The notes under the pieces: model-generated | Database searches by the model: none | What the model was told of the DNA's origin: nothing | What the model saw: the letters and a program-made list of their open reading frames with translations, nothing else | Position numbers and translations under genes: made by a program | In this document: positions 1-64,000 of the stretch, one piece after another | Numbering within the stretch: the first letter of the stretch is position 1 | Layout of the letters: each line of letters begins with the position of its first letter | Origin: Aurantimonas marina | GTDB taxonomy: Bacteria; Pseudomonadota; Alphaproteobacteria; Rhizobiales; Rhizobiaceae | Direction of reading: 5' to 3' | Length of the DNA stretch: 64,000 nucleotides | Assembly (NCBI RefSeq): GCF_017183135.1 | Contig: NZ_JADDXW010000013.1 | Span: 1 to 64,000 of the forward strand

Positions 1-174
1 GTCCTCGGCTGCCTCATCCCAATCGGGGCCAATCAGGTTCTCGCCGGGATTGCCGACCCTAACGCTATCGGTGGCGTAGGCCTGGAAGGCGGGAACCTGC
101 CCCATGGGGAGGACCAGCGCGGCGATCGCACCGATCACGGCGACGATCGCGAAACCGAAGAGAATTGCCTTCAA
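1..174 (-). CDS. Small exported or membrane-anchored protein, partial (runs off the left edge)
   Basis: Reading leftward from a TTG at 174 gives MKAILFGFAIVAVIGAIAAL followed by a short polar stretch ending in acidic residues at the window edge. The first 20 or so residues form one hydrophobic segment, so this is either a signal peptide or a single membrane anchor. The TTG overlaps the TGA stop of the preceding gene by two bases (TTGA), which suggests translational coupling and makes it the last visible gene of the formate dehydrogenase operon. I do not recognise the family. The C-terminus lies outside the window, so length and function are unknown. Confidence 0.5.
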   Translation of the reverse strand, partial: MKAILFGFAIVAVIGAIAALVLPMGQVPAFQAYATDSVRVGNPGENLIGPDWDEAAED

Positions 175-992
175 CGCGGTTCTCCCGCCGCCGGCGCACG
201 GTCCGCCGCGTTCTGCTGATGTTGCAGGTCGAGCGCCGCAAGAGCCATAAGCGCTGGGGGCATGTCGACGCCCTCGCGACGCATCTTCCGCGCCGCGGTA
301 TGACAGCCTGCGATGTCGTTGGCCTCGGCCAGCGCCTCGGCTTCGGCCAGCGTCATGTCCGGCTGCTTCTTGGTGGCTTCGGGCGTCTGGGGGATCGGGG
401 CGCTCAGACCGGAGGTCTGGGGGGCGTTGTCCGCATTACCGGCGTTGGGGGCGGGCGCATTGGCGTCGCTGGGCGCCTCAACCGCGGCACCCGCCTGGTT
501 GGACGCTTCCTGGGCCGAACCCGCCTCGTTGCCGTCGGGCACGCCCGCCGCCTGTTGCTCGTTCTCGGCTGCCGATTCGCCGCTGCTTGTCGCCTGCTGC
601 TGCGGCTGTTCCGAGGCCGGACCGCCTGCGGCCGTAGCCTGTGGGCGGTCAGCCTGCGCCGCCGGAGCCTGATTGCCGGCAGAAGGCTGGCCTGCCGACT
701 GGTCATTGACGACCGTAACGTCTTCTTCCGGAGCCGGGGTCAGGAACGCCACCAGCTCAGTGCAGAGATTGGCCGGGCCGGGCGAGGCCGCAGCCTCAGT
801 GCCGGTCTCAGCGTTCGCGGCAGGCGCCGCATCCGTCGCGGGGGGTGGAGTGCCTGCGCCTTGCGGTGCCTCGATTATCGCCGGCGCCTGCGGGGCGCCG
901 GGGGTCGGTTCCCGTGCCGATTGGGCGTGGGTCGCCGTCGCGAGCGTCGTGAAGGCGAAAAGTGCGAATAGGCTGGTACGCATGGTCCTCAC
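171..992 (-). CDS. Ala/Pro-rich secreted protein of the formate dehydrogenase operon
   Basis: 273 residues from a GTG whose last two bases overlap the TGA of the cytochrome b gene (GTGA); an ATG at 983 is an alternative start. The N-terminus is a clear signal peptide (hydrophobic stretch ending in THAQ). It is followed by about 160 residues of low-complexity Ala/Pro/Glu/Gln sequence and a short C-terminal part (from about residue 205) with a helical look and a single Cys (ANDIAGCHTAARKMRR). The overlap with fdoI and the shared strand argue for co-transcription, so a periplasmic accessory role near the dehydrogenase is an inference. No known domain is recognised. The low-complexity composition also produces long antisense open frames, which I judged to be shadows. 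Confidence 0.6.
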   Translation of the reverse strand: MRTMRTSLFALFAFTTLATATHAQSAREPTPGAPQAPAIIEAPQGAGTPPPATDAAPAANAETGTEAAASPGPANLCTELVAFLTPAPEEDVTVVNDQSAGQPSAGNQAPAAQADRPQATAAGGPASEQPQQQATSSGESAAENEQQAAGVPDGNEAGSAQEASNQAGAAVEAPSDANAPAPNAGNADNAPQTSGLSAPIPQTPEATKKQPDMTLAEAEALAEANDIAGCHTAARKMRREGVDMPPALMALAALDLQHQQNAADRAPAAGEPR

Positions 993-2053
993 TCCGCCGG
1001 ATGGGTCTGCGGGATTGGCTGCGGTCCCTTCGCGGTCCTGGCCTGTTCCTCATCGACCCAGAGACTGTGATGGGCCCGGGCCCAGGCCAGATCGACCTCG
1101 CCGCTGCCCATGGCGTCGTAGGCGCCCTCCATACCGAGGGAGCCGATATAGATATGGGCGATGATAATGGCGATCAGCACCATGCCCACCGTGGCGTGGA
1201 CATACTGCGCAATCTGCATGCCCTCGACGTTCAGCACCGAGAAGGGGAAGAGCATCAGGAGACCACTGATCGACAGGGCGAGGCCGCCTAGCGTGACCGA
1301 CCAGAAGATCATTTTCTGACCGGCGTTGAAGCGATGCGCTGGCGGATGCTTGTCGCCGACGAAGCCACCGAACTCCCGGATCCAGCGAATATCGGTCCGG
1401 CTCGGAAGATTGTCCTTGATCCAGACGAAAATCATCAAGACGAGGCCGACCATGAACGCCCACGAGACGAAATTGTGGACGTACTTGGCCCACTGGCTCC
1501 AAGTCGAAAAGGCTTCCGGACCGATGAGTGGGAACAGCAGACGCTTGCCGAAGACATAGTTGAGGCCCGTGATCGCCAAGAGGATGAACGCGGTGGCGGT
1601 CATCCAGTGGTTCAGCCGCTCAAAGAAGCTGAAACGCAAGAGCTTGCGCTCGACCTCCGGGCTGTCCTCGAGCATGATGCGGCCGCGCGAGAAGTAGAAG
1701 GCGGCGAGGGCGACGATCATGCCGATGATGGCAATGGCGCCGATCCACGGCAGCCAGCCCTCGCGAAAGCTCCGGTAGTCGCGGCCTTCCGGCTGCTCCA
1801 GCACCGCGGCCTTGCTGTCCGGGATGCTGACCCGGCCGTCGATCTGGCCACCCTGCAGCGCGTTCAGGAGCTGTTGCTCGGTCGGCGCCTCGGCGGTGGG
1901 GTTCTGGCCGCTGGGATCCGTCCGCACGCCGTCGGTCGGGGCCACTTCGCTCTGGGGCGCGAGATTGTCGTCGCCTTGCTGGGCGAGGACGGGCGTCGCC
2001 AGCATGGCGAGCGCCAGACCGCCGGCGGCGAGGAAGGTTCGAAGCCTGGTCAT
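989..2053 (-). CDS. fdoI: Formate dehydrogenase gamma subunit, cytochrome b556 type
   Basis: 354 residues. This membrane subunit would carry electrons from the Fe-S subunit to the quinone pool through two b hemes. After a cleavable signal (ending near LATPVLAQ) there is a Gln/Glu/Pro-rich periplasmic stretch, an extra membrane segment (GWLPWIGAIAIIGMIVALAA) and then the usual four-helix cytochrome b domain. Candidate heme ligands are the His residues in RLNHWMTA, KYVHNFVSW, QYVHATVG and IIAHIYIG. The ATG at 2053 was chosen because signal peptide and family length fit; the open frame upstream only shadows fdhB. It follows fdhB by 10 bp. The extra N-terminal helix makes it longer than the E. 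coli FdnI type, but such extended forms are known with FDH3-type enzymes. Confidence 0.92.
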   Translation of the reverse strand: MTRLRTFLAAGGLALAMLATPVLAQQGDDNLAPQSEVAPTDGVRTDPSGQNPTAEAPTEQQLLNALQGGQIDGRVSIPDSKAAVLEQPEGRDYRSFREGWLPWIGAIAIIGMIVALAAFYFSRGRIMLEDSPEVERKLLRFSFFERLNHWMTATAFILLAITGLNYVFGKRLLFPLIGPEAFSTWSQWAKYVHNFVSWAFMVGLVLMIFVWIKDNLPSRTDIRWIREFGGFVGDKHPPAHRFNAGQKMIFWSVTLGGLALSISGLLMLFPFSVLNVEGMQIAQYVHATVGMVLIAIIIAHIYIGSLGMEGAYDAMGSGEVDLAWARAHHSLWVDEEQARTAKGPQPIPQTHPAE

Positions 2054-2063
2054 CCTCGTCACC

Positions 2064-2660
2064 TCAGGCTCCGATCGTTTCGCCATAGGCCGTCTGCCAG
2101 CCCCAGGCGCCGGTACCGTAGCCGCGCTTGGCGACCCGCTCCTTGTAGATCGTCGCGATGATGTCGCCGTCGCCGGCCAGCAGCGACTTGGTCGAGCACA
2201 TCTCGGCGCACATCGGCAGCTTGCCCTCGGCAATGCGGTTCTTGCCGTATTTGGCGTATTCCGCCTCAGAGTTGTCGGCTTCGGGACCGCCGGCGCAATA
2301 GGTGCACTTGTCCATCTTGCCACGCGAGCCGAAATTGCCGACCCGCGGATATTGCGGGGCGCCGAACGGGCAGGCGTAGAAACAGTAGCCGCAGCCGATG
2401 CACAGATCCTTGGAATGCAGCACCACGCCGTCCTCGGTGGTGAAAAAGCAGTCCACCGGGCACACCGCCGCACAGGGGGCGTCGGTGCAGTGCATGCAGG
2501 CCATCGACACGGAGCGCTCGCCCGGCTTGCCGTCGTTCAGCGTCACCACGCGCCGCCGGTTGATGCCCCAAGGCACGTCGTGCTCGTTCTTGCACGCCGT
2601 CACGCAGGCATTGCACTCGATGCAGCGATCGGAGTCGCAGAGAAATTTAAGCCGCGCCAT
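2064..2660 (-). CDS. fdh3B: Formate dehydrogenase beta subunit, four-cluster ferredoxin type (FDH3 beta)
   Basis: 198 residues. It passes electrons from the molybdenum subunit to the cytochrome b subunit. Four Cys-rich groups typical of the HybA/DmsB/FdnH family are visible: CDSDRCIECNACVTAC, CMHCTDAPCAAVCP, CIGCGYCFYACP and CTYC with the later MCAEMC. It lacks the C-terminal membrane helix of E. coli FdnH, so it is the short FDH3 form held by partners. It starts 13 bp after fdhA and ends 10 bp before fdoI. No signal peptide is present; it presumably crosses the membrane with FdhA through Tat. Confidence 0.94.
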   Translation of the reverse strand: MARLKFLCDSDRCIECNACVTACKNEHDVPWGINRRRVVTLNDGKPGERSVSMACMHCTDAPCAAVCPVDCFFTTEDGVVLHSKDLCIGCGYCFYACPFGAPQYPRVGNFGSRGKMDKCTYCAGGPEADNSEAEYAKYGKNRIAEGKLPMCAEMCSTKSLLAGDGDIIATIYKERVAKRGYGTGAWGWQTAYGETIGA

Positions 2661-2673
2661 TATCTCGCTCCCC

Positions 2674-5610
2674 TTATGCCGCCGCGATCTGGCACAGCAC
2701 GACCTTGGTCTCCTGCATGCCGGTGACCGGGTCGAAACCGTAAGTCGTGATGGTGTTGACGGATTCGCCGAGCACGATCGGGTCGGTGCCCGCCGGATAG
2801 TATGGACGCAAGTCCTCTCCCTGGTACCGGCCCGAGAAGTGGAATGGCATGAAGGCGACCCCGGGCGCGACCCGCTCGGTGACCAGCGCCTTCACCCGCG
2901 TCCTTGCGTCGTTCTCGGTGCCCGAGACCCAGACATACTGCCCGTCCTCGACGCCGCGGGCCGAGGCGTCGGCCGGATTGATTTCGACAAACATCTCTTG
3001 TTGCAGCTCCGCCAGCCAGCGGTTGGAGCGGGTTTCTTCGCCACCGCCCTCGTATTCCACGAGGCGGCCCGAGGTCAGGACGATCGGGAAGTTCGCGGCA
3101 ACGTTCCGCTCGATTGCGGCCTGCTGCACGGAATAGCCGATATTCGGAATGCGGAACTGCCGCTCGTCGGGTCGGGTCGGGTACATCTCGACCAGATCGG
3201 GCCGCGGCGTGTAGATCGGCTCGCGGTGCACGGGGACCGGATCGGGCAGGTTCCAGGCGACCACCCGGGCCTTGCCGTTGCCGTAATGCATGACGCCGTG
3301 GTCCATGCAGACGCGCTGGATGCCGCCCGACAGATCCGTCGCCCAGCTGACCGCGTCGACCTTGTCGCCGCCGACCCGCTGGATCGTCGCCAGCTCCTCC
3401 GGCCGCAGATCGGCATCCCAGCCGAGCTTGCGCAGGATGCCGTAATTGAACTCGGGGTAACCGTCCGTGAGCCAGGAGCCCTCGGAATAGGAATCCTCGG
3501 CCAGCAGCGTCTCACCGTTCCGCTCGACGCCGAAGCGCGCCCGGAAAGTGCCGCCGCCTTCCCACACCGGAATGTCGGTGCGGTAGAGGATCGGCGAGCC
3601 CGGATGCTTCATCTCAGGCGTGCCCCAGCACGGCCAGGGCAGGCCATAATATTCGCCGCCGACTTCCGGCGCGTCGGCCGGGGCGCGCAGGCTGATCAGG
3701 TCGAACTTGTCCTGATGACGCATATGCGCCTTCAGCCGTTCCGGCGACTGGCCGCAATAGCCGGTGGAGAAGCCGCCGCGATTGATCTCCCGCAGGATGT
3801 CCTCCGCCGAGACCTTGCTGTTCTCCACCGCGATGTTCTTGAACATCGGGTCGGCGAAGCCGAGCTTGACCGCGAAGTCGTGGATCACCGCGTAGTCGTC
3901 GCGGGACTCGAAGGCGGGTTCGACGATCTGCTCGCCCCATTGCAGCGACCTGTTCGACGCGGTGCGCGAACCCTCGGTCTCCAGCGAGGTGGCGATGGGC
4001 AGGAGATAGGTGCCGTTGCGACGGCCCTTGATGGCGCCGAAAGTGGTGGCATGGGGATCAGCGACCACCAGCAGTTCCAGCTTCTCAAGCGCCTGCAGCA
4101 TTTCCGGCATGCGGGTGACGGTGTTGCCGCCATGGCCCATGATGAACATGCCGCGCAAGGGCGAGCGCTGGTCGATCTCCTCCGGCGGCAGGCTGACCGC
4201 GTCGAACCACCGTGTCGAGGTGATCCCCGGCGTCTCCATGTTTTCCTTGCGGGTGCGCGGCTCGCGCCCGCCCTTCGCCGGGACTTCGTCGAAGCGGCTC
4301 TGCAGCCACTCATATTCGACTTCCCAGACCCGCGACCAATGCTTCCAGCCGCCTTCGGTCAGGCCGTAATAGAGCGGCAGCGAGGTGACATCGAGGCCGA
4401 GATCGGTCGCACCCTGCACATTGGTGTGGCCACGGAAAATATTGGCGCCGGTGCCGGGCTTGCCGACATTGCCGGTGGCCAGGCACAGCGTGCAGTAGGC
4501 CCGCACATTGGCCGTGCCGACCGTGTGCTGGGTGGCGCCCATGCACCAGATCAGCGTCGACGGCCGTTCCTGTGAGAACAGGTAAGCAACGTGCTTCAGC
4601 TGTTCGCCGGACACGCCCGAGACGCGCTCGACCTCCTCCGGCGTCCATCTGGCGACTTCCTTGCGGACCTCTTCCATACCGTAGACGCGGGTGCGGATGA
4701 ACTCCTTGTCCTCCCAGCCATTCTCGAAGACGTGCCAGAGAATCCCCCAGATGACCGGAATGTCGGTTCCGGCGCGCAGCCGCAGATATTCGGTGCCGTG
4801 GGCGGCGGTGCGGGTGAAGCGCGGATCGATGACGATCAGATTGGCGCGGTTCAACTCCTTGCCGGCCAGCACGTGCTGCATGGCGACCGGATGGGCCTCA
4901 GCCGGATTACCGCCCATGATGATCATGGTCTTGGCGTTGCGGATATCGTTGTAGGAATTGGTCTGGGCGCCGTAGCCCCAGGTATTGGCGACACCCGCCA
5001 CGGTGGTGGAATGGCAGATGCGAGCCTGGTGATCGACCGAGTTGGTGCCCCAGAAAGCGCCGAACTTGCGGAACAGATAGGCGCCCTCGTTGGTGAACTT
5101 GGCCGAGCCGAGGAGATACATGGCGTCGGCGCCGGAGCTCTCGCGAATCTCCAGCATCTTGTCGCCGATCTCGTCGATCGCCTGCTGCCAGGAAAGTCGC
5201 TGCCACTCGCCGTCGACGAGCTTCAGCGGATATTTCAGCCGCCGGTCGCCATGCACGATCTCGCGGATGGCCGCGCCCTTGGCGCAGTGGGTGCCGCGAT
5301 TGATCGGGCTGGCCCAGCTAGGCTCCTGACCGGTCCAGACGCCGTTTTGCACCTCGGCCGTGACCGTGCAGCCCACGGAACAATGGGTGCAGATGTTCTT
5401 CTTGATCTCGATCGGCACGCCGGGCATCGGCGCAATGACGGCCGCAGCCTTCTGCACGGCACCCGGCATCGTGGCACCGAAGGCGGCGAGACCGCCGACG
5501 GCCAGTCCCGACTGCTTCAGGAAGGTGCGGCGGTCGAGCCCGGCGGGGCGACCGGCCGAGACGGATGAGCAGAACTGGCCGGGTTGACCGGCCTTGCGTT
5601 TGGTGAGCAT
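2674..5610 (-). CDS. fdhA: Formate dehydrogenase alpha (catalytic) subunit, molybdopterin, Cys form
   Basis: 978 residues. It oxidises formate to CO2 at a bis-pterin molybdenum centre and is exported folded. The N-terminus carries a twin-arginine signal (DRRTFLKQSG, about residues 26-35). The 4Fe-4S site is C74, C77, C81 and C109 (CTHCSVGC ... HCAKG). The metal ligand is C199 in HQARICHS, with the conserved His next to it, where E. coli FdnG has selenocysteine, so no UGA decoding is needed. The C-terminal dinucleotide-binding fold is complete. The start at 5610 gives the Tat signal close to the N-terminus and lies 7 bp after the small Tat-protein gene; the longer frame upstream only shadows that gene. 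Confidence 0.95.
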   Translation of the reverse strand: MLTKRKAGQPGQFCSSVSAGRPAGLDRRTFLKQSGLAVGGLAAFGATMPGAVQKAAAVIAPMPGVPIEIKKNICTHCSVGCTVTAEVQNGVWTGQEPSWASPINRGTHCAKGAAIREIVHGDRRLKYPLKLVDGEWQRLSWQQAIDEIGDKMLEIRESSGADAMYLLGSAKFTNEGAYLFRKFGAFWGTNSVDHQARICHSTTVAGVANTWGYGAQTNSYNDIRNAKTMIIMGGNPAEAHPVAMQHVLAGKELNRANLIVIDPRFTRTAAHGTEYLRLRAGTDIPVIWGILWHVFENGWEDKEFIRTRVYGMEEVRKEVARWTPEEVERVSGVSGEQLKHVAYLFSQERPSTLIWCMGATQHTVGTANVRAYCTLCLATGNVGKPGTGANIFRGHTNVQGATDLGLDVTSLPLYYGLTEGGWKHWSRVWEVEYEWLQSRFDEVPAKGGREPRTRKENMETPGITSTRWFDAVSLPPEEIDQRSPLRGMFIMGHGGNTVTRMPEMLQALEKLELLVVADPHATTFGAIKGRRNGTYLLPIATSLETEGSRTASNRSLQWGEQIVEPAFESRDDYAVIHDFAVKLGFADPMFKNIAVENSKVSAEDILREINRGGFSTGYCGQSPERLKAHMRHQDKFDLISLRAPADAPEVGGEYYGLPWPCWGTPEMKHPGSPILYRTDIPVWEGGGTFRARFGVERNGETLLAEDSYSEGSWLTDGYPEFNYGILRKLGWDADLRPEELATIQRVGGDKVDAVSWATDLSGGIQRVCMDHGVMHYGNGKARVVAWNLPDPVPVHREPIYTPRPDLVEMYPTRPDERQFRIPNIGYSVQQAAIERNVAANFPIVLTSGRLVEYEGGGEETRSNRWLAELQQEMFVEINPADASARGVEDGQYVWVSGTENDARTRVKALVTERVAPGVAFMPFHFSGRYQGEDLRPYYPAGTDPIVLGESVNTITTYGFDPVTGMQETKVVLCQIAAA

Positions 5611-5617
5611 CACCGCC

Positions 5618-5842
5618 TCACTTGTCCTGCAGCGTTTCGTAGCCGTTAGTCCGGTAGAACGCCTGCACGTCCGGGCTGTCGGGCTGATATTTAGGCCGCG
5701 TCTCGTCGGTCCCGGGATCGTAGGCCTCGGCCTCATCGACGAAGGCCGGCGCCGTCACGGCTGCGGCCGTCGCGGCGCCGGCCACACCCGTGGCCTTGCG
5801 AAGGAAGGCGCGTCGATTGAGATCAGGCTTGTCTTTGGCCAT
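5618..5842 (-). CDS. Formate dehydrogenase region Tat-signal protein (TIGR02811 type)
   Basis: 74 residues. It consists almost entirely of a twin-arginine signal (NRRAFLRKATG, residues 9-19), an Ala-rich hydrophobic stretch and about 35 polar residues containing FYRTNGYETL. This architecture and position, directly before the catalytic subunit, match the family known as formate dehydrogenase region TAT target. The molecular role of that family is unclear; co-export or stabilisation of the enzyme is usually suspected. The stop lies 7 bp before the fdhA start, so the two are probably translated from one message. Confidence 0.88.
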   Translation of the reverse strand: MAKDKPDLNRRAFLRKATGVAGAATAAAVTAPAFVDEAEAYDPGTDETRPKYQPDSPDVQAFYRTNGYETLQDK

Positions 5843-5896
5843 GGTCGTCTCCCATTTCCGCGCCGGCGCGCGGGCCGCGATCGTCTCTCAGCAGTC

Positions 5897-6541
5897 TCAT
5901 GCGACCAGCGCCTGCGAGTCGGCCTCGATTGTCATGAAGCTGCGGCCGACACGACCGACACACCGATAAAAATCTGCTGATGGGGCCATTTCGAGATCCG
6001 CAAAGAAGCGGTCCATCCATGGCGCCAAATGTCGGGCGAAGAAGTTTCGGGTTGCGCTCTCCGAAGCCGCGAAGCGTCCGCCGATCAGCCCGGCCATGAT
6101 CTCGCAGAGAACCCCGACATGATCCTCGAGTTCGACAAGGTTTTCGGCGCGTTCGATGCCGAGCCGCGCGAGGTCCTGCCGCAGGCGGGCCAGCGGCTTC
6201 TCGCGCAGGAATCCGGTCAGGTAATAGGAGCCGTAGGGCACCAGTTCGCCGCGACCGACGCCGATGAAGAGGTTGAAATACTCGCGCTCCAGACGCGCCG
6301 GATCGGCCCGGCGCGCAGCCTCCGCAAGCGCCGTGTGACTGCGTCCGAGCGGAGTCGAATCGCCGGACAATTCCGCGACCAGCGCTAGCGTCTCGGCCCT
6401 GGGCGCCCGAGCCGTGAGAACGGTCAGCAGGCCGTAATGCTGGACGCGGAATGCATCGACCGGATCGAGCGCCACGCGCGACGGTGCCGAATCCGGCGAG
6501 GCAGCGCCGCTAAGGCTGGATGCGGTAGGCCTTTCGGTCAT
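5897..6541 (-). CDS. TorD/DmsD-family molybdoenzyme chaperone
   Basis: 214 residues, predicted cytoplasmic and all-helical. TorD-type chaperones bind Tat signals of molybdenum enzymes and hold them back until cofactor is inserted. The family signature is seen as EYFNLFIGVGRGELVPYGSY followed by YLTGFLREKPL and an ELEDHVGVL-type helix with E and H. It lies upstream of the Tat protein and fdhA, so FdhA is the likely client. The first 30 residues are Ala/Ser/Pro-rich and unlike the family core; a later start cannot be excluded, but no better ribosome site is seen. Confidence 0.9.
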   Translation of the reverse strand: MTERPTASSLSGAASPDSAPSRVALDPVDAFRVQHYGLLTVLTARAPRAETLALVAELSGDSTPLGRSHTALAEAARRADPARLEREYFNLFIGVGRGELVPYGSYYLTGFLREKPLARLRQDLARLGIERAENLVELEDHVGVLCEIMAGLIGGRFAASESATRNFFARHLAPWMDRFFADLEMAPSADFYRCVGRVGRSFMTIEADSQALVA

Positions 6542-6586
6542 CTCGGCGCTTTCATGGGTGTATCATTACCCGTTGATATAGAACGA

Positions 6587-6601
6587 GAACCTAGATGGTT
6601 C
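6587..6601. promoter_or_regulatory. Inverted repeat GAACC-N5-GGTTC upstream of torD/fdh genes
   Basis: GAACCTAGATGGTTC is a perfect 5-bp inverted repeat with a 5-bp spacer, about 46-60 bp upstream of the torD-like start. Together with the second palindrome at 6626-6640 it is a candidate operator for the formate dehydrogenase genes. The regulator is unknown. Confidence 0.35.
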
Positions 6602-6625
6602 CGGGGTTTCTGCAAGCTCTTTCGA

Positions 6626-6640
6626 ACGGTTCTAAACCGT
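6626..6640. promoter_or_regulatory. Perfect palindrome ACGGTT-CTA-AACCGT upstream of torD/fdh genes
   Basis: A 6-bp perfect inverted repeat with a 3-bp spacer, about 85-99 bp upstream of the torD-like start and just after the DUF3306 gene. It shares GGTT/AACC arms with the site at 6587-6601. A role as operator is more likely than a terminator because no T-run follows on either strand. Confidence 0.35.
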
Positions 6641-6650
6641 GGACGGCTAC

Positions 6651-7331
6651 CTAAACCGGCAGTGCGCCGCCATGTCGCGGCGGCTGGCGTTGCGAGGCCC
6701 ATTCCGGGGTATCCGGCGCCGATTCCGCTGGCCTGTCGGCGACTTCGCGGTCTGCGGTGCTGGTCGTCTCGGCGAGGTGAGAAGCCGGCTCCTCCGGCGG
6801 TGCCGCAACCGCCTCGGCGGGTGCCGCGTCGGCGTTGGCTTCGTCCCCGGTCGTGACCATCGGTTCGCTGGTCTCTGCAGCAGCCGGCTGCTCCCGGCCG
6901 AAGATGTCCCGGACCATCTGCGCGACGTCAGTCGTGGCGGACAGTGGTCCCGAGACTGGTACCCCCCCGGGCACGTTCCAGTCCCAGGCGTAGTCCCGCG
7001 CATCGCCCACATAGTCGCGAATGGCGGGGTCCAGCGACCAAAGCCGCCGCATGGCGCGATTGCGCAGCGACGCGGGAACGCCCTTGCGCAGGAAGGCGGT
7101 GACGTCGGACGTGGCGGTCAGGTCGTCTGGATCGGGGAGCGCCGCCAGTTCCTCCGGCGTCATCGGCGCATCGGCGGATGGAGGGAGCGCGCCATCGTCG
7201 TCCGGCGTCGCTGTCGCGCCGCATGAGCCGGACGTTCCGGCCGGGCGAGCCGCATCAGGTTCGAGAGGCCTGTCCGCCTCTGCGACCTCGCGCTTGCGCC
7301 GCGACCAGCGGGAGAGGAAGTCGTTGCTCAA
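6651..7331 (-). CDS. DUF3306 family protein
   Basis: 226 residues. The N-terminus SNDFLSRWSRRKREV and the middle block LPDPDDLTATSDVTAFLRKG, VPASLRNRAMRRLWSLDP and RDYVGDARDYAWDWNVPGG are characteristic of DUF3306. The last 80 residues are low-complexity Ala/Glu/Pro. DUF3306 genes occur next to formate dehydrogenase and DUF3305 genes in many proteobacteria, with a presumed but unproven role in making the enzyme. It sits between the 4Fe-4S protein gene (92 bp upstream) and torD (109 bp downstream). Confidence 0.88.
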   Translation of the reverse strand: MSNDFLSRWSRRKREVAEADRPLEPDAARPAGTSGSCGATATPDDDGALPPSADAPMTPEELAALPDPDDLTATSDVTAFLRKGVPASLRNRAMRRLWSLDPAIRDYVGDARDYAWDWNVPGGVPVSGPLSATTDVAQMVRDIFGREQPAAAETSEPMVTTGDEANADAAPAEAVAAPPEEPASHLAETTSTADREVADRPAESAPDTPEWASQRQPPRHGGALPV

Positions 7332-7422
7332 GCCTGTCGCCTTTGCATTTGGGACGTTGCGTCATGATCTGCTGCAAGAAGAACTAGCCGCATGACGCCG
7401 TGGGTCGAGCGGGCGGCGCGGG

Positions 7423-9153
7423 TCAATGAGTCTGGCCGTCGAAACCGGTCGGCAGTGCATGATCCTCGGCGAGACGCGGCTTCGGCCGGACCTTGCCGGC
7501 ATAGGGATCGATCCCCTCGTTCAGCGCGGCTGCCACCCGGCAATCCTCGCACATGCGGATTGCATCGAGACGGCGGGCATTCTCGCCGGCAAACATCCAG
7601 TGCTTGTCTTCCAGCTTGGCAATGATCCGCTCGATCGTGCTCCGGGTGCCGAACGGCTTGGCGCAGCGGATGCAGCAGAAGGGCTCTTCTTCCTTGAGGA
7701 TCTGGCGCGGCGCGTTCCAGGCGGCAAAGTCGAGTTCGGGCGTGAGCGTGATCACATGTTCCGGGCAGGTCGCTTCGCACAGGCCGCACTGGACGCAGGC
7801 CCCGTGGGAGAAGCTGAGCAGTGGCCGGTCCTCGCTCGCCGCCAGGGCACCGGTCGGGCAAGCGGTCACGCAGGCATGACAAAGGGTACAGCCCTCCGTT
7901 TCCACGTGAACCTTGCCGAAGGGAGCGCCCTTGACAAGCGCCACGCGCTCCACTGGCGTCGGAGCGACCCGATGCAACATCCGCAGGCTGACTTCCAGAA
8001 GTTCCCGCTTGCTGCCGACCGGGGCGAAGCTGGCCGGCGCCGGTGCGGTATGGCCCAGCGGCAGCGCCGCCAGTTCGGCCAGCATCTCGCCTGGCGTATC
8101 GGCACGCAGGATCCGGCAGCAATCCTCGCCATAACCCAGCACCGTGGCGAAGGCGGCAGCCAGTTCGACGGTCCCGGCGAGGGTGGCAATGCCATTCCTC
8201 GGCGCCCGTCGCGCCAGGATGCCGATGCTCGCCGCTCCGTAGGCAAAGGCCGCGGCAAGGCTCTCCAGCCCGATCTGTTTGATCTCATTCACCGCGATCG
8301 GCAGCACATGGGCCGGCAGCGCCGGTCCGATGGTGTCGAGCAGCGGCTGCCCGACATAGCCGTCATGGAACAGAACGACCGGGTCACGACCGCCCGCGGC
8401 CCGGTAGCTGGTCAGGAGCGTGCGCAGCCGGTCGAGCTGCATGTCGACCGTCGGGAGCGTGTAGGAGGCGGCGCCGGTCGGGCAGACCGCGGCGCAATTG
8501 CCGCAACCGGCGCAGACATAGGGGTCGATGGTCACATGTTCGCCGGCCGGCTCGATCGCCTGCATGGCACAGGCGTCGAGGCAGCGGGTGCAGCCGGTGA
8601 TCGACGAGCGCGAATGCGCGCAGAGTTCCTTGCGGAAGGCGATATATTGCGGCTTCTCGAACTCGCCGACGAACTCGGAGGCTTCGGCGACCGCCATATC
8701 GAGGGCGACCGGGTCGGCGACATCGGCCCTCAGATAGCCGTCGCGCGCCGCATGGGCGGGAAACAGCGGCGGCCGGGCCGCGAGATCGAGGATCACGTCG
8801 CAACGCGACACCGCCCCATCACGGGGCGGGGCCATCCCCTCCGGCGGCACGTAGCCGTCGACCACCGCCTGATAGGCGCCGAAATGCCCCGAGGCGCTGG
8901 CAATCCGGCCCCGCGCCACCGGAAACGGCAGATCAGCCGGAATCGGCGTCCGACCGTCATCGTCGAGGAGTACCGTCACGTTCAGTGTTGCTGCCAGCCG
9001 CACGCCCGCATCGATCGCAGCCGCGCCGTCGCCGCAGATCAGGATGGTGCCGTCGCTGACCAGGGTCAGCAGCGGCGGCTGCGCCGGCGGCATGGCGGCA
9101 AGCGCCGCTTCGGCTGTGTCGCGGGGGCCGGTATTGGTTGGCGTATCGGTCAC
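7423..9153 (-). CDS. Multi-cluster 4Fe-4S protein of the formate dehydrogenase locus
   Basis: 576 residues from a GTG at 9153, which has AAGGA about 11 bp upstream; a longer frame from 9252 lacks such a site. The N-terminal third (ICGDGAAAIDAGVRLAATLN) resembles a nucleotide-binding fold. Two ferredoxin-like pairs follow: CTRCLDAC plus CAGCGNCAAVCP, then CTLCHACVTACP plus CVQCGLCEATCP. Between them lies a domain without visible motif. A C-terminal module has two CxxC pairs (CCIRCAKPFG and CEDCR) that look like a zinc or extra iron site. Proteins of this layout accompany DUF3305/3306 and formate dehydrogenase genes; electron delivery or sulfur chemistry in maturation is inferred. Confidence 0.85.
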   Translation of the reverse strand: MTDTPTNTGPRDTAEAALAAMPPAQPPLLTLVSDGTILICGDGAAAIDAGVRLAATLNVTVLLDDDGRTPIPADLPFPVARGRIASASGHFGAYQAVVDGYVPPEGMAPPRDGAVSRCDVILDLAARPPLFPAHAARDGYLRADVADPVALDMAVAEASEFVGEFEKPQYIAFRKELCAHSRSSITGCTRCLDACAMQAIEPAGEHVTIDPYVCAGCGNCAAVCPTGAASYTLPTVDMQLDRLRTLLTSYRAAGGRDPVVLFHDGYVGQPLLDTIGPALPAHVLPIAVNEIKQIGLESLAAAFAYGAASIGILARRAPRNGIATLAGTVELAAAFATVLGYGEDCCRILRADTPGEMLAELAALPLGHTAPAPASFAPVGSKRELLEVSLRMLHRVAPTPVERVALVKGAPFGKVHVETEGCTLCHACVTACPTGALAASEDRPLLSFSHGACVQCGLCEATCPEHVITLTPELDFAAWNAPRQILKEEEPFCCIRCAKPFGTRSTIERIIAKLEDKHWMFAGENARRLDAIRMCEDCRVAAALNEGIDPYAGKVRPKPRLAEDHALPTGFDGQTH

Positions 9154-9568
9154 GATAAACGCAATCCTTCGGGCATGTACGGCATTCAAAAGCAGCCGGT
9201 TGTCTAACCGCCCGCCGTCGGCGTAGAACGATTTTAGACTGGTGCAAGTCAATAGGATTACGTGGTTTTTTCATGTCGTCGCCATCGGCCGCCGCGCTTG
9301 ATCCGCTGCCGTCTTGTTGTCCCGCGTCGCTGCATGGGTGCGGCAAGGCTGCGTCCAGCCGCCGTTCCGTCACCGGACGCGGCGCCAGCGCACCGATCCG
9401 TGTGCGGCGCTTCAGCGCGTGCGCGTGCGCGTGCGCGCTCCGCGATCCGCGTGGAGAGGGGGCGACGCCGTGGCTGGACAGCAACGATCCGATGCGCGAT
9501 GGGCAGCGCCGACCGCCTGGCGTGGCTCTGACGACGCTGTCTTGGCGCCGCCTCGCAGTGGGGGTCCC
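9154..9568. other. Divergent intergenic region of the formate dehydrogenase locus
   Basis: 415 bp between the 4Fe-4S gene (minus) and the DUF6505 gene (plus). The first 110 bp are AT-richer (for example GATTTTAGACTGG) and probably hold the promoters. The remainder is very GC-rich and contains the alternating run at 9415-9438. Short open frames here have no convincing start sites or protein character. Confidence 0.5.
9415..9438. repeat. Alternating purine-pyrimidine run (GCGCGT repeats)
   Basis: 24 bp of strict purine/pyrimidine alternation, roughly four copies of GCGCGT, about 130 bp upstream of the DUF6505 start. Such runs can adopt Z-DNA under negative supercoiling and are prone to slippage. 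No coding function is apparent. Confidence 0.6.
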
Positions 9569-10114
9569 ATGGCTTTGAAACTGCCGCGCACGATCCGCAT
9601 GGACCCGTCTGACGCCTTCGTCTTTGCCGAGGCGGCAGAGCCCGGCGAATGGGCCGTCAGCGGCACATTCCGCTTCTGGAACCGTGACGTAGCGGCCTTC
9701 GAGGGCAAGGACCGGCAGGCGTTTCGCTCCGGGCTCCTGGGTGTCACGAGCTTCGGCTGGTCGACCCTGGCCGTCGTCACCGAAGCCAGCGAGGCCGAAC
9801 GCGACGCAATGGTGGAGGATCTGGCCCGCCAGCTCGTGACCCATCTCGGCGCGCCCAATGTCGCCACCGCCCGGCCGGCCGCGCAAGAGGAGGTGGCCTT
9901 CGCCGCCTCGCTCTGCGATCACCCGGTGAACACCATGCTGGCGATACAGCGCAGCGTGGAGGACGGCGATGTCCGCGAGCGCTTCCGCACGCTGCATAGG
10001 CGCGAGGGCGCCGTCGATCATTCCCGCGCCTTCGGCTTTGTCGAGATCGACGAGGACGACGATGCCTATGCCGAGCATGTGGACATCCGCACCCTCGGCA
10101 AGACGCAGCCATGA
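9569..10114 (+). CDS. DUF6505 family protein
   Basis: 181 residues from the ATG at 9569 ([19 protein letters not shown]). The sequence [20 protein letters not shown] and the later [17 protein letters not shown] resemble a small conserved family found beside formate dehydrogenase accessory genes (DUF6505), recalled from memory. It is the first gene of a plus-strand unit with DUF6352 and DUF3305 and is followed after 22 bp by DUF6352. Frames extending upstream to 9314 read through the GC-rich spacer and were rejected. No enzymatic motif is visible; it is likely cytoplasmic. Confidence 0.75.
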
Positions 10115-10136
10115 ACCCGGACGCTGGAGAGACGAG

Positions 10137-11147
10137 ATGAGCGAGTTCTGGGTGTCCTGCGGCCATCAGCTTCTCGACCGCAACGCATCAGGCCATCTGG
10201 TGCTGACCGACGAATTCCTGAAGGCCTATTTCGCCCGGCCCGAACTGGTGCCGCCGCCCGAGGCCTGCGCCGCCGAGCTGGCCCTACATGCCAGCCTGCT
10301 GGCCGATCCGCGCCGTCCGGTCAGCGAGGCGGAAATCGCCGGGCTCGACGAAGCGGATGCGCGCGAGAACTGGCAGGTGATGCTGGCCTTCCGCGACAGG
10401 CTCATGGCCGCGCCGACGCTGGAAGCGGCCTATCTGACGCTGGTGCGCGGCGACATGTCCGGCACGCCGCATCTGTTCGTGAACCAGCTGGCGCAGGTCG
10501 TCCTGCGCAACGCGCTGGATGGCTGCGCGGACCCGTTCGTCCTGCGCTCAGCCGAGCTGTTCTTCCGGCCGCAGCGGGCCAGCGTCCATGACGGCGCGCT
10601 GCTCCTGGCCGACGCCGAGATCGTCGAGATGCAGGAGCAGGATCGGCATGCCTCGCCGCTCCTGGCGATGTTCGCCGACCCGGCGGTGACCGAACTCGAC
10701 GTGCTCGATGCCGAAAACGCCGCTTCCTATTTCCACCGCGACGAGGCTTTCGAACTCGTGCTGAGCTTCGCCTCGGGCCCGACGGCGCGGGCCGGCCTCG
10801 CCGAGGCGATCGAGCGCTGGATCGCGCATCTGCTCGGGGTGCGCGTCAAGGTCCAGCCGGTTGCGCGGGTGGACGACGATGACTGGGCCTGGTTCGTCGG
10901 GCTCGACGCGGAGGCCAGCCGGATCGGCAATCAGGTCTGGCGCGGCGATATGGTGGCGCCTGCCGATCTGGAGAAGATCATCGGCATCTTCGCCCTGACC
11001 TTCGCCGATCCGGCCGAGGCGCTACCAGCCATCGGCGCCCGGCCGGTCTGGCTGTTCCTCGCCAAGCCGAAGGACGGCGTCGTGCGGCTGAAGCCGCAGA
11101 ACCTCATTGTCGGCCTGCCGTTGCGCTCGCCCGGGGAGGCGGCGTGA
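10137..11147 (+). CDS. DUF6352 family protein
   Basis: 336 residues from the ATG at 10137, preceded by GGAGAG. The start [15 protein letters not shown] and blocks such as [20 protein letters not shown] match what I recall of DUF6352, a family linked to formate dehydrogenase loci. No signal peptide, membrane segment or cofactor motif is visible, so it is probably a cytoplasmic maturation or assembly factor (inference). Its TGA overlaps the GTG of the DUF3305 gene (GTGA). Confidence 0.78.
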
Positions 11148-11599
11148 GCATGGACGCGCCGACCTTCCGCGTCGGGGTCGTGGTCGAGCGGCGGCCGTCG
11201 AAGAGCCCTTGGGTCGACCATGCCTGGCGCATCGTGGCGATCATCCCCGAGGCGATCGGCACCGAGCCCGGGCATGTCCTCGGCCGCGACGGCGAGGCGG
11301 TGCTGCTTTACGCCGGCGCGCGTTCGGTCGAATTCCACCGGGTCGAGACCGGCAATTATCGCGACAATCTGACCTCGGGCAGCCCCTGCCTCTGGGTGAC
11401 CCTGGCCCTCACCGACGAGGATCCGGGCATCCGGCTCATCTCGGTGACCGCCGATCCGGCCGAGGGCGAATCCCTTACCGAGATCGGCGACCTCATTGTC
11501 GAGATCGCGCCGATGCCGCCGGAGATCGTCGAACGGCTCACCGAGTTCGTACAGGTCCACCACGTCGAACGCGTCTTCACCAAGCGCAAGCGCCAGTAA
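11144..11599 (+). CDS. DUF3305 family protein
   Basis: 151 residues from the GTG at 11144; ATG at 11150 is an alternative. The opening FRVGVVVERRPSKSPWVDHAW and the block RLTEFVQVHHVERVFTKRKR are typical of DUF3305. The family is encoded with DUF3306 and formate dehydrogenase in many proteobacteria; here DUF3306 lies on the opposite strand of the same locus. The start overlaps the previous stop, implying translational coupling. Confidence 0.86.
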   Translation: MSMDAPTFRVGVVVERRPSKSPWVDHAWRIVAIIPEAIGTEPGHVLGRDGEAVLLYAGARSVEFHRVETGNYRDNLTSGSPCLWVTLALTDEDPGIRLISVTADPAEGESLTEIGDLIVEIAPMPPEIVERLTEFVQVHHVERVFTKRKRQ

Positions 11600-11771
11600 G
11601 CTCACGCTGGACGCAGTCGATCCTCCTTGGCCATCGAACCTGGTGCTTCGGCGGCTAAGGGCCAAACCGGCTGGCTAAGGCGGTCATCAGAGCATCTGGG
11701 AAGAAGGTCTCATTGGATCCCCCTCCCGCCGTTCGGCCGACCTTGCAGCCCCAGAAGGAGGTGTGGTCCGC

Positions 11772-11785
11772 CGCGAAATTTCGCG
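11772..11785. repeat. 14-bp perfect palindrome CGCGAAATTTCGCG
   Basis: Lies in the 227-bp gap between DUF3305 and the IS5-type fragment. It is flanked by an interrupted inverted repeat: CCCGCCGT (11725-11732) and CCGACC (11737-11742) match GGTCGG and ACGGCGGG at 11821-11834. No T-run follows, so it is not an obvious terminator. It may be an insertion-element end or a protein-binding site. Confidence 0.4.
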
Positions 11786-11826
11786 CTGACGTGATTCACT
11801 GACCTCGCGCTTTCGGGAGGGGTCGG

Positions 11827-12290
11827 ACGGCGGGACAGGTCGGGTTTTGGGATGTCCAGGATCGTTTGTCGCAACTCTCGCGTCACGGCGATCCATTGGA
11901 GAAGCTCTCCGTCACGGTCGATTTCGAGATGTTCCGGGCGGACCTGGCGAAAGCGGTTCCTCGGGGCGATCGCAGCAGGGGTGGCAGGCCGCCCTTCGAT
12001 CCGGTTCTCAAATTCAGGATGCTGGTTCTCCAGGCGCTGAACGGGCTGTCCCTGGAACAGACCGAGTTCCTCGTGAAGGACCGTTGAGCTGGATGCGGTT
12101 CTGCGGGCTGGGACCAGGCGATGCGGTCCCGGACGCCAACACCCTGTGGGATTTCCGGGAAGCCTTGATCGCCGCCGATGCGCTCGACACCGTGTTTGCA
12201 CGTCTCGACCGGGCGATCAGCGAGGCGGGCTATCTGCCGATGTCCGGCCAAGCTGTCTCGGGGGCGGTCTTTCTGGAGCCGAAGAGAGGG
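11827..12290 (+). pseudogene. IS5-family transposase fragment, frameshifted and truncated
   Basis: Translation from 11827 reads TAGQVGFWDVQDRLSQLSRHG, with ACG where related IS5 transposases start MAGQ.GF; it continues with VDFEMFRADLAKAV and GGRPPFDPVLKFRMLVLQ. At about 12083 one base is missing (GACCGTTGAGC instead of GACCGGTTGAGC), moving the frame to RLSWMRFCGLGPGDAVPDAN, TLWDFREAL and RGYLPMSGQ-like sequence (here EAGYLPMSGQ). Homology fades after about 12290 and the C-terminal catalytic half is absent. The loss of start, frame and C-terminus marks an old inactive remnant. Flanking inverted repeats are not clear. Confidence 0.85.
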
Positions 12291-12370
12291 CCGCAACACT
12301 ATAACGCAACTGCGGAAATCATTCGCTAATGGTGCGTGATGCCGTCTGGTGCGGCGCGGAGCCCCATGAC

Positions 12371-12559
12371 CTACCCGTCGGAGGCATGGTCTGGCTTCCC
12401 TTTACGTTTCGTTGCCGCCATGTCCTCGAGTTCTCCTTCGCTCATCGAGTTGTACATGGATTCTGATGGCCCTTTGAGGTCCGAGGCTTTCTGATCCCCG
12501 CGTTTTGCCGCGAGCGCGGCCCCGGCGGCTTTCTGTTGAGCTTTCGACTTGGCGGGCAT
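12371..12559 (-). CDS. DUF3008 family small basic protein
   Basis: 62 residues from the ATG at 12559, which has GGAG 8 bp upstream. The sequence opens MPAKSKAQQKAAGAALAAKR and ends near MAATKRKGKPDHASDG, matching the short lysine-rich DUF3008 family of alphaproteobacteria. The middle (SMYNSMSEGELEDMA) is the usual conserved core. Function is unknown. The gene stands alone beside the IS5 remnant. A longer frame beginning at 12592 lacks a ribosome site. Confidence 0.8.
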   Translation of the reverse strand: MPAKSKAQQKAAGAALAAKRGDQKASDLKGPSESMYNSMSEGELEDMAATKRKGKPDHASDG

Positions 12560-12878
12560 GGGAATTTCTCCGGATCGTCGTTTCGTCGACAAAATTCAAA
12601 AACGAAATGCCGCTGGAATTGGTTGCACAAGCCCGAGGAAAGGTATTGCGCAATTGGCACAGATGACCGGTAGCCTCCCAAGGTTTCGCAGCAGGGGTTG
12701 GACTTGTCCCGCTTTGTTGGAGAGCATTTTCCATTTTACGCGGCTTGCCCCTCTCGATCCGAACTCCGTCGCCCGCCAACGCACTGCTAAGTGAAGAACG
12801 GATCAAAATGTTGCCTATGGCGCGGCCTCAAGGAGGCCGTTCGACGCATCAACAAGGACGGACTCGCGCCCGCTGAAT

Positions 12879-13229
12879 TTATAGCTGCCACCGCGTTCGT
12901 TCTTGTAGGGGCGCGGGGCGACGCGTGGGCGCGGATCGAAAGTCCAGGTCCGGCCCACTCAAGGGCACATACCCGCCCTCCCGCAACTTTTGAGGCGGCG
13001 CATGAGAGACAAGGCCGTCCCGATATCGAATGAGATAATCGCCTACCGATGGAATGGCGCGCCTGAAGAAGCCATCCCGAACAGCGATCTCACGGATTTT
13101 CCCGGTTTCGTCGACTGTCTTCACGGTTCTATCCGGGATAGAAAACGAGGAAATTCTGGACATTTCCACGATGGTGACCGGGTTCGCCTCCGCCGATTGC
13201 CGCCGGAAATCGATGATGTCAGCGTTCAA
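12879..13229 (-). CDS. Hypothetical protein with TTG start and strong ribosome site
   Basis: 116 residues. TTG at 13229 follows GGGAGGTG with a 7-A spacer, one of the best ribosome sites in the window, which supports a real gene despite the rare start. The C-terminal half contains GDYLIRYRDGLVSHAPPQKL followed by REGGYVPL, a pattern I know from small alphaproteobacterial and phage-like hypotheticals that end in a GY(V/T)P(L/I) motif. No enzyme motif, signal peptide or membrane segment is seen. It lies on the same strand as the two genes to its right in the accessory segment. Confidence 0.6.
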   Translation of the reverse strand: MNADIIDFRRQSAEANPVTIVEMSRISSFSIPDRTVKTVDETGKIREIAVRDGFFRRAIPSVGDYLIRYRDGLVSHAPPQKLREGGYVPLSGPDLDFRSAPTRRPAPLQERTRWQL

Positions 13230-13386
13230 TTTTTTTCACCTCCCAATCGTTCGATGCTTTTCGACGCCCGAAGAAGCGTTAACCAAACTCATCCGGGAGC
13301 CAACGTTTCCGCCGGGATTGGGTTGACCGATGGAGGGCATTGACGCCGATTATTTCCTTGGCCGGCTATGTGCAGCCCCCGTCTCT

Positions 13387-13698
13387 TCAGCCGGAACCAC
13401 CGACCTCGCCGATCCAGAGGCCAGCGTCCTCGAGTGTTTCGAAGGGAAGAGGGTGGATCTCGGCGCAAGGTCCGAAGCCGGCCTCGAGGAACCAGCGGGA
13501 CTCCATTGCCCCGTAATGCGCTCCGCAAAGGCGCACCAGCACCGCGAGAAGCATGCCCTTAAAAAAGACCAGGCGACCATCGGCAGCCTCCCGGCCAATT
13601 CCGACCCGCACCGATTGGAAGGTAAGATCCTGCTGCAAGACGAACTCCCATCGCCGATCTTCGATGACACCCAGATACGAGTTGGGAGGAGGTTTCAT
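13387..13698 (-). CDS. Hypothetical small protein
   Basis: 103 residues from the ATG at 13698; the codon before it is a stop, so this is the earliest start. GGAGG occurs but about 20 bp upstream, farther than usual. The sequence has a globular look (WEFVLQQDLTFQSVRVGIG, then LVFFKGMLLAVLVRLCGAHY) but no recognised domain. It begins 32 bp after the end of the broken Crp/Fnr gene on the same strand. Competing frames overlap this stretch, so confidence is low. Confidence 0.38.
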   Translation of the reverse strand: MKPPPNSYLGVIEDRRWEFVLQQDLTFQSVRVGIGREAADGRLVFFKGMLLAVLVRLCGAHYGAMESRWFLEAGFGPCAEIHPLPFETLEDAGLWIGEVGGSG

Positions 13699-13730
13699 TC
13701 AACAAGATTGTGTGAATCCTCCGGTTGCCT

Positions 13731-14459
13731 CTAGCGCCGATAGGCCGGATCGAACTCTGCCCTCGCGCACAGCCTTGCCCAGTCGTGAACGGTGAGGATC
13801 CTTTGCTGAAAGCTGATGATGCCCGCTACTCGCAAATCCTGGAGCACCCGGTTGACATGCACGACCGTGAGGCCGGCAACATCGGCGATGTTTTCCTGTG
13901 TCAGCGGCAAAACCCGCGAGCTGGCATCGGCCACAACGGTTGAGCGGGTCGGCAGAAACATTTCTCAGAGAAAATGTGCGATGCGCTGATGGGCGGGCCG
14001 GCGACCGAGATTGACGATCCATTCTCGGGAAATGGCTTCCCCAGCTTGAGAGACCCACCAGAGAGCCCGGCCGATATCGGGGTGAGCCGCGATGGCGTCT
14101 ATGACGGTCTGGCGCTTCGCAACCGCGATCTCGCAGTCCATGGCGGCCTCGATGTCGTAATCGAGCTGAGGAAAAAAGATGGATGACAGATCGCAGATGT
14201 CGCCAGGCATCACGATGCTGAGGATCTGGCGCTGGCCGCTCGGCACGGTCTTGTAGCCGAATGCCATGCCTTCGACCATAGTGGTAATGAGCGAAGTCGG
14301 GTCGCCCTCCCGCGGGATGGCTCCATGCCGGTGCACCTCGATGACAGATGCGAAGGCTTCTCGAAGCGCCCGTTCGCTCGCCTGTGTAAGCGGCCCCGCC
14401 TGCTGGAGCGTCCTGAGGAAAGCATCTATCATAAATCTGGCTTGTCGCTTGGCCGGCAT
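13731..14459 (-). pseudogene. Crp/Fnr-family regulator interrupted by an in-frame TGA
   Basis: From 14459 the frame encodes an N-terminal cyclic-nucleotide-binding-like domain (FGYKTVPSGQRQILSIVMPG, DICDLSSIFFP) and the dimer helix up to RRPAHQRIAHFL. A TGA at 13967-13965 then stops it. The same frame resumes EMFLPTRSTVV and gives a full helix-turn-helix domain (LTQENIADVAGLTVVHVNRV, LQDLRVAGII) to 13731. Relatives usually read H-L-(L/F)-C-E at this point, so TGC or TGT to TGA is the simplest explanation. Unless the stop is read through, the N-terminal fragment lacks DNA binding. An ATG at 13961 could restart the C-terminal domain alone. Confidence 0.85.
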
Positions 14460-14583
14460 CGCGAAAAGCCCTGTGAGACCAGTAGTCAGCTACCGCACCA
14501 ATCAGAGATGACCTTTGGCAATCAGCGGAAGCCAGGCGTAGAGATCAGGAATCGCGCGATGGACGGTTCGGGCTCGCGCGGCT

Positions 14584-15342
14584 GTGAGCGCAGACGCTTC
14601 CGCCCCAGATTTGGTGGCGGCGATGTCGGACGTTCCTTTTTCCAACCCGCGAAATCGGTTGCTTCGTCAGTTGCATCCTGATGATCTGGCAGCGATCACG
14701 GCTCTGCTTGAGCCGATCGAGCTGGGACGCGGAGATGTCTTGATCCAGCCCAACGAGCGCATCGAGGCGATCGTTTTTCCGGAATCCGGCATCGTTTCGA
14801 TCGTGGCGTCGACGGAAGACCATCGTCGCGTGGAAATCGGAATTATCGGGCGCGAGGGGATGACCGATGGATCCATTCTCATCGGGGTCGACAGAGTCCC
14901 GCATGAGGTTTTCGTCCAGGTCGCGGGCAGCGGCATGCGGATCGATGCCGCAGCTCTGCTGGCGCTGGTCGCGGCCCGCCCCGCCATACGGGTGCAGCTA
15001 TTGCCCTGGTTGCATATTCTAACTGTTCAGGCCGCCCAGACGGCCTTGTCGAACGCCGGCTATGACATCGAGGCGCGCCTCGCCCGCTGGCTGCTGATGT
15101 GCCAGGATCGCGTCGATAGCAACGAAATACCGCTGACCCATGAGTTCCTCGGCGTCATGCTGGCGGTGCGGCGGTCGAGCGTGACACTTGCCACGCACAT
15201 GCTGGAAGGCGCGAAGATCATCAAGGCGGAACGGGGCCGGATCACGATTCTGGATCGTGAGGCTCTCAAGGGCCTCGCCGGCAATTCCTACGGAACCAGT
15301 GAGGCCGAGTATGAGCGGCTCCTCGGCCCATTCCGCGGATAA
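14584..15342 (+). CDS. Crp/Fnr-family transcriptional regulator
   Basis: 252 residues from a GTG, or 239 from the ATG at 14623 (MSDVPFSNPRNRLLRQL), which matches related proteins better. A cupin-like effector domain (LEPIELGRGDVLIQPNERIE, VFPESGIVSIV) occupies residues about 25-150. A helix-turn-helix region follows at 190-235 (LTHEFLGVMLAVRRSSVTLA). No cluster-binding N-terminal Cys group like that of Fnr is visible, so redox sensing by Fe-S is unlikely. It is divergent from the broken Crp/Fnr gene. Targets cannot be assigned, although several TTG-N8-CAA boxes occur in the window. Confidence 0.9.
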   Translation: MSADASAPDLVAAMSDVPFSNPRNRLLRQLHPDDLAAITALLEPIELGRGDVLIQPNERIEAIVFPESGIVSIVASTEDHRRVEIGIIGREGMTDGSILIGVDRVPHEVFVQVAGSGMRIDAAALLALVAARPAIRVQLLPWLHILTVQAAQTALSNAGYDIEARLARWLLMCQDRVDSNEIPLTHEFLGVMLAVRRSSVTLATHMLEGAKIIKAERGRITILDREALKGLAGNSYGTSEAEYERLLGPFRG

Positions 15343-15351
15343 CGTATGGGG

Positions 15352-15561
15352 TCAGACCGCGGGTCCATGGAATTCCATCGCAACCTGAGGACGCGATGCT
15401 ACCCTGACCAACTCGAGCGCGACCTCTTCCTGGATCCACCTGCCGGCTCCTCCCTGGGCGGAGACGAGTCGCTGAGCCAGCCTGTTCACGTCGAGCACGG
15501 TCCCATTCGACTTGATCCGAACCACCGCCTCTTCGATGGCCTCCCGCATTATCTTTGACAT
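15352..15561 (-). CDS. Hypothetical small protein
   Basis: 69 residues from the ATG at 15561, preceded by GGGAG with a 7-bp spacer. The sequence starts MSKIMREAIEEAVVRIKSNG and continues TVLDVNRLAQRLVS, a helix-rich pattern with a short C-terminal part containing RWIQEEVALELVRVA. It resembles short uncharacterised alphaproteobacterial proteins, but no function is known. It ends 9 bp beyond the Crp/Fnr stop on the opposite strand (convergent). Confidence 0.6.
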   Translation of the reverse strand: MSKIMREAIEEAVVRIKSNGTVLDVNRLAQRLVSAQGGAGRWIQEEVALELVRVASRPQVAMEFHGPAV

Positions 15562-15711
15562 GATTTTCTCCCTCACCCTTTACCGCGAAGGAACATCGCG
15601 CGAGCGGCGCCTCATTGTATTTAAGTGCTAGAGAACCGGCGTTTGGATCCAAAGAGGCATAGCTGGGGGCTCCCATCCAAGATTCGGTGCCAGCCAACGA
15701 ATTTTAATACG

Positions 15712-15729
15712 TAACCCTTGCAAAGGTTA
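15712..15729. promoter_or_regulatory. 18-bp near-perfect palindrome upstream of xoxF
   Basis: TAACCCTTGCAAAGGTTA reads the same on both strands except for one base pair. It lies about 80 bp before the xoxF start in the 247-bp leader region, a position suited to an operator for the xox-cox unit. The binding regulator is unknown. Confidence 0.45.
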
Positions 15730-15808
15730 TGGACGCCCGCTCAATCGCACCTAATCTCGAAGGCTCTCACTCATCGAATGACTCGAAGCCGACGGGAAAG
15801 AGAACGCA

Positions 15809-17935
15809 ATGACTTCTTGGGCACGATTTGACCCATTGCGACGCCGGGACCTCATGGTGAAGATGGAAGCGGGGATTTGCCGGGTTCGCAAGGCGCGCCC
15901 GCAGATCCTGTTGGCCATGCTGATGGCCGTTCACGGACAGGGAGCAGTCGCGCAGGAAAAGGGAGACAATCTGCAGACGCTGAGCCAGGATCCGGCGCAA
16001 TGGGTGATGCCCGCCAAGAACTATGCGAGCACCCGCTACAGCGAACTTGACCAGATTGATACGGAGAATGTCGATCAGTTGCAATTGGCCTGGTCGTTTT
16101 CCAACGGCGTCAATCGAGGGCAGGAATCGATCCCGCTGGTTGTCGACGGCACCCTTTATATCGTTGGCCCGTTTCCCAACAACCTCTTTGCCCTAGACGC
16201 GACCACCGGCGATCTCAAATGGACCTATTCGCCGCCAACGCAGAAGGCGGCTCAAGGGGTAGCTTGCTGCGACGTCGTCAATCGCGGCGCAGCCTACAGC
16301 AACGGACGGATTTTCTATAACACGTTGGACAACAACACGGTAGCGGTCGATGCCAAGACCGGCAAGGAAGTATGGCACAGGAAGCTCGGGGAGATCAATC
16401 AGGGCCAGACGATGACGATGGCCCCCCTGGTCGTGAAGGGGAAGGTTCTCGTCGGCAATAGTGGCGGCGAGATGGGCGTTCGCGGGTGGCTGACGGCGCT
16501 CGACGAGAACACCGGCGAAATAATTTGGCGCGCCTACCACACCGGCTCCGACGCGGACGTTCTGATTGGCGACGATTTTCAGGCGCCGTACGACTGGATG
16601 AGAGGAAAAGATCTCGGCATCAAGACCTGGCCTGCCGATCGCTGGCGCATCGGCGGCGGTACGGCGTGGGGCTGGATTTCCTACGATCCGGAGCTCGACC
16701 TGATTTTCTACGGAACCGGCAATCCCGGCCCATGGAACTCCAATCAGCGTGAGGGAGACAATCTCTGGACGACGACGATCTTCGCACGCGATCCGGATAC
16801 CGGCATGGCGAAATGGGCCTATCAGACCTCACCGCACGATCTGTGGGACCACGATGGCGTCAACGAAATCCTGCTGCTCGACCTGGAGATTGACGGCAAA
16901 CCTCGTAAGGTGGCGCTACGACCGGGCCGAACCGGTTACATGTACCTTCTCGACCGGACCAACGGGAAGCTGATCTCGGCCGAGCCGTTCGACACGGTGA
17001 CGGCCTACAAGGGCGTCGACCTTGCTACCGGCCGGATCATTCCGAACGAGGAAAAAAAGCCATCGGTCGGTCGGCTGGTGCAGGACGTCTGCCCGGCGCC
17101 GCCGGGAGCCAAAGATTGGCAGCCGACCGCCTGGTCGCCGCGGACGCAGTTGCTCTACGTTCCGCACCAGCATCTTTGCGCGAACCTGAAAATGTCCGAG
17201 GTCGGCTATATCGCTGGCACGCCGTATCTCGGCGCTACTGCGGACATGTATGCCGGGCCAGGGGACGGATACAGGGGCGAGTTCATGGCCTGGGATCCTG
17301 TCAAGCAGAAGAAGGTGTGGGCGATCCAGGAAAAGTTTCCCGTGTGGTCCGGCACTACAGTCACGGCCGGTGATATCGCGTTCTACGGCACGATGGATCG
17401 CTGGTTTAAGGCCGTGAACGCCAAGACCGGCGAAGTGCTGTGGAAGTTCCGCGCTCCTTCGGGCTTCATCGGTCAGCCCTCTACATACCAGGGGTCGGAT
17501 GGACGGCAATACGTCGCGATCCTATCCGGCGTCGGCGGCTGGGCCGGTGCGCTCGCGGTGGCGGAGATCGATCCGCGGGTACGCAACGGGGCACTGGGCT
17601 TTGTGGGAGCGACCCAGGATCTACCAGCTTACACGACCGGCGGCAGCACGCTCTTGGTGTTCGCGCTGCCGGAGCAACCGGGTGCGGCGGCCGGGCGGAA
17701 GTCCGGCGGCGCCGATCCAGCCGCGAAAGCAGCCGAATCGGCACCTGGTTCCGAAACCAAGGAAGCCAGCGGTGCGTCGCCGAACGCGTCACCTGACAAG
17801 TCGGACGACACCGACACCGGATTGGCGGAGGCGGTCAGCGGCCCGGCGTCTGCCGATGCACCACCAAGCGTCGCACCGCGCAGCGAGAACCCCAAGGGTC
17901 CCGTAGGGGAGGAATTCAATGCGCCCGCGGACTAG
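15809..17935 (+). CDS. xoxF: Lanthanide-type PQQ-dependent methanol/alcohol dehydrogenase (XoxF)
   Basis: 708 residues. A periplasmic eight-bladed propeller quinoprotein that oxidises methanol (to formaldehyde or formate) and reduces a cytochrome c. The signal peptide ends near GQGAVAQE (about residue 50). Hallmarks: vicinal disulfide C153-C154, metal ligands E221 (GGEMG) and N305 (TGNPG), catalytic D347 and the extra D349 in WDHDG. That extra Asp distinguishes lanthanide XoxF from calcium MxaF, which has Ala there. Trp-docking repeats such as DAKTGKEVW recur. After the usual end (VFALPEQ, about residue 635) there is an unusual tail of about 70 residues rich in Ala, Ser, Pro and Asp. It overlaps xoxJ by 17 bp. 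The first 30 residues are long for a signal, so an internal start (15854) is possible. Confidence 0.94.
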   Translation: MTSWARFDPLRRRDLMVKMEAGICRVRKARPQILLAMLMAVHGQGAVAQEKGDNLQTLSQDPAQWVMPAKNYASTRYSELDQIDTENVDQLQLAWSFSNGVNRGQESIPLVVDGTLYIVGPFPNNLFALDATTGDLKWTYSPPTQKAAQGVACCDVVNRGAAYSNGRIFYNTLDNNTVAVDAKTGKEVWHRKLGEINQGQTMTMAPLVVKGKVLVGNSGGEMGVRGWLTALDENTGEIIWRAYHTGSDADVLIGDDFQAPYDWMRGKDLGIKTWPADRWRIGGGTAWGWISYDPELDLIFYGTGNPGPWNSNQREGDNLWTTTIFARDPDTGMAKWAYQTSPHDLWDHDGVNEILLLDLEIDGKPRKVALRPGRTGYMYLLDRTNGKLISAEPFDTVTAYKGVDLATGRIIPNEEKKPSVGRLVQDVCPAPPGAKDWQPTAWSPRTQLLYVPHQHLCANLKMSEVGYIAGTPYLGATADMYAGPGDGYRGEFMAWDPVKQKKVWAIQEKFPVWSGTTVTAGDIAFYGTMDRWFKAVNAKTGEVLWKFRAPSGFIGQPSTYQGSDGRQYVAILSGVGGWAGALAVAEIDPRVRNGALGFVGATQDLPAYTTGGSTLLVFALPEQPGAAAGRKSGGADPAAKAAESAPGSETKEASGASPNASPDKSDDTDTGLAEAVSGPASADAPPSVAPRSENPKGPVGEEFNAPAD

Positions 17936-18743
17936 CTTGCGCGATATCGTCTGCTGCCTCACGGCCTTCGCCGCAGTTGTTGCGCCAGCTTTTGCGCAGT
18001 CGCCGGCGGAGGAGGGGAGTGGAACATTGCGTGTCTGTGCCGACCCTAACAATCTTCCTTTTTCCGATCGCAACGGCAAGGGATTCGAGAACAAACTGGC
18101 CGAGCTGGTCGCCGACGATATCGGCATGGCCGTTTCTTATAAGTGGTGGGCGCAGCGGCGTGGGTTCATCCGCAATACGTTGAAGGCCGGAACGTGCGAC
18201 GTCATTATGGGGGTGCCGGCGCTCGACATGATCGGCCTCACCCGCAGCTACTACAGCTCCACCTATGTGCTCGTTAGCCGCGTCGACAAGGGATACGAAT
18301 TCAGCTCGCTACAGGCGCCGGAATTACGCGACCTGAAGATCGGGGTGCACTTGATTGGAGACGATGGCGCGAACACCCCGGCGGTGCAGGTCCTCGGCGA
18401 TCTGGGTATCGTCGAGAATGTCGTCGGCTACCCGATCTATGGCGACTACCGCGAGGATTCGCCGCCCCTGCGCGTCTTGAAGGACGTCGTAGATGGGAAG
18501 ATCGACATGGCCATCGTCTGGGGGCCACTGGCTGGATATTTCGCGAAGACGACTGCCGCGCCACTGAAGGTCACTCCGATCACCGGAGCCGAGGCATTTC
18601 TGCCTTTCGTCTTTCAGTTCTCGATCGCCATGGGTGTCCGCAAGGACGATCAAGCTTTGCAAAGCAAATTGAACGAGGTGATCTCACGAAAACGCCCCGA
18701 AATCGAAGCGATTCTCGATGAATATGGTGTGCCCCGGCTATGA
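17919..18743 (+). CDS. xoxJ: Quinoprotein-associated periplasmic binding protein XoxJ
   Basis: 274 residues with a signal peptide (LTAFAAVVAPAFAQS). The fold is that of a family 3 solute-binding protein: RVCADPNNLPFSDRNGKGFE near the N-terminus, then GTCDVIMGVPALDMIGLTRS. XoxJ/MxaJ proteins are thought to bind and activate the dehydrogenase rather than feed a transporter, and no permease gene is nearby, which fits. It starts inside the end of xoxF and its TGA overlaps the ATG of xoxG (ATGA). Confidence 0.92.
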   Translation: MRPRTSLRDIVCCLTAFAAVVAPAFAQSPAEEGSGTLRVCADPNNLPFSDRNGKGFENKLAELVADDIGMAVSYKWWAQRRGFIRNTLKAGTCDVIMGVPALDMIGLTRSYYSSTYVLVSRVDKGYEFSSLQAPELRDLKIGVHLIGDDGANTPAVQVLGDLGIVENVVGYPIYGDYREDSPPLRVLKDVVDGKIDMAIVWGPLAGYFAKTTAAPLKVTPITGAEAFLPFVFQFSIAMGVRKDDQALQSKLNEVISRKRPEIEAILDEYGVPRL

Positions 18744-19474
18744 CAAGCAACAGGCCATCATGTCCCCATGGGAGTGGAACGGAGGCTGGGATGGAGACCC
18801 AAAAGACGGGAAAGTGGACCGCGTGTCCCGCTGGCAAGACTTTCGCCGGGGTTGCGCTGGCAATCTTGGCCGGCCTCGATAGCGGTCATGCGCAGGAAAA
18901 AGCGGAACTTCCATCCCTCGAGCAGGATCTGGGCCGGTTTGGAGGGAGCGGCGAAATCGCGCGGGTCCCGGTGACGAAGCTGTTCCCCGGCGACGTAGCG
19001 GCGGGGCCCGACAATGTCAGCCCCGTCGAAAACGATCCCGCCGCCGTTGAAAGGGGAATGCTCTACTTCAACCAGTTTAATTGCGTCGGGTGCCACGCAG
19101 CCAACGGAGCGGGAGGGATGGGTCCGTCGTTGAGCAATGCGTCCTTCACTTACGGAGACAAACCGGAACAGATCTTCCTGACCATTCTACAGGGTCGCCC
19201 GAATGGCATGCCGACGTTCGGTGGCATGCTTCCAGATGAGGTTATCTGGGATCTGGTCGCCTACATCGGACAGATCAGCAAAGAGCCGTCCGGGGAATGG
19301 GGCAAGACCACCTCGGTCGACGGCTTCAAAATCGAACAGGTTCCGGCGGAATACCTGTCGACGAGCGACCCTTGGGAATACAAGACACCCTTCAGCTACG
19401 GTCAGAAGCCCTATGAGAAGACCAAGGGTGCGCCTTCGCTGGAGTCGCCGGCCGCCGGGGCGCCACCGAAATGA
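18740..19474 (+). CDS. xoxG: Cytochrome c XoxG, electron acceptor of XoxF
   Basis: 244 residues from the ATG at 18740 that overlaps the xoxJ stop; an ATG at 18791 would shorten the N-terminus to a more typical signal peptide (ALAILAGLDSGHAQE). One heme c site is seen, CVGCH, with MGPSLSN after it and a likely Met ligand in NGMPTFGGMLPDEVIWDLVA. The C-terminal 60 residues contain a DPWEYKTPFSYGQKPYE stretch. It would shuttle electrons from XoxF to the oxidase encoded next. Its TGA overlaps the coxB start. Confidence 0.92.
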   Translation: MTSNRPSCPHGSGTEAGMETQKTGKWTACPAGKTFAGVALAILAGLDSGHAQEKAELPSLEQDLGRFGGSGEIARVPVTKLFPGDVAAGPDNVSPVENDPAAVERGMLYFNQFNCVGCHAANGAGGMGPSLSNASFTYGDKPEQIFLTILQGRPNGMPTFGGMLPDEVIWDLVAYIGQISKEPSGEWGKTTSVDGFKIEQVPAEYLSTSDPWEYKTPFSYGQKPYEKTKGAPSLESPAAGAPPK

Positions 19475-20526
19475 TGGGCGGCGGCGAAAGGGTGAGGTGG
19501 CGCGGCGCGTTCCTGGCGGCGGGAGTGGGCGTCCTGGGGGGGACGGCGGGCGCCGCAGCGCAGACGCCCATGTCTTACCTTCGTTCGTTCGGGCCGAAGG
19601 GGGAGGTCACCGTCACGCTGATGTGGGGGCTGCTCGCCCTATCCATTGGCGTCGTGGTCATCATCAGCATCCTCGTCCTGTTCGGAGCGCTTCGGCGACG
19701 AAGCTTTCCTGCCTTTCGCCCAGGCGAGGTTCTTCCGGTCACGCGATCGCCGGGTGGACTGGGATGGATCTATTTCGGAATCGCTCTTACCACCACGATC
19801 CTCATCGGCCTGACGGTATGGACTGTGGCGGTGATGGCGGCGATCGAGGAGCCTGCCGAGGAGCCCCGCTTCACGATTGAAATCACCGGGCAGCAATGGT
19901 GGTGGGAGGCACGCTATCTGGACAGGGAGAATCCCTTCCGCGAATTCGAGACCGCCAATGAGTTGCATATCCCCGTCGGCGAGCCGGTACGCATAAAGCT
20001 CCGAACCAAAGACGTGATCCACTCATTCTGGGTCCCCGCGCTCGGCGGCAAGACGGATCTCATCCCCGGTCAGGTCAACACGACATGGCTCCAGGCCGAC
20101 CATGCAGGCGTTTACCGCGGCCAGTGCGGGGAATATTGCGGGGCCCAGCACGCGAAGATGGCGTTGAAGGTCTTCGCCGACGAGCCGTCGCAGTTCGCGG
20201 CGTGGTGGAACGGGCAATTAAAGCCGGCAGAAACCCCGCCCGAGGGACAGACGGTGGTACGATCCGGTGCGGAGCGGTTCCGATTGCGTTGCGGCGCCTG
20301 TCACGCAGTTCGGGGCACTCTGGCAGGCGGCGACCTTGGGCCGGACCTGACGCATCTGATGAGCCGGACCTCGATCGCGGCGGTCACGCTGCCGAACACG
20401 GTGGGCGACCTCTCTGGCTGGATCGCCGACCCGCAACACATCAAGCCGAAAAGCAAAATGCCCAAACTGGAACTTTCGGGGCCCGAGCTTGCAGCCATTC
20501 GAAGCTATCTGCTGACCCTCGAATGA
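19471..20526 (+). CDS. coxB: Heme-copper oxidase subunit II with fused cytochrome c domain
   Basis: 351 residues. Signal peptide, two membrane helices, a cupredoxin domain and a C-terminal cytochrome c domain, the caa3-type layout. The aromatic patch is ITGQQWWWEARY. The CuA ligands are H (DVIHSFWVPAL) and CGEYCGAQHAKM. The heme c site is CGACHAVRG (about residues 270-278), with a candidate Met in KSKMPKLELSG. It accepts electrons from cytochrome c on the periplasmic side. The ATG at 19471 overlaps the xoxG stop, and its TGA overlaps the coxA ATG, showing a single coupled unit. Confidence 0.94.
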   Translation: MMGGGERVRWRGAFLAAGVGVLGGTAGAAAQTPMSYLRSFGPKGEVTVTLMWGLLALSIGVVVIISILVLFGALRRRSFPAFRPGEVLPVTRSPGGLGWIYFGIALTTTILIGLTVWTVAVMAAIEEPAEEPRFTIEITGQQWWWEARYLDRENPFREFETANELHIPVGEPVRIKLRTKDVIHSFWVPALGGKTDLIPGQVNTTWLQADHAGVYRGQCGEYCGAQHAKMALKVFADEPSQFAAWWNGQLKPAETPPEGQTVVRSGAERFRLRCGACHAVRGTLAGGDLGPDLTHLMSRTSIAAVTLPNTVGDLSGWIADPQHIKPKSKMPKLELSGPELAAIRSYLLTLE

Positions 20527-22484
20527 AGGAACCCGCCGTGACCGTTGCACCCTACGTGAAGGCGCCGAGGACAGAGACCGTCAACCCCGCACTGGAGCGC
20601 AAGCTGCAGGCGCTCTGGGAAACCAAGCCGGGCCTCTTGGGCTGGATTTCGACCGTCGATCACAAGGAAATAGGCATTCGCTACATCGTGACGGCCTTCG
20701 CCTTTCTGGTGACGGGGGGCATCGAGGCCTTGATCATGCGGGTTCAGCTGGCGCAGCCCGAACAGCGGTGGTTGGGCCCCGAAGCGTATAACCAGCTGTT
20801 TTCGATGCACGGTATCACGATGATCTTCCTCTACGCGTTGCCGGTGCTGTCCGGCTTCAGCAACTATCTCTTTCCGCTGCTGCTCGGCAGTCGCGACATG
20901 GCGTTCCCCCGACTCAACGCGTTTTCGTACTGGATCTATCTCGCCTCGGGCCTTTTCCTTTACGCGAGCTTTCTCGTCGGGGCGGCGCCGAACGACGGCT
21001 GGTTCAACTATGCCCCCTATTCGCTTCGGCCGTACAATCCTGGGCTGAACATGGATTTCTACGCCCTCGGGATGATTTTCCTCGGGATTTCGACGACAGT
21101 GGGAGCGGCGAACTTCATCGTTACCGTCATGCGCACTCGTGCTCCCGGCATGGCGATCCACCGGCTACCCGTGATGATCTGGGGAACCACAACCATCTCG
21201 GTCGGCATCCTCTTGGCAACGCCGGCGGTCAGCCTGGCCTTCTTCCTGCTTTGGATGGATCGCCAGTTCGGCACCCATTTTTACGACCTCGCTGGTGGCG
21301 GCAAGCCATTGCTCTGGCAGCACCTCTTCTGGCTGTTCGCGCATCCCTGGGTCTACATCATCGTGCTCCCGGCGATGGGCATGGTGTCGGAGGGGCTGCC
21401 GGTGTTCTGCCGGCGGACCCTCGTCGCCTATCCGCTGGTAATCCTCGCCACCATCACCACAATGGCGCTGGGCTTCGGGGTTTGGGCACACCACATGTTC
21501 GCGACTGGAATTCCGTTCCTGGCCAGCAGCTATTTCAGCGGCGCGTCGTTCATTATTACCATCCCCAGCGCGGTGGCCGTGTTCGCCTGGATTGCGACGA
21601 TCTGGAGCGGACGCGTCGTGGTTGGGAGCGCGTTCCTCTACTTCGCCGGGTTCATCTCGATGTTCGTCATCGGCGGCGTCTCGGGCGTCATGACGGCGTC
21701 GGTTCCCGCCGACCTCCAACTCACCGATACCTATTTCGTGGTGGCGCATATCCATTACGTACTGATTGGCATCAACCTATTCGGAGTTCTCGGCGGGCTG
21801 CACTACTGGTTCCCGAAGATGACCGGTCGCCTGCTGGACGAGCGGCTGGGCCGCTGGACATTCTGGACGATCTTTTTCGGCTTCAATCTGGCCTTCCTCC
21901 CGATGCACTGGACCGGCCTCCTCGGCATGCCCCGGCGCGTCTACACCTATCCCGCCGACGTCGGCTGGACCACAGTCAACATGATATCCACGGCCGGGGC
22001 GTTTATCCTCGCGCTCGGTATACTTCTGCTACTGATTAATGTGGCCGTCAGCCGGCGCCGCGGCGCTGTCGCAGGACCTAATCCCTGGGATGCACCGTCG
22101 CTCGAGTGGGCGACATCCTCGCCACCGCCCCCCTACAACTTTGCGGTCATCCCGTCGGTTAAGAGCCGTCATCCGCTGTGGGAGGAGGGTCTCGGCGAAG
22201 GTAGCGGCCGCTCCTCCATACAGCGGGGGCTGGCCCTCAACGACGGCAAGGAAACCATCGGAACCACGGTGATCGATGCGCGACCCGATGTCGTCCTCAA
22301 GATGCCCGAGGACGATCCTTGGCCATTTCTGGTGACCATCGCTCTGACGGTTGGATTCACCGCCCTGCTTCTGCACTGGTGGTGGGTCGGGGTGGCCGCC
22401 GGTGTCGCCGTCATCGGCTGTACGGTCAGCTGGCTATGGCCGCGGGCGGATCTTGGACAGACATCAGGAGCGACCTATGAATGA
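20523..22484 (+). CDS. coxA: Heme-copper oxidase subunit I, variant lacking usual channel Glu and Lys
   Basis: 653 residues; twelve core helices plus two more near the C-terminus (about 595-640). Catalytic residues are present: H96 (SMHG), H274 and Y278 (FAHPWVY), H323-H324 (WAHHMF) and H409/H411 (VVAHIHYV). The D-channel entrance Asp is kept (D125, GSRDMAFPR). In the motif usually read GHPEVY the Glu is W276, and in PTGIKxFSW the Lys is A352 (PSAVAVFAW). This is therefore a non-canonical oxidase that should reduce oxygen but may pump protons differently. A long frame opening at 20085 is only overlap with coxB; the ATG at 20523 overlaps its stop. Confidence 0.93.
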   Translation: MKEPAVTVAPYVKAPRTETVNPALERKLQALWETKPGLLGWISTVDHKEIGIRYIVTAFAFLVTGGIEALIMRVQLAQPEQRWLGPEAYNQLFSMHGITMIFLYALPVLSGFSNYLFPLLLGSRDMAFPRLNAFSYWIYLASGLFLYASFLVGAAPNDGWFNYAPYSLRPYNPGLNMDFYALGMIFLGISTTVGAANFIVTVMRTRAPGMAIHRLPVMIWGTTTISVGILLATPAVSLAFFLLWMDRQFGTHFYDLAGGGKPLLWQHLFWLFAHPWVYIIVLPAMGMVSEGLPVFCRRTLVAYPLVILATITTMALGFGVWAHHMFATGIPFLASSYFSGASFIITIPSAVAVFAWIATIWSGRVVVGSAFLYFAGFISMFVIGGVSGVMTASVPADLQLTDTYFVVAHIHYVLIGINLFGVLGGLHYWFPKMTGRLLDERLGRWTFWTIFFGFNLAFLPMHWTGLLGMPRRVYTYPADVGWTTVNMISTAGAFILALGILLLLINVAVSRRRGAVAGPNPWDAPSLEWATSSPPPPYNFAVIPSVKSRHPLWEEGLGEGSGRSSIQRGLALNDGKETIGTTVIDARPDVVLKMPEDDPWPFLVTIALTVGFTALLLHWWWVGVAAGVAVIGCTVSWLWPRADLGQTSGATYE

Positions 22485-23094
22485 GATCGTTCTTGACCCG
22501 GGCGGCACAGCGGACACAAAGCCCCTGCCGGTCGGCAGCGTGGGGCATCGCGCGTCTGGATGGTGGGGCATGATGACCTTGATTCTCACCGAAGGGCTCC
22601 TGTTCGCCTATCTTTTGTTCACCTACTTCTATCTTGCCGCCAACTCCGACGGAAACTGGTTGCCGGACGAGTTGCCCTCTTTCAAGCTGTCTGGCCCGAA
22701 TACGTTGATCCTGATCGCCAGCAGTGTGGCGGTCTGGTTTGGTGAGCGAGGTGCCAAAAGGGGTTCGCGAGCCCAACTTGTCATTGGGTTGGCCGTAGGC
22801 TTTTCCTTGGGCACTGTGTTTACGGGGATTCAGATCAAGGAGTGGATCGACAAGCCGTTTTCCCTCGCCGCTCATTCCTATGGGTCGACTTATTTTACGA
22901 TAACCGGTTTCCACATGGCCCATGTCGCGGCGGGGTTGTTGATGCTCGGTGTTCTGACGCTGTGGTCGGTGATGGGTTATTTCGACCGTCGACGCCTAGC
23001 GCCGGTCTCGATCGGAGCGGTCTACTGGCATTTTGTCGACGTAGTCTGGCTGGCGGTGTTCTTCACCTTCTATGTCACGCCATATCTGAGGTGA
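22477..23094 (+). CDS. coxC: Heme-copper oxidase subunit III
   Basis: 205 residues with five predicted membrane helices, the short form of subunit III that lacks the first two helices of the mitochondrial type. The helix TEGLLFAYLLFTYFYL, the block GSTYFTITGFHMAHVAAGLL and the C-terminal YWHFVDVVWLAVFFTFYVTP are diagnostic. The ATG at 22477 lies inside the end of coxA (8-bp overlap). It probably stabilises subunit I and lines the oxygen or proton route. Confidence 0.93.
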   Translation: MNEIVLDPGGTADTKPLPVGSVGHRASGWWGMMTLILTEGLLFAYLLFTYFYLAANSDGNWLPDELPSFKLSGPNTLILIASSVAVWFGERGAKRGSRAQLVIGLAVGFSLGTVFTGIQIKEWIDKPFSLAAHSYGSTYFTITGFHMAHVAAGLLMLGVLTLWSVMGYFDRRRLAPVSIGAVYWHFVDVVWLAVFFTFYVTPYLR

Positions 23095-23097
23095 CCT

Positions 23098-23538
23098 ATG
23101 ACTGACCGGCAATTGGAAGCTATCGGCCAGGAGGATACCGCACGGCGACATCCCGGCGGCGGTGGGCCAGCGGTCATGCTTGCCGCCGCTCCGGGTCTAT
23201 GGATACTGCAATTGCTCGCGGGCTCGGCGATCGCGAGCTCCGCGTGCGGCGCGGGGGACGGCCCCCCGCTTGCTGCTTCGGGTAACGGCTGGGCGTATCC
23301 TGCGCTTGTCGGAATTAATCTCGGCGCGCTGCTGCTCGCCTTGCTGGCACTGTCACTGTCCCAGGTCCGCCTGCGCCGGACTGAAAGAGCGCCGAGCCCA
23401 GGCGATGACGAAATGGGGACAAACGGGCCAACGCGCTTTCTTTTGGGATGGGCGCTTGGGACGAGTGTCCTGTTCGCGGTGGCGATCGGTGTCAACACGA
23501 TCGGAATATTCTGGGTGGGCCTATGCGGCGCAAACTGA
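23098..23538 (+). CDS. Small membrane protein of the xox-cox unit
   Basis: 146 residues with three predicted membrane segments (about 27-48, 65-88 and 112-138). It starts 3 bp after coxC and overlaps the next gene by 16 bp, so it is part of the same message. I do not recognise the family. Position after subunit III suggests a subunit IV-like or assembly role, but the sequence shows no clear similarity to known subunit IV forms. Confidence 0.7.
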   Translation: MTDRQLEAIGQEDTARRHPGGGGPAVMLAAAPGLWILQLLAGSAIASSACGAGDGPPLAASGNGWAYPALVGINLGALLLALLALSLSQVRLRRTERAPSPGDDEMGTNGPTRFLLGWALGTSVLFAVAIGVNTIGIFWVGLCGAN

Positions 23539-23909
23539 CGAGATCGGTTCGGTTGGCGGTGAGCGTGGGCGTCGTTGTCACGCTCGCCGCATGCCAGGAC
23601 TCCGGCGCTAAGAATCGTGCGGCCGCAATCGGTGACGCTGACGTTGGCGCCACTTTGATCGGGCGGTATGGCTGCGGCAGCTGTCATGAAATCCCCGGAA
23701 TCGAGAATGCCCGCGGTCTGGTGGGGCCGCCGCTGGACCATATGGGGCGGCGAATTTATCTAGCTGGAATGCTGCCCAACACGCCCGCTAATATGGTGCA
23801 ATGGCTCCGTGACCCCCAGGCCATCGTTCCCGGCAACGCTATGCCCGATATGGGATTGAGCCGACGGGAGGCCGCGGACATCGCTGCTTATCTGTTCAAG
23901 CTCGATTAA
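23523..23909 (+). CDS. Cytochrome c, lipoprotein type
   Basis: 128 residues. The signal ends in a lipobox (TLAAC), so the protein is probably lipid-anchored at the outer face of the inner membrane. One heme c site is present, CGSCHEIPG, with the Met ligand likely in NAMPDMGLSRREAADIAAYL. It may carry electrons between XoxG and the cytochrome domain of CoxB, or act as an additional subunit (inference from position). The ATG at 23523 lies within the end of the preceding gene. Confidence 0.88.
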   Translation: MRRKLTRSVRLAVSVGVVVTLAACQDSGAKNRAAAIGDADVGATLIGRYGCGSCHEIPGIENARGLVGPPLDHMGRRIYLAGMLPNTPANMVQWLRDPQAIVPGNAMPDMGLSRREAADIAAYLFKLD

Positions 23910-24210
23910 CCAGGGCTCCGCCAATCGGAATCCAGCGGTGCTTCCGCAACTCCATGAGCGAGGTCCCCATGGATGGTCTCGTCCAGTCGGGTAAGCGCAG
24001 ATTGGCGCGGATGTCGGCCGGCGGCGAAGCCCGACTCTCGCTCAGAGCATGGTTTTGGGTCTGCTGAAATTATGGTGTCAAGGCGTTTTTGCGTGTTCAC
24101 GAAACTTTGGAACGCCCGCGCCAGGCGAGTCCTTCCGGGCGGGGGTGGATCCGAGAATCGCGGCGGGCCAACCGCCCTCTTTCAGGTTTTAGCGATGGTG
24201 AAGATGAGGG
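23910..24210. other. Intergenic region before ctaG
   Basis: 301 bp without a convincing gene, RNA or terminator. Short frames on both strands lack ribosome sites and protein-like composition. It may hold a promoter for ctaG. Confidence 0.4.
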
Positions 24211-24879
24211 ATGCAGATCCTGTCTACCTTTGTGAGAAATGACGGTTGGAGCAGATGCTTCCGTGCATGGCCGCTGATATTTGGCGTAATGCTCTTGTGC
24301 GGGCTCTGGCTGGGTCCACTCACCGAACTTAGCGGCCGCGTCTTCTCGCTCCATATGATTCTGCATTTGGCGACGGTCTCTATCGCCGCGCCGCTCATCG
24401 CGATTGGATTATCTCGGATCGGTTTGGGGCTACAGACGGTCCGGCCGGGAATCAAACCCGCGATCGCCGCCTCAGCCTTCGACATGTTCATGATTTCGGT
24501 CTGGCATGCCCCTGCGCTACATGAGGCCGCGGCGCGTCACACAGGGGTCTTCGTATTCCAACAAGTGAGCTTTCTGACGGGGGCTCTCTTGGTCTGGGCG
24601 ATCAGCTTCGCAGGCCGGGCCAGGGGTAATGCCGCGATTGGGGCCTTCGCACTCCTGGCCACCTTCATGCACATGACGATGCTGGGTGTGCTGATCGCCC
24701 TTGCGCCCGACCTAATTTATGCCCCAGATGTATGCATCGGCGCCTTCGGTCTCGATCCATTGCGGGACCAGAAGTTGGGTGGGGTATTGATGGCCGTCTT
24801 CGGCGGATTTTCATATCTCGTTGGGGGTCTGGTGCTGATGCGGAGACTCATCGGCGACCGGGAAACAGCGTCGACCTAA
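24211..24879 (+). CDS. ctaG: Cytochrome c oxidase assembly protein, caa3-type CtaG family
   Basis: 222 residues with about six membrane helices. The segment FSLHMILHLATVSIAAPLIA and the pair VWHAPALHEAA and TFMHMTMLGVLIALAP are typical of the caa3_CtaG family, which helps assemble CuB in heme-copper oxidases. The N-terminus is shorter than usual and GAGGG-like bases lie too close to the ATG, so the exact start is uncertain. It lies 301 bp after the cytochrome gene and serves the oxidase encoded just upstream by inference. Confidence 0.85.
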   Translation: MQILSTFVRNDGWSRCFRAWPLIFGVMLLCGLWLGPLTELSGRVFSLHMILHLATVSIAAPLIAIGLSRIGLGLQTVRPGIKPAIAASAFDMFMISVWHAPALHEAAARHTGVFVFQQVSFLTGALLVWAISFAGRARGNAAIGAFALLATFMHMTMLGVLIALAPDLIYAPDVCIGAFGLDPLRDQKLGGVLMAVFGGFSYLVGGLVLMRRLIGDRETAST

Positions 24880-25050
24880 CGCCTGCGCCAGAAAAGCCTT
24901 CAAGGTCTCATTCCATTGACTTGCGCCAGTCTCGGCGACTCCGGATGGCCGGCCCGGCGGCCATCGTGAGCGGCGCGGTGGAAAACGCCTGCCCCATGGC
25001 CGTCGTGAGAACATTTAGCGCAAAACTGGTCGTCGAATTAAGAAGAAACG

Positions 25051-25170
25051 GTGAACCGCCCCGGCTTTCCCGGAGACTGTTTGGTTTGAATCCTACGCGG
25101 CGATCGGCAGAGCCTTGCAGATCGGCTCGACCCCATAGACATCACGATGATCGTCGATGAACGCCGTCAT
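25051..25170 (-). mobile_element. IS3-family end with orfB start fragment
   Basis: The plus strand begins TGAACCGCCCCGG at 25052 followed by CTTTCCCGGAGACTG, resembling terminal inverted repeats of IS3-group elements. On the minus strand 25170-25093 encodes MTAFIDDHRDVYGVEPICKA before a stop, the opening of an IS3 orfB. The rest of the element is missing and the fragment abuts IS481-like sequence. Confidence 0.7.
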
Positions 25171-25544
25171 CGTCGGAATGGGCGGTCGAGCTCCGCCTTC
25201 GGCAGGCGGGAGATGCCATGACGTTGCAGGCAGCGATGCAGCGACGAGCGCGTCAGATGCGGGATGGCGTCCTTCAAAGCGACGTAGACGTCGTCCAGCG
25301 GCAGGCGGGCCTGGGCGCGCAGCGCCACGATCGCGGCCTCCTCAATCACTGAAAGGACGGAGCTACGTCGCTCCTTCGGGCCCGTCGGCTCGTCCTCGAC
25401 TCTCGCGCGCGATCGCCATTTCCTCACGGTCTTCTCGTTGATCCCGAAGCGCCTCGCGAGCTCCGCGGACGAAGCTTGCGATCGCTGTAGCTCCGCTCGC
25501 ACCGAGTGCGTGGTCTTGACGCTCCCGTGAAGAACCTGGCCCAT
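25167..25544 (-). pseudogene. IS481-family transposase, N-terminal fragment
   Basis: 125 residues. A helix-turn-helix head (SSAELARRFGINEKTVRKWR) followed by GPKERRSSVLSVIEEAAIVA and the block LTRSSLHRCLQRHGISRLP are typical of IS481 transposases. Relatives continue for about 200 residues into the DDE catalytic core, which is absent here. The sequence breaks at the join with the IS3 fragment. It is inactive. Confidence 0.85.
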
Positions 25545-25601
25545 AGTGCGTCCCTCTCAGACGGCGACAACGATACGCCATCACACCGCGGGACAAAACA
25601 A

Positions 25602-26777
25602 CTAGCTGGTCAGCAACCTCACCGCGTCGCGGGCAATGACGATTTCCTCGTCGGTGCGGATCAGCAGGATCTCGACGCGACTGTCCGGCGCATCGATCCG
25701 CTCCACCGCGGCCGAATTGCGGTCCGGATCGACCGCAAGTCCGAGCCAGGCGAGGTGCCGGCACACGGCGTCGCGAATGCCGGGCTGGTTCTCGCCGATC
25801 CCGCCGGTGAAGACTAGGCGGTCGAGGCCGCCGAGGCTCGTCGCCATCACGGCGACCTCTCGCGCGACACTGCGGACGAAAAGCGCCACCGCCTCGCGGG
25901 CTTGCGGCGTGTCGGCTTTGAAAAGCTCGCGGATATCCCCGGACAGTTCCGAGACGCCGAACAGCCCCGATCTGTAATAGAGCAGATGTTCGATGGCCTC
26001 GGGCGTAAAGCCCTTGGCCTTGAGCAGATAGAGGATGACGCCCGGATCGAGCGAGCCGCACCGGGTCGCCATGACGGCGCCATCGAGGACCGAGAATCCC
26101 ATGGTGGTGTCGACGCTCTGGCCCTTCTCCAGGGCGCACAAGCTGACGCCGGCCCCCAGATGCGCGACGACCGTCTTCGTCGCGGCGGTGCCAGGCCAGC
26201 GTTCCTCCAGCCGATGGGCGATGTAATCGTAGGACAGGCCGTGAAAGCCGTATTTGCGGATGCCCTCCGTTTCAAGCCGGCGGGGCAGCGCGTAGCGGGC
26301 GGCTTCCGGCAGGATGGTGCTGTGAAACGCGGTGTCGAAGGACGCGGTCTGGCGAAGATGCGGCCGAAGACCTGCGATCGCGCGTACCGGCCTCAGCCCC
26401 AGTGGCTGGTGCAGCGGAGCAAGCGGCATGAATTCCTCGATCGCGGTGATCGCCTCGGTGGTGAGCCGTTCCGGGCCGGTAAAAGCAGTGCCGCCATGAA
26501 CGATGCGATGGCCCACGGCGGCGAGAGGGTCCGGCTGCGCCAAATTCTCCGCCCAGGCGAGAAGGCGTTCGTAGGCGGCGTCCGGATCCGCTCCGGCAAC
26601 GGTCTCGTCCAACGCCGTGCCGCCATCGGCATCGCGGGCCACGAGCCGGATGCCATCCTCGGAGCTTTTGATCTGCCCACTTGCCATCATTGACGGCCAA
26701 CCGGTCCGTCCCGCGTGATGCAGTCCGAATTTCACGCTCGACGAGCCTGCGTTAATGCTCAAGATCACGTCGGCCAT
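25602..26777 (-). CDS. ackA: Acetate kinase
   Basis: 391 residues. It converts acetyl phosphate and ADP to acetate and ATP. The N-terminal phosphate motif ILSINAGSSSVKFGL, the signature RIVHGG, and the ATP-binding GAGVSLCALEKG and FTGGIGENQPGIR blocks are present. The ATG at 26777 has GGAGGGGGAG just upstream. It begins 36 bp after the phosphoketolase gene, its natural partner since that enzyme makes acetyl phosphate. The pair forms a short ATP-yielding branch, probably used when oxygen is low. Confidence 0.95.
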   Translation of the reverse strand: MADVILSINAGSSSVKFGLHHAGRTGWPSMMASGQIKSSEDGIRLVARDADGGTALDETVAGADPDAAYERLLAWAENLAQPDPLAAVGHRIVHGGTAFTGPERLTTEAITAIEEFMPLAPLHQPLGLRPVRAIAGLRPHLRQTASFDTAFHSTILPEAARYALPRRLETEGIRKYGFHGLSYDYIAHRLEERWPGTAATKTVVAHLGAGVSLCALEKGQSVDTTMGFSVLDGAVMATRCGSLDPGVILYLLKAKGFTPEAIEHLLYYRSGLFGVSELSGDIRELFKADTPQAREAVALFVRSVAREVAVMATSLGGLDRLVFTGGIGENQPGIRDAVCRHLAWLGLAVDPDRNSAAVERIDAPDSRVEILLIRTDEEIVIARDAVRLLTS

Positions 26778-26812
26778 CGCTCCCCCTCCAACGCGACAAC
26801 GCTTCGACGCGC

Positions 26813-29185
26813 TCAGCTCGCGTCGGTAGTCGTGGATGGCCACGTCCAGTCGCGGATCTCGGGCATGTCCTCGCCATTCTCCACAATATAGGCGCGATGG
26901 GCGGAGAGCCGCTCGCTGAACCGCGCGACAGCCCGTTCTCCGGCCGCTCCGCCGCGGTCCGGCAGCCGCGCGATAGCGGCGATCGCGAGATGGAAGCGAT
27001 CCAGCTGGTTGAGTACCACCATATCGAAGGGCGTCGTCGTCGTGCCTTCCTCCTGATAGCCGTGAACGTGAATGTTGTCGTGATTGGCGCGCTTATAGGT
27101 GAGCCGGTGGATGAGATAGGGATAGCCGTGATAGGCGAAGATCACCGGCCGGTCGCGGGTGAACAGCGCGTCGAAGGTCGCATCGTCGACGCCGTGCGGG
27201 TGCCGCTCGCGCGGCTGCAGTGTCATCAGGTCGACGACGTTGATGAAACGGATCGTCAGCTCCGGCAGGGCCTCGCGCAAGAGGGCGGTGGCGGCCAGCG
27301 CCTCGATGGTCGGCACGTCGCCGGCGGCTGCCATGACGATGTCGGGCGTTTGATCCGCGGAGACGTGGCTTGCGAAGGGCCAGGCGGAGATCCCCGCGTC
27401 GCAATGCGCCTTGGCTTCCTCCATAGTCAGCCATTGCGGCGCCGGCGCCTTGCCGGCGACGATGACGTTCACGCGGTCATAGGTCGCGAGGCAGTGGTCG
27501 GCGACGCATAGGAGCGTGTTGGCGTCGGGCGGGAAATATAGCCGGACGACATCGGCCTTCTTGTTGGCGACAAGGTCGACGAAGCCTGGATCCTGATGGC
27601 TGAAGCCGTTGTGATCCTGCTGCCAGACATGCGAGGTCAGAAGATAGTTCAGCGATGCGATCGGCGCCCGCCATTCCAGCTTGCGCGAGACCTCCAGCCA
27701 TTTGGCGTGCTGGTTGAACATGGAATCGACGATATGGACGAAGGCCTCGTAGCAGGCGAACAGCCCGTGCCGGCCGGTGAGGAGATAGCCTTCCAGCCAG
27801 CCCTGGCAGAGATGCTCGCTGAGGATTTCCATGACGCGGCCCTCGCGGGCGAGATGCACGTCATAGGGTTCTGTCCGCTCCATCCAGACCCGCTCGGTGA
27901 CCTCGAACACCGCGTCGAGACGGTTCGAGGAAGCCTCGTCCGGACTGATCAGGCGAAAGTTCCGCGCGTCGCGGTTGCGCACCATGAGATCGCGCAGATA
28001 GCGGCCCAGCACCCGCGTCGCTTCGCCTTGAACGCCGCCGGGCCGCGGCACGTCGACGGCGAAATCGCCAACATCCGGCCGGTCGAGATCGACCTTGAGC
28101 CGACCACCGTTGGCGACCGGGTTGGCGCCCATCCGCCGCTCGCCGACCGGGGCAAGGGCAGCGAGGTCGGGCAACAGCGTGCCGTCCTCGGCAAAGAGCT
28201 CCGCCGGCCGGTAGGATCGCATCCAGTCTTCCAGAATCCGCCGGTGGTCGGGATTGTCATGGACGCCGGCGACCGGCACTTGGTGGGCCCGCCAGAAGCC
28301 TTCGACCTTCTTGCCACCGACCTCCTTCGGCCCGGTCCAGCCCTTGGGGGACCTGAGCACGATCATCGGCCAGTCGGGGCGCCCGGTGGCCTTGCCGGAC
28401 CGGGCTTCCGCCTGGATCTCGGCGATGCGCGAAAAGGCCCGGTCAAAGGCGGCGGCCATCTTGCGATGCATGTCGGCCGGCTTATCACCCTCGACGAAGA
28501 TGGGATCGTGGCCATAACCTTCGAACAGGCAGGCCAATTCGTCGTCGCCCATGCGGCCGAGCACGGTCGGATTGGCGATCTTGTAGCCGTTGAGATGCAG
28601 GATCGGCAGCACCGCGCCGTCGCTCGCGGGATTGAGGAACTTGTTCGAGTGCCAGGAGGCGGCGAGCGCCCCGGTCTCCGCCTCGCCGTCGCCGATCACG
28701 CAGGCGGCGATCAGGTCGGGATTGTCAAAGACGGCGCCATAGGCGTGGGCAAGGGCATAGCCGAGTTCGCCGCCCTCATGGATCGAGCCCGGCGTCTCCG
28801 GCGCGGCATGGCTGGGAATTCCGCCGGGAAACGAAAACTGCCGGAACAGCTTCCGCATTCCGTCGGCACTTTGGGGAATATCCGGGTAGACTTCGGAATA
28901 GACGCCTTCGAGCCAGGTGTTCGCGACCATTCCCGGACCGCCGTGACCGGGACCGCAGACATAGAGCACGGAGACGTCCCGCTCCCGGATCACGCGGTTG
29001 AGATGGGCATAGACGAAGTTGAGACCGGGCGTTGTGCCCCAATGGCCAAGCAGGCGACGCTTGAGGTGCTCGGGCCGCAGAGGCTCGTGCAGCAGCGGAT
29101 TGTCGACCAGATAGATCTGGCCGACCGACAGATAGTTCGCCGCTCGCCAGTAGCGATCGAGAACGTCGAGTTCAGCGTCGGTCAT
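26813..29185 (-). CDS. xfp: Phosphoketolase (xylulose-5-P/fructose-6-P)
   Basis: 790 residues. It cleaves xylulose 5-phosphate or fructose 6-phosphate with phosphate to give acetyl phosphate. The family signature [14 protein letters not shown], the thiamine diphosphate site [19 protein letters not shown], and the XFP C-terminal block [20 protein letters not shown] are all visible. ATG at 29185 (a GTG lies directly before it). It follows the universal stress protein gene by 30 bp and precedes ackA. The enzyme can save carbon in sugar-phosphate metabolism, which would suit a methylotroph or microaerobic state (inference). Confidence 0.96.
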
Positions 29186-29215
29186 CACAGCAAATCTTCC
29201 ACTTTGGGGTCGCGA

Positions 29216-30055
29216 TCAATGCGACATCAGGACGGGAACGGTCATATGCCGCAGGACGTGGCGCGTCACACCGCCGAACAGCATCTCCCGGACTCTGGAA
29301 TGGCCGAAGCAGCCCATCACCAGCAAGTCCGAGCCGTCGTCGGCGAGGCGCGACAGGATATCGTCGGCGACCGAGATCGTGTCGCTGAAGGAGGTTGCCG
29401 CCTCCGCCTTGATGCCGTGCCTTGCCAGGGTGACGGCGAGGTCGTCCGCCGCTGCCAGGCCGGTGTGGGACCGATCCTCGCTGGGGTCGATGGCCAGCAC
29501 GCGGACATGGCTTGCGTCTTTCAGGATCGGCAAGGCGTCGAAGGTCGCTCGTGCCGCCTCACGGGTGGCGTTCCAGGTCAGCAGAACCCGTTCGCCGATA
29601 CGGTTGAACCGGCCGGCATAGGGGATAAGCAGAACCGGCCGCCCCGATCCCATGACCAGATCGACCAGGATATTGCCGCCGCCCCATTCGGCGTCGCGCG
29701 CCTGCCCAGCGATGACGAGGTCCCCACACATGGCGTGCCGGTTGAAGACACGCTGCTGATTCGGGCTGGTGGCCTCGTCACGACGCCACTCGTTCCTGAC
29801 CCCGGCCAAGCGCGTCCTCTCCGCGAAGATGCGTTCGATCGCCTCGGCTTCCGCCTGCATCGAGCGGCGGTTCTCCTCGAAGAATTCCACCGGAACCTCC
29901 GCCGGGGTCATGCCACCGGCGTAGTTCGAAAAGCTGGGAATCACATGCAGTCCGACCAGATGCGCGTCATGGCGCTCCGCCAGCGGGACTGCGACGTCCA
30001 GAAGCGCTTCAGTGCGATCCTTCGACCCCAGACAGACAAGTATCGTCTTGAACAT
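29216..30055 (-). CDS. Universal stress protein, two-domain
   Basis: 279 residues made of two UspA-like domains. The C-terminal domain keeps an ATP-binding motif, MGCFGHSRVREMLFGGVTRH; the N-terminal domain (FKTILVCLGSKDRTEALLDV) is less conserved. GGAG lies 8 bp before the ATG. It heads the minus-strand usp-xfp-ackA unit. Such USPs commonly accompany FNR- or FixK-controlled genes for low-oxygen survival. Confidence 0.9.
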   Translation of the reverse strand: MFKTILVCLGSKDRTEALLDVAVPLAERHDAHLVGLHVIPSFSNYAGGMTPAEVPVEFFEENRRSMQAEAEAIERIFAERTRLAGVRNEWRRDEATSPNQQRVFNRHAMCGDLVIAGQARDAEWGGGNILVDLVMGSGRPVLLIPYAGRFNRIGERVLLTWNATREAARATFDALPILKDASHVRVLAIDPSEDRSHTGLAAADDLAVTLARHGIKAEAATSFSDTISVADDILSRLADDGSDLLVMGCFGHSRVREMLFGGVTRHVLRHMTVPVLMSH

Positions 30056-30145
30056 TGCGAATTCTCCAACATTGCGACAGGCAGGGTCCGGGTCGTGGCC
30101 GGCCCCGGCTCGCCCTCCTGTATAGCCGTCCGCCCACGGGGCTCC

Positions 30146-30159
30146 TTGATCTCGCGCAA
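30146..30159 (-). promoter_or_regulatory. FNR/FixK-like box for usp-xfp-ackA
   Basis: TTGATCTCGCGCAA fits TTG-N8-CAA. Its centre is about 97 bp upstream of the usp start; a transcription start 41.5 bp downstream of the centre would leave a leader of about 56 bp. This is a typical activator position (inference). Confidence 0.5.
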
Positions 30160-30243
30160 ACGACGTCTTTAGGCACGGCGGGGAGCCCTGCGGATATCGT
30201 ATCCTTCACCGCAAGATGCGGCGACCGGACCGGCAAGGGGACA

Positions 30244-30257
30244 TTGACGTGGCGCAA
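30244..30257 (+). promoter_or_regulatory. FNR/FixK-like box for the phosphoribosyltransferase gene
   Basis: TTGACGTGGCGCAA fits TTG-N8-CAA. Its centre is about 107 bp upstream of the ATG at 30357. Together with the box at 30146-30159 it gives one site per direction in the 301-bp divergent region, which holds no gene. Confidence 0.45.
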
Positions 30258-30356
30258 GGCGGCGCCGCGACAGCGTGACAGACTCAAGACCTCGCGGTTT
30301 TCTCGGTGAAACGCGCGGCCGGCGGGATGACGATCATCAAAAAAGGGAGGTTTAGG

Positions 30357-31049
30357 ATGGAAAATCATGTGCCGTTCAGGGACCGGGCGACAGCTGGTCA
30401 CCTGCTTGCCGACCGGCTGGCCCGCCTGGAACTCGCCGATCCAGTGGTCCTCGCCTTGCCCCGGGGCGGTGTGCCGGTCGGCCTGGAGATCGCCCGTCGG
30501 CTGAATGCCCCGCTCGATCTCCTGATGGTGCGCAAGATCGGCGTGCCATGGCAGCCCGAACTCGCCGCGGCGGCCGTAGTGGACGGCTGTGACCCAGATT
30601 ACGTTTTCAACGACGACGTCATGGCGCTGGCGGGGCTCGACGCGGCGAAAATGAAGCCCATCGCGGAACGGGAGCTCGCCGAGATCGAACGCCGCCGAAC
30701 GGCCTATCTTGCCGGTCGAGCGCCGATCTCGACCGCCGGCCGGACCGTTATCCTCGTCGATGATGGTATCGCCACAGGCGCAAGCGTGCGGGCGGCCCTT
30801 ATCGCCCTGCGCCGACGGGGAGGCAAGCGTCTGATTCTGGCGGTGCCTGTCGCGCCGCGGCAGACACTGGACGCGCTGCAGCCGCTCGTCGACGATCTGG
30901 TCTGCCTGGCAACGCCCGAGCCGTTTTATGCCATCGGTCTTCATTATTTGGATTTTCACCAGGTCGGCGACGGCGAGGTTGTTGCGATGCTGGATTCCGC
31001 TCGCCTTGGCGCGGATACCGCCAACGAGGGCGCGGCCGGCGGAACGTAA
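30357..31049 (+). CDS. Phosphoribosyltransferase-family protein
   Basis: 230 residues from the ATG at 30357, preceded by GGGAGG. The PRPP-binding motif is VILVDDGIATGASVRAALIA, and the head FRDRATAGHLLADRLARL with LALPRGGVPVGLEIA is typical of the broad PRT family often encoded near stress genes. The substrate is unknown; these proteins are not recognised purine enzymes. It is divergent from usp-xfp-ackA and may share its regulation. Confidence 0.88.
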   Translation: MENHVPFRDRATAGHLLADRLARLELADPVVLALPRGGVPVGLEIARRLNAPLDLLMVRKIGVPWQPELAAAAVVDGCDPDYVFNDDVMALAGLDAAKMKPIAERELAEIERRRTAYLAGRAPISTAGRTVILVDDGIATGASVRAALIALRRRGGKRLILAVPVAPRQTLDALQPLVDDLVCLATPEPFYAIGLHYLDFHQVGDGEVVAMLDSARLGADTANEGAAGGT

Positions 31050-31222
31050 AGCGATCGCGGCCCCAGATCGAAGGACGCCGATCGGTCTCATCAGGTGGCG
31101 ACCGTCGGCAACCCCCGGCTTCGGTGGTCTGCCCTCCGTATGTCCGGCTGCGGCGAGCAAGGGATCACTGTCGGCATGGCGAACGTCCGGTCGTTCCGTT
31201 CGCAGTGCATGACGAACACGTC

Positions 31223-31594
31223 TTACGTGGTGGCCGGCCTTACCGAGACGATCTTGAAGGTCCGCAAACCCAGACCGGGCTCATCGATGGAGACATACTC
31301 GCCTTCGCGGAAGACGTGCTGGGCAAAACGGTAACCGGGCTCGTCGTCCTCGTCGGCCTCGTAATCATAGTCGAAGACCCATTCGCCGTTGCGATAGCTG
31401 AGGGCTCCGAGCGCCGTGCGCTCGCCATCCCAGAAGCGGGTGACGGCGAAGCGCTCCGGGGCTGTCTGCCAGGCTTCAGGGTCGAGATGACCGTCCGGCG
31501 TCAGCGCCGCCGTGAATTCGTAGCCTCGATGCGCGTTGCCCTCGGGGTTTTCGCGATCGCGCGCCATTTCCATGCGGATGTGGTTCAGATTCAT
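31223..31594 (-). CDS. Conserved hypothetical protein
   Basis: 123 residues, acidic and probably cytoplasmic. The block RFAVTRFWDGERTALGALSY and the DYDYEADEDDEPGYRF stretch are distinctive, but I cannot place the family. It lies 39 bp after the small cytochrome c gene on the same strand and so is likely controlled by the FNR-like box at 32032. Confidence 0.65.
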   Translation of the reverse strand: MNLNHIRMEMARDRENPEGNAHRGYEFTAALTPDGHLDPEAWQTAPERFAVTRFWDGERTALGALSYRNGEWVFDYDYEADEDDEPGYRFAQHVFREGEYVSIDEPGLGLRTFKIVSVRPATT

Positions 31595-31633
31595 GACGGG
31601 TCATTTCTCCTGGAGTCGGAACGGGCAAAGGCG

Positions 31634-31969
31634 CTATTCCTGGATGCTTTCGATATAGGCGATGATCGCCGCGGTCTGGACCGGCGTCGCCATGAATTCG
31701 GGCATGTCCGGATGACCGGTAACGATGCCTTCGACGAATGCCTCGCCAAGCGCTTCGATGGGATAGCGCTCGGACAGCGTGCGAAATTCCGGTGCGTCGG
31801 GATGGGAGCTCTTGTCGGCTTTGCCGATGCCATGGCAGCGAATGCAATTGTCCTCGACCAGCGCCAGTCCGTGGGCGATCTCGTCCTTTTGCTGTCCGGA
31901 GGCAAAAGCGGGCACGAGCATAACGGCTGCCAGAGCGGTGGCGCACGCCAGTCCTGATCTCCATCGCAT
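31634..31969 (-). CDS. Small exported cytochrome c
   Basis: 111 residues from the ATG at 31969; a frame extending to 32005 would put charged residues before the signal. The signal peptide is ATALAAVMLVPAFASG. One heme c site is present, CIRCHGIG, and the likely Met ligand is in HPDMPEFMATPVQTAAIIAY. It is a class I periplasmic electron carrier; partner enzymes are not evident nearby. A perfect FNR-type box lies about 70 bp upstream. Confidence 0.88.
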   Translation of the reverse strand: MRWRSGLACATALAAVMLVPAFASGQQKDEIAHGLALVEDNCIRCHGIGKADKSSHPDAPEFRTLSERYPIEALGEAFVEGIVTGHPDMPEFMATPVQTAAIIAYIESIQE

Positions 31970-32031
31970 CTCAATCTCTCCCAATCCCGATCTGTCGACA
32001 CCCACGTTAGCGGCGCCGAAGGTCCCTGATC

Positions 32032-32045
32032 TTGATACGGATCAA
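32032..32045 (-). promoter_or_regulatory. FNR/FixK box upstream of the small cytochrome c gene
   Basis: TTGATACGGATCAA matches TTGAT-N4-ATCAA exactly and is a full inverted repeat. Its centre is about 70 bp from the cytochrome start codon, a suitable distance for activation of the cytochrome and the following gene under low oxygen. Confidence 0.65.
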
Positions 32046-32165
32046 ACCGGCGAGATATCTCGCCGCCGGATCAGGACGAGATCGCGAGCCTGGGCGCATC
32101 GTCGCGCGGGCCGGCGAACCGCGTGTCGGCTAATTCGATCAGGTCGAGACGCTGCGGGTGAGGGG

Positions 32166-33032
32166 TTAAAATGCGCTGATGGGAAAGTAACGCAGAAGCA
32201 GTTCCGAGAAGTGTTTCTTCTCGACAATCTGGCCGATGGCGTAGTCGATCGAACGGGCCAGGGCGCGGTCACCGGGCGCGACGGCGATGGCGAGACCTTC
32301 ACCGAGGAAGCGGTCCGACAGATAGGGGCCGCCCGAGAACACGCAGCAATCGGCCGCAGTCTCGCTTTCAAGCCAGAAGGACAGGCCGACGCCGTCTCCG
32401 AAAAACGCATCGACCTCACCCTTCTTCATGGCTTCCAGGCCCTCGGCGCGTGTAGCGAAATAGCGTCGTTCGGCGGCAGGAAAAAATGCCCCCAACATCG
32501 CTGCGTGGGCGCTGCCTTCTTCTACTCCTATGCTCTTGCCAGCCGTTGCTTCGGCGACCGGTTCACGCAGTTTGCGATCCTTGCGAGTGACGAAGCGGGC
32601 GGGATAGCGAAAATACGGCTCGGTGAAGGCGAGTTCCTGACGCGTGGTGGGCGTCATCGCGAGACCGACCACGATGGCGTCGCCGTCGCCGCGCTTTAAC
32701 GCAGGCACGAGGTCCTCGAAAGCCATCGCCTCGATCTGACAACGCGACAGCACGCCCAACTCATCGCAGATCGCGCGGACGAGATCGACGTGGAAGCCGG
32801 CGAGCCGTCCCCGCGGATCGAGGAAGTTAAAGGGTGGGTAGTCGGTCGTGGTCAGGAAACGAATCCGGGGGCGACCGTCCAACTGCGGCTTCGTCATCCG
32901 CTGGCGCTGATCGAAGAAGTTGGGTGTCGAGACGGTCTCGGCTGCGACCTTCCTTGAATAGGGAGCGCCGAGGCCCACCCCCAGCGCCAGAATGAAAACA
33001 AGAAGCAACCGGAGCGAGAACTTTTCTCTCAT
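32166..33032 (-). CDS. Family 3 solute-binding protein, amino-acid ABC type
   Basis: 288 residues with a signal peptide (LLLVFILALGVGLGAP). Typical blocks: IRFLTTTDYPPFNFLDPRGR, LAGFHVDLVRAICDEL, and GDGDAIVVGLAMTPTTRQEL with a C-terminal GLAIAVAPGDRALARSIDYA. No permease or ATPase gene lies next to it, so it is an orphan binding protein or a part of a system elsewhere. Alternatively it may serve as a sensor or quinoprotein partner, but the sequence gives no evidence for that. Confidence 0.88.
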   Translation of the reverse strand: MREKFSLRLLLVFILALGVGLGAPYSRKVAAETVSTPNFFDQRQRMTKPQLDGRPRIRFLTTTDYPPFNFLDPRGRLAGFHVDLVRAICDELGVLSRCQIEAMAFEDLVPALKRGDGDAIVVGLAMTPTTRQELAFTEPYFRYPARFVTRKDRKLREPVAEATAGKSIGVEEGSAHAAMLGAFFPAAERRYFATRAEGLEAMKKGEVDAFFGDGVGLSFWLESETAADCCVFSGGPYLSDRFLGEGLAIAVAPGDRALARSIDYAIGQIVEKKHFSELLLRYFPISAF

Positions 33033-33103
33033 AAGTTAGTTTCCCAAACGTAAGCGCTCGCTCAAGATGAAAGCGGGCGCCGTCACTGCCGAAGATCGCA
33101 AGC

Positions 33104-35131
33104 GTGCGCCGCGAATTCGAGCGGATGGCCCGATTGCGCGACGATCCTTTGCAACTCCCGGCGGCGTTCGCCGCCGAACCCTCCGTCCGTGCGACGCGGC
33201 TATGCGAGGACGGAGAACAATCTCCGATCCCTTTCCCGCTGTCGCTCAAAACGGCGGCGACCGCAAGGCATCCGCGACAAGGGCTGTGCGGGGATGTGCT
33301 CGCGGCGCTTGGCCTCGACGACGCGACGATCACGGCCGCGCGATCTGCGGCTGCGCGAAACGGCACGGATCTCTTGGCTGAAATCGTTGCCAGCGGGGCC
33401 GCCGATGCGCGGACTGCCGCCGCCGCCACGGCCGACGTGCTTGATCTTCCTTTTGACGGGATAGCCCCGGGCGACCGGATCATCGCCGCCGAGCGTTGCA
33501 AGCCGGTGGCCTTGCCGCGCCTCGTCAAGACCTGCGACGATGAGCTGAGGACGAAGCTGTTCCTGCTGCCAAAGCTGGAAGGTCTCGATCGGACTGCGGA
33601 TTTCCTGTGGCGCCGACCCGAGATGAAAGACAGGGCGCGGGTCACCACGGAGGCAGAAATAAAGTCGGCCATGGCGCGGCAGAGCGAACGTCAGCGTCTC
33701 GATGCCGCCGTCCTCAGTCTTGCGGCCAAGCAGCCTCGCCAGTCGGCACGCACCGTTCTGGAGGCGGGCCAAGCGATCGGCCTCATGCTGGCATTTGGCC
33801 TGTTGCTTTGGGCCTTGTTCATGGCTCCTGGGACGACGTTTGCGATTCTTCATCCCCTTGCCGGCGTGCTTTTCGCCGCCTGTCTCACCCTCCGGCTCAC
33901 CGCCGCGGTCGACCGGCAGCTCCCCATAGACGCGCAAGTAACTTTGCGGCCATCCGAGCCGCCGCCGCTCTATTCTGTCCTCGTGGCACTCTATCACGAA
34001 GCAGCGGTTGTCGATCGTCTGGTGAGGGCCTTGAGCGAACTCGACTGGCCGGCGAGCCGGATCGAGGTCAAGCTGATCTGCGAGGGCGACGACGCGGCGA
34101 CGATTCGTGCGGTCGAGCGCGCCATTGCCGGTCGTCCGCAATTCGAGATGGTCGTGGTTCCTCCCTGTGAACCGCGCACGAAGCCGAAGGCGCTCAACTA
34201 TGCGCTGCCGCTCACGGCGGGGGAGTTCCTGGTGCTCTATGACGCCGAGGATGAACCGGATCCGGGCCAGTTGCGTGAGGCATTCCGGCGTTTCCGCAGC
34301 GGGAAAGCCAATCTCGTGTGCCTGCAGGCGCCGCTCGTCGTGCGCAATGGGGCGGATAATTGGCTGGCCGGCATATTCGCGCTCGAATACGCGGCGCTGT
34401 TCCGCCGGTTTCTGCCCTGGCTCGCCGGTCATGGCTTCCCGGTCCCGCTCGGGGGTACATCGAACCATTTCATCCGCAGTCGCCTGGTCGAGATCGGGGG
34501 GTGGGATTCCCACAACGTCACGGAAGACGCCGATCTCGGCATGCGATTCTACCGCGCCGGCTACCGGGTCGAGACGCTGTCGTGCCCGACAATGGAAGAT
34601 GCACCCGAGCGCTGGGCGGTCTGGCACCGGCAGCGAACCCGCTGGACGAAGGGGTGGGCGCAGACCTGGCTGGTCCATGTGCGCCAGCCGGGCGTGCTCT
34701 GTCGGCAGATTGGCCTGCGCAACTTCGTCGTCTTCCAGTTGCTTTTCGTCGGGATGCTGGCCTCGGCGCTGGCCCATCCCGTGTTTCTCGCCCTTGCGAT
34801 CCTGGCTCTCGTGAACTTCGCGAGCAATGGACTTTCGAACGCTTATCAGGGACTCGTCTTCGGGCTCGACCTGTTCAACGCGGTCGGCGGCTATGCCGCG
34901 TTCATCGCCCTGTCGATCGGCGCCCTCGACGCAAGGGAGCGGGGTGGCCTGGTCAAGTATTATCCGCTTCTCTACCTTTATTGGCTGTTGATCGCCGTCG
35001 CCGCGCTGCGAGCCCTCGGGCAGCTCGTCAGCGCACCGCACCTTTGGGAAAAGACTCCGCACGATATCCGCTCGCGCGCCGATCCGCGTGACGCGCGTTA
35101 TCGACTCGAACCGCATTTCGGTGAGGATTGA
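33104..35131 (+). CDS. Family 2 glycosyltransferase with N-terminal MshEN-like domain
   Basis: 675 residues. An N-terminal region of about 150 residues (LGLDDATITAARSAAARNGT, DVLDLPFDGI) looks like the type II secretion E-protein N-terminal fold. Two helices follow (about 215-260), then a GT2 catalytic domain: YSVLVALYHEAAVVDRLVRA, the Asp motif VLYDAEDEPDPGQL, VTEDADLGMRF and RQRTRWTKGW. Further C-terminal helices form the transmembrane part. This resembles processive synthases such as BcsA, so an exported polysaccharide is plausible. There are no partner genes for a secretion system nearby. Confidence 0.88.
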   Translation: MRREFERMARLRDDPLQLPAAFAAEPSVRATRLCEDGEQSPIPFPLSLKTAATARHPRQGLCGDVLAALGLDDATITAARSAAARNGTDLLAEIVASGAADARTAAAATADVLDLPFDGIAPGDRIIAAERCKPVALPRLVKTCDDELRTKLFLLPKLEGLDRTADFLWRRPEMKDRARVTTEAEIKSAMARQSERQRLDAAVLSLAAKQPRQSARTVLEAGQAIGLMLAFGLLLWALFMAPGTTFAILHPLAGVLFAACLTLRLTAAVDRQLPIDAQVTLRPSEPPPLYSVLVALYHEAAVVDRLVRALSELDWPASRIEVKLICEGDDAATIRAVERAIAGRPQFEMVVVPPCEPRTKPKALNYALPLTAGEFLVLYDAEDEPDPGQLREAFRRFRSGKANLVCLQAPLVVRNGADNWLAGIFALEYAALFRRFLPWLAGHGFPVPLGGTSNHFIRSRLVEIGGWDSHNVTEDADLGMRFYRAGYRVETLSCPTMEDAPERWAVWHRQRTRWTKGWAQTWLVHVRQPGVLCRQIGLRNFVVFQLLFVGMLASALAHPVFLALAILALVNFASNGLSNAYQGLVFGLDLFNAVGGYAAFIALSIGALDARERGGLVKYYPLLYLYWLLIAVAALRALGQLVSAPHLWEKTPHDIRSRADPRDARYRLEPHFGED

Positions 35132-35142
35132 GCGCCGCGATC

Positions 35143-35184
35143 CTGGCGCAGAACGAGGAAAAGTGAGAACCGGTTTTTCGCCAG
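35143..35184. repeat. Rhizobial-type palindromic repeat element
   Basis: CTGGCG (35143-35148) and CGCCAG (35179-35184) enclose a core containing AAAAGTGAGAACCGGTTTTT. The core resembles the GAAAA-GTGGGAACCGGTTTTCC repeats I recall as dispersed in rhizobial genomes. It sits in the 148-bp gap between two convergent genes and may double as a weak terminator. Confidence 0.5.
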
Positions 35185-35279
35185 CATTCCGCGCTCGCTG
35201 ACTGGGCTCGATCCATTCCATGACCCCGGATCGGTTCGACCCGATTGCGCCCTGATCGAGCGATTGGAGAAGCCAGATG

Positions 35280-35975
35280 CTATCGCCAGATACCGCGGCG
35301 CTTTCGCCTCGCCTCGGCCTCGGCGTCCTCATACGGGCCACCCGCGAGCGCTTGCGCCCAGCCATTGCGTACGACCCACTCGCCGATGTCGTCACCGCGA
35401 ATGGTGCAGGCGCTTTCGACCGTCTCTCGCGCCTGCCCGAAATCCCCCGGCACTTCGCAGCGGACCGAACGGGACCGCAGATAGCCTCGCAGCGCCGTTC
35501 GGGCTCGCATCCCGCAAGGCCACTCGCCGGCATCCGTTCCGCATGTTCCATCGAGAGGAAGCGGTGCGACACCCGTCAGGACGATAGTGCCGTCGCCGAT
35601 TTTCAGATGGGCCGCGTCGATCGCGACCGGGCGAGGGAGCAGCACTTGCCGCGTGTCCCTCGGCGTCTCGTCAGCCTCGACCGCAGGCGTCGACAGGGGC
35701 GGGCGCGGCGGCAGGCGGGCGAAGGCAGCGCCGGTGGGCCGGCCGCGGGTAAAGCCCCCAGGCGTCACGTCGCGGTCAGGCAGGGGGGCGGGCGACGGCC
35801 TCGAATTAGCGACACGATCTGCGGGCTCTGGCTCGTGCCCGACCGTGACGCTGCCTGCCCGGGGTTGCCGTTGTGCGCTGAGCTCACTGGCTTCGTGCTC
35901 GCCGAGCGGAGAGAGACGGACAAGAAACATGACCAGGACGATCAGAGCCGTTGCGATCAGTAGCGCGCGAATCAT
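35280..35975 (-). CDS. Staphylococcal-nuclease-like membrane-anchored protein
   Basis: 231 residues. One N-terminal membrane segment (IRALLIATALIVLVMFLV), a Pro-rich linker and a C-terminal region from about residue 115 with SNase-like features (EWPCGMRARTALRGYLRSRS, CTIRGDDIGEWVVRNGWAQA, AEAEARRKRRGIW). The catalytic Arg/Asp/Glu set of active nucleases is not evident, so this may be a binding domain rather than an enzyme. Small proteins of this kind are common in Hyphomicrobiales. Confidence 0.75.
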   Translation of the reverse strand: MIRALLIATALIVLVMFLVRLSPLGEHEASELSAQRQPRAGSVTVGHEPEPADRVANSRPSPAPLPDRDVTPGGFTRGRPTGAAFARLPPRPPLSTPAVEADETPRDTRQVLLPRPVAIDAAHLKIGDGTIVLTGVAPLPLDGTCGTDAGEWPCGMRARTALRGYLRSRSVRCEVPGDFGQARETVESACTIRGDDIGEWVVRNGWAQALAGGPYEDAEAEARRKRRGIWR

Positions 35976-36030
35976 GTCGGGCGGCGGGTAGCCACCGGCC
36001 GGCCCGCAGGTGAGAGCAACGCGGACCGGC

Positions 36031-36675
36031 TCACTGGCTGGCCCAGAGAATCCGCGCCATCCATTCGATCTGATCGACCGTGAAATGGAGGTCAGGATAG
36101 TCGGGGTTGACCGAGCCGAGTTCGATGCTGCGGCTGGTGCGTCGTTGCAGGATCTTCGCCATCACTTCGCCGTCACGGGTTCGCACGACGACCCGGTCGC
36201 CGCGGCGAACCGACGAACTCGGCGAGACGATGACGACGTCGCCGTCGCGATAAAGCGGCATCATCGAATGTCCGGACACTTCCAGCGCATAGACAGCCTC
36301 GTCGCTGGTCGTCGGCAGGGAAATCTCGTCCCAGCCCTGGCCGACCGGAAAGCCGGCATCATCGAAATAGCCGCCTGTGCCCGCTTGGGCGAAGCCGAGC
36401 AACGGTACGTTGGCGGTTCTGCGCATGGACAAGAGCGCGTCCCCGCCGCCGCGTACCAGCGCCATGAATTCCTCCAGGCTCGTGCCGGTCGCCTGGATGA
36501 CCTTGGAAAGGGATTCCGTCGACGGCCAGCGCGGTCGGCCGTCTCCGGCGTTTCGCTTCGACTTGTTGAAGGTGGTCGGATCGAGGCCCGCGCGCCGCGC
36601 AAGCCCCGAGGCCGACATCCGGTTGCGGGCGGCGAGGGCATCGATGGCGGCCCAGATCCGGTCATGCGAAAACAT
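36031..36675 (-). CDS. S24-family (LexA/CI-like) repressor-peptidase
   Basis: 214 residues. An N-terminal helix-turn-helix (ASGLARRAGLDPTTFNKSKR) is followed by the S24 fold. A self-cleavage-like Ala-Gly occurs in GFAQAGTGGYF. The catalytic Ser is in LEVSGHSMMPLYRDGDVV and the Lys in GEVMAKIL. Such proteins act as stress-triggered repressors, either of prophage or of host genes. No other phage genes are seen in the window, so a host role is more likely. Known Rhizobiales homologues are of similar size. Confidence 0.88.
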   Translation of the reverse strand: MFSHDRIWAAIDALAARNRMSASGLARRAGLDPTTFNKSKRNAGDGRPRWPSTESLSKVIQATGTSLEEFMALVRGGGDALLSMRRTANVPLLGFAQAGTGGYFDDAGFPVGQGWDEISLPTTSDEAVYALEVSGHSMMPLYRDGDVVIVSPSSSVRRGDRVVVRTRDGEVMAKILQRRTSRSIELGSVNPDYPDLHFTVDQIEWMARILWASQ

Positions 36676-36918
36676 CGTGCGGGACTCGTGGCAACGGCGC
36701 AGAAGGAATATATACCTCTAACGCTCATAGAGTGCCGAGCAGGTCTTGTCCATATCGCAACGTCAAATTTCACTGGGGAATTGCGAGGCTGTCCGGAAGC
36801 GGAGAGAAATCGCGCGACGAAATGTCAGGCCGGAACCACACCTTGGCTATGGTATTCCTACAATAGGTTTTCTCTATGACCGACCGGTTCAATCCGTCAG
36901 CGGCGAGAGGGCGCGGGA

Positions 36919-37986
36919 TTGAGCAACAGGATGGATCGGCGGATGGACAGCAAATTTATGGCACATACCAGCGACGAGATGCGGCGCCGGGCCAGTGAAC
37001 CTGGTCGGGGCCGCGATGCCGCCGGACCGTTTTCGATCCCCTGGAAAGGCTGGAAGGACATTCTTCTCAGGCTCTACCACTCCTTCTGGGAGGACCGGGT
37101 GATGCTGATCGCGGCCGGGGCGACCTTCTATCTGCTTCTCGCGCTGTTTCCGGCCTTCGCGGTGTTCGTCTCGCTCTACGGTTACGTCAACGACCCGGCG
37201 ACGATTAGCGAACACATCGCCTTTGCTGGCCGTTTCTTGCCGCAGGCGGGGACCGAACTCCTCCAGGCGCAACTCGACAACCTCGTCAATCAGGATCCGG
37301 CCTCGTTATCGATCGGCTTCATCTTCGGCTCCCTGTTCGCCTTATGGAGTGCCAACAACGGCATCAAGACCCTGTTCGAGGCGATGAACGTGGCCTACGG
37401 CGAAAGCGAGCGGCGCAGCTTTATCAAACTCAACCTGATCGCGCTCTGCTTCACTCTCGGCGCGATCTTCATCGGCATCGTTCTGATCACGATGGTCGGC
37501 GTGGTTCCGGCGGTCATGGCCTTGTTCGGTTTGCGCGGCTTTACCGAAACCCTGATCGCCTCACTGAGATGGCCGGTCGTCTTCGTGCTTATCGTGGTCG
37601 CGATCGCCCTGATCTATCGTTATGGACCGAGCCGCAATCGCGCCCGATGGAGCTGGGTGCTGTTCGGCGCCGTGCTGGCGGCGGTCGTCTGGGTCGCCGC
37701 CTCGATCGGCTTTTCCTGGTATCTCCAGAACTTCGCCAACTACAACGCGATGTACGGCTCGCTCGGCGCCGTGATCGGCTTCATGATGTGGGTCTGGATC
37801 TCCTCGCTGATCTTTATCATCGGCGCGGAGATCAATGCCGAGATGGAGCATCAGACGGCTCAGGACACGACCAAGCCGCCGGCCAAACCCATCGGAACCC
37901 GCGGCGCGCGCGTGGCGGACACGGTCGGTCAGAGCGCGCGGCGCAATCCCGATCCAACCGCCGAGAAGCGTGGGTTTTTCGCTTGA
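36919..37986 (+). CDS. YihY/BrkB-family inner membrane protein
   Basis: 355 residues with about six membrane helices. The core starts with WEDRVMLIAAGATFYLLLAL and contains MAHTSDEMRRR-like charged N-terminal residues, LWSANNGIKTLFEAMNVAYG and YGSLGAVIGFMMWVWISSLI, all typical of the family (once thought to be RNase BN). Function is unknown. The TTG start at 36919 has GAGAGGG at a good distance; ATGs at 36931, 36943 and 36958 are alternatives. Confidence 0.9.
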   Translation: MSNRMDRRMDSKFMAHTSDEMRRRASEPGRGRDAAGPFSIPWKGWKDILLRLYHSFWEDRVMLIAAGATFYLLLALFPAFAVFVSLYGYVNDPATISEHIAFAGRFLPQAGTELLQAQLDNLVNQDPASLSIGFIFGSLFALWSANNGIKTLFEAMNVAYGESERRSFIKLNLIALCFTLGAIFIGIVLITMVGVVPAVMALFGLRGFTETLIASLRWPVVFVLIVVAIALIYRYGPSRNRARWSWVLFGAVLAAVVWVAASIGFSWYLQNFANYNAMYGSLGAVIGFMMWVWISSLIFIIGAEINAEMEHQTAQDTTKPPAKPIGTRGARVADTVGQSARRNPDPTAEKRGFFA

Positions 37987-38220
37987 TCGACCCGATCGGC
38001 ATCGACGGACGGGATGGCGTGCCGCGCGTCTGTTGAGAAGAGCCTGTCCAGCGTCCGCGGGCGGTGCGTGGAAGTCGCCCGATCGTTGGATTCGTCGCAA
38101 ACCAGACGGAGGCCGCCCATCTGGCGGTGTACCCGCGGCAAGGCTCAGTTGTCGGGGAGTTTCCCATCTCCCGGCACCGGGAAACCCGGCGCCGTTTGAG
38201 CTCCATCGCCCGGAGGCATC

Positions 38221-39600
38221 ATGTCAGTCAGCTTTTTCGAGCTTTTCAAGATCGGGATCGGCCCCTCGTCCTCGCATACGGTCGGGCCGATGTGGGCGGC
38301 GAGGCGCTACCTCGACCGTCTCGACGATCGCGGTTTGAAGAGTTCGGTGGCGCGGATCATCGTGAAACTCTACGGCTCCCTGGCACTGACCGGAAAGGGT
38401 CACGGCACCGACAAGGCGGTGATGCTCGGCCTCGCCGGGCTGAAGCCGGACACGCTCGATCCGGACGACGCAGAGGACCTGTTTGCCTATATAGGCGAGA
38501 AAGGCGAATTGCAGCTCGATCGGGGGCAGCGCATTGCCTTTCGCGAGGGCGCGGAGCTGCTGCTGCTCAAGCGCGAGCGGCTGCCACATCATCCCAATGG
38601 CATGCGTTTTTCCGCCTTCGACGTGACGGGGGCGGAGATCGACGCAGCCGACTATTATTCCGTCGGTGGCGGTTTCGTGATGTCGGCCGAAGACGCCGCC
38701 GGTGAAGCGCCGGTCCTGACCAACGCGCGGACGCCCTATGAATTCGGCACCGCCGACCGGCTTCTGAAAATCTGCGAAGCCGAAGGCCTGTCGATCGCTG
38801 AACTGGTGCTCGCCAACGAGGAAACCTGGCGCTCTCGATCAGAGGTCCGCGACGGCATTCTCGCCATCCGCGACGTCATGTTCGACTCTATCGAACGCGG
38901 CTGCCGCATGGAAGGGATTCTGCCCGGTGGCCTCAAGGTGCGCCGGCGCGCCAGGCAGCTTCACAGTGAACTCCTGAAACGTCCGGAAAGGGCGTTGCGG
39001 GACCCGCTTACGACGCTCGATTGGGTCAATCTCTACGCGCTCGCCGTCAACGAGGAGAACGCCGCCGGCGGCCGTGTCGTCACTGCCCCGACCAATGGGG
39101 CCGCCGGCGTCATTCCGGCGGTCCTCGCCTATTATGAGCGCTTCGTTCACGGCGCGTCCGACGATGGGGTCGTCGACTTCATGGCGACGGCCGCGGCAAT
39201 CGGGGCGCTCTACAAACAGAACGCCTCGATCTCGGCGGCGGAAATGGGCTGCCAGGGAGAGGTGGGCGTCGCCTGCTCGATGGCCGCGGGGGCCCTTTGC
39301 GCTGTCCTCGGCGGAACGCCACCGCAGGTCGAGAACGCCGCCGAGATCGCCATGGAGCACAATCTCGGGCTGACTTGCGATCCGATCGGCGGGCTCGTCC
39401 AGATTCCCTGCATCGAGCGCAACACCATGGGCGCGGTGAAGGCGATCAACGCCGCGCGGCTGGCGCTCAAGGGCGACGGCACGCATTTCGTCTCGCTAGA
39501 CAGCGTCATCGAGACCATGCGCCAGACCGGCGTCGACATGAGCGAAAAATACAAGGAGACCGCGCTCGGCGGACTTGCGGTGAACGTCACGCTCTGCTGA
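38221..39600 (+). CDS. sdaA: L-serine dehydratase (ammonia-lyase), single-chain Fe-S type
   Basis: 459 residues. It deaminates L-serine to pyruvate. The N-terminal beta domain opens [20 protein letters not shown]. The alpha domain holds the cluster cysteines in [17 protein letters not shown] and [19 protein letters not shown]. Length fits the one-chain enzyme. It stands alone; serine-cycle or amino-acid catabolic use cannot be told from context. Its C-terminus reads [16 protein letters not shown] as in the family. Confidence 0.96.
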
Positions 39601-39662
39601 GCGTCATGCGCTGCCTGTCCGCGGCAGCACGCGCCACCGACAGACAACCGCAGTTCGAGACG

Positions 39663-40724
39663 TCAGCCTTGGCGACCGACGAAGCTCTTGTAGATGAAGC
39701 CGCGCTTGCCGTCGGCGGACACCTCGCACCACATCTTGCAACCGATGATTTCGACGGAGCGTCCTTTTGGCAGCACCGCGACGACCTTGGCGCCGTTATC
39801 GGGCTTGGCCCGCATGTTGACAGCCACCTTGACCTTCGCTGTCGACTTGGTCTCCGGCTTGGTAGGCGTCGTGGCCGACTGGTCGGAATCCTCCTCGTTG
39901 GCGGCGTCGTCTGGGGGCGTCGCCAACAAGGCGATCTCCGCCGCGTCGTAGCCTGCCGTCGGCTCGCTGACCGGGCTAGCGGGATGGATAGTCGGAATCG
40001 CCCAACGCGCCGTATCAGGCGTTCCATCTGCGCCGACTGGCGCACTGACGATCGGACGCTGGCCGACGAAGGACGTGATACTTCCAGTTGTCAAAAGATC
40101 CGCCGGCATGTCGGCGACGGCGTCGCCCGGGGCCGAAGGCAGACGCAGGGCAAGCGCGACGGCCACCGGGTCCGCCGCGGACGCTGCGCTGGCCGGCAGG
40201 TCTTCGGTGGTTGGACGAAGCCTCGCATCGGTATCGGTCACGGGGATCGGCTCGACCCCCACCTCTGCCGAGGTTTCCAGCGTCGCCACCTGCGTGTCGC
40301 TGGCGTCAGACGTCATCGCCGCCTCGACGGGCGTGCGCGCGGCCAAGGCCGTCGTCGCGCTTTCCGGCGCTGGTGCGCGAGCGGTCATCGCCACCGGACC
40401 GTTGGAGGCGGCATCGCCGCCGGAAGACATGGCCAGCAGCGCGACCGCGCCGACAGTTGCCGCCGACACGAGTGTCATCATTAGATACGCAGCGACCGGT
40501 CGGCGCCGCAGACCCTCGACCGAATTACCTGGTTCCCAGCGGCTCGGCCTGTTTTGCGGCAGCCCCGCCCTCGGCTTGCGACGTGAGAAAAAGCGCGCGA
40601 AACCTGCGCCTTCACGCGTTTCATCTTGCGCCTGCTCATAGTTGGTCCGGCGCTCCGCGAGCCGTTTCAACAGCTCGGCCTCGCTCGCGCGTCCCCCGCC
40701 TTGCAATCCATCCCCTGTCGTCAT
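39663..40724 (-). CDS. Membrane-anchored SH3-domain protein
   Basis: 353 residues. A cytoplasmic head (SEAELLKRLAERRTNYEQAQ), one membrane helix at about residues 80-100 (AAYLMMTLVSAATVGAVALL), about 190 residues of Ala/Pro/Thr-rich sequence and a C-terminal bacterial SH3 domain (KVKVAVNMRAKPDNGAKVVA, GFIYKSFVGRQ). Such layouts point to cell-envelope binding, possibly peptidoglycan. No close neighbour on the same strand gives a clue. The 280 bp between this start and fadJ shows no gene. Confidence 0.82.
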   Translation of the reverse strand: MTTGDGLQGGGRASEAELLKRLAERRTNYEQAQDETREGAGFARFFSRRKPRAGLPQNRPSRWEPGNSVEGLRRRPVAAYLMMTLVSAATVGAVALLAMSSGGDAASNGPVAMTARAPAPESATTALAARTPVEAAMTSDASDTQVATLETSAEVGVEPIPVTDTDARLRPTTEDLPASAASAADPVAVALALRLPSAPGDAVADMPADLLTTGSITSFVGQRPIVSAPVGADGTPDTARWAIPTIHPASPVSEPTAGYDAAEIALLATPPDDAANEEDSDQSATTPTKPETKSTAKVKVAVNMRAKPDNGAKVVAVLPKGRSVEIIGCKMWCEVSADGKRGFIYKSFVGRQG

Positions 40725-41004
40725 CGAGACGTCTCCTTGCCGACCCCCCTCTCGGGCCGGGCGTTCATCCGCCGCACCGGTTCAAGGTCGCAATCCCTCG
40801 ACACGCCCGTCTGGCGCGCCATGCGCGATATCCCTATGCGAGGATCAAACCCGCCAATTATGGCCAATCGGCGGTCTGACGGACTCAAATTCGCCGGCAG
40901 ACCGACTCTTTTTTCAGTATATGCCTAACGCAGCTCCGATAAATGCCGCAGTGCGCGGGGTCGTCGCAGACGCAACTTTTGATCGTTCGCGGCTGACGCC
41001 AGTC

Positions 41005-43212
41005 TCAGGCTGCCTTCGCCTGGGACGCCTTCGGCGGAAAGCGACCATAAAAGCTCTCGCCCTTCTCGGCCATCTCCCGCAACAGCGGCGTCGGCCGGAA
41101 ACGCTCGCCATGCCGTTCCGCCAGCTTGTCGCAGAGCGTCACGAACGCCTTGACGCCCATGCCATCGATGTAGCTGATCGTGCCGCCGGTGTAGGGCGCG
41201 TAGCCGAAGCCGAGGATCGAGCCGACATCGGCCTCGCGCGGATCGACGACGACACCTTCCTCCATGGTGCGCGCGGCCTCCAGCGCCATCGTCGCCAATA
41301 AGCGCTGCTTCAACTCCTCGAAATCGACGCTCTCGGCCGGCTGCTGCGGGAACATCTGCTTGAGGCCTGGCCACAGCGCCTTCTTGGCCGGCTTGGCCGG
41401 ATAGTCGTAGAAGCCCTTGCCGGCCTTGCGTCCCAGCCGGCCATCACCGTTCATCTGCTCCACCAGCTTGAAATGGCGCGGATCGACGGAATCGTCGCCC
41501 ATGTCGCGCATGGTCGCCTTCATGATCCGCAGCGACAGATCGACCGCCGTCTCGTCGTTGAGGGCGAGCGGGCCGACCGGCATGCCGGCGAACTTCGCGG
41601 CGTTCTCGATCATTGCCGGCGGGACGCCCTCGACCAGCATGTCGTAGGCCTCCGACATGTAGCGAAGCACGCAGCGATTGGCGAAGAAGCCGCGGGTGTC
41701 GTTGACCACGATCGGCGTCTTCTTGATCGCCCGCACGAAGTCGAGCGCGACAGCCAGCGCCTTGTCGCCGGTCTTTTCGCCGAGGATCACCTCGGTCAGC
41801 ATCATCCGGTCGACCGGCGAGAAGAAATGGATGCCGATGAAGCGCTCCGGGTCGTCGAAGGCTTCGGCAAGACCGGTGATCGGGATCGTGGAGGTATTGG
41901 AGGCGTAGATCGCGGTCTTCGGCAGGACGGCGGCGACCTTGCGCGTCACCTCGGCCTTGAGGTCGCGATCCTCGAACACCGCCTCGACGACGAGATCGGC
42001 GTCCTTGAGTGTAGCGTAATCGGGGGTGGCGGTGATTTTGGAGAGGACCGCCTCGGCCTGTTCCTTGCTGGCGCGGCCCTGACCGACGAGCTTGTCCATC
42101 AATGCCTTCGAGTGTGCCTTGCCCTTGTCGGCGGCGTCCTGGTCGCGATCGATCAGCACCACGTCGAGGCCGCCTTGCGCCGCCACATAGGCAATGCCCG
42201 CGCCCATGAAGCCGGCGCCGACGATGCCGATTTTCTTCAGCTGCGAGGCCGGGACGTTCGCCGGCCGGCGCGCGCCCTTGTTCAACTCCTGCAGGGAGAC
42301 GAACAGCGAGCGGATCATCATTGCCGCCTCGGTCGTCTGCAGGACCTCGGTGAAGTAGCGCTGCTCGACCCGCAGCGCGGCGTCGATCGGCAGCAGCAGG
42401 CCCTCATAGACGCATTTCACGATGGCGCGGGCACCGGGATAGTTGTCGCCGGTCTCTTTTCGGTAGAGCGAGGCGACCGCCGGCCATACCTGTGCCCCTT
42501 GCGCCGAATAGACCGGCCCGGAGGGCAGCTTGAAGCCCTTCTGGTCCCACGGCTGGAGCGGTGACAATCCGGCCTTGAGCATCTCCCTGGCCGTGGCGAC
42601 GAGGTCGTCTTCGGCCGCCACGGCGTCGATCAGCTTCATGCCCTTGGCCTTCTCGGCCGAAAGGGTCGATCCCTTGAGCAGCATCTGCAACGCCGACTGA
42701 GTGTCGGTCAGGCGCGGCACGCGCTGGGTGCCGCCGGCCCCCGGAAAAATCCCGACCTTGACCTCCGGCAGGCCCATCTTGGCGCCGGCCGCCGCGACGC
42801 GGCCGTGGCAGGCCAACGCGAGTTCGAGGCCACCGCCCATGCAGGTGCCGTTGATCGCCGCCACGAAGGGCTTGCCGCAGGTCTCCAGCTTGCGCCAGAG
42901 CCAGGACATGCGGCCGACGCCGTCGAACAGCTCCTGAATCGCCGCGTCCTTGTCCTCGCGCTTCTTCGCCTCGAAGCTCGCGAACATGCCGGACAGCATC
43001 TTCAGGTCGGCACCCCCGGTGAAGGAGCCATTCTTGCCCGAGGTGATGATGGCCCCCGTGATCGCCCCGTCTGCGACGACCTGATCGACGATGCGGTCGA
43101 TCTCGTCCATCACCGCCGCGGTGAAGACGTTCATCGACCGGTCGGGCATGTCCCAGGTTACCAGCGCGATGCCGTCGCCATCGGTCTCGACGGTGAAGTT
43201 CTCGTAGCTCAT
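41005..43212 (-). CDS. fadJ: Bifunctional enoyl-CoA hydratase / 3-hydroxyacyl-CoA dehydrogenase (FadJ/FadB-like)
   Basis: 735 residues. N-terminal crotonase fold: [60 protein letters not shown]. The NAD domain starts [20 protein letters not shown], followed by the 3-hydroxyacyl dehydrogenase signature region [14 protein letters not shown] and the C-terminal [10 protein letters not shown] segment. The ATG at 43212 gives the usual family length; the frame extending to 43383 has no typical ribosome site. It works with the thiolase and acyl-CoA dehydrogenase 1-4 kb away, from which it is separated by the EAL gene. Confidence 0.95.
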
Positions 43213-43372
43213 TGGTCCGCTCCCGGTCTTGTCTGTCGGCATCGATTGCCGGCTGAGAAAATTGTTCCTTGCCTGCCGCAATCGGCGGGACGAGGCGATG
43301 GTGTTTTCAGACTTGTGAAACCGTTGCTTGGTAAGGATCTCGGACGATCGGCCATTGCGAGGAACCGAACCC

Positions 43373-44152
43373 ATGACCGCCAATTGCGAGGGCTGCCAGA
43401 ACTCCCGGCCTCTCGACTTCGATTTCTCGATGGCGTTCCAGCCGATCTACGACGCCGAAGCGGAGCGGGTCTGGGGGTACGAAGCGCTGGTGCGGGGATT
43501 GGCGGGTGAGGGAGCTTACACCATCCTGTCGAAGGTCGAGCCCGAGCAGCGCTACCGTTTCGACCAAGCCTGCCGGGTCAAGGCGATCGAACTCGCCAGC
43601 CGACTTTTCACTCCGGGCAGCGGAACCAAGCTGTCGATCAACTTCATGCCGAATGCCGTCTACGAGCCGGCGGCCTGCCTTCGCGCGACATTGGCCGCAG
43701 CCCGGAAAGCCGACTTTCCGCTCGACTCGATCACGTTCGAGTTCACCGAGGACGAAAAGGTGTCCGACATCGGCCACCTCCAGAACATCATCGCCGAATA
43801 CCGCCGGATGGGCTTCACCACGGCGCTCGACGATTTTGGCGCCGGCTATGCCGGGCTGGGCCTGCTCGCCGACTTCCAGCCCGATCTCATCAAGATCGAC
43901 ATGAAACTGGTGCGCGGCATTGACACCTCCCGAGCCCGCCAGGCGATCATCGCGGCGATGCTGTTCGTCGCGCGTGAGCTCGAAATCACTGTTCTGGCCG
44001 AAGGCGTCGAGACCGAAGCCGAATTCGTCAATCTGAAGGCGGCGGGGATCAGGCTCTTCCAGGGCTATTACTTCGCCAAACCGGCCTTCGAGGCGCTGCC
44101 GGCTATCGGCCCGGACGCTGGCACACAGGTCATGCGCCACCATTACGCCTGA
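43373..44152 (+). CDS. EAL-domain cyclic-di-GMP phosphodiesterase
   Basis: 259 residues, essentially one EAL domain without sensor. Active-site motifs: YEALVRG, FEFTEDE, TALDDFGAGYAG, IKIDMKLV and VLAEGVETEAEF. All metal-binding and catalytic positions expected in an active enzyme seem present, so it should hydrolyse c-di-GMP to pGpG. The N-terminal part has MTANCEGCQN with a CxxC pair, of unknown use. It lies on the opposite strand between fadJ and the thiolase gene and is divergent from fadJ. Confidence 0.9.
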   Translation: MTANCEGCQNSRPLDFDFSMAFQPIYDAEAERVWGYEALVRGLAGEGAYTILSKVEPEQRYRFDQACRVKAIELASRLFTPGSGTKLSINFMPNAVYEPAACLRATLAAARKADFPLDSITFEFTEDEKVSDIGHLQNIIAEYRRMGFTTALDDFGAGYAGLGLLADFQPDLIKIDMKLVRGIDTSRARQAIIAAMLFVARELEITVLAEGVETEAEFVNLKAAGIRLFQGYYFAKPAFEALPAIGPDAGTQVMRHHYA

Positions 44153-44199
44153 GCGATCGAGGCTCGCCGATGCGTTCGTATGAGCGGCCATGACGGGTC

Positions 44200-45408
44200 T
44201 CACACCCGCTCGATGATCGTCGCCGTGCCCATGCCGGCACCGATGCACAGGGTCACCAGAGCGATATTCTTGTCCTGTCGCTCCAACTCGTCGAGTACCG
44301 TTCCGAGCACCATCGCCCCGGTCGCGCCGAGCGGATGACCCATGGCGATGGCGCCGCCATTCACGTTGATGATGTCATGGTCGATGTCGAAGGCCTGCAT
44401 ATAGCGAAGCACCACCGCCGCGAAGGCTTCGTTCAGTTCGAATAGGTCGATGTCGGCGAGCGACATGCCCGAGCGCTTGAGCAGCTTTTCCGTCACGTCC
44501 ACCGGTCCGGTCAGCATCAGCGCCGGGTCCGACCCGATATTGGCGAACGCCCTTACCCGGGCCCGCGGCTTCACGCCGAGCGCCTCGCCGCCGGCCTTGG
44601 AGCCGACCAGAACCGCGGCGGCGCCATCGACGATACCCGACGAGTTGCCGGGGTGATGGACGTGGTTCAGCGCGTCGATCTCGGGGTGGGCCTGTATGCC
44701 GACCGCGTCATAGCCGCCCATTTCGCCATGCACGGCGAAGGATGCGTTGAGGCTGCCGAGCGACTGCATGTCGGTCGACGGCCGCATATGTTCGTCACGG
44801 TCGAGGATGGTCAGGCCGTTCTGGTCCTTGACCGGGATGACGGACCTGGCGAAGCGGCCTTCGTCCCAGGCCTTGCCGGCGCGCTTCTGGCTTTCCACGG
44901 CATAGGCGTCGACGTCGTCGCGCGAAAAGCCGTATTTGGTCGCGATGAGGTCGGCCGAGACACCCTGTGGCATGAAGTACGAGGGAATGCCGACCGAGGG
45001 ATCCATGATCCAGGCGCCGCCGGACATGCCCATGCCGACCCGCGACATCGACTCGACGCCGCCCGCGATGACGATGTCCTCGGCGCCCTGCGCGACCTTG
45101 GCGGCGGCGAGATTGACCGCGTCGAGGCCGGACGCGCAAAAGCGCGAAATCTGCATGCCGGGAGCGGCGAAGTCGTAACCGGCCTCGAAGGCGGATGCCT
45201 TGGGGATCACCGAGCCGGCCTCGCCGACCGGATCGACGCAGCCGAAGATGATGTCGTCGACGGTTCTGGTGTCGATGCCGTTGCGCTCGCGCACCGCCTC
45301 AAGAACCTTCGCGCCGAGCCGCACCGCCGGCACTTCGTGCAGCGCGCCATCCTTCTTGCCGCGGCCACGGGGTGTGCGGACGTGATCGTAGATGAAGGCT
45401 TCAGCCAT
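44200..45408 (-). CDS. Acetyl-CoA acyltransferase / thiolase
   Basis: 402 residues. It cleaves 3-ketoacyl-CoA to acetyl-CoA. Active-site Cys in ISRFCASGLDAVNLAA, the GHPLGATGA His loop (NVNGGAIAMGHPLGATGAMV) and the second Cys in LCIGAGMGTATIIE. The ATG at 45408 overlaps the end of the preceding small gene by 8 bp, which ties them together. Probably degradative, given its neighbours acyl-CoA dehydrogenase and fadJ. Confidence 0.95.
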   Translation of the reverse strand: MAEAFIYDHVRTPRGRGKKDGALHEVPAVRLGAKVLEAVRERNGIDTRTVDDIIFGCVDPVGEAGSVIPKASAFEAGYDFAAPGMQISRFCASGLDAVNLAAAKVAQGAEDIVIAGGVESMSRVGMGMSGGAWIMDPSVGIPSYFMPQGVSADLIATKYGFSRDDVDAYAVESQKRAGKAWDEGRFARSVIPVKDQNGLTILDRDEHMRPSTDMQSLGSLNASFAVHGEMGGYDAVGIQAHPEIDALNHVHHPGNSSGIVDGAAAVLVGSKAGGEALGVKPRARVRAFANIGSDPALMLTGPVDVTEKLLKRSGMSLADIDLFELNEAFAAVVLRYMQAFDIDHDIINVNGGAIAMGHPLGATGAMVLGTVLDELERQDKNIALVTLCIGAGMGTATIIERV

Positions 45409-45673
45409 CGGGTTCCTCCGGTTTGTGGGCGCCCATGCCGCCGGGCAACGGCGCACCATAGTCTGCGATGAAGTCGTCGAAGACCCGGGCAAGTCGGTCC
45501 GGGTCGGCATAGTCGTCGAGGCGCGACAGGAGGACCGTCAGGAGATAATTGTTGGACAGGCCATAGCCCGAATTCAGTTCCCGCAGCCGGTCATAGGCCT
45601 CCTCCGTCAGCGCGACGGACATTCGCTTCGGCAAAGGCAGGCGCTTCGGCAACGGCAGGCGCTTCGTCGGCAT
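45401..45673 (-). CDS. Small conserved protein with N-terminal repeat, upstream of thiolase
   Basis: 90 residues. The N-terminus repeats K-R-L-P-L-P from an 18-bp tandem repeat, followed by a helical core RMSVALTEEAYDRLRELNSG and LLTVLLSRLDDYADPDRLAR. The core resembles a ribbon-helix-helix-type regulator or a species-specific helper, but I cannot name the family. It overlaps the thiolase start and follows the dehydrogenase gene by 22 bp, so it is within the operon. Confidence 0.7.
   Translation of the reverse strand: MPTKRLPLPKRLPLPKRMSVALTEEAYDRLRELNSGYGLSNNYLLTVLLSRLDDYADPDRLARVFDDFIADYGAPLPGGMGAHKPEEPDG
45624..45666 (-). repeat. 18-bp coding tandem repeat, about 2.4 copies
   Basis: Units CGCTTCGGCAAAGGCAGG, CGCTTCGGCAACGGCAGG and a partial third on the plus strand encode the repeated K-R-L-P-L-P near the start of the small protein. 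In-frame repeat units allow length variation without loss of frame. Confidence 0.85.
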
Positions 45674-45695
45674 CTCGGTCTCCTCACGCCGAAGG

Positions 45696-47492
45696 TTAGA
45701 ACGCGTCGGCCTCCAGCGCCATCATCGCGTCGGCCCCGGACGAAATGCGGGCGAGATGCGCGGCGCTCTCCGGCATCAGGCGCTCCATGAAGAACCGGGC
45801 GGTGATGCGTTTCTTCTCCAGGAACGCCGTCTTCCCGTTGGCGCCGGCGGCAATCTTCTCCTCGGCGATCTTCGCCATGCGGCCCCACATATAGCCAAGC
45901 GCCACGAGGCCGAAGAGATGCATGTAGTCGGTCGAGGCCGCGCCGGCATTGTCGGGCTTGGCCATGGCGTTCTGCATCAGCCACATGGTCGCCTGCTGCA
46001 GGTCGTTGAGGCCCTTCTTCAGCGCCTTGGTGATCGGCGCCATGCGCTCGTCGCCGCGATTTTCCTCGCAGAACTGCCCGACTTCGGCGAAGAAGGCCTG
46101 GATTGCCCGACCGCCGTTCAGGCCGAGCTTGCGGCCGACGAGATCGAGCGCCTGAATGCCGTTGGCGCCTTCATAGATCTGGGCGATGCGCGCGTCGCGC
46201 ACGAACTGCTCCATCCCCCACTCGCCGATATAGCCATGGCCGCCATAGACCTGCTGGGCCATCACCGCGTTGTCGAAGCCCTTGTCGGTCAGAACGCCCT
46301 TGATCACCGGAGTCATCAGACCCATCCAGTCGTCGGCCGCCTGCCGCTCGGCCGCGTCGGCCGAGCGATGCGACAGATCGCCCTTCAGCGCCGTCCACAG
46401 CACCAGCGCGCGGCCCGCCTCGTTGATCGCGCGGATGGTCATCAGCATGCGGCGGATGTCCGGATGCACAATGATCGGATCGGCGCTCTTGTCGGGCGCC
46501 TTGACGCCTGACAGAGACCGGCCCTGGGTGCGTTCGCGGGCATAGGTGACGGCGTTCTGATAGGCGACGTCGGACACCGCCAGCCCCTGCACGCCGACGC
46601 CGAGCCGAGCCTCGTTCATCATCGTGAACATCGCGCGGAGGCCCTTGTGGGCCTCGCCGATCAGATAGCCGGTGGCCTCATCGTAGTTCATCACGCAAGT
46701 GGCGTTGCCATGGATGCCCATCTTTTCCTCCAGGGAGCCACAGACGACGCCATTGCGCGCGCCCGGTTTACCCTGCGCGTCGAGGACGAACTTCGGTACG
46801 ATGAACAGCGAGATGCCCTTGACCCCCTCCGGCGCGCCCTCGATCCGGGCGAGAACCAGGTGGATGATATTCTCGGCGAGATCATGCTCACCGGCGGAAA
46901 TGAAGATCTTCTGCCCGGTGATGGCATAGCTGCCATCGTCTTGCGGGACCGCCTTGGTGCGCAGCAGGCCGAGGTCCGTGCCGCAATGGGGCTCGGTCAA
47001 ATTCATCGTGCCGGTCCACGATCCCTCGATCATGTTCGGCAGGTAAGTCGATTTCTGTTCGTCACTTCCATGGGAGGAAATCGCCGCGATGGCACCGGCG
47101 GTCAGGCCGGGATACATGGCGAAGGCCATGTTGGCCGCCGACATGTATTCGCCGACGGCGGTCGCCAGCGTGTGCGGCAGGCCCTGCCCACCATAGGCCG
47201 GATCGAAGGCGAGGCTTCCCCAGCCGCCCTCGCGCCAGGTCTCGTAGGCCTGCTTGAAGCCCGCCGGCGTCGTCACCGAACCGTCGTCGGCACGGCGGCA
47301 GCCTTCGCGGTCGCCCTGCTGGTTGAGCGGTTGCAGCACTTTTTCTGTGATGCGCCCGGCTTCGCCGAGAATCGCCTCGACCATGTCCGGCGAGGCGTCG
47401 GCGAACCCCGGAAGATTGCTGTAACGTTCGAATCTGAGCAGGTCGTTCAAGACGAACAGCGTGTCTTCGATGGGCGCCTGATAGGTCGGCAT
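45696..47492 (-). CDS. Acyl-CoA dehydrogenase, large C-terminal-extended form
   Basis: 598 residues. First step of beta-oxidation. The N-terminal helix domain opens [23 protein letters not shown] and substrate motifs: [40 protein letters not shown] and [20 protein letters not shown]. The C-terminal 120 residues form the extra domain of the long FadE-like class. The ATG at 47492 matches homologue starts; an upstream frame to 47639 crosses the MerR-type operator at 47536 and was rejected. Confidence 0.95.
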
Positions 47493-47535
47493 GTCGTTCC
47501 TCCGTCGCGATCGGTCGGAGACGGTATGAATATCT

Positions 47536-47551
47536 TTTACGTAAACGTCAA
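47536..47551. promoter_or_regulatory. MerR (LiuR-like) operator upstream of the acyl-CoA dehydrogenase
   Basis: TTTACGTAAACGTCAA is a near-perfect inverted repeat of the type recalled for LiuR-like MerR regulators of acyl-CoA degradation. It is 44-59 bp upstream of the dehydrogenase start, downstream of the merR gene itself on the same strand. Confidence 0.6.
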
Positions 47552-47734
47552 CAAGGGTGCCGACGTGCTCACCGCTGGGCGCGCTGGCCGGCTGACGTGT
47601 AGAAGCATAGCTTGTTGAGATTATGCAGGCGCGCGCCAACCCGGCCGGGCTGGTTTACCGTCAGATGCGCCGTCGATCACGATCGGCACACCTGACTTCA
47701 CGACTTGCTGCGCGCCGATGCCGTGCGGGACGGA

Positions 47735-48205
47735 TCAGCCGTCCAATTCAACCAGATTTTGGCGCAAATGGTCGATCGATATGGTCATCGCCCGGATCGA
47801 TTCCTCGATTTCCTGCCGCTGTTCGTAGAGGATCTGCTGCTGTTCCTCGAACCGCTCCAGCGCCACCTCGATCTGTTTCCGCTTACCGTTGGGCTGATGG
47901 TATATTTCGATGAGTTGCTTCGCTTCGGTGAGCGAGAAGCCCAATGTCTTGGCTAGAAGGATGAGCCGGAGCCGGGTACGGTCCTGGCGGCTGTAAAGGC
48001 GGGTGGTGCCACGGCGCTCCGGTGACAGCAGGCCGCGATCCTCGTAGAACCGAAGTGTCCTCAAGGTGACACCAAATTCCTTCGAAAGATCGCCGATCTT
48101 GAACACCGACTTTGTCGAGGCCGCCTCTTCGCTTCGGCCGAGTAGAAAATCGATGTCAACGGAGGACCCCTCGTCCGCCGTTTCGACTGGTTTGACGTTT
48201 GACAT
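47735..48205 (-). CDS. MerR-family transcriptional regulator (LiuR-like)
   Basis: 156 residues from the ATG at 48205 (MSNVKPVETADEG); a longer frame to 48310 is less likely. Winged helix: FKIGDLSKEFGVTLRTLRFY, GLLSPERRGTTRLYSRQDR. A coiled-coil dimer helix follows. No Cys ligands for metals are present, so it is more like regulators of acyl-CoA catabolism than metal sensors. The next gene on the same strand is the acyl-CoA dehydrogenase with a matching palindrome in its promoter. Confidence 0.9.
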   Translation of the reverse strand: MSNVKPVETADEGSSVDIDFLLGRSEEAASTKSVFKIGDLSKEFGVTLRTLRFYEDRGLLSPERRGTTRLYSRQDRTRLRLILLAKTLGFSLTEAKQLIEIYHQPNGKRKQIEVALERFEEQQQILYEQRQEIEESIRAMTISIDHLRQNLVELDG

Positions 48206-48504
48206 GAGCAGATTTCCGTATTCGCGCAAATTTCCAGAGCGCACCTGGCAAAGGCAGAGCGCGCTCAGGGGGGACTCACGGCCCCGTACCGGCACCGAAT
48301 ATCGCGTCAATTGAGGCTGTTACAAGACGCTGCGTCAATTCCCGGTCCAGCTTCGGGTCGGGTTACACGTTTATTCCCTAACAAGATCGTAACCGCGTTA
48401 ACCGATCATTTACCATGTTCGGGCGAGTTTTTCGGACTTACCGCGCGAGAACGTGCCGACGAGACAGAGCCGATCACGGGCTCCAGCCGACCGGGAAAGC
48501 TGAG

Positions 48505-51500
48505 ATGGCCGATCAGACACGACAGGGGAACGGTCGAAAGCCGGAGGATGCTTCCGCGCTCGATGCGCTCAGCCGTACACTCGAGGAACTCGAGAAGCGG
48601 CTCTCGCGCGTCTCGGCAGCCAAGCAGGAGCGCGAGCGGCCGGCCGGCAAGACGCCGGCACCTGGCCTTGCGGAGGGCGGCGGCAACCCAAAAGCCGCGC
48701 GCCCGACTTTTTCGGATGCAGTGTCCCAGATCGTGATGCGGCAAAAGATGCTGGAGCGCGAACCGGTCGAGGCCGAAGCTGCACCGACACGGCAACGCGC
48801 GGCGGCCGGCGGGCTCGACGTATCAGGGGGCGACGATGCGGGCTCAGCGGCGATGACAGACCTCGCCCAACAGCTTGAGTGGCTGCGAGCGGAACTTCGA
48901 GATGACATGACGCGGAGCCTGCAGCCGCGATTCGACGATATGCGCGCGGCCTTCGACGATCTGCGCAAGATGATCGCCGAACGCGCCAGCGCGGATCGAA
49001 TAGACGCTGAAATCTCCAAGGTCGACCACGGATTGATCCGCATGGTCGACAATGGAGCGGATCACGAGACCATCCGCTCCCTGCGCGAGGAACTCGAAGC
49101 GATCCGCGGTCTGGTCGGGGCGACGGCGCGTGAGGACAGCGTTCAGTCCGTCGGCCGTCGTTGGGACATGTTCGAGACCAAGCTTGCCGGTCAATCGGAA
49201 GAGGAGAGCAAGGCCAGGCACGAGCTGAAGGACGAGTTGGAGCGGTTGCGGACGTCGCTCGGCTCGCTGGCCAGCGAGGAGCAGGTCAAGGCGGTCGAGC
49301 GCCGCTGGGACGAATTCGAGAACCGTTATCTTGCGGCGCCGGCGGCGGGCGAGGGAGCGGGTCTATCGGACCTTCTGAAGAACGAGATGGACGATCTGCG
49401 GGAGAAGCTCGAGACGCTCGCCTCCGAAAAGTCCATGCGCGCCGTTGAGGAACGGTGGGACGCGCTCGAGGACCGGTTTGCCTCGCGTGAGATCGAAGGC
49501 AAGATCGAAGCGATGGGTGAGCGAATGGAGCAGCTTGAGACCGCTCTCGCCAAACTGCCTGAAACCCTCGCCATCGAACCGCTGCAACAGCGGGTCCATG
49601 CTCTGGCTGTCGGCATCGAGGCCTTGGCCCAACGTCAGCAGGACGAATCGGATCTGGATCACTTCGCGGTGCTCGATGAACGGCTCGACGAGATCTCGCG
49701 TGCGATCATGGTCGCTGCGAACCGTGCGCCGGCGATTGACATGAGCCCGGTCGAGCGCATCGAGGCACGCCTTCAGTCCCTGACCGCCCGGGTCGACGAA
49801 CTTGCCGAAGACGGCGATTCGACAATTCTGTCGGATCGCATCAGCGAACTCGCCGATCGCATCGAGCTGCTGTCCAACGATAATGCGGCGCAGGAGCTTG
49901 CTGAGCGGATCGAGCGGTTCTCTCGACAGCTCGAAAATTTCGCCGTCGCGGGAGATGGCGGCCCTGTCCAAACCCTGGCGATGGAGACCCGCCTGCAATC
50001 ACTTGCCGAGCGGCTGGACGAGGTTTCTGCACCGCGGGTCGACGAAGAGATAGTCAAGGCCCTCGAGGTTGAGATCAGGCGGCTGTCGCAAAAGATCGAC
50101 GAGAACGGCATGCCGGCAGCGATCGCCGATCCCGAACTCGACCAGCGCCTCGCCGACATCGAGCGCCGGCTCGACGAACACCGCGAAGATATCGTCGTAT
50201 CGGCACGTGCGGCCGCCGACGAGGCGATTCGTCAGATGATCGAGAGCGGCGATCTTCGGCAAGGTGAGCACGTCGCCCGTCTTTCCGAAGACTTGCGCGC
50301 GCTGGAAGCCTTATCGCGAGACAGCGGCGCGCAATCGGAAGATTTCTTCCGCACCGTGCAATCCACCTTGTCGAAGCTCGTCGAGCGTATCGACCAGATC
50401 GAAAGCGAGATCACCGGCAAAGGGCGGACCCGCCAGGACGAATTGGCGGTCAGCGGAACTATGTCGGCCGCGACGCCCCATTTGGCCGCCGAGGCCCAGG
50501 GCCTCCGCGCGGTTCTCGCGCGGACTCTTAAAGGGCGCAAATCCGTGGACGCGAGCGGCGCGGCCGACCCGGCCGCGCGGTCCCCTCGTCGGAGTGACGA
50601 TCCCGAACTGATGCTTTTCGACGCCGACGCGGAAGCACGCGAGCAGACGGCGTCCTCGGCGGCCGTCGAGGCGCCATCTCTGGATGCGGCCGACATCTTC
50701 GATACGCCCGAAGCCAATCGTCCACTGGCGATCGGATCGGGTACGCCGGACATCACGGCGCTTCTTGAGCGCGTTCGGGCGCAGCAGGCCGGTCGTTCGA
50801 AGAATGGCGAACAGGATGGCAAGGCCGATTTCATCGCCGCCGCCCGTCGCGCGGCGATGGCGGCGGCGGCCGAGGCGGAGAGCCTCGATGCCCCGGAGGC
50901 GCGGGTCGAATCCGGCAAGGTCAGCCTCACCGACACGATTTCGCGCCGCCGCAAGCCGATCCTCATGGCAATCGGCGCAGTGCTTCTGGCGCTCATGGCC
51001 TTGCCGCTCGGCCAGGCGCTGACGTCGACCCCGGATGCCGATGGCGAATTCGAACCGGCCGTATTCGCGGCCAAGCCGTCCGTGCCCACTACCAAGCCCG
51101 CCGCATCCGTCGCCGCCACCGCGAATATGTCGAGCGCCGATGCCGAAGCAAAGCCCGCCTCCGGGGTTGCGACGCCGCCGACGATGCCGGACGGGCTCGT
51201 TCTGCCGACAGCCACATCGCCTGCTTTGCAGGACAAGAACCGTGAAGCAGCCGGGCAGGCTGGGGCGGGCGAAGGCCGCGCGCCGGCCGACGGCGATGTC
51301 ATGCAGGATTCGCTGGTGAGCCGGTCTCTGGAGGCACAAGCGGGCGCGGCGCCGGCGCCGGCTACCGCGTCGACCGCGATCCCTTCGATGCCGGAGAATC
51401 TCGGCAACGAAGCCCTGAGCAGCGCGGTGCGCGACGGCGATCCGAAAGCGTTGTTCGAGGTCGGGTTGCGCCTTATGGAGGGGCGCAAGGGCGAGCCGGA

Positions 51501-52248
51501 TGCAAGGGCGGCCGCGACGTGGTTCACGATGTCGGCCGAGCGGGACTTTGCTCCGGCGCAATACAGTCTCGGCACGCTTTACGAGAAGGGCAACGGCGTC
51601 GCCCGCGATACCTCCCTCGCTCGCGATTGGTATGTGAAAGCGGCCGATCAGGGCAATGTGCGCGCCATGCACAACCTGGCGGTTCTCTATGCGACCGGGG
51701 TCGACGGCAAATCCGATCCGAAACTGGCGGCACGCTGGTTCGAGAAGGCAGCCGAGTTCGGAATGACCGACAGCCAGTACAACCTCGGAATTCTCTATGC
51801 GCGTGGCGCCGGCGTGGACGTGGATTTCACCGAATCGTTCAAATGGTTCTCCGTCGTTACGGCCGCCGGCGACGAAGATGCCGGGCGAAAGCGGGACGAA
51901 ATCAAGAAATCCTTGACGCCGGCGCAGCTCGAGCAGGCGGAGGCGAAGGTCGCGGCCTACAAGCCGAAGCCGCGCGACGATGCGGTCAACACGGTCGAGA
52001 TGCCGAAGGAATGGACCGACAAGGAAGACGTCCCGATCCACACCTCGTCGATCGACATGACCCGTGCCGTTCGCAACATTCAGGCAATCCTGATCAAGCT
52101 TGGTTATGAGCCCGGGGCTCCCGACGGCATCGCCGGCGCGCAGACGACCGAGGCGATCAAGTCGTTCCAGAAGGAAGCGGGGCTGCAGCCCACGGGGGAC
52201 ATCAACGAGTCGCTGATTCGCGCTCTTCTGGCACGCAAGGACGGGTGA
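48505..52248 (+). CDS. podJ: PodJ-like polar localisation factor with SEL1 repeats and peptidoglycan-binding domain
   Basis: 1247 residues. Cytoplasmic coiled-coil region (about 80-650) rich in L-E-R-R-heptads, an Ala-rich linker, a membrane helix at about 815-835 (PILMAIGAVLLALMALPLGQ), a periplasmic low-complexity stretch, at least three SEL1 repeats (AATWFTMSAERDFAPAQYSL, LARDWYVKAADQGNVRAMHN, AARWFEKAAEFGMTDSQYNL) and a C-terminal peptidoglycan-binding domain (VRNIQAILIKLGYEPGAPDG). This order is that of PodJ, which organises cell poles in alphaproteobacteria. The start at 48505 follows GGGAAAGCTGAG. Confidence 0.88.
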   Translation: MADQTRQGNGRKPEDASALDALSRTLEELEKRLSRVSAAKQERERPAGKTPAPGLAEGGGNPKAARPTFSDAVSQIVMRQKMLEREPVEAEAAPTRQRAAAGGLDVSGGDDAGSAAMTDLAQQLEWLRAELRDDMTRSLQPRFDDMRAAFDDLRKMIAERASADRIDAEISKVDHGLIRMVDNGADHETIRSLREELEAIRGLVGATAREDSVQSVGRRWDMFETKLAGQSEEESKARHELKDELERLRTSLGSLASEEQVKAVERRWDEFENRYLAAPAAGEGAGLSDLLKNEMDDLREKLETLASEKSMRAVEERWDALEDRFASREIEGKIEAMGERMEQLETALAKLPETLAIEPLQQRVHALAVGIEALAQRQQDESDLDHFAVLDERLDEISRAIMVAANRAPAIDMSPVERIEARLQSLTARVDELAEDGDSTILSDRISELADRIELLSNDNAAQELAERIERFSRQLENFAVAGDGGPVQTLAMETRLQSLAERLDEVSAPRVDEEIVKALEVEIRRLSQKIDENGMPAAIADPELDQRLADIERRLDEHREDIVVSARAAADEAIRQMIESGDLRQGEHVARLSEDLRALEALSRDSGAQSEDFFRTVQSTLSKLVERIDQIESEITGKGRTRQDELAVSGTMSAATPHLAAEAQGLRAVLARTLKGRKSVDASGAADPAARSPRRSDDPELMLFDADAEAREQTASSAAVEAPSLDAADIFDTPEANRPLAIGSGTPDITALLERVRAQQAGRSKNGEQDGKADFIAAARRAAMAAAAEAESLDAPEARVESGKVSLTDTISRRRKPILMAIGAVLLALMALPLGQALTSTPDADGEFEPAVFAAKPSVPTTKPAASVAATANMSSADAEAKPASGVATPPTMPDGLVLPTATSPALQDKNREAAGQAGAGEGRAPADGDVMQDSLVSRSLEAQAGAAPAPATASTAIPSMPENLGNEALSSAVRDGDPKALFEVGLRLMEGRKGEPDARAAATWFTMSAERDFAPAQYSLGTLYEKGNGVARDTSLARDWYVKAADQGNVRAMHNLAVLYATGVDGKSDPKLAARWFEKAAEFGMTDSQYNLGILYARGAGVDVDFTESFKWFSVVTAAGDEDAGRKRDEIKKSLTPAQLEQAEAKVAAYKPKPRDDAVNTVEMPKEWTDKEDVPIHTSSIDMTRAVRNIQAILIKLGYEPGAPDGIAGAQTTEAIKSFQKEAGLQPTGDINESLIRALLARKDG

Positions 52249-52281
52249 TGTCCGCAAGGTCAGCGGCCGCGCCGTTGACCT

Positions 52282-52295
52282 TGATACGCATCGGG
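52282..52295 (+). promoter_or_regulatory. Degenerate FNR-like box upstream of the TauE/SafE gene
   Basis: TTGATACGCATCGG keeps TTGAT-N4-ATC but ends in GG instead of AA. It is about 90 bp upstream of the GTG at 52378. It may be a weak or decayed site. Confidence 0.25.
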
Positions 52296-52377
52296 GTTTG
52301 ACAGGCGCGGGGGTTCGGGCCAAGACGGAAGGGTCACTCTGTCTTTCTGGCTCCTTCGAGCAAAGAGCCGACCCGCC

Positions 52378-53307
52378 GTGAACCTCTATCTCCCGATCGC
52401 GGAAATTTCGGTCAACATCCTGGTTCTCATCGGGATGGGGGCGGCCGTGGGTTTTCTCTCCGGCATGTTCGGGGTCGGCGGCGGCTTTCTGATCACGCCG
52501 CTTCTGATCTTCTACAACGTGCCGCCCGCGGTCGCGGTCGCGACCGGCGCCAACCAGGTCATCGCCTCGTCTTTTTCAGGCGCGCTCGCCCACTACAAGC
52601 GGGGGACGATCGATCTGAAGCTCGGCGGCGTGTTGCTTGTCGGCGGCGCACTCGGCTCGGTAGCCGGCGTGGCGTTGTTCACGCTGCTGCGCCGAATCGG
52701 TCAGCTCGATCTGGTCGTCTCGCTTCTCTACGTCATCTTCCTCGGCGGTGTCGGCGGGCTCATGCTGGTGGAAAGCATCCAGTCGATGCGCCGCGTATCG
52801 GGCGGCGGCAGCGGCGAATTTCGTCGCTCGGGTAAACACAATTGGGTGCACGGGCTGCCGCTGAAGATGCGGTTCCAGCGCTCGAAGCTCTATGTTTCGG
52901 TGATCCCGGTACTGGGGCTCGGCTTCCTGATCGGCATCCTTGCCGCGATCATGGGCGTAGGCGGCGGGTTCATCATGGTGCCGGCCCTAATCTATCTGTT
53001 GCGGGTTCCAACCAATGTCGTGATCGGGACCTCGCTATTCCAGATCATTTTTACAGCCGCCGTCACCACGGTCCTCCAAGCCGCGACGAATTACACGATC
53101 GACGTCGTGCTGGCCTTCCTCCTCATGCTCGGTGGCGTGGTCGGGGCGCAGTTCGGCGCCGAGGCGGGACGGAGATTGCGCGGCGACCAGTTGCGGGCCC
53201 TGCTTGCCCTTCTCGTCCTCGCCGTCGGTCTGCGTCTCGGCTTCGAACTGGTGATCACGCCGACCGAATCCTATTCGATCAGTTCGCCGAGTGGAGAGGT
53301 CGGATGA
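52378..53307 (+). CDS. TauE/SafE-family sulfite or organosulfur exporter
   Basis: 309 residues from a GTG with eight or so membrane helices. The paired family motifs GAAVGFLSGMFGVGGGFLIT and IGILAAIMGVGGGFIMVPAL, one per repeat half, identify it. The substrate in this class is usually an anionic sulfur compound such as sulfite or sulfoacetate. It overlaps the TIGR02186 gene by 4 bp (ATGA); that pair is common in alphaproteobacteria, which suggests joint function. Confidence 0.92.
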   Translation: MNLYLPIAEISVNILVLIGMGAAVGFLSGMFGVGGGFLITPLLIFYNVPPAVAVATGANQVIASSFSGALAHYKRGTIDLKLGGVLLVGGALGSVAGVALFTLLRRIGQLDLVVSLLYVIFLGGVGGLMLVESIQSMRRVSGGGSGEFRRSGKHNWVHGLPLKMRFQRSKLYVSVIPVLGLGFLIGILAAIMGVGGGFIMVPALIYLLRVPTNVVIGTSLFQIIFTAAVTTVLQAATNYTIDVVLAFLLMLGGVVGAQFGAEAGRRLRGDQLRALLALLVLAVGLRLGFELVITPTESYSISSPSGEVG

Positions 53308-54197
53308 TCGGCGCTCGATGCACCCGCTCGGGTTGCTTCGGCCGGTCCTGCGGCCGGACTGCCGTTGCTTTGGCGGTGATGATGTCGCTACTTGGCCCGG
53401 GCCGCGCGCAAGAGGTGGAAAGCTTCGAAATCGGCCTGTCGACCAACGAGATCGCCATAACCTCGGATTTCACCGGCGCGCGGCTCGTGGTCTTCGGCGC
53501 GCTCGACAACGCCGACGCCCGTCTTTTGCGGCAGCAACGCTACGACATCGTCGTCGCACTCGTCGGTCCGCGCCGGCCGGTCGTGGTGCGCAAGAAGGAG
53601 CGTGTCCTCGGGATATGGATCAATCGCGGGTCGGAAACCTTCAACGCCTCGCCTGAATCCTACGCACTCGCATCGACCCGACCGCTTTCCGACATAACGC
53701 GCGAGAGCCTGCGCGTCAGTCTTTCCCTGGGAATCGACGATTTGCGGTTGAACATCCGCGATCCCAAGACCGTGGCTGCGGCGACGGTCTCCGAGCCAGT
53801 CGGCCAGGCGATCATCGCCGAATCCGCTGTCGACGGCGAGGGCGAGGCCGTGGTCAACCGGGATCAATATGCCAGCGCACTGCGCCGGATTCGCATGGGG
53901 TCCGGTCTCTACAACCAGAGCTTCGGCAGTGTCGAATTTGTCAGTCCGACGCTGTTTCGTGCCGACTTGACGCTCCCCGCCGATCTTCCGGTCGGCCGGC
54001 ATACGGTGCGCGCCTATCTGTTTCGAAGCGGTGTGTTCATTCGCGGCGATTCCGAAGCGCTAGTCGTGGTCAAGACGGGCCTCGAGAGCCTGGTCGACGA
54101 TTTCGCTACCCGCTACGGCTTTCTCTACGGGCTGTTCGCCGTGGCGCTGGCGATCTTTACCGGATGGTTCGGACGGATCGTTTTCAAGCGCGATTAG
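53304..54197 (+). CDS. TIGR02186-family periplasmic/membrane protein
   Basis: 297 residues. Signal peptide, a beta-rich exported region (SFEIGLSTNEIAITSDFTGA, LVVFGALDNADARLLRQQRY, DIVVALVGPRRPVVVRKKER) and one C-terminal membrane helix (GLFAVALAIFTGWFGRIVF). The family is known next to TauE/SafE genes, function unproven. Starts within the stop of that gene. Confidence 0.85.
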   Translation: MIGARCTRSGCFGRSCGRTAVALAVMMSLLGPGRAQEVESFEIGLSTNEIAITSDFTGARLVVFGALDNADARLLRQQRYDIVVALVGPRRPVVVRKKERVLGIWINRGSETFNASPESYALASTRPLSDITRESLRVSLSLGIDDLRLNIRDPKTVAAATVSEPVGQAIIAESAVDGEGEAVVNRDQYASALRRIRMGSGLYNQSFGSVEFVSPTLFRADLTLPADLPVGRHTVRAYLFRSGVFIRGDSEALVVVKTGLESLVDDFATRYGFLYGLFAVALAIFTGWFGRIVFKRD

Positions 54198-54208
54198 GTT
54201 ATCGGTCG

Positions 54209-54724
54209 ATGACGAACGAAAGCTTTCCATCAACCGACCGCCGCTCCGAATCGTTTGCCGGGGTTGCGACATCGCCTGCCGCCGAGGTCCGGACCGCGCA
54301 TAAGACCGCATGGACGCTCGGCGTCCTCGGACTGGTTCCCTTTGTGCTAATGGCGGTGATCTTCGCCTATGCCGGGCGGTCGTTCATCGCTTATCCGATG
54401 CTCGTCCTGGCGTTTTCCGGCTATTCGGCGACGATCCTCGCCTTTCTCGGTGGCATCCGCTGGGGGATCGGGATGGCGTCGCGTGCGCATCGGCGCCGCG
54501 TGCTGATCCTCTCCGTGCTGCCGTCGCTGGCCGGCTGGATCTTGCTGTTCGTGCCGAGTCCTTGGATCTTTGCCGGGTTTGCGGCGGCGTTCGCGCTGCA
54601 AGGGGCGTGGGACATGCTCGCGGTGCGTCGGCGCGAACTGCCCGCCTGGTTCGGCCGGCTGCGGCTGGTGCTCACGGGTGTCGTGGTTCTGTGCCAGATC
54701 GTTGCCTTCGCCGCGACCTATTGA
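54209..54724 (+). CDS. DUF3429-family membrane protein
   Basis: 171 residues with about five membrane helices after a 30-residue soluble head. The blocks LGVLGLVPFVLMAVIFAYAG, YSATILAFLGGIRWGIGMAS and SVLPSLAGWILLFVP match DUF3429. Function unknown. It follows the TIGR02186 gene by 11 bp. Confidence 0.88.
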   Translation: MTNESFPSTDRRSESFAGVATSPAAEVRTAHKTAWTLGVLGLVPFVLMAVIFAYAGRSFIAYPMLVLAFSGYSATILAFLGGIRWGIGMASRAHRRRVLILSVLPSLAGWILLFVPSPWIFAGFAAAFALQGAWDMLAVRRRELPAWFGRLRLVLTGVVVLCQIVAFAATY

Positions 54725-54740
54725 GGTGAACCGTCGAACG

Positions 54741-55460
54741 CTATCCCGGGCAGAGTGCGCGAAAACCGATCGGGTAGATGCGTGCCAGACCGATCACGTA
54801 AGCCTTGGCGAACTGAAGATCGAACAGGCCGTGAAAGGCGCGGTCAAGCACGTTGAGTCCGCCGGTGGTGACACCGAAGGATGGCAGGATCATCCGGTTG
54901 CCGTCGCTGGCAAAGCAGGCGCCACGCGTCGAACGCCCGGCGCCGGCGACGCGGGCGACCGGATGCAGATGCCCGGCGACCTCTGCGCTTTGATAGTCCC
55001 GGCTCGGCTCGTGCCGGAAGAGCCACGGCCCGACGGCGATCTCAGCCAGGGTTTCGCCGCCGATCCGCGCCGGCGGCTCGGGGTCGTGATTGCCGGTGAT
55101 CCAGATCCACTCGCGCCCGGCCATCAGGCGGGCGAGCGTCTCGCGACAGGTGGCCGGCATGAAGGCCGCGCCGTGACGGTCATGGAAGGAATCGCCGAGA
55201 CAGATGACCCGCCGCGCGTCGTAGCGGGCGAGCGCTGAACCGAGGAGCGCCAAAGTGGCGGCGGTGTCGTAAGGCGGCAGAAAACTGCCCCGCCGGGCAA
55301 AGGCCGCGCCCTTTTCCAGATGCAGGTCCGAGACGATCAGCAGGCGCTCCGGCGGCACATAAAGCACGCCGGACGGGTCGCAGACGACCGCCGCGCCGGC
55401 AAGGGTCGTTTCCAGCGCCTCACATTCGGTTTGCCGCATCCGCCGCGCCAGCGCATTCAT
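54741..55460 (-). CDS. pdeM: Ligase-associated DNA damage response endonuclease PdeM
   Basis: 239 residues. Calcineurin-like metallophosphoesterase with motifs LIVSDLHLEKGAAFARRG, CLGDSFHD, WITGNHDPEPP and AGHLHPVARV. Family members accompany an ATP-dependent DNA ligase, a DEXH helicase and an MBL exonuclease in a repair system. Here the helicase is 3.3 kb and the exonuclease 8 kb away. The ATG at 55460 is one of two overlapping ATGs. It is convergent with the DUF3429 gene. Confidence 0.9.
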   Translation of the reverse strand: MNALARRMRQTECEALETTLAGAAVVCDPSGVLYVPPERLLIVSDLHLEKGAAFARRGSFLPPYDTAATLALLGSALARYDARRVICLGDSFHDRHGAAFMPATCRETLARLMAGREWIWITGNHDPEPPARIGGETLAEIAVGPWLFRHEPSRDYQSAEVAGHLHPVARVAGAGRSTRGACFASDGNRMILPSFGVTTGGLNVLDRAFHGLFDLQFAKAYVIGLARIYPIGFRALCPG

Positions 55461-55723
55461 TCGTTGAGACCCGTCATCGTCCGGTGATTCGCGTTTCGTT
55501 CCTATCGAACCATTCATTCGGGCAAAGGCAAGGCAACACAGCGTCTCGCAACGGCATGGGTTGATTTGAGCGCCGCGATCAGCGATGAGTGCGCCGCACA
55601 TAAGGACCCGCTCCGCGCGGGTGGCTATGCCGGGCGCCAACCCCCCGGCCAATCCAGACGCCACATTGACCGAACTGTTCCGCGGCACCATCGCCCGGTC
55701 CGCCGCGGCGATTTGGCGTCCAG

Positions 55724-57223
55724 ATGTCTTCGGAGCCGATGTTCTCGACTCGCAATCTTTATGCCGACTGGTTCGGCAATGTCCGTGGCGATCTCCTCTC
55801 CGGTCTCGTCGTGGCGCTGGCCCTGATCCCCGAGGCCATCGCCTTTTCGATCATCGCGGGGGTTGATCCGAAGGTTGGGCTCTACGCCTCCTTCTCGATC
55901 GCCGTGCTGACCGCGATCTTCGGCGGCCGGCCGGGCATGATCTCGGCGGCGACCGCCGCAACGGCCGTCTTGATGGTGACGCTGGTCGCCGATCACGGCC
56001 TGCAATATCTGTTCGCCGCGACGATCCTCGCTGGCCTGTTGCAGCTGGTGGCCGGAGCTCTGCGGCTGGGCGACGCCATGCGCTTCGTATCGCGCTCGGT
56101 GATGACCGGTTTCGTCAACGCGCTGGCGATCCTGATCTTCCTCGCCCAGATTCCCGAATTGGTCGGTGTGCCGTGGATGACCTACGTCATGGTCGCGGCG
56201 GGGCTGGCGATCATCTATCTCCTGCCACGACTGACCACCGCCGTGCCGTCACCGCTGGTCACCATCGTGGTGCTGACCGCAGTCTCGCTGTTCTTCGGCT
56301 TCGATCTGCGCACCGTCGGCGACATGGGCGAATTGCCCTCGACGCTGCCCTATTTCTTCATGCCCGACGTTCCGCTGACGCTGGAGACGCTGCGCATCAT
56401 CCTGCCCTATTCGGCGGGCATCGCCGTCGTCGGCCTGCTGGAATCGCTGATGACCGCGTCGGTGGTCGACGACCTGACCGATACCGGCTCGGATAAGAAC
56501 CGCGAATGCTACGGGCAGGGCATTGCCAACACGGTCACCGGTTTCTTCGGCGGGATGGCCGGCTGCGCGATGATCGGCCAGTCGGTCATCAACGTGAAAT
56601 CCGGTGGCCGTGGTCGGCTCTCCTGCCTGTTCGCGGGGGTGACGCTCTTGTTTCTCATCGTCGCGCTCGGCGATTGGGTGGCGGTGATTCCGATGGCGGC
56701 GCTGGTCTCGATCATGATCATGGTCTCGATCGGCACGTTCAGCTGGGACTCCTTCGTCAATCTGCGCACCCACCCGCGCCGCTCCAGCGCGGTGATGCTC
56801 GCGACCGTCATCACGGTCGTGTGGACCCACAATCTGGCCATCGGCGTCCTCGTCGGCGTCATGCTGTCGGGCATCTTCTTCGCCTCCAAGGTCTCGCAGA
56901 TCTTCGCCGTAACCTCGAAGCTGTCGGACGATCGGACGCACCGGACTTATCGCGTAGAGGGGCAGGTGTTCTTCGCCTCGGCCGAGGATTTCATCGCCGC
57001 CTTCGACTTCAAGGAAGCCGTCGACAAGGTCACCATCGACGTCGGCCGCGCCCATATCTGGGACCTGTCCGGGGTTGGCGCGCTCGACCGGGCGGTGATC
57101 AAGTTCCGCCGCGAGGGTACCGACGTCGAGGTGCTCGGCATGAACGAGGCAAGCAGCACGCTGGTTGATCGCCTTGGCGTCCATGATAAGCCGGGTGCGC
57201 TGGACGTGTTGCCGGGGCACTGA
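55724..57223 (+). CDS. SulP-family anion transporter with STAS domain
   Basis: 499 residues. About 10-12 membrane helices with the family opening [40 protein letters not shown] and the middle block [20 protein letters not shown]; a C-terminal STAS domain starts near residue 405 ([20 protein letters not shown]). The substrate may be bicarbonate or sulfate; the sequence does not decide. It is followed after 11 bp by a universal stress protein, a frequent pairing. Confidence 0.92.
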
Positions 57224-57234
57224 GGGAGGACGGT

Positions 57235-58083
57235 ATGAGCAAGATTCTCGCGCTGGTCGACGGCTCGCAATACACCCAGAGCGTCTGCGACAATGCCGCT
57301 TGGGCTGCCGACAGGCTCGGCGCCTCGGTCGAAGTGATGCATATCATCGGCCGCCGGGACACTCCCTCGGCGCCCGCCGACCTGTCCGGCAATCTCGATC
57401 TCGGCGAGCGCGAGACGCTGCTGAAGGAACTTGCCGACTTCGACGAGCAGAAGGGCAAGCTGGCGCGCAAGCGCGGCCGTCTGGTGCTGGCCGAGGCCGG
57501 CGCGCGCCTGAACGAAAAGGGCGTCTCGGCGGTCGAGGAGCGGCTGCGCTCCGGCGATGTCGTCGATACGCTGCTCGAGTTCGAAAAGGACGCCGATCTC
57601 GTCGTCATCGGCAAGCGTGGCGAGGGGGCCGATTTCGCCAGGCTGCATCTCGGCTCCAATCTGGAGCGGGTTCTGCGCGCCTCGACAAAGCCGGTTCTCG
57701 TCGCCGCGCGCGCCTTCCGGCCGATCCGCCGGTTCATCGTCGCCTTCGATGGCGGCCCGAGTGCGACCAAGGCGATCGACCATCTCGTCGCCAGCCCGCT
57801 CTTGAAGGGCGCGGCCTGCGAACTCGTCATGGTGTCGTCGAAACCGTCTGACGAGTGTCTGGATCGCGTGGCGGCCCGATTGCGCGAGGCTGGTTACGAT
57901 GTGACCGCGACGCTGGAAAAGGGCGAGCCCGACGAAGTGATCGCCGCCCATGTGAAACGTGACGACGTCGATCTGATCGTCATGGGCGCCTATGGCCACT
58001 CGCGCATTCGCAACTTCCTGATCGGTTCGACGACCAGCGAGATCGTCCGCGCGTGCTTGAGGCCGGTGCTGATGTTTCGGTAG
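57235..58083 (+). CDS. Universal stress protein, two-domain
   Basis: 282 residues with two UspA folds. The C-terminal domain holds the ATP loop VMGAYGHSRIRNFLIGSTTS; the N-terminal domain has VIGKRGEGADFARLHLGSNL. GGGAGGA lies just before the ATG. It is co-transcribed with the SulP gene and may modulate it (inference). It differs in sequence from the USP at 29216. Confidence 0.92.
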   Translation: MSKILALVDGSQYTQSVCDNAAWAADRLGASVEVMHIIGRRDTPSAPADLSGNLDLGERETLLKELADFDEQKGKLARKRGRLVLAEAGARLNEKGVSAVEERLRSGDVVDTLLEFEKDADLVVIGKRGEGADFARLHLGSNLERVLRASTKPVLVAARAFRPIRRFIVAFDGGPSATKAIDHLVASPLLKGAACELVMVSSKPSDECLDRVAARLREAGYDVTATLEKGEPDEVIAAHVKRDDVDLIVMGAYGHSRIRNFLIGSTTSEIVRACLRPVLMFR

Positions 58084-58094
58084 GCGATGGGAAG

Positions 58095-58107
58095 CCTGCT
58101 TGGCAGG
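58095..58107. promoter_or_regulatory. Small palindrome CCTGC-TTG-GCAGG before the toxin-antitoxin pair
   Basis: A perfect 5-bp inverted repeat in the 68-bp gap between usp and the antitoxin gene. It could be the operator for antitoxin autoregulation or part of a weak terminator; no T-run follows. Confidence 0.3.
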
Positions 58108-58151
58108 TCCCGTCTTCTGCCGCTAGGATCGACCAAACGGGAGCCGTCGCG

Positions 58152-58436
58152 ATGGCCGATGTGAAAGAAATCTCGATTGTCGTGCCCGCCGAGGAGGCCG
58201 AGGCGCTACGAACGGCCGTCGCCAGCGGCGATTACGCCTCCACCGACGAGATCATGCACGAAGCGCTGCGCGACTGGCAGGACAAGCGCCACGCGCAGAC
58301 CGGCGATGCCACGCGGCTGCGAGGCAAATGGCAGGAAGGGCTTGCCAGCGGCCAGTCCACCTCTCTCGATCTCGATGCGATAAAGGCGAAGGGCCGGGAC
58401 ATTCTCGCGCGCCGCCAGTCCGGTACGAATGGCTGA
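58152..58436 (+). CDS. parD: ParD-type antitoxin
   Basis: 94 residues. A ribbon-helix-helix head (ISIVVPAEEAEALRTAVASG, STDEIMHEALRDWQ) is followed by an extended tail that would wrap the toxin. It overlaps the toxin gene by 8 bp, the usual layout of type II modules. It should repress its own promoter. Confidence 0.85.
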   Translation: MADVKEISIVVPAEEAEALRTAVASGDYASTDEIMHEALRDWQDKRHAQTGDATRLRGKWQEGLASGQSTSLDLDAIKAKGRDILARRQSGTNG

Positions 58437-58722
58437 GCGGCGGATCGTCCGCAGGCCGCGTGCCGAAGCAGACTTGATAGACATCTGGCTCCATATCGCT
58501 TCGGACAGCCCGCTTGTCGCGGACCGTCAGATTGATCGAATCGGTGAGAGCATTCTCCGCTTGGCCCGTTTTCCCGAAATGAGCGTTGCACGGCCAGATA
58601 TCGCGGAGGGCGTTCGGGTCCTGTCAGTCCGGCCCTTCTTGGTGCTTTTCCAATTCGACAGCGACAAGGTCGAGATTGTTAGGTCATCCACGGGGCTCGC
58701 GACCTTCCTTCGATCGAGTTGA
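58429..58722 (+). CDS. parE: RelE/ParE-family toxin
   Basis: 97 residues. The ParE pattern is seen in RRPRAEADLIDIWLHIASDS, the block ILRLARFPEMSVARPDI and VRVLSVRPFLVLFQFDSD. ParE toxins inhibit gyrase, while RelE relatives cut mRNA; the sequence fits ParE better. It is intact and paired with the antitoxin. Confidence 0.87.
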   Translation: MAERRIVRRPRAEADLIDIWLHIASDSPLVADRQIDRIGESILRLARFPEMSVARPDIAEGVRVLSVRPFLVLFQFDSDKVEIVRSSTGLATFLRSS

Positions 58723-58736
58723 GTTGACCGGGATGC

Positions 58737-61337
58737 TCACCCCAGCGCCGCACGCACTAGGTCCGCTTCCATCGCCTCGGCGAAGACCTCGTCACGCGCT
58801 TCGCCCATGACGCTTTCGCGGCCGATCTCCAGCATGATCGGCACGGCCAGCGGCGAGACCTGGTCGAGATCCTTGTGGACGATGTGGTGCTTGATGCGGG
58901 CGAGCAAGTCGGAGACGCGTCTCACATCGAGAAGGCCGGTCGCCGCGTCGTCCCAGGTCGCCCGCATCAGGATGTGGTCGGGCTCGTGCGCGCGCAGCAC
59001 GTCGTAGATGAGATCGGCCGAGACGGTCATCTGCCGTCCGGTCTTCTCCTGGCCGGGATGGCGCTTTTCGATCAGCCCGGAAATCACCGCGCATTGCCGG
59101 AAGGTGCGCTTGAGCAGCCAGGAATCGGCCATCCAGGCCTCCAGATCGTCGCCGAGCATGTCCTCGTCGAACAGCGCATCGAGCGGCAGCTTTCCGTCGG
59201 CGATCATCGCGCCGATGTCGCCCTTGCCCCAGATCGAGACCGCGTAGTCGGTGGCGACGAAGCCCAGCGGCTTGGCGCGTGCCCGCTCCAGTCGGCGCGT
59301 GAGCAACATGCCAAGGGTCTGGTGGGCAAGGCGCCCTTCGAAGGGGTAGAGCACCATGAAAAAGCGTTGGCCGTTCGGAAAGGTCTCGATCAACAGGTCG
59401 TTCGCTCCGGGAATGACGGACTTGCGCTGCTGGACTGCCAGCCATTGCGCCACCTGCTCGGGGAGGGCGCCCCAGCGGGCCGGGTCGGCGAGCATGGCGC
59501 GCACCTGTTCGGCCAGATAGGTGGTCAGCGGGAATTTCGATCCGGCGTAGGCGGGTATCCGGGCGTCCTCGGCGACGGTCTTCGAGACATAGCACTCGTT
59601 CTCGCGAATGCCCTCGAAGCGCAGCACCATGCCGGAGAAGGAGAAGGTGTCGCCGACGGCCAGACTCTCGACGAAGCCTTCCTCGATCTTGCCGAGAACC
59701 GGGCCACCGCGGCCGGTCGCGCTCCGCGTCTTGCGCCGGATCAGCCGGACGGCCAGCATTGGCGCCTCGATGATCGTGCCGGCGTTCATCCGGTACTGCT
59801 GGGCGATGCGCGGATGGGTGATGCGCCAGGTGCCGTCCTCGGTCAGCTTGATCTTGGCGTAGCGCTCATAGACCTTGAGCGCGTAGCCGCCGGTGGCGAC
59901 GAAATCGACGATCCGGTCGAATGTCTCGCGGTCGAGATCGCGATAGGGAGCGGCCGTCGTCACCTCGCCATAGAGGTCATCGGCGCGGAACGGCTCGGCG
60001 ACGGCCATGCCGAGGACGTGCTGGGCGAGCACGTCGAGCGCGCCGTCCCTCAGTGGTGGGGTGTCCTGCGCGCCGAGATAATTGGCGTCGAGTGCCGCCT
60101 GGCATTCCATCACCTCGAAGCGGTTGGCCGGCACCAGGATCGCCTTGGAGGGCTCGTCCATGCGGTGGTTCGACCGGCCGATCCGCTGGGCAAGGCGGGA
60201 CGCGCCCTTCGGCGCGCCGACATGGACGACGAGGTCGACGTCGCCCCAGTCGATGCCGAGGTCAAGCGTCGAGGTCGCAACGACGGCGCGCAGCCGGTTA
60301 TCGGCCATCGCCGCCTCGACCTTGCGGCGCTGGCCGACGTCGAGCGAGCCGTGATGCAACGCGATCGGCAGCGTCTCGTCGTTGATCCGCCAGAGCTCCT
60401 GGAACAGCCGCTCGGCCTGGCTGCGGGTGTTGACGAACAACAGCGTCGTGCGATGCGCGCGGATCGCCTCGTAGACCTCTTTCATGGCGTAAGTCGCCCC
60501 ATGCCCCTGCCAGGGCACGCGTTCCTCGGATTGGAGGATGGTGATGTCGGGCTTGGCACCGCCCTCGACCGTGATCAGGTCGGCCATCGGGGCGGCATCG
60601 GCCGGCTGCGCGACCAGCCAGCGGCGCAGTTCGTCGGGCTCGGCGACGGTCGCCGAGAGGCCGATGGTTTGGAGGTCCGGCCGAAGCCTTCTCAATCGCG
60701 CCAGCCCCAGCGACAGAAGATGGCCGCGCTTCGAGGTGACCAGCGAGTGCAACTCGTCGAAAATCACACAGCGCAGATCCGAGAAGAAACCGCGTGCGTC
60801 CTTGGCGGCGAGCAGCAGCGCGACTTGCTCCGGCGTGGTCAGGAGAATGTCCGGCGGTTTCAGTTTCTGGCGCTGGCGGCGCACCTGGGAGGTGTCGCCG
60901 GTTCGTGTTTCCAGCGAGACATCAAGGCTGATCTCCGCGACCGGGCGTTCGAGGTTGCGGCGGATATCGGTGGCGAGCGCCTTCAGCGGCGAGATGTAAA
61001 GCGTGTGGACGCCGCGTGGTCGGGTTCCTGGCTTCGGACGGTTGCGGCGATGAAGGTCGACCAGCGACGGCAGGAAGCCGGCGAGCGTCTTTCCGGCTCC
61101 GGTGGGCGCGATCAGCAGCACCGAAGCGCCGGCTTCGGCGCCGGCGAGGAGGTCGAGCTGGTGTGGCCGCGGCGACCAGCCGTTCTCCGCGAACCAGGCG
61201 AGGAACGGGGAGGGAAGCGCGGCCGCTCCGTCGATCCGCCTGCCATCCGAAAGTTTGCTCCTGGCTGTCATGATCCGGGTCGATTCCTCAGCTTCTGCCT
61301 TCACCGCCCTTTGCTGGTTCGGTTCCCGTCCTGCCAT
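58737..61337 (-). CDS. Ligase-associated DEXH-box helicase (Lhr-like)
   Basis: 866 residues from the ATG at 61337, which has AGGGA upstream; 61361 and 61271 are alternatives. Walker A APTGAGKTLAGF, DEXH box VIFDELHSL, motif III SATVAEPDEL and motif VI QRIGRSNHRMD are visible. The C-terminal Lhr-specific domain is full length. The family acts with an ATP-dependent ligase, PdeM and an MBL nuclease in DNA damage repair. It ends 14 bp after the ParE-like toxin on the other strand (convergent). Confidence 0.94.
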   Translation of the reverse strand: MAGREPNQQRAVKAEAEESTRIMTARSKLSDGRRIDGAAALPSPFLAWFAENGWSPRPHQLDLLAGAEAGASVLLIAPTGAGKTLAGFLPSLVDLHRRNRPKPGTRPRGVHTLYISPLKALATDIRRNLERPVAEISLDVSLETRTGDTSQVRRQRQKLKPPDILLTTPEQVALLLAAKDARGFFSDLRCVIFDELHSLVTSKRGHLLSLGLARLRRLRPDLQTIGLSATVAEPDELRRWLVAQPADAAPMADLITVEGGAKPDITILQSEERVPWQGHGATYAMKEVYEAIRAHRTTLLFVNTRSQAERLFQELWRINDETLPIALHHGSLDVGQRRKVEAAMADNRLRAVVATSTLDLGIDWGDVDLVVHVGAPKGASRLAQRIGRSNHRMDEPSKAILVPANRFEVMECQAALDANYLGAQDTPPLRDGALDVLAQHVLGMAVAEPFRADDLYGEVTTAAPYRDLDRETFDRIVDFVATGGYALKVYERYAKIKLTEDGTWRITHPRIAQQYRMNAGTIIEAPMLAVRLIRRKTRSATGRGGPVLGKIEEGFVESLAVGDTFSFSGMVLRFEGIRENECYVSKTVAEDARIPAYAGSKFPLTTYLAEQVRAMLADPARWGALPEQVAQWLAVQQRKSVIPGANDLLIETFPNGQRFFMVLYPFEGRLAHQTLGMLLTRRLERARAKPLGFVATDYAVSIWGKGDIGAMIADGKLPLDALFDEDMLGDDLEAWMADSWLLKRTFRQCAVISGLIEKRHPGQEKTGRQMTVSADLIYDVLRAHEPDHILMRATWDDAATGLLDVRRVSDLLARIKHHIVHKDLDQVSPLAVPIMLEIGRESVMGEARDEVFAEAMEADLVRAALG

Positions 61338-61418
61338 TGACGTCCCTGCGCCGACGGCCATTTGCGCCCTGCGCCCGTGTGATCATCAAGCCTTCTCCTA
61401 TGAACGAGGACCCTTGCA

Positions 61419-62366
61419 ATGCCAGCCTCCGATCCCGACAATTGTCTCGACTGCCTCGTCATCGGGGCTGGCCCGGCGGGTCTTGCGGCGGCGCTTTACC
61501 TGGCCCGCTTCAAACGGCGGTTTCTCGTCATTGACGCTGGCGAGCCACGGGCTGCCTGGATTCCCACAAGCCACAATATTCCCTTCTTCGAAAGAGGCAT
61601 CAGCGGTCGCGAAATTCTTGCGCGCGAGCGCGCACACGCCTGCCATTACGGGGCCGAGATCGTCGAAGGCAAGGTAGTGCGCCTGGCGAAGCGAAGCGAT
61701 GGAAGCTTCCATGCTTGGATCGAACCCACCGGCGCCGGCCAGGGCAAGTCCTTCGAAGTGGCGGCCCGGCACGTCTTGCTCGCCACCGGCGCCGATGACA
61801 TCGAGCCGGATCTGCCCGACGTGCGTGATGCGGTGCGGCGGGGGCTCGTACGCTATTGTCCGATCTGCGACGGCTACGAAGCCCAGCACAAGGCGGTCGC
61901 CGTCATAGGCCATGGCGACCGTGGACTCGGCGAAGCTGCGTTCGTGGCGCGTACTTACTCGCGCGACGTGACATTGTTGACGCTCGGCGCGCCCATGGAT
62001 CTCAACGGAGAGGAATGGGAGCTGGCCAAACGCTATGGCGTCAAGGTCGTGGAGGAGCCGGTCGGCGAACTTCGCGTGGAAGGTGACCGGATTGCGGCGG
62101 TGCGGTTGCAAAGCGGCGCCGAGCACCGCTTCGACGTCATCTATTCCGCATTGGGGCTGAAGCTGCGATCCGACCTGGCCGTGACGCTCGGGGCCAAGCA
62201 TGACGAGGCGGGCGCGCTCATCGTCGACGAACACAATCGCACAAGTGTCGACGGGTTATATGCCGCCGGGGCCGTCGTGCGAGGACTCGACCAGATCGTG
62301 GTCGCCATGGGACACGCGGCTGTCGCCGCCACCGATATACACAACCACTGCGCTCTGCCGACCTAG
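61419..62366 (+). CDS. Thioredoxin-reductase-like FAD/NAD(P) oxidoreductase
   Basis: 315 residues. FAD site CLVIGAGPAGLAAALYLARF, the active-site pair CPICDGYEAQ, NADPH-side AVIGHGDRGLGEAAFVARTY, and the C-terminal FAD segment VDGLYAAGAVVRGLDQIVVA. The CPxCD pair sits where TrxB has CATCDG. The substrate is unknown, since many such proteins do not reduce thioredoxin. It is divergent from the helicase gene. Confidence 0.9.
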   Translation: MPASDPDNCLDCLVIGAGPAGLAAALYLARFKRRFLVIDAGEPRAAWIPTSHNIPFFERGISGREILARERAHACHYGAEIVEGKVVRLAKRSDGSFHAWIEPTGAGQGKSFEVAARHVLLATGADDIEPDLPDVRDAVRRGLVRYCPICDGYEAQHKAVAVIGHGDRGLGEAAFVARTYSRDVTLLTLGAPMDLNGEEWELAKRYGVKVVEEPVGELRVEGDRIAAVRLQSGAEHRFDVIYSALGLKLRSDLAVTLGAKHDEAGALIVDEHNRTSVDGLYAAGAVVRGLDQIVVAMGHAAVAATDIHNHCALPT

Positions 62367-62452
62367 GATGAACCGGACTAAGTGCGACACCGCGACGGGC
62401 CCGGTAGAAGCTTCGCATACTTCTTTGGTCCATGCCGTCGGGCAAGGGCGCG

Positions 62453-63304
62453 CTAAAGATGGCGCTTTTTCGCTAGCAGAGCCAGGGCGATGCCGCCGAG
62501 AACGAACGTCGCCGCCAGCATAAAATGCAGTGTCAGCGCCTCGGCGAGAAACAAGACGCCGCCGATCGCCGCGATCACCGGCACCGACAGCTGCACGATG
62601 GAAGCGCGCGTTGCGGTGAGGCCGGGCAGCGCCCGATACCAGACGATATAACCAAGCCCCGAGGTGATGGCGCCGGATGCGAGGGCGATGAGGATGCCGA
62701 TGGCTGTCATGCCGCTCTGGAAGACTGAGAGCACGATCAGCGGGATCGCCAGCGGCACGGTACGGATGAAGTTGCCGGCGGTCTCGCCCATCGGGTCCGT
62801 CGCCGCGCGGCCCCTGAGCGAATAAACGCCCCAGGCGATGCCGGAGGCGATCATCAACAGCGTTCCGAGGAGGGCGGGTGTCACCAGCGCCGGCGCGATC
62901 CAGTACACGAAGGCAGCAAAGGCGATGGTGAGGCCGGCGATTTCGGCGAGGCTGGGCCTCTCGCCCCGGATGAGCCCCCAGGCAATCATCGTCGCCTGGA
63001 CGGAGGCAAACAGCACCAGCGCGCCGACCGCCGCGCCGAGTTGCAGATAGGCGTAGGAGAACGCCACGGCATAGACGAACAGCGCCAGCGCCGAGGGCCA
63101 GCCGCCGGGTAGGCGGACGGATGACGCGGTCTTGCGGTTGGCGTTGATGAGCAGCAACGCCAGCACCGCCGCGCCGGACGCGAGCCGGATCCCCGTGTAG
63201 CCGGCGGCATCGATGGCGCCGTCGCCGAGCGCCATCCGCGCGAGGATCGAATTGCCGGCGAAGGCGACCATCGCCAATGTCGTCAGCCAAAACGTCGAGG
63301 ACAT
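62453..63304 (-). CDS. EamA (DMT) family transporter
   Basis: 283 residues with ten membrane helices in two repeats. The head FWLTTLAMVAFAGNSILARM and the second-half SGAITSGLGYIVWYRALPGL are typical. Transport direction is probably export of a small metabolite. It is divergent from the MBL exonuclease gene. Confidence 0.9.
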   Translation of the reverse strand: MSSTFWLTTLAMVAFAGNSILARMALGDGAIDAAGYTGIRLASGAAVLALLLINANRKTASSVRLPGGWPSALALFVYAVAFSYAYLQLGAAVGALVLFASVQATMIAWGLIRGERPSLAEIAGLTIAFAAFVYWIAPALVTPALLGTLLMIASGIAWGVYSLRGRAATDPMGETAGNFIRTVPLAIPLIVLSVFQSGMTAIGILIALASGAITSGLGYIVWYRALPGLTATRASIVQLSVPVIAAIGGVLFLAEALTLHFMLAATFVLGGIALALLAKKRHL

Positions 63305-63427
63305 GGGCCGCCTGCCAAATCGGGGATACCGGAGGGCACTATCGGCGCGAAATCGTCATCGGCGTCAAATGGCGTTTCGTTGATCCGTACTTTCTCCCAC
63401 GCAACCCGGCGCTATCTGAGGGCGACA

Positions 63428-64000
63428 ATGAAGCCTGACGATCTCCTCCGCCCGACGCCCGAGGGGCTCTACTGTCCGCCCGGCGATTTTTACATCGACC
63501 CCCTGCGGCCGGTGGATCGCGCGCTCGTAACCCACGGCCATGCCGACCACGCTCGGCCCGGCAACCGAACCGTGCTGGCGACACGGCAGACGCTCGACAT
63601 CATGGCGCTGCGGTATGGCGAGGATTTCGCGGCCGAACGACAGACCGCCGCGCTCGGCGAGACGATCCGCATCGGCGATGTTTCCGTCAGCTTTCACCCG
63701 GCCGGTCATGTACTGGGCTCGGCGCAGATCGCGGTCACGCACATGAACCTGAGGATCATCGCTTCGGGCGACTACAAGCGTCGGCCGGACCCCACATGCA
63801 CGGGCTTCGAGCCGATCGCCTGCGACGTGTTCATCACCGAGGCGACCTTCGCGCTGCCGGTCTTCCGCCACCCCGACACCGGCGACGAGGTCGCCAAGCT
63901 CCTGAAATCGGTCAACCAGTTCCCCGAGCGGGCGCACCTCGTCGGCGCCTACGCCCTCGGCAAGGCGCAACGCGTCATCAGGCATCTGCGCGAGGCCGGC
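63428..64000 (+). CDS. Ligase-associated MBL-fold exonuclease, partial (runs off the right edge)
   Basis: The first 191 codons start MKPDDLLRPTPEGLYCPPGD and contain the metal motif THGHADHARPG, an AGHVLGSAQI block and SGDYKRRPDPTC. These identify the ligase-associated damage-response exonuclease, a metallo-beta-lactamase fold protein. The C-terminal part and the expected ATP-dependent ligase gene would lie to the right. Confidence 0.92.
   Translation, partial: MKPDDLLRPTPEGLYCPPGDFYIDPLRPVDRALVTHGHADHARPGNRTVLATRQTLDIMALRYGEDFAAERQTAALGETIRIGDVSVSFHPAGHVLGSAQIAVTHMNLRIIASGDYKRRPDPTCTGFEPIACDVFITEATFALPVFRHPDTGDEVAKLLKSVNQFPERAHLVGAYALGKAQRVIRHLREAG

Follow-up and report, generated by a model that had tools for sequence, protein, structure and literature searches.

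The 64,000-nucleotide stretch of Aurantimonas marina DNA analysed here (contig NZ_JADDXW010000013.1, positions 1 to 64,000; hereafter the window) encodes a XoxF-type alcohol dehydrogenase directly followed by the subunits of a heme-copper oxidase, raising the question of whether the two constitute a single chain from methanol to oxygen and what kind of oxidase would terminate it. The initial annotation read xoxF, xoxJ, xoxG, coxB, coxA and coxC as a series joined by overlaps of 4-17 bp, and both the reading frames and the family matches bear this out (Table 1). The successive junctions from xoxF to coxC overlap by 17, 4, 4, 4 and 8 bp, a gap of 3 bp separates coxC from the gene for a small membrane protein, and the latter overlaps the cytochrome c lipoprotein gene by 16 bp. 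These overlaps suggest that the xoxF-cox genes are co-transcribed as one unit. Because a 301 bp gap separates it from the lipoprotein gene, ctaG is the least certain member of this unit; in Jiella and Aurantimonas loci it lies on the opposite strand, upstream of xoxF. The order xoxFJG-coxBAC is kept in Jiella, Aurantimonas, Fulvimarina and others, and this conservation across genera argues that the arrangement is not due to chance.

A consensus scan detected no promoter-like sites at the locus; it counted 12 terminator-like sites where 8.1 were expected, and all five of those on the plus strand lie within reading frames. The CRP/FNR-type protein encoded upstream of xoxF is a candidate regulator of the unit; a counterpart with 54% identity is likewise found upstream of xoxF at the locus L082. 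Searches with Pfam and TIGR profiles assigned no family to the small membrane protein, counterparts of which occur at 8 other distinct loci (listed as L010, L026, L042, L052, L068/L081, L074 and L149-L151), and family profiles placed XoxG above the cut-off of no specific family.

Table 1. Features of the xox-cox locus, in window positions.
Feature	Positions	Strand	Evidence
CRP/FNR-type regulator gene, upstream of xoxF	14584..15342	+	Pfam HTH_Crp_2, cNMP_binding
xoxF, PQQ methanol dehydrogenase	15809..17935	+	TIGR03075, 656 bits (cut-off 480); PDB matches; trees
xoxJ, periplasmic binding-protein-like partner	17919..18743	+	TIGR03871, 300 bits (cut-off 212)
xoxG, class I cytochrome c, CVGCH	18740..19474	+	Pfam Cytochrome_CBB3, Cytochrom_C
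coxB, subunit II, CuA and C-terminal cytochrome c domain	19471..20526	+	TIGR02866 over cut-off
coxA, subunit I, 653 residues	20523..22484	+	TIGR02891, 685 bits (cut-off 671); alignments; model
FWLFAHPWVY codons, signature of the CoxA lineage	21327..21356	+	pattern search
coxC, short subunit III, 205 residues	22477..23094	+	Pfam COX3; start codon, length
Small membrane protein, 146 residues, three hydrophobic segments	23098..23538	+	hydropathy
Cytochrome c lipoprotein, lipobox LAAC (by eye)	23523..23909	+	Pfam Cytochrom_C; start candidates
ctaG, copper/oxidase assembly factor	24211..24879	+	Pfam Caa3_CtaG

The dehydrogenase scores over the cut-off of the PQQ methanol/ethanol dehydrogenase family (TIGR03075) and has the extra lanthanide Asp: its WDHDG aligns with the WDYDG of 4mae, and the site's Glu and Asn are also retained. 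These residues form part of the lanthanide site of 4mae, and we predict that the enzyme uses a lanthanide. In trees built without labelled XoxF3 or XoxF4 references, it separates from XoxF2, XoxF5 and MxaF; by score, it is nearer to XoxF2 than to XoxF1. A sequence from Methylocella tundrae T4, the genome of which is reported to hold one XoxF3, falls within the same clade. By tree position and elimination, we infer that the window enzyme is a XoxF3. The 87-residue C-terminal tail of XoxF was dropped as a feature of special meaning, with 12 other motif-readable rows (of 55) having 0-75 unlike residues; counting changes of state across the XoxF tree, which gave 11 among three states, was likewise dropped as not decisive.

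The neighborhoods of this clade were compared across 71 loci, from which 8 lying outside the clade and 20 with short flanks were removed. Among the resulting 43, each with 7 kb on both sides and 27 of them from Bradyrhizobium, coxA is present in 38, with the fragment L080 entered as a negative and L045 as a positive despite its coxA being cut short; coxA is still seen in 9 of the 20 short-flank loci. None of the 37 XoxF5-like or MxaF-like loci has coxA within about 9 kb, and the contrast initially drawn with ordinary methanol dehydrogenases thus holds. A weak COX3-like match was seen at one locus of this comparison set (L093). The accompanying view that a private oxidase is unusual does not survive, as it is normal for the clade and already in print. 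A mini-review, reportedly that of Keltjens from 2014, is cited for xoxF3-cox clusters. Operons of xoxF3 with cox and ctaG have been described mainly from Acidobacteria, in an account whose passages on these clusters, unlike the present analysis, make no mention of proton-pathway residues (PMC10875860). Counting against a strict link, there are also XoxF3 clusters without cox (L036, L039, L040, L077 and L082).

The most unusual feature of the locus, absent from the initial annotation, lies in the proton pathways of CoxA. Here, Trp276 replaces the D-pathway Glu (HPWVY versus HPEVY) and Ala352 replaces the K-pathway Lys. Among the lineage members examined, with the duplicates L068/L081 and L022/L126 each entered once and the window sequence included, the Trp is present in 33 of 33 sequences and the K-pathway Lys is absent from all 33. 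Every readable member of the alignment retains the ligands of heme and CuB together with the active-site Tyr, the CuA and heme c motifs of CoxB are invariant (15 aligned), and so is the CxxCH of XoxG (14 aligned). A TIGR02891 score over the cut-off, the ligands and the fold matches identify CoxA as an A-family heme-copper oxidase, and the CuA and cytochrome c domains of CoxB mark subunit II as caa3-type. Because of the Trp in place of Glu, the FAHPWVY of the window departs from the A1 motif XGHPEVY; it also departs from the A2 motif YSHPXVY, the YS pair of which occurs in 0 of the 33 motifs (PMC8361435). In its passages on the D-pathway, the same source states that proton uptake is blocked when a nonprotonatable residue takes the place of the Asp or Glu (PMC8361435). 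As for the K-pathway, one analysis, in the part dealing with its loss in the A family, arrives at seven independent losses under a scenario that its authors reject (PMC8239418). Our literature search for this proton-residue variant found no paper, and broader searches on heme-copper channels and COX operons returned general papers. The fold model of CoxA, which has two extra C-terminal helices, is poor around the active site, its confidence being low for residues 273-276 and 322-362; it was therefore dropped as a guide to the proton path and retained as confirmation of the A-family fold only. The HPWVY lineage has been conserved in both alpha- and betaproteobacteria, with some members on plasmids; viral contigs yielded no match.

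The arrangement recalls COX operon a-II, characterized, in the section of the source that defines it, by a COX1-COX4 fusion of 630-670 residues, a short COX3 and a nearby PQQ dehydrogenase (PMC4013037), and assigned, in the relevant part of another, to the A1 oxidases of subtype a (PMC6431628). The window conforms to this definition in the length of CoxA (653 residues, with an extra C-terminal part of two helices), the short CoxC (205 residues) and the adjacent PQQ dehydrogenase. In contrast, its CoxA has HPWVY and lacks the A1 motif, a variant on which the a-II passages of both papers are silent (PMC4013037; PMC6431628). A second CoxA lineage, mostly from Bradyrhizobium, likewise lies near xoxFJG, usually upstream of xoxF, and lacks the K-pathway Lys (Gln); however, its identity to the window CoxA is 46-50%, the Glu is retained, and Asn replaces the entry Asp in most members. 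Thermus possesses a caa3 oxidase of the A2 type. This enzyme (2yev) shares with the window the CuA subunit with a fused cytochrome c domain, 2yev_B being the best PDB match of CoxB and 2yev the top fold match of CoxA (at 37% identity over the aligned folds), but unlike the window oxidase it does not adjoin a methanol dehydrogenase.

From these sequence features, we consider it likely that the locus encodes a compact periplasmic chain, in which a caa3-like oxidase with altered proton pumping acts as the sink of periplasmic dehydrogenases, XoxF3 in this case. XoxF3 would oxidise methanol or another small alcohol and pass electrons to XoxG; these would probably reach the cytochrome c domain of CoxB, be handed to CuA and serve to reduce oxygen at the heme-copper site of CoxA, bypassing the bc1 complex. 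Since the D-pathway Glu is a Trp and the K-pathway Lys an Ala, CoxA probably moves protons via another route and may pump less than one proton per electron, that is, its pumping is predicted to be altered and possibly weaker. The dedicated XoxF-to-oxygen chain initially proposed remains the best reading of the locus, given the overlaps and the 38 of 43 loci, but its link is not absolute. Two reports also count against it: in M. tundrae T4, xoxF3 reaches higher levels on N2O in the absence of oxygen, and the xoxF3 of M. silvestris is low and not lanthanide-regulated.

An alternative that we judge unlikely is that the oxidase serves reduced periplasmic cytochrome c in general as a sink, its adjacency to xox reflecting shared travel or regulation with no dedicated pairing. 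Searches anchored on CoxA bear directly on this: in 4 of 15 other genomes, from overlapping draws, no xox genes adjoin the oxidase, two of the four being from the window's own genus, with a XoxF5-like enzyme elsewhere as the sole XoxF. These searches listed matches at E <= 1e-185 (first six genomes) and E <= 1e-200 (next nine), with at most three candidates scored per genome in the first six and part of the next nine; the strict claim that the oxidase occurs only with XoxF3 held in the first six, failed in four of the next nine, and was abandoned. Moreover, some members are plasmid-borne (19 plasmid records showed 60-80% identity, and six of these were examined), and in two of the three Burkholderiaceae plasmids examined the HPWVY oxidase adjoins a GMC oxidoreductase, which counts against a dedicated XoxF pairing. 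However, the window genes overlap, the xox link is kept in 11 of the 15 genomes across several gene orders, and it recurs with the second oxidase lineage (8 of 17 loci).

It is very improbable that the oxidase has lost oxygen reduction and acts as an assembly partner or on another acceptor. The two missing proton-delivery residues would suit such a role, as would the induction of M. tundrae T4 xoxF3 without oxygen, an observation confined to xoxF3. However, the metal ligands and active-site Tyr persist in every readable member, and conservation of the lineage in alpha- and betaproteobacteria makes decay unlikely. Returning to the periplasmic chain, a broader proposal, in which we place something short of even confidence, is that the HPWVY oxidases constitute a separate A-family subtype, neither A1 nor A2, which reduces oxygen without the Glu and Lys regarded as essential to proton delivery, is weakly or differently coupled, and takes exchangeable periplasmic dehydrogenases, XoxF3 for most of the members examined and, in some Burkholderiaceae, GMC oxidoreductases.

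Seven COX1-family matches in the genome, this CoxA included, exclude the cox genes being its sole oxidase; the others include subunit I of a canonical aa3 oxidase as well as subunits of cbb3 type. The formate dehydrogenase initially assigned to the product of the chain is real (gamma subunit above its cut-off, alpha below), but it is encoded on the opposite strand at a distance of about 9 kb and is not part of the unit.

The xoxF3-cox arrangement itself is already known, but the CoxA found here is missing two residues through which well-characterized oxidases move protons. XoxF3 systems are described as experimentally unstudied in the passages devoted to them (PMC10875860), and a self-contained XoxF3-XoxG-caa3 unit would lend itself to transfer and testing in one piece. 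In this oxidase, nature has also run an experiment on proton pumping: residues at which substitution blocks proton uptake in studied enzymes are missing from a lineage that is conserved and retains its metal sites. If CoxA pumps, an alternative to the accepted proton paths is needed; if it does not pump, oxidising methanol by way of CoxA would give less energy, and such a lower yield could explain why the genome has an additional oxidase alongside its others.

The reading frames and protein families of the window bear out the initial annotation, which had listed xoxF, xoxJ, xoxG, coxB, coxA and coxC, followed by genes for a membrane protein and a cytochrome c lipoprotein and by ctaG, as one unit; the stop/start overlaps of 4-17 bp that it claimed between xoxF and coxC are likewise present, joining six genes across 15809-23094 (see table). 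A consensus scan, weak evidence in itself, found no promoter-like or terminator-like sites on the same strand between the unit's genes. Upstream of the unit lies a CRP/FNR-type regulator gene with a 54% identical counterpart, also upstream of xoxF, in L082 (L numbers denote loci from other genomes or contigs). The formate dehydrogenase genes are present, but on the other strand and about 9 kb from the xoxF unit. Frames just after ctaG resemble, by eye, a transposase.

Features of the xoxF-cox unit and its surroundings in the window
Feature	Window position	Strand	Junction
Formate dehydrogenase gamma and alpha subunits with TorD-like chaperone	989-6541	minus	
xoxF	15809-17935	plus	
Low-complexity XoxF C-terminal tail	17674-17932	plus	
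xoxF/xoxJ			17 bp overlap
xoxJ/xoxG			4 bp overlap
xoxG/coxB			4 bp overlap
coxA	20523-22484	plus	
coxB/coxA			4 bp overlap
coxA/coxC			8 bp overlap
Small membrane protein gene		plus	begins 3 bp after coxC
Cytochrome c lipoprotein gene		plus	16 bp overlap with membrane protein gene
ctaG		plus	301 bp gap after cytochrome c lipoprotein gene
Transposase-like frames	25167-26139	minus	

Compared with PDB structures, the window XoxF reaches 633 bits with 4mae (XoxF2), 550-555 bits with the XoxF5 structures and 536 bits with 7o6z (XoxF1). The genome's other XoxF belongs to the XoxF5 type (988 bits against 6oc5). In trees of 55 and 61 rows, the window protein falls in a well supported, mostly proteobacterial clade apart from XoxF2, XoxF5 and MxaF; with neither an XoxF4 reference nor a labelled XoxF3 sequence among these rows, its XoxF3 status is by elimination. 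The available text on Methylocella tundrae T4 reports one XoxF3 in its genome, in an xoxFGJ cluster (PMC11102522), and the clade member with adjoining xoxJ and xoxG on a plasmid of this strain (L156) is likely that gene. The window XoxF has a C-terminal tail of ~87 residues that its relatives do not share. Locus L075, from a record labelled as a Klebsiella pneumoniae MAG, has an xoxF and xoxJ that closely resemble a Myxococcota MAG sequence; the record is probably a mislabelled bin.

A private oxidase beside xoxF had been thought unusual; within this clade it is the rule. We surveyed the neighbours of 71 related loci taken from records of named genomes. Forty-three of them are clade members with flanks of 7 kb or more to either side, and coxA lies within reach in 38 of these 43. 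Bradyrhizobium contributes 27 of the 43, and 12 of the 16 others have coxA. The clade loci without it are L036, L039, L040, L077 and the fragment L080, and a further xoxF locus without it, L082, comes from the same family as the window. The xoxF-plus-oxidase arrangement is already known for xoxF3. No coxA was found beside XoxF5-like or MxaF-like enzymes at any of 37 control loci from the order and family of the window (MxaF identity was checked for L105 and L120); one of them, L093, gave a weak COX3-like match. In Rhodoblastus acidophilus MO (L045, 13335-14300), a gene cut short matches coxA over its first 160 residues only, with unrelated sequence after.

The oxidase also fits a known type. 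The a-II type of COX operon has a COX1-COX4 fusion and often includes PQQ dehydrogenases such as methanol dehydrogenase, according to the part of PMC4013037 available; the window CoxA, with 653 residues and two extra C-terminal helices, fits this type. That the cox genes are the genome's only oxidase is excluded by six other COX1-family matches, including a canonical aa3 subunit I and cbb3 subunits, so the window oxidase is an extra one. Another COX1 of the genome (L153, contig C23, 5961-7919; open frame of 867 residues) keeps the D-pathway Glu and has Gln at the K-pathway Lys.

CoxA proteins adjoining xoxF3 fall mainly into two groups: that of the window (61-80% identity to the window CoxA) and a second (46-50%) that lies upstream of xoxF in most Bradyrhizobium. 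In Bradyrhizobium STM 3843, a Bradyrhizobium-kind XoxF is followed downstream by a window-type oxidase and then by one of the second type, whose start lies 9.4 kb beyond that of the first; therefore, the pairing of oxidase and XoxF clade arose or was exchanged more than once. L126 and L127, a duplicate of the STM 3843 locus (L022), have both lineages on one contig at this spacing, an arrangement that looks like the replacement of one by the other. Seen from the oxidase side, CoxA searches in overlapping draws of 385, 397, 398 and 60 genomes placed the window's lineage in 15 genomes besides the window's own, among the matches listed. Xox genes adjoin the oxidase in 11 of the 15, in head-to-tail, reversed, divergent and convergent orders; G650 has xoxJ and xoxG alone on the oxidase contig and xoxF at another contig's edge, and the xoxF of G403 is partial, at a contig edge. 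The other four genomes lack xox genes beside the oxidase: two from the same genus as the window, G1154 and G1156, have only an XoxF5-like enzyme elsewhere (49% identity to the window XoxF), G1089 has no XoxF match and G1091 a 39% match. In the second lineage, an xoxF match lies within about 9 kb of the oxidase at 8 of 17 loci, that of L142 being only 43% identical. Of six plasmid records opened, three have a clade PQQ dehydrogenase adjoining the oxidase (Methylocystis iwaonis, M. tundrae, Mesorhizobium INR15), the M. tundrae locus having both PQQ and GMC kinds; two encode a GMC oxidoreductase together with gluconate 2-dehydrogenase subunit 3 (Paraburkholderia D15, L157; Caballeronia SBC2, L160; the GMC assignment was confirmed via Pfam for D15 only), and Paraburkholderia PGU19 has neither. 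At L157 and L160 the oxidase comes after both of these genes, which suggests a sugar-oxidising counterpart of the XoxF unit.

The initial annotation called the oxidase genes correctly but overlooked two substitutions in CoxA: aligned with the M. smegmatis oxidase, it has Trp276 (FAHPWVY) where the D-pathway has Glu, and Ala352 (IPSAVAVFAW) where the K-pathway has Lys. Across 27 distinct lineage members, window included, the Glu position is always Trp, and the Lys position is Ala in 17, Ser in 7 and Gln, Gly and Thr in one each; six further CoxA from named plasmids likewise have Trp and Ala. All 26 members that can be read at the D-pathway entry Asp retain it, and every readable member also retains the His ligands, the active-site Tyr and the Arg pair. 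A DNA pattern coding for FW..(A/G)HPWVY occurs in 6 of 398 Pseudomonadota genomes, exactly those of the protein search; its reversed control gave 0 in rows with matches. In the second lineage the Glu is present, and mostly Asn replaces the entry Asp and Gln the Lys; L133 departs from this at the Asp and could not be read at the Lys. The window's lineage has neither the A1 motif (XGHPEVY) nor the A2 motif (YSHPXVY), as defined in the available text of PMC8361435. That the K-pathway varies among A-family oxidases has been described in general terms (PMC8239418, in part); a narrow search, covering few subscription papers, found no published account of the Trp variant. In studied enzymes, replacing the D-pathway Asp/Glu by a nonprotonatable residue blocks proton uptake (PMC8361435, same text), and by analogy the window oxidase would have to take a different proton path or couple less. 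As a guess, such a path may involve Thr222, Thr224, Thr391 and Asn418: all 17 members compared of the window's lineage share these residues, which seldom or never occur in the 22 compared from the second lineage.

The proposal of a dedicated lanthanide-dependent chain from XoxF to oxygen is partly supported: the private oxidase in the clade and the 0 of 37 controls speak for it, and the 4 of 15 oxidase genomes without adjoining xox genes against. Published expression data, from sources available in part, point both ways. XoxF3 of Methylosinus trichosporium OB3b rises strongly with cerium (log2 7.66; PMC12482762), a result on XoxF3 and not on oxidase neighbours. Against a strict oxygen chain, xoxF3 of M. 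tundrae T4 is up on N2O without oxygen (PMC11102522), and that of Methylocella silvestris shows low expression without lanthanide regulation (PMC9291206). The window oxidase is most economically read as a portable, caa3-like sink: a periplasmic dehydrogenase would feed a small cytochrome c and this the oxidase, bypassing bc1, with XoxF-XoxJ-XoxG as the front end in the window. The oxidase is the part worth following.
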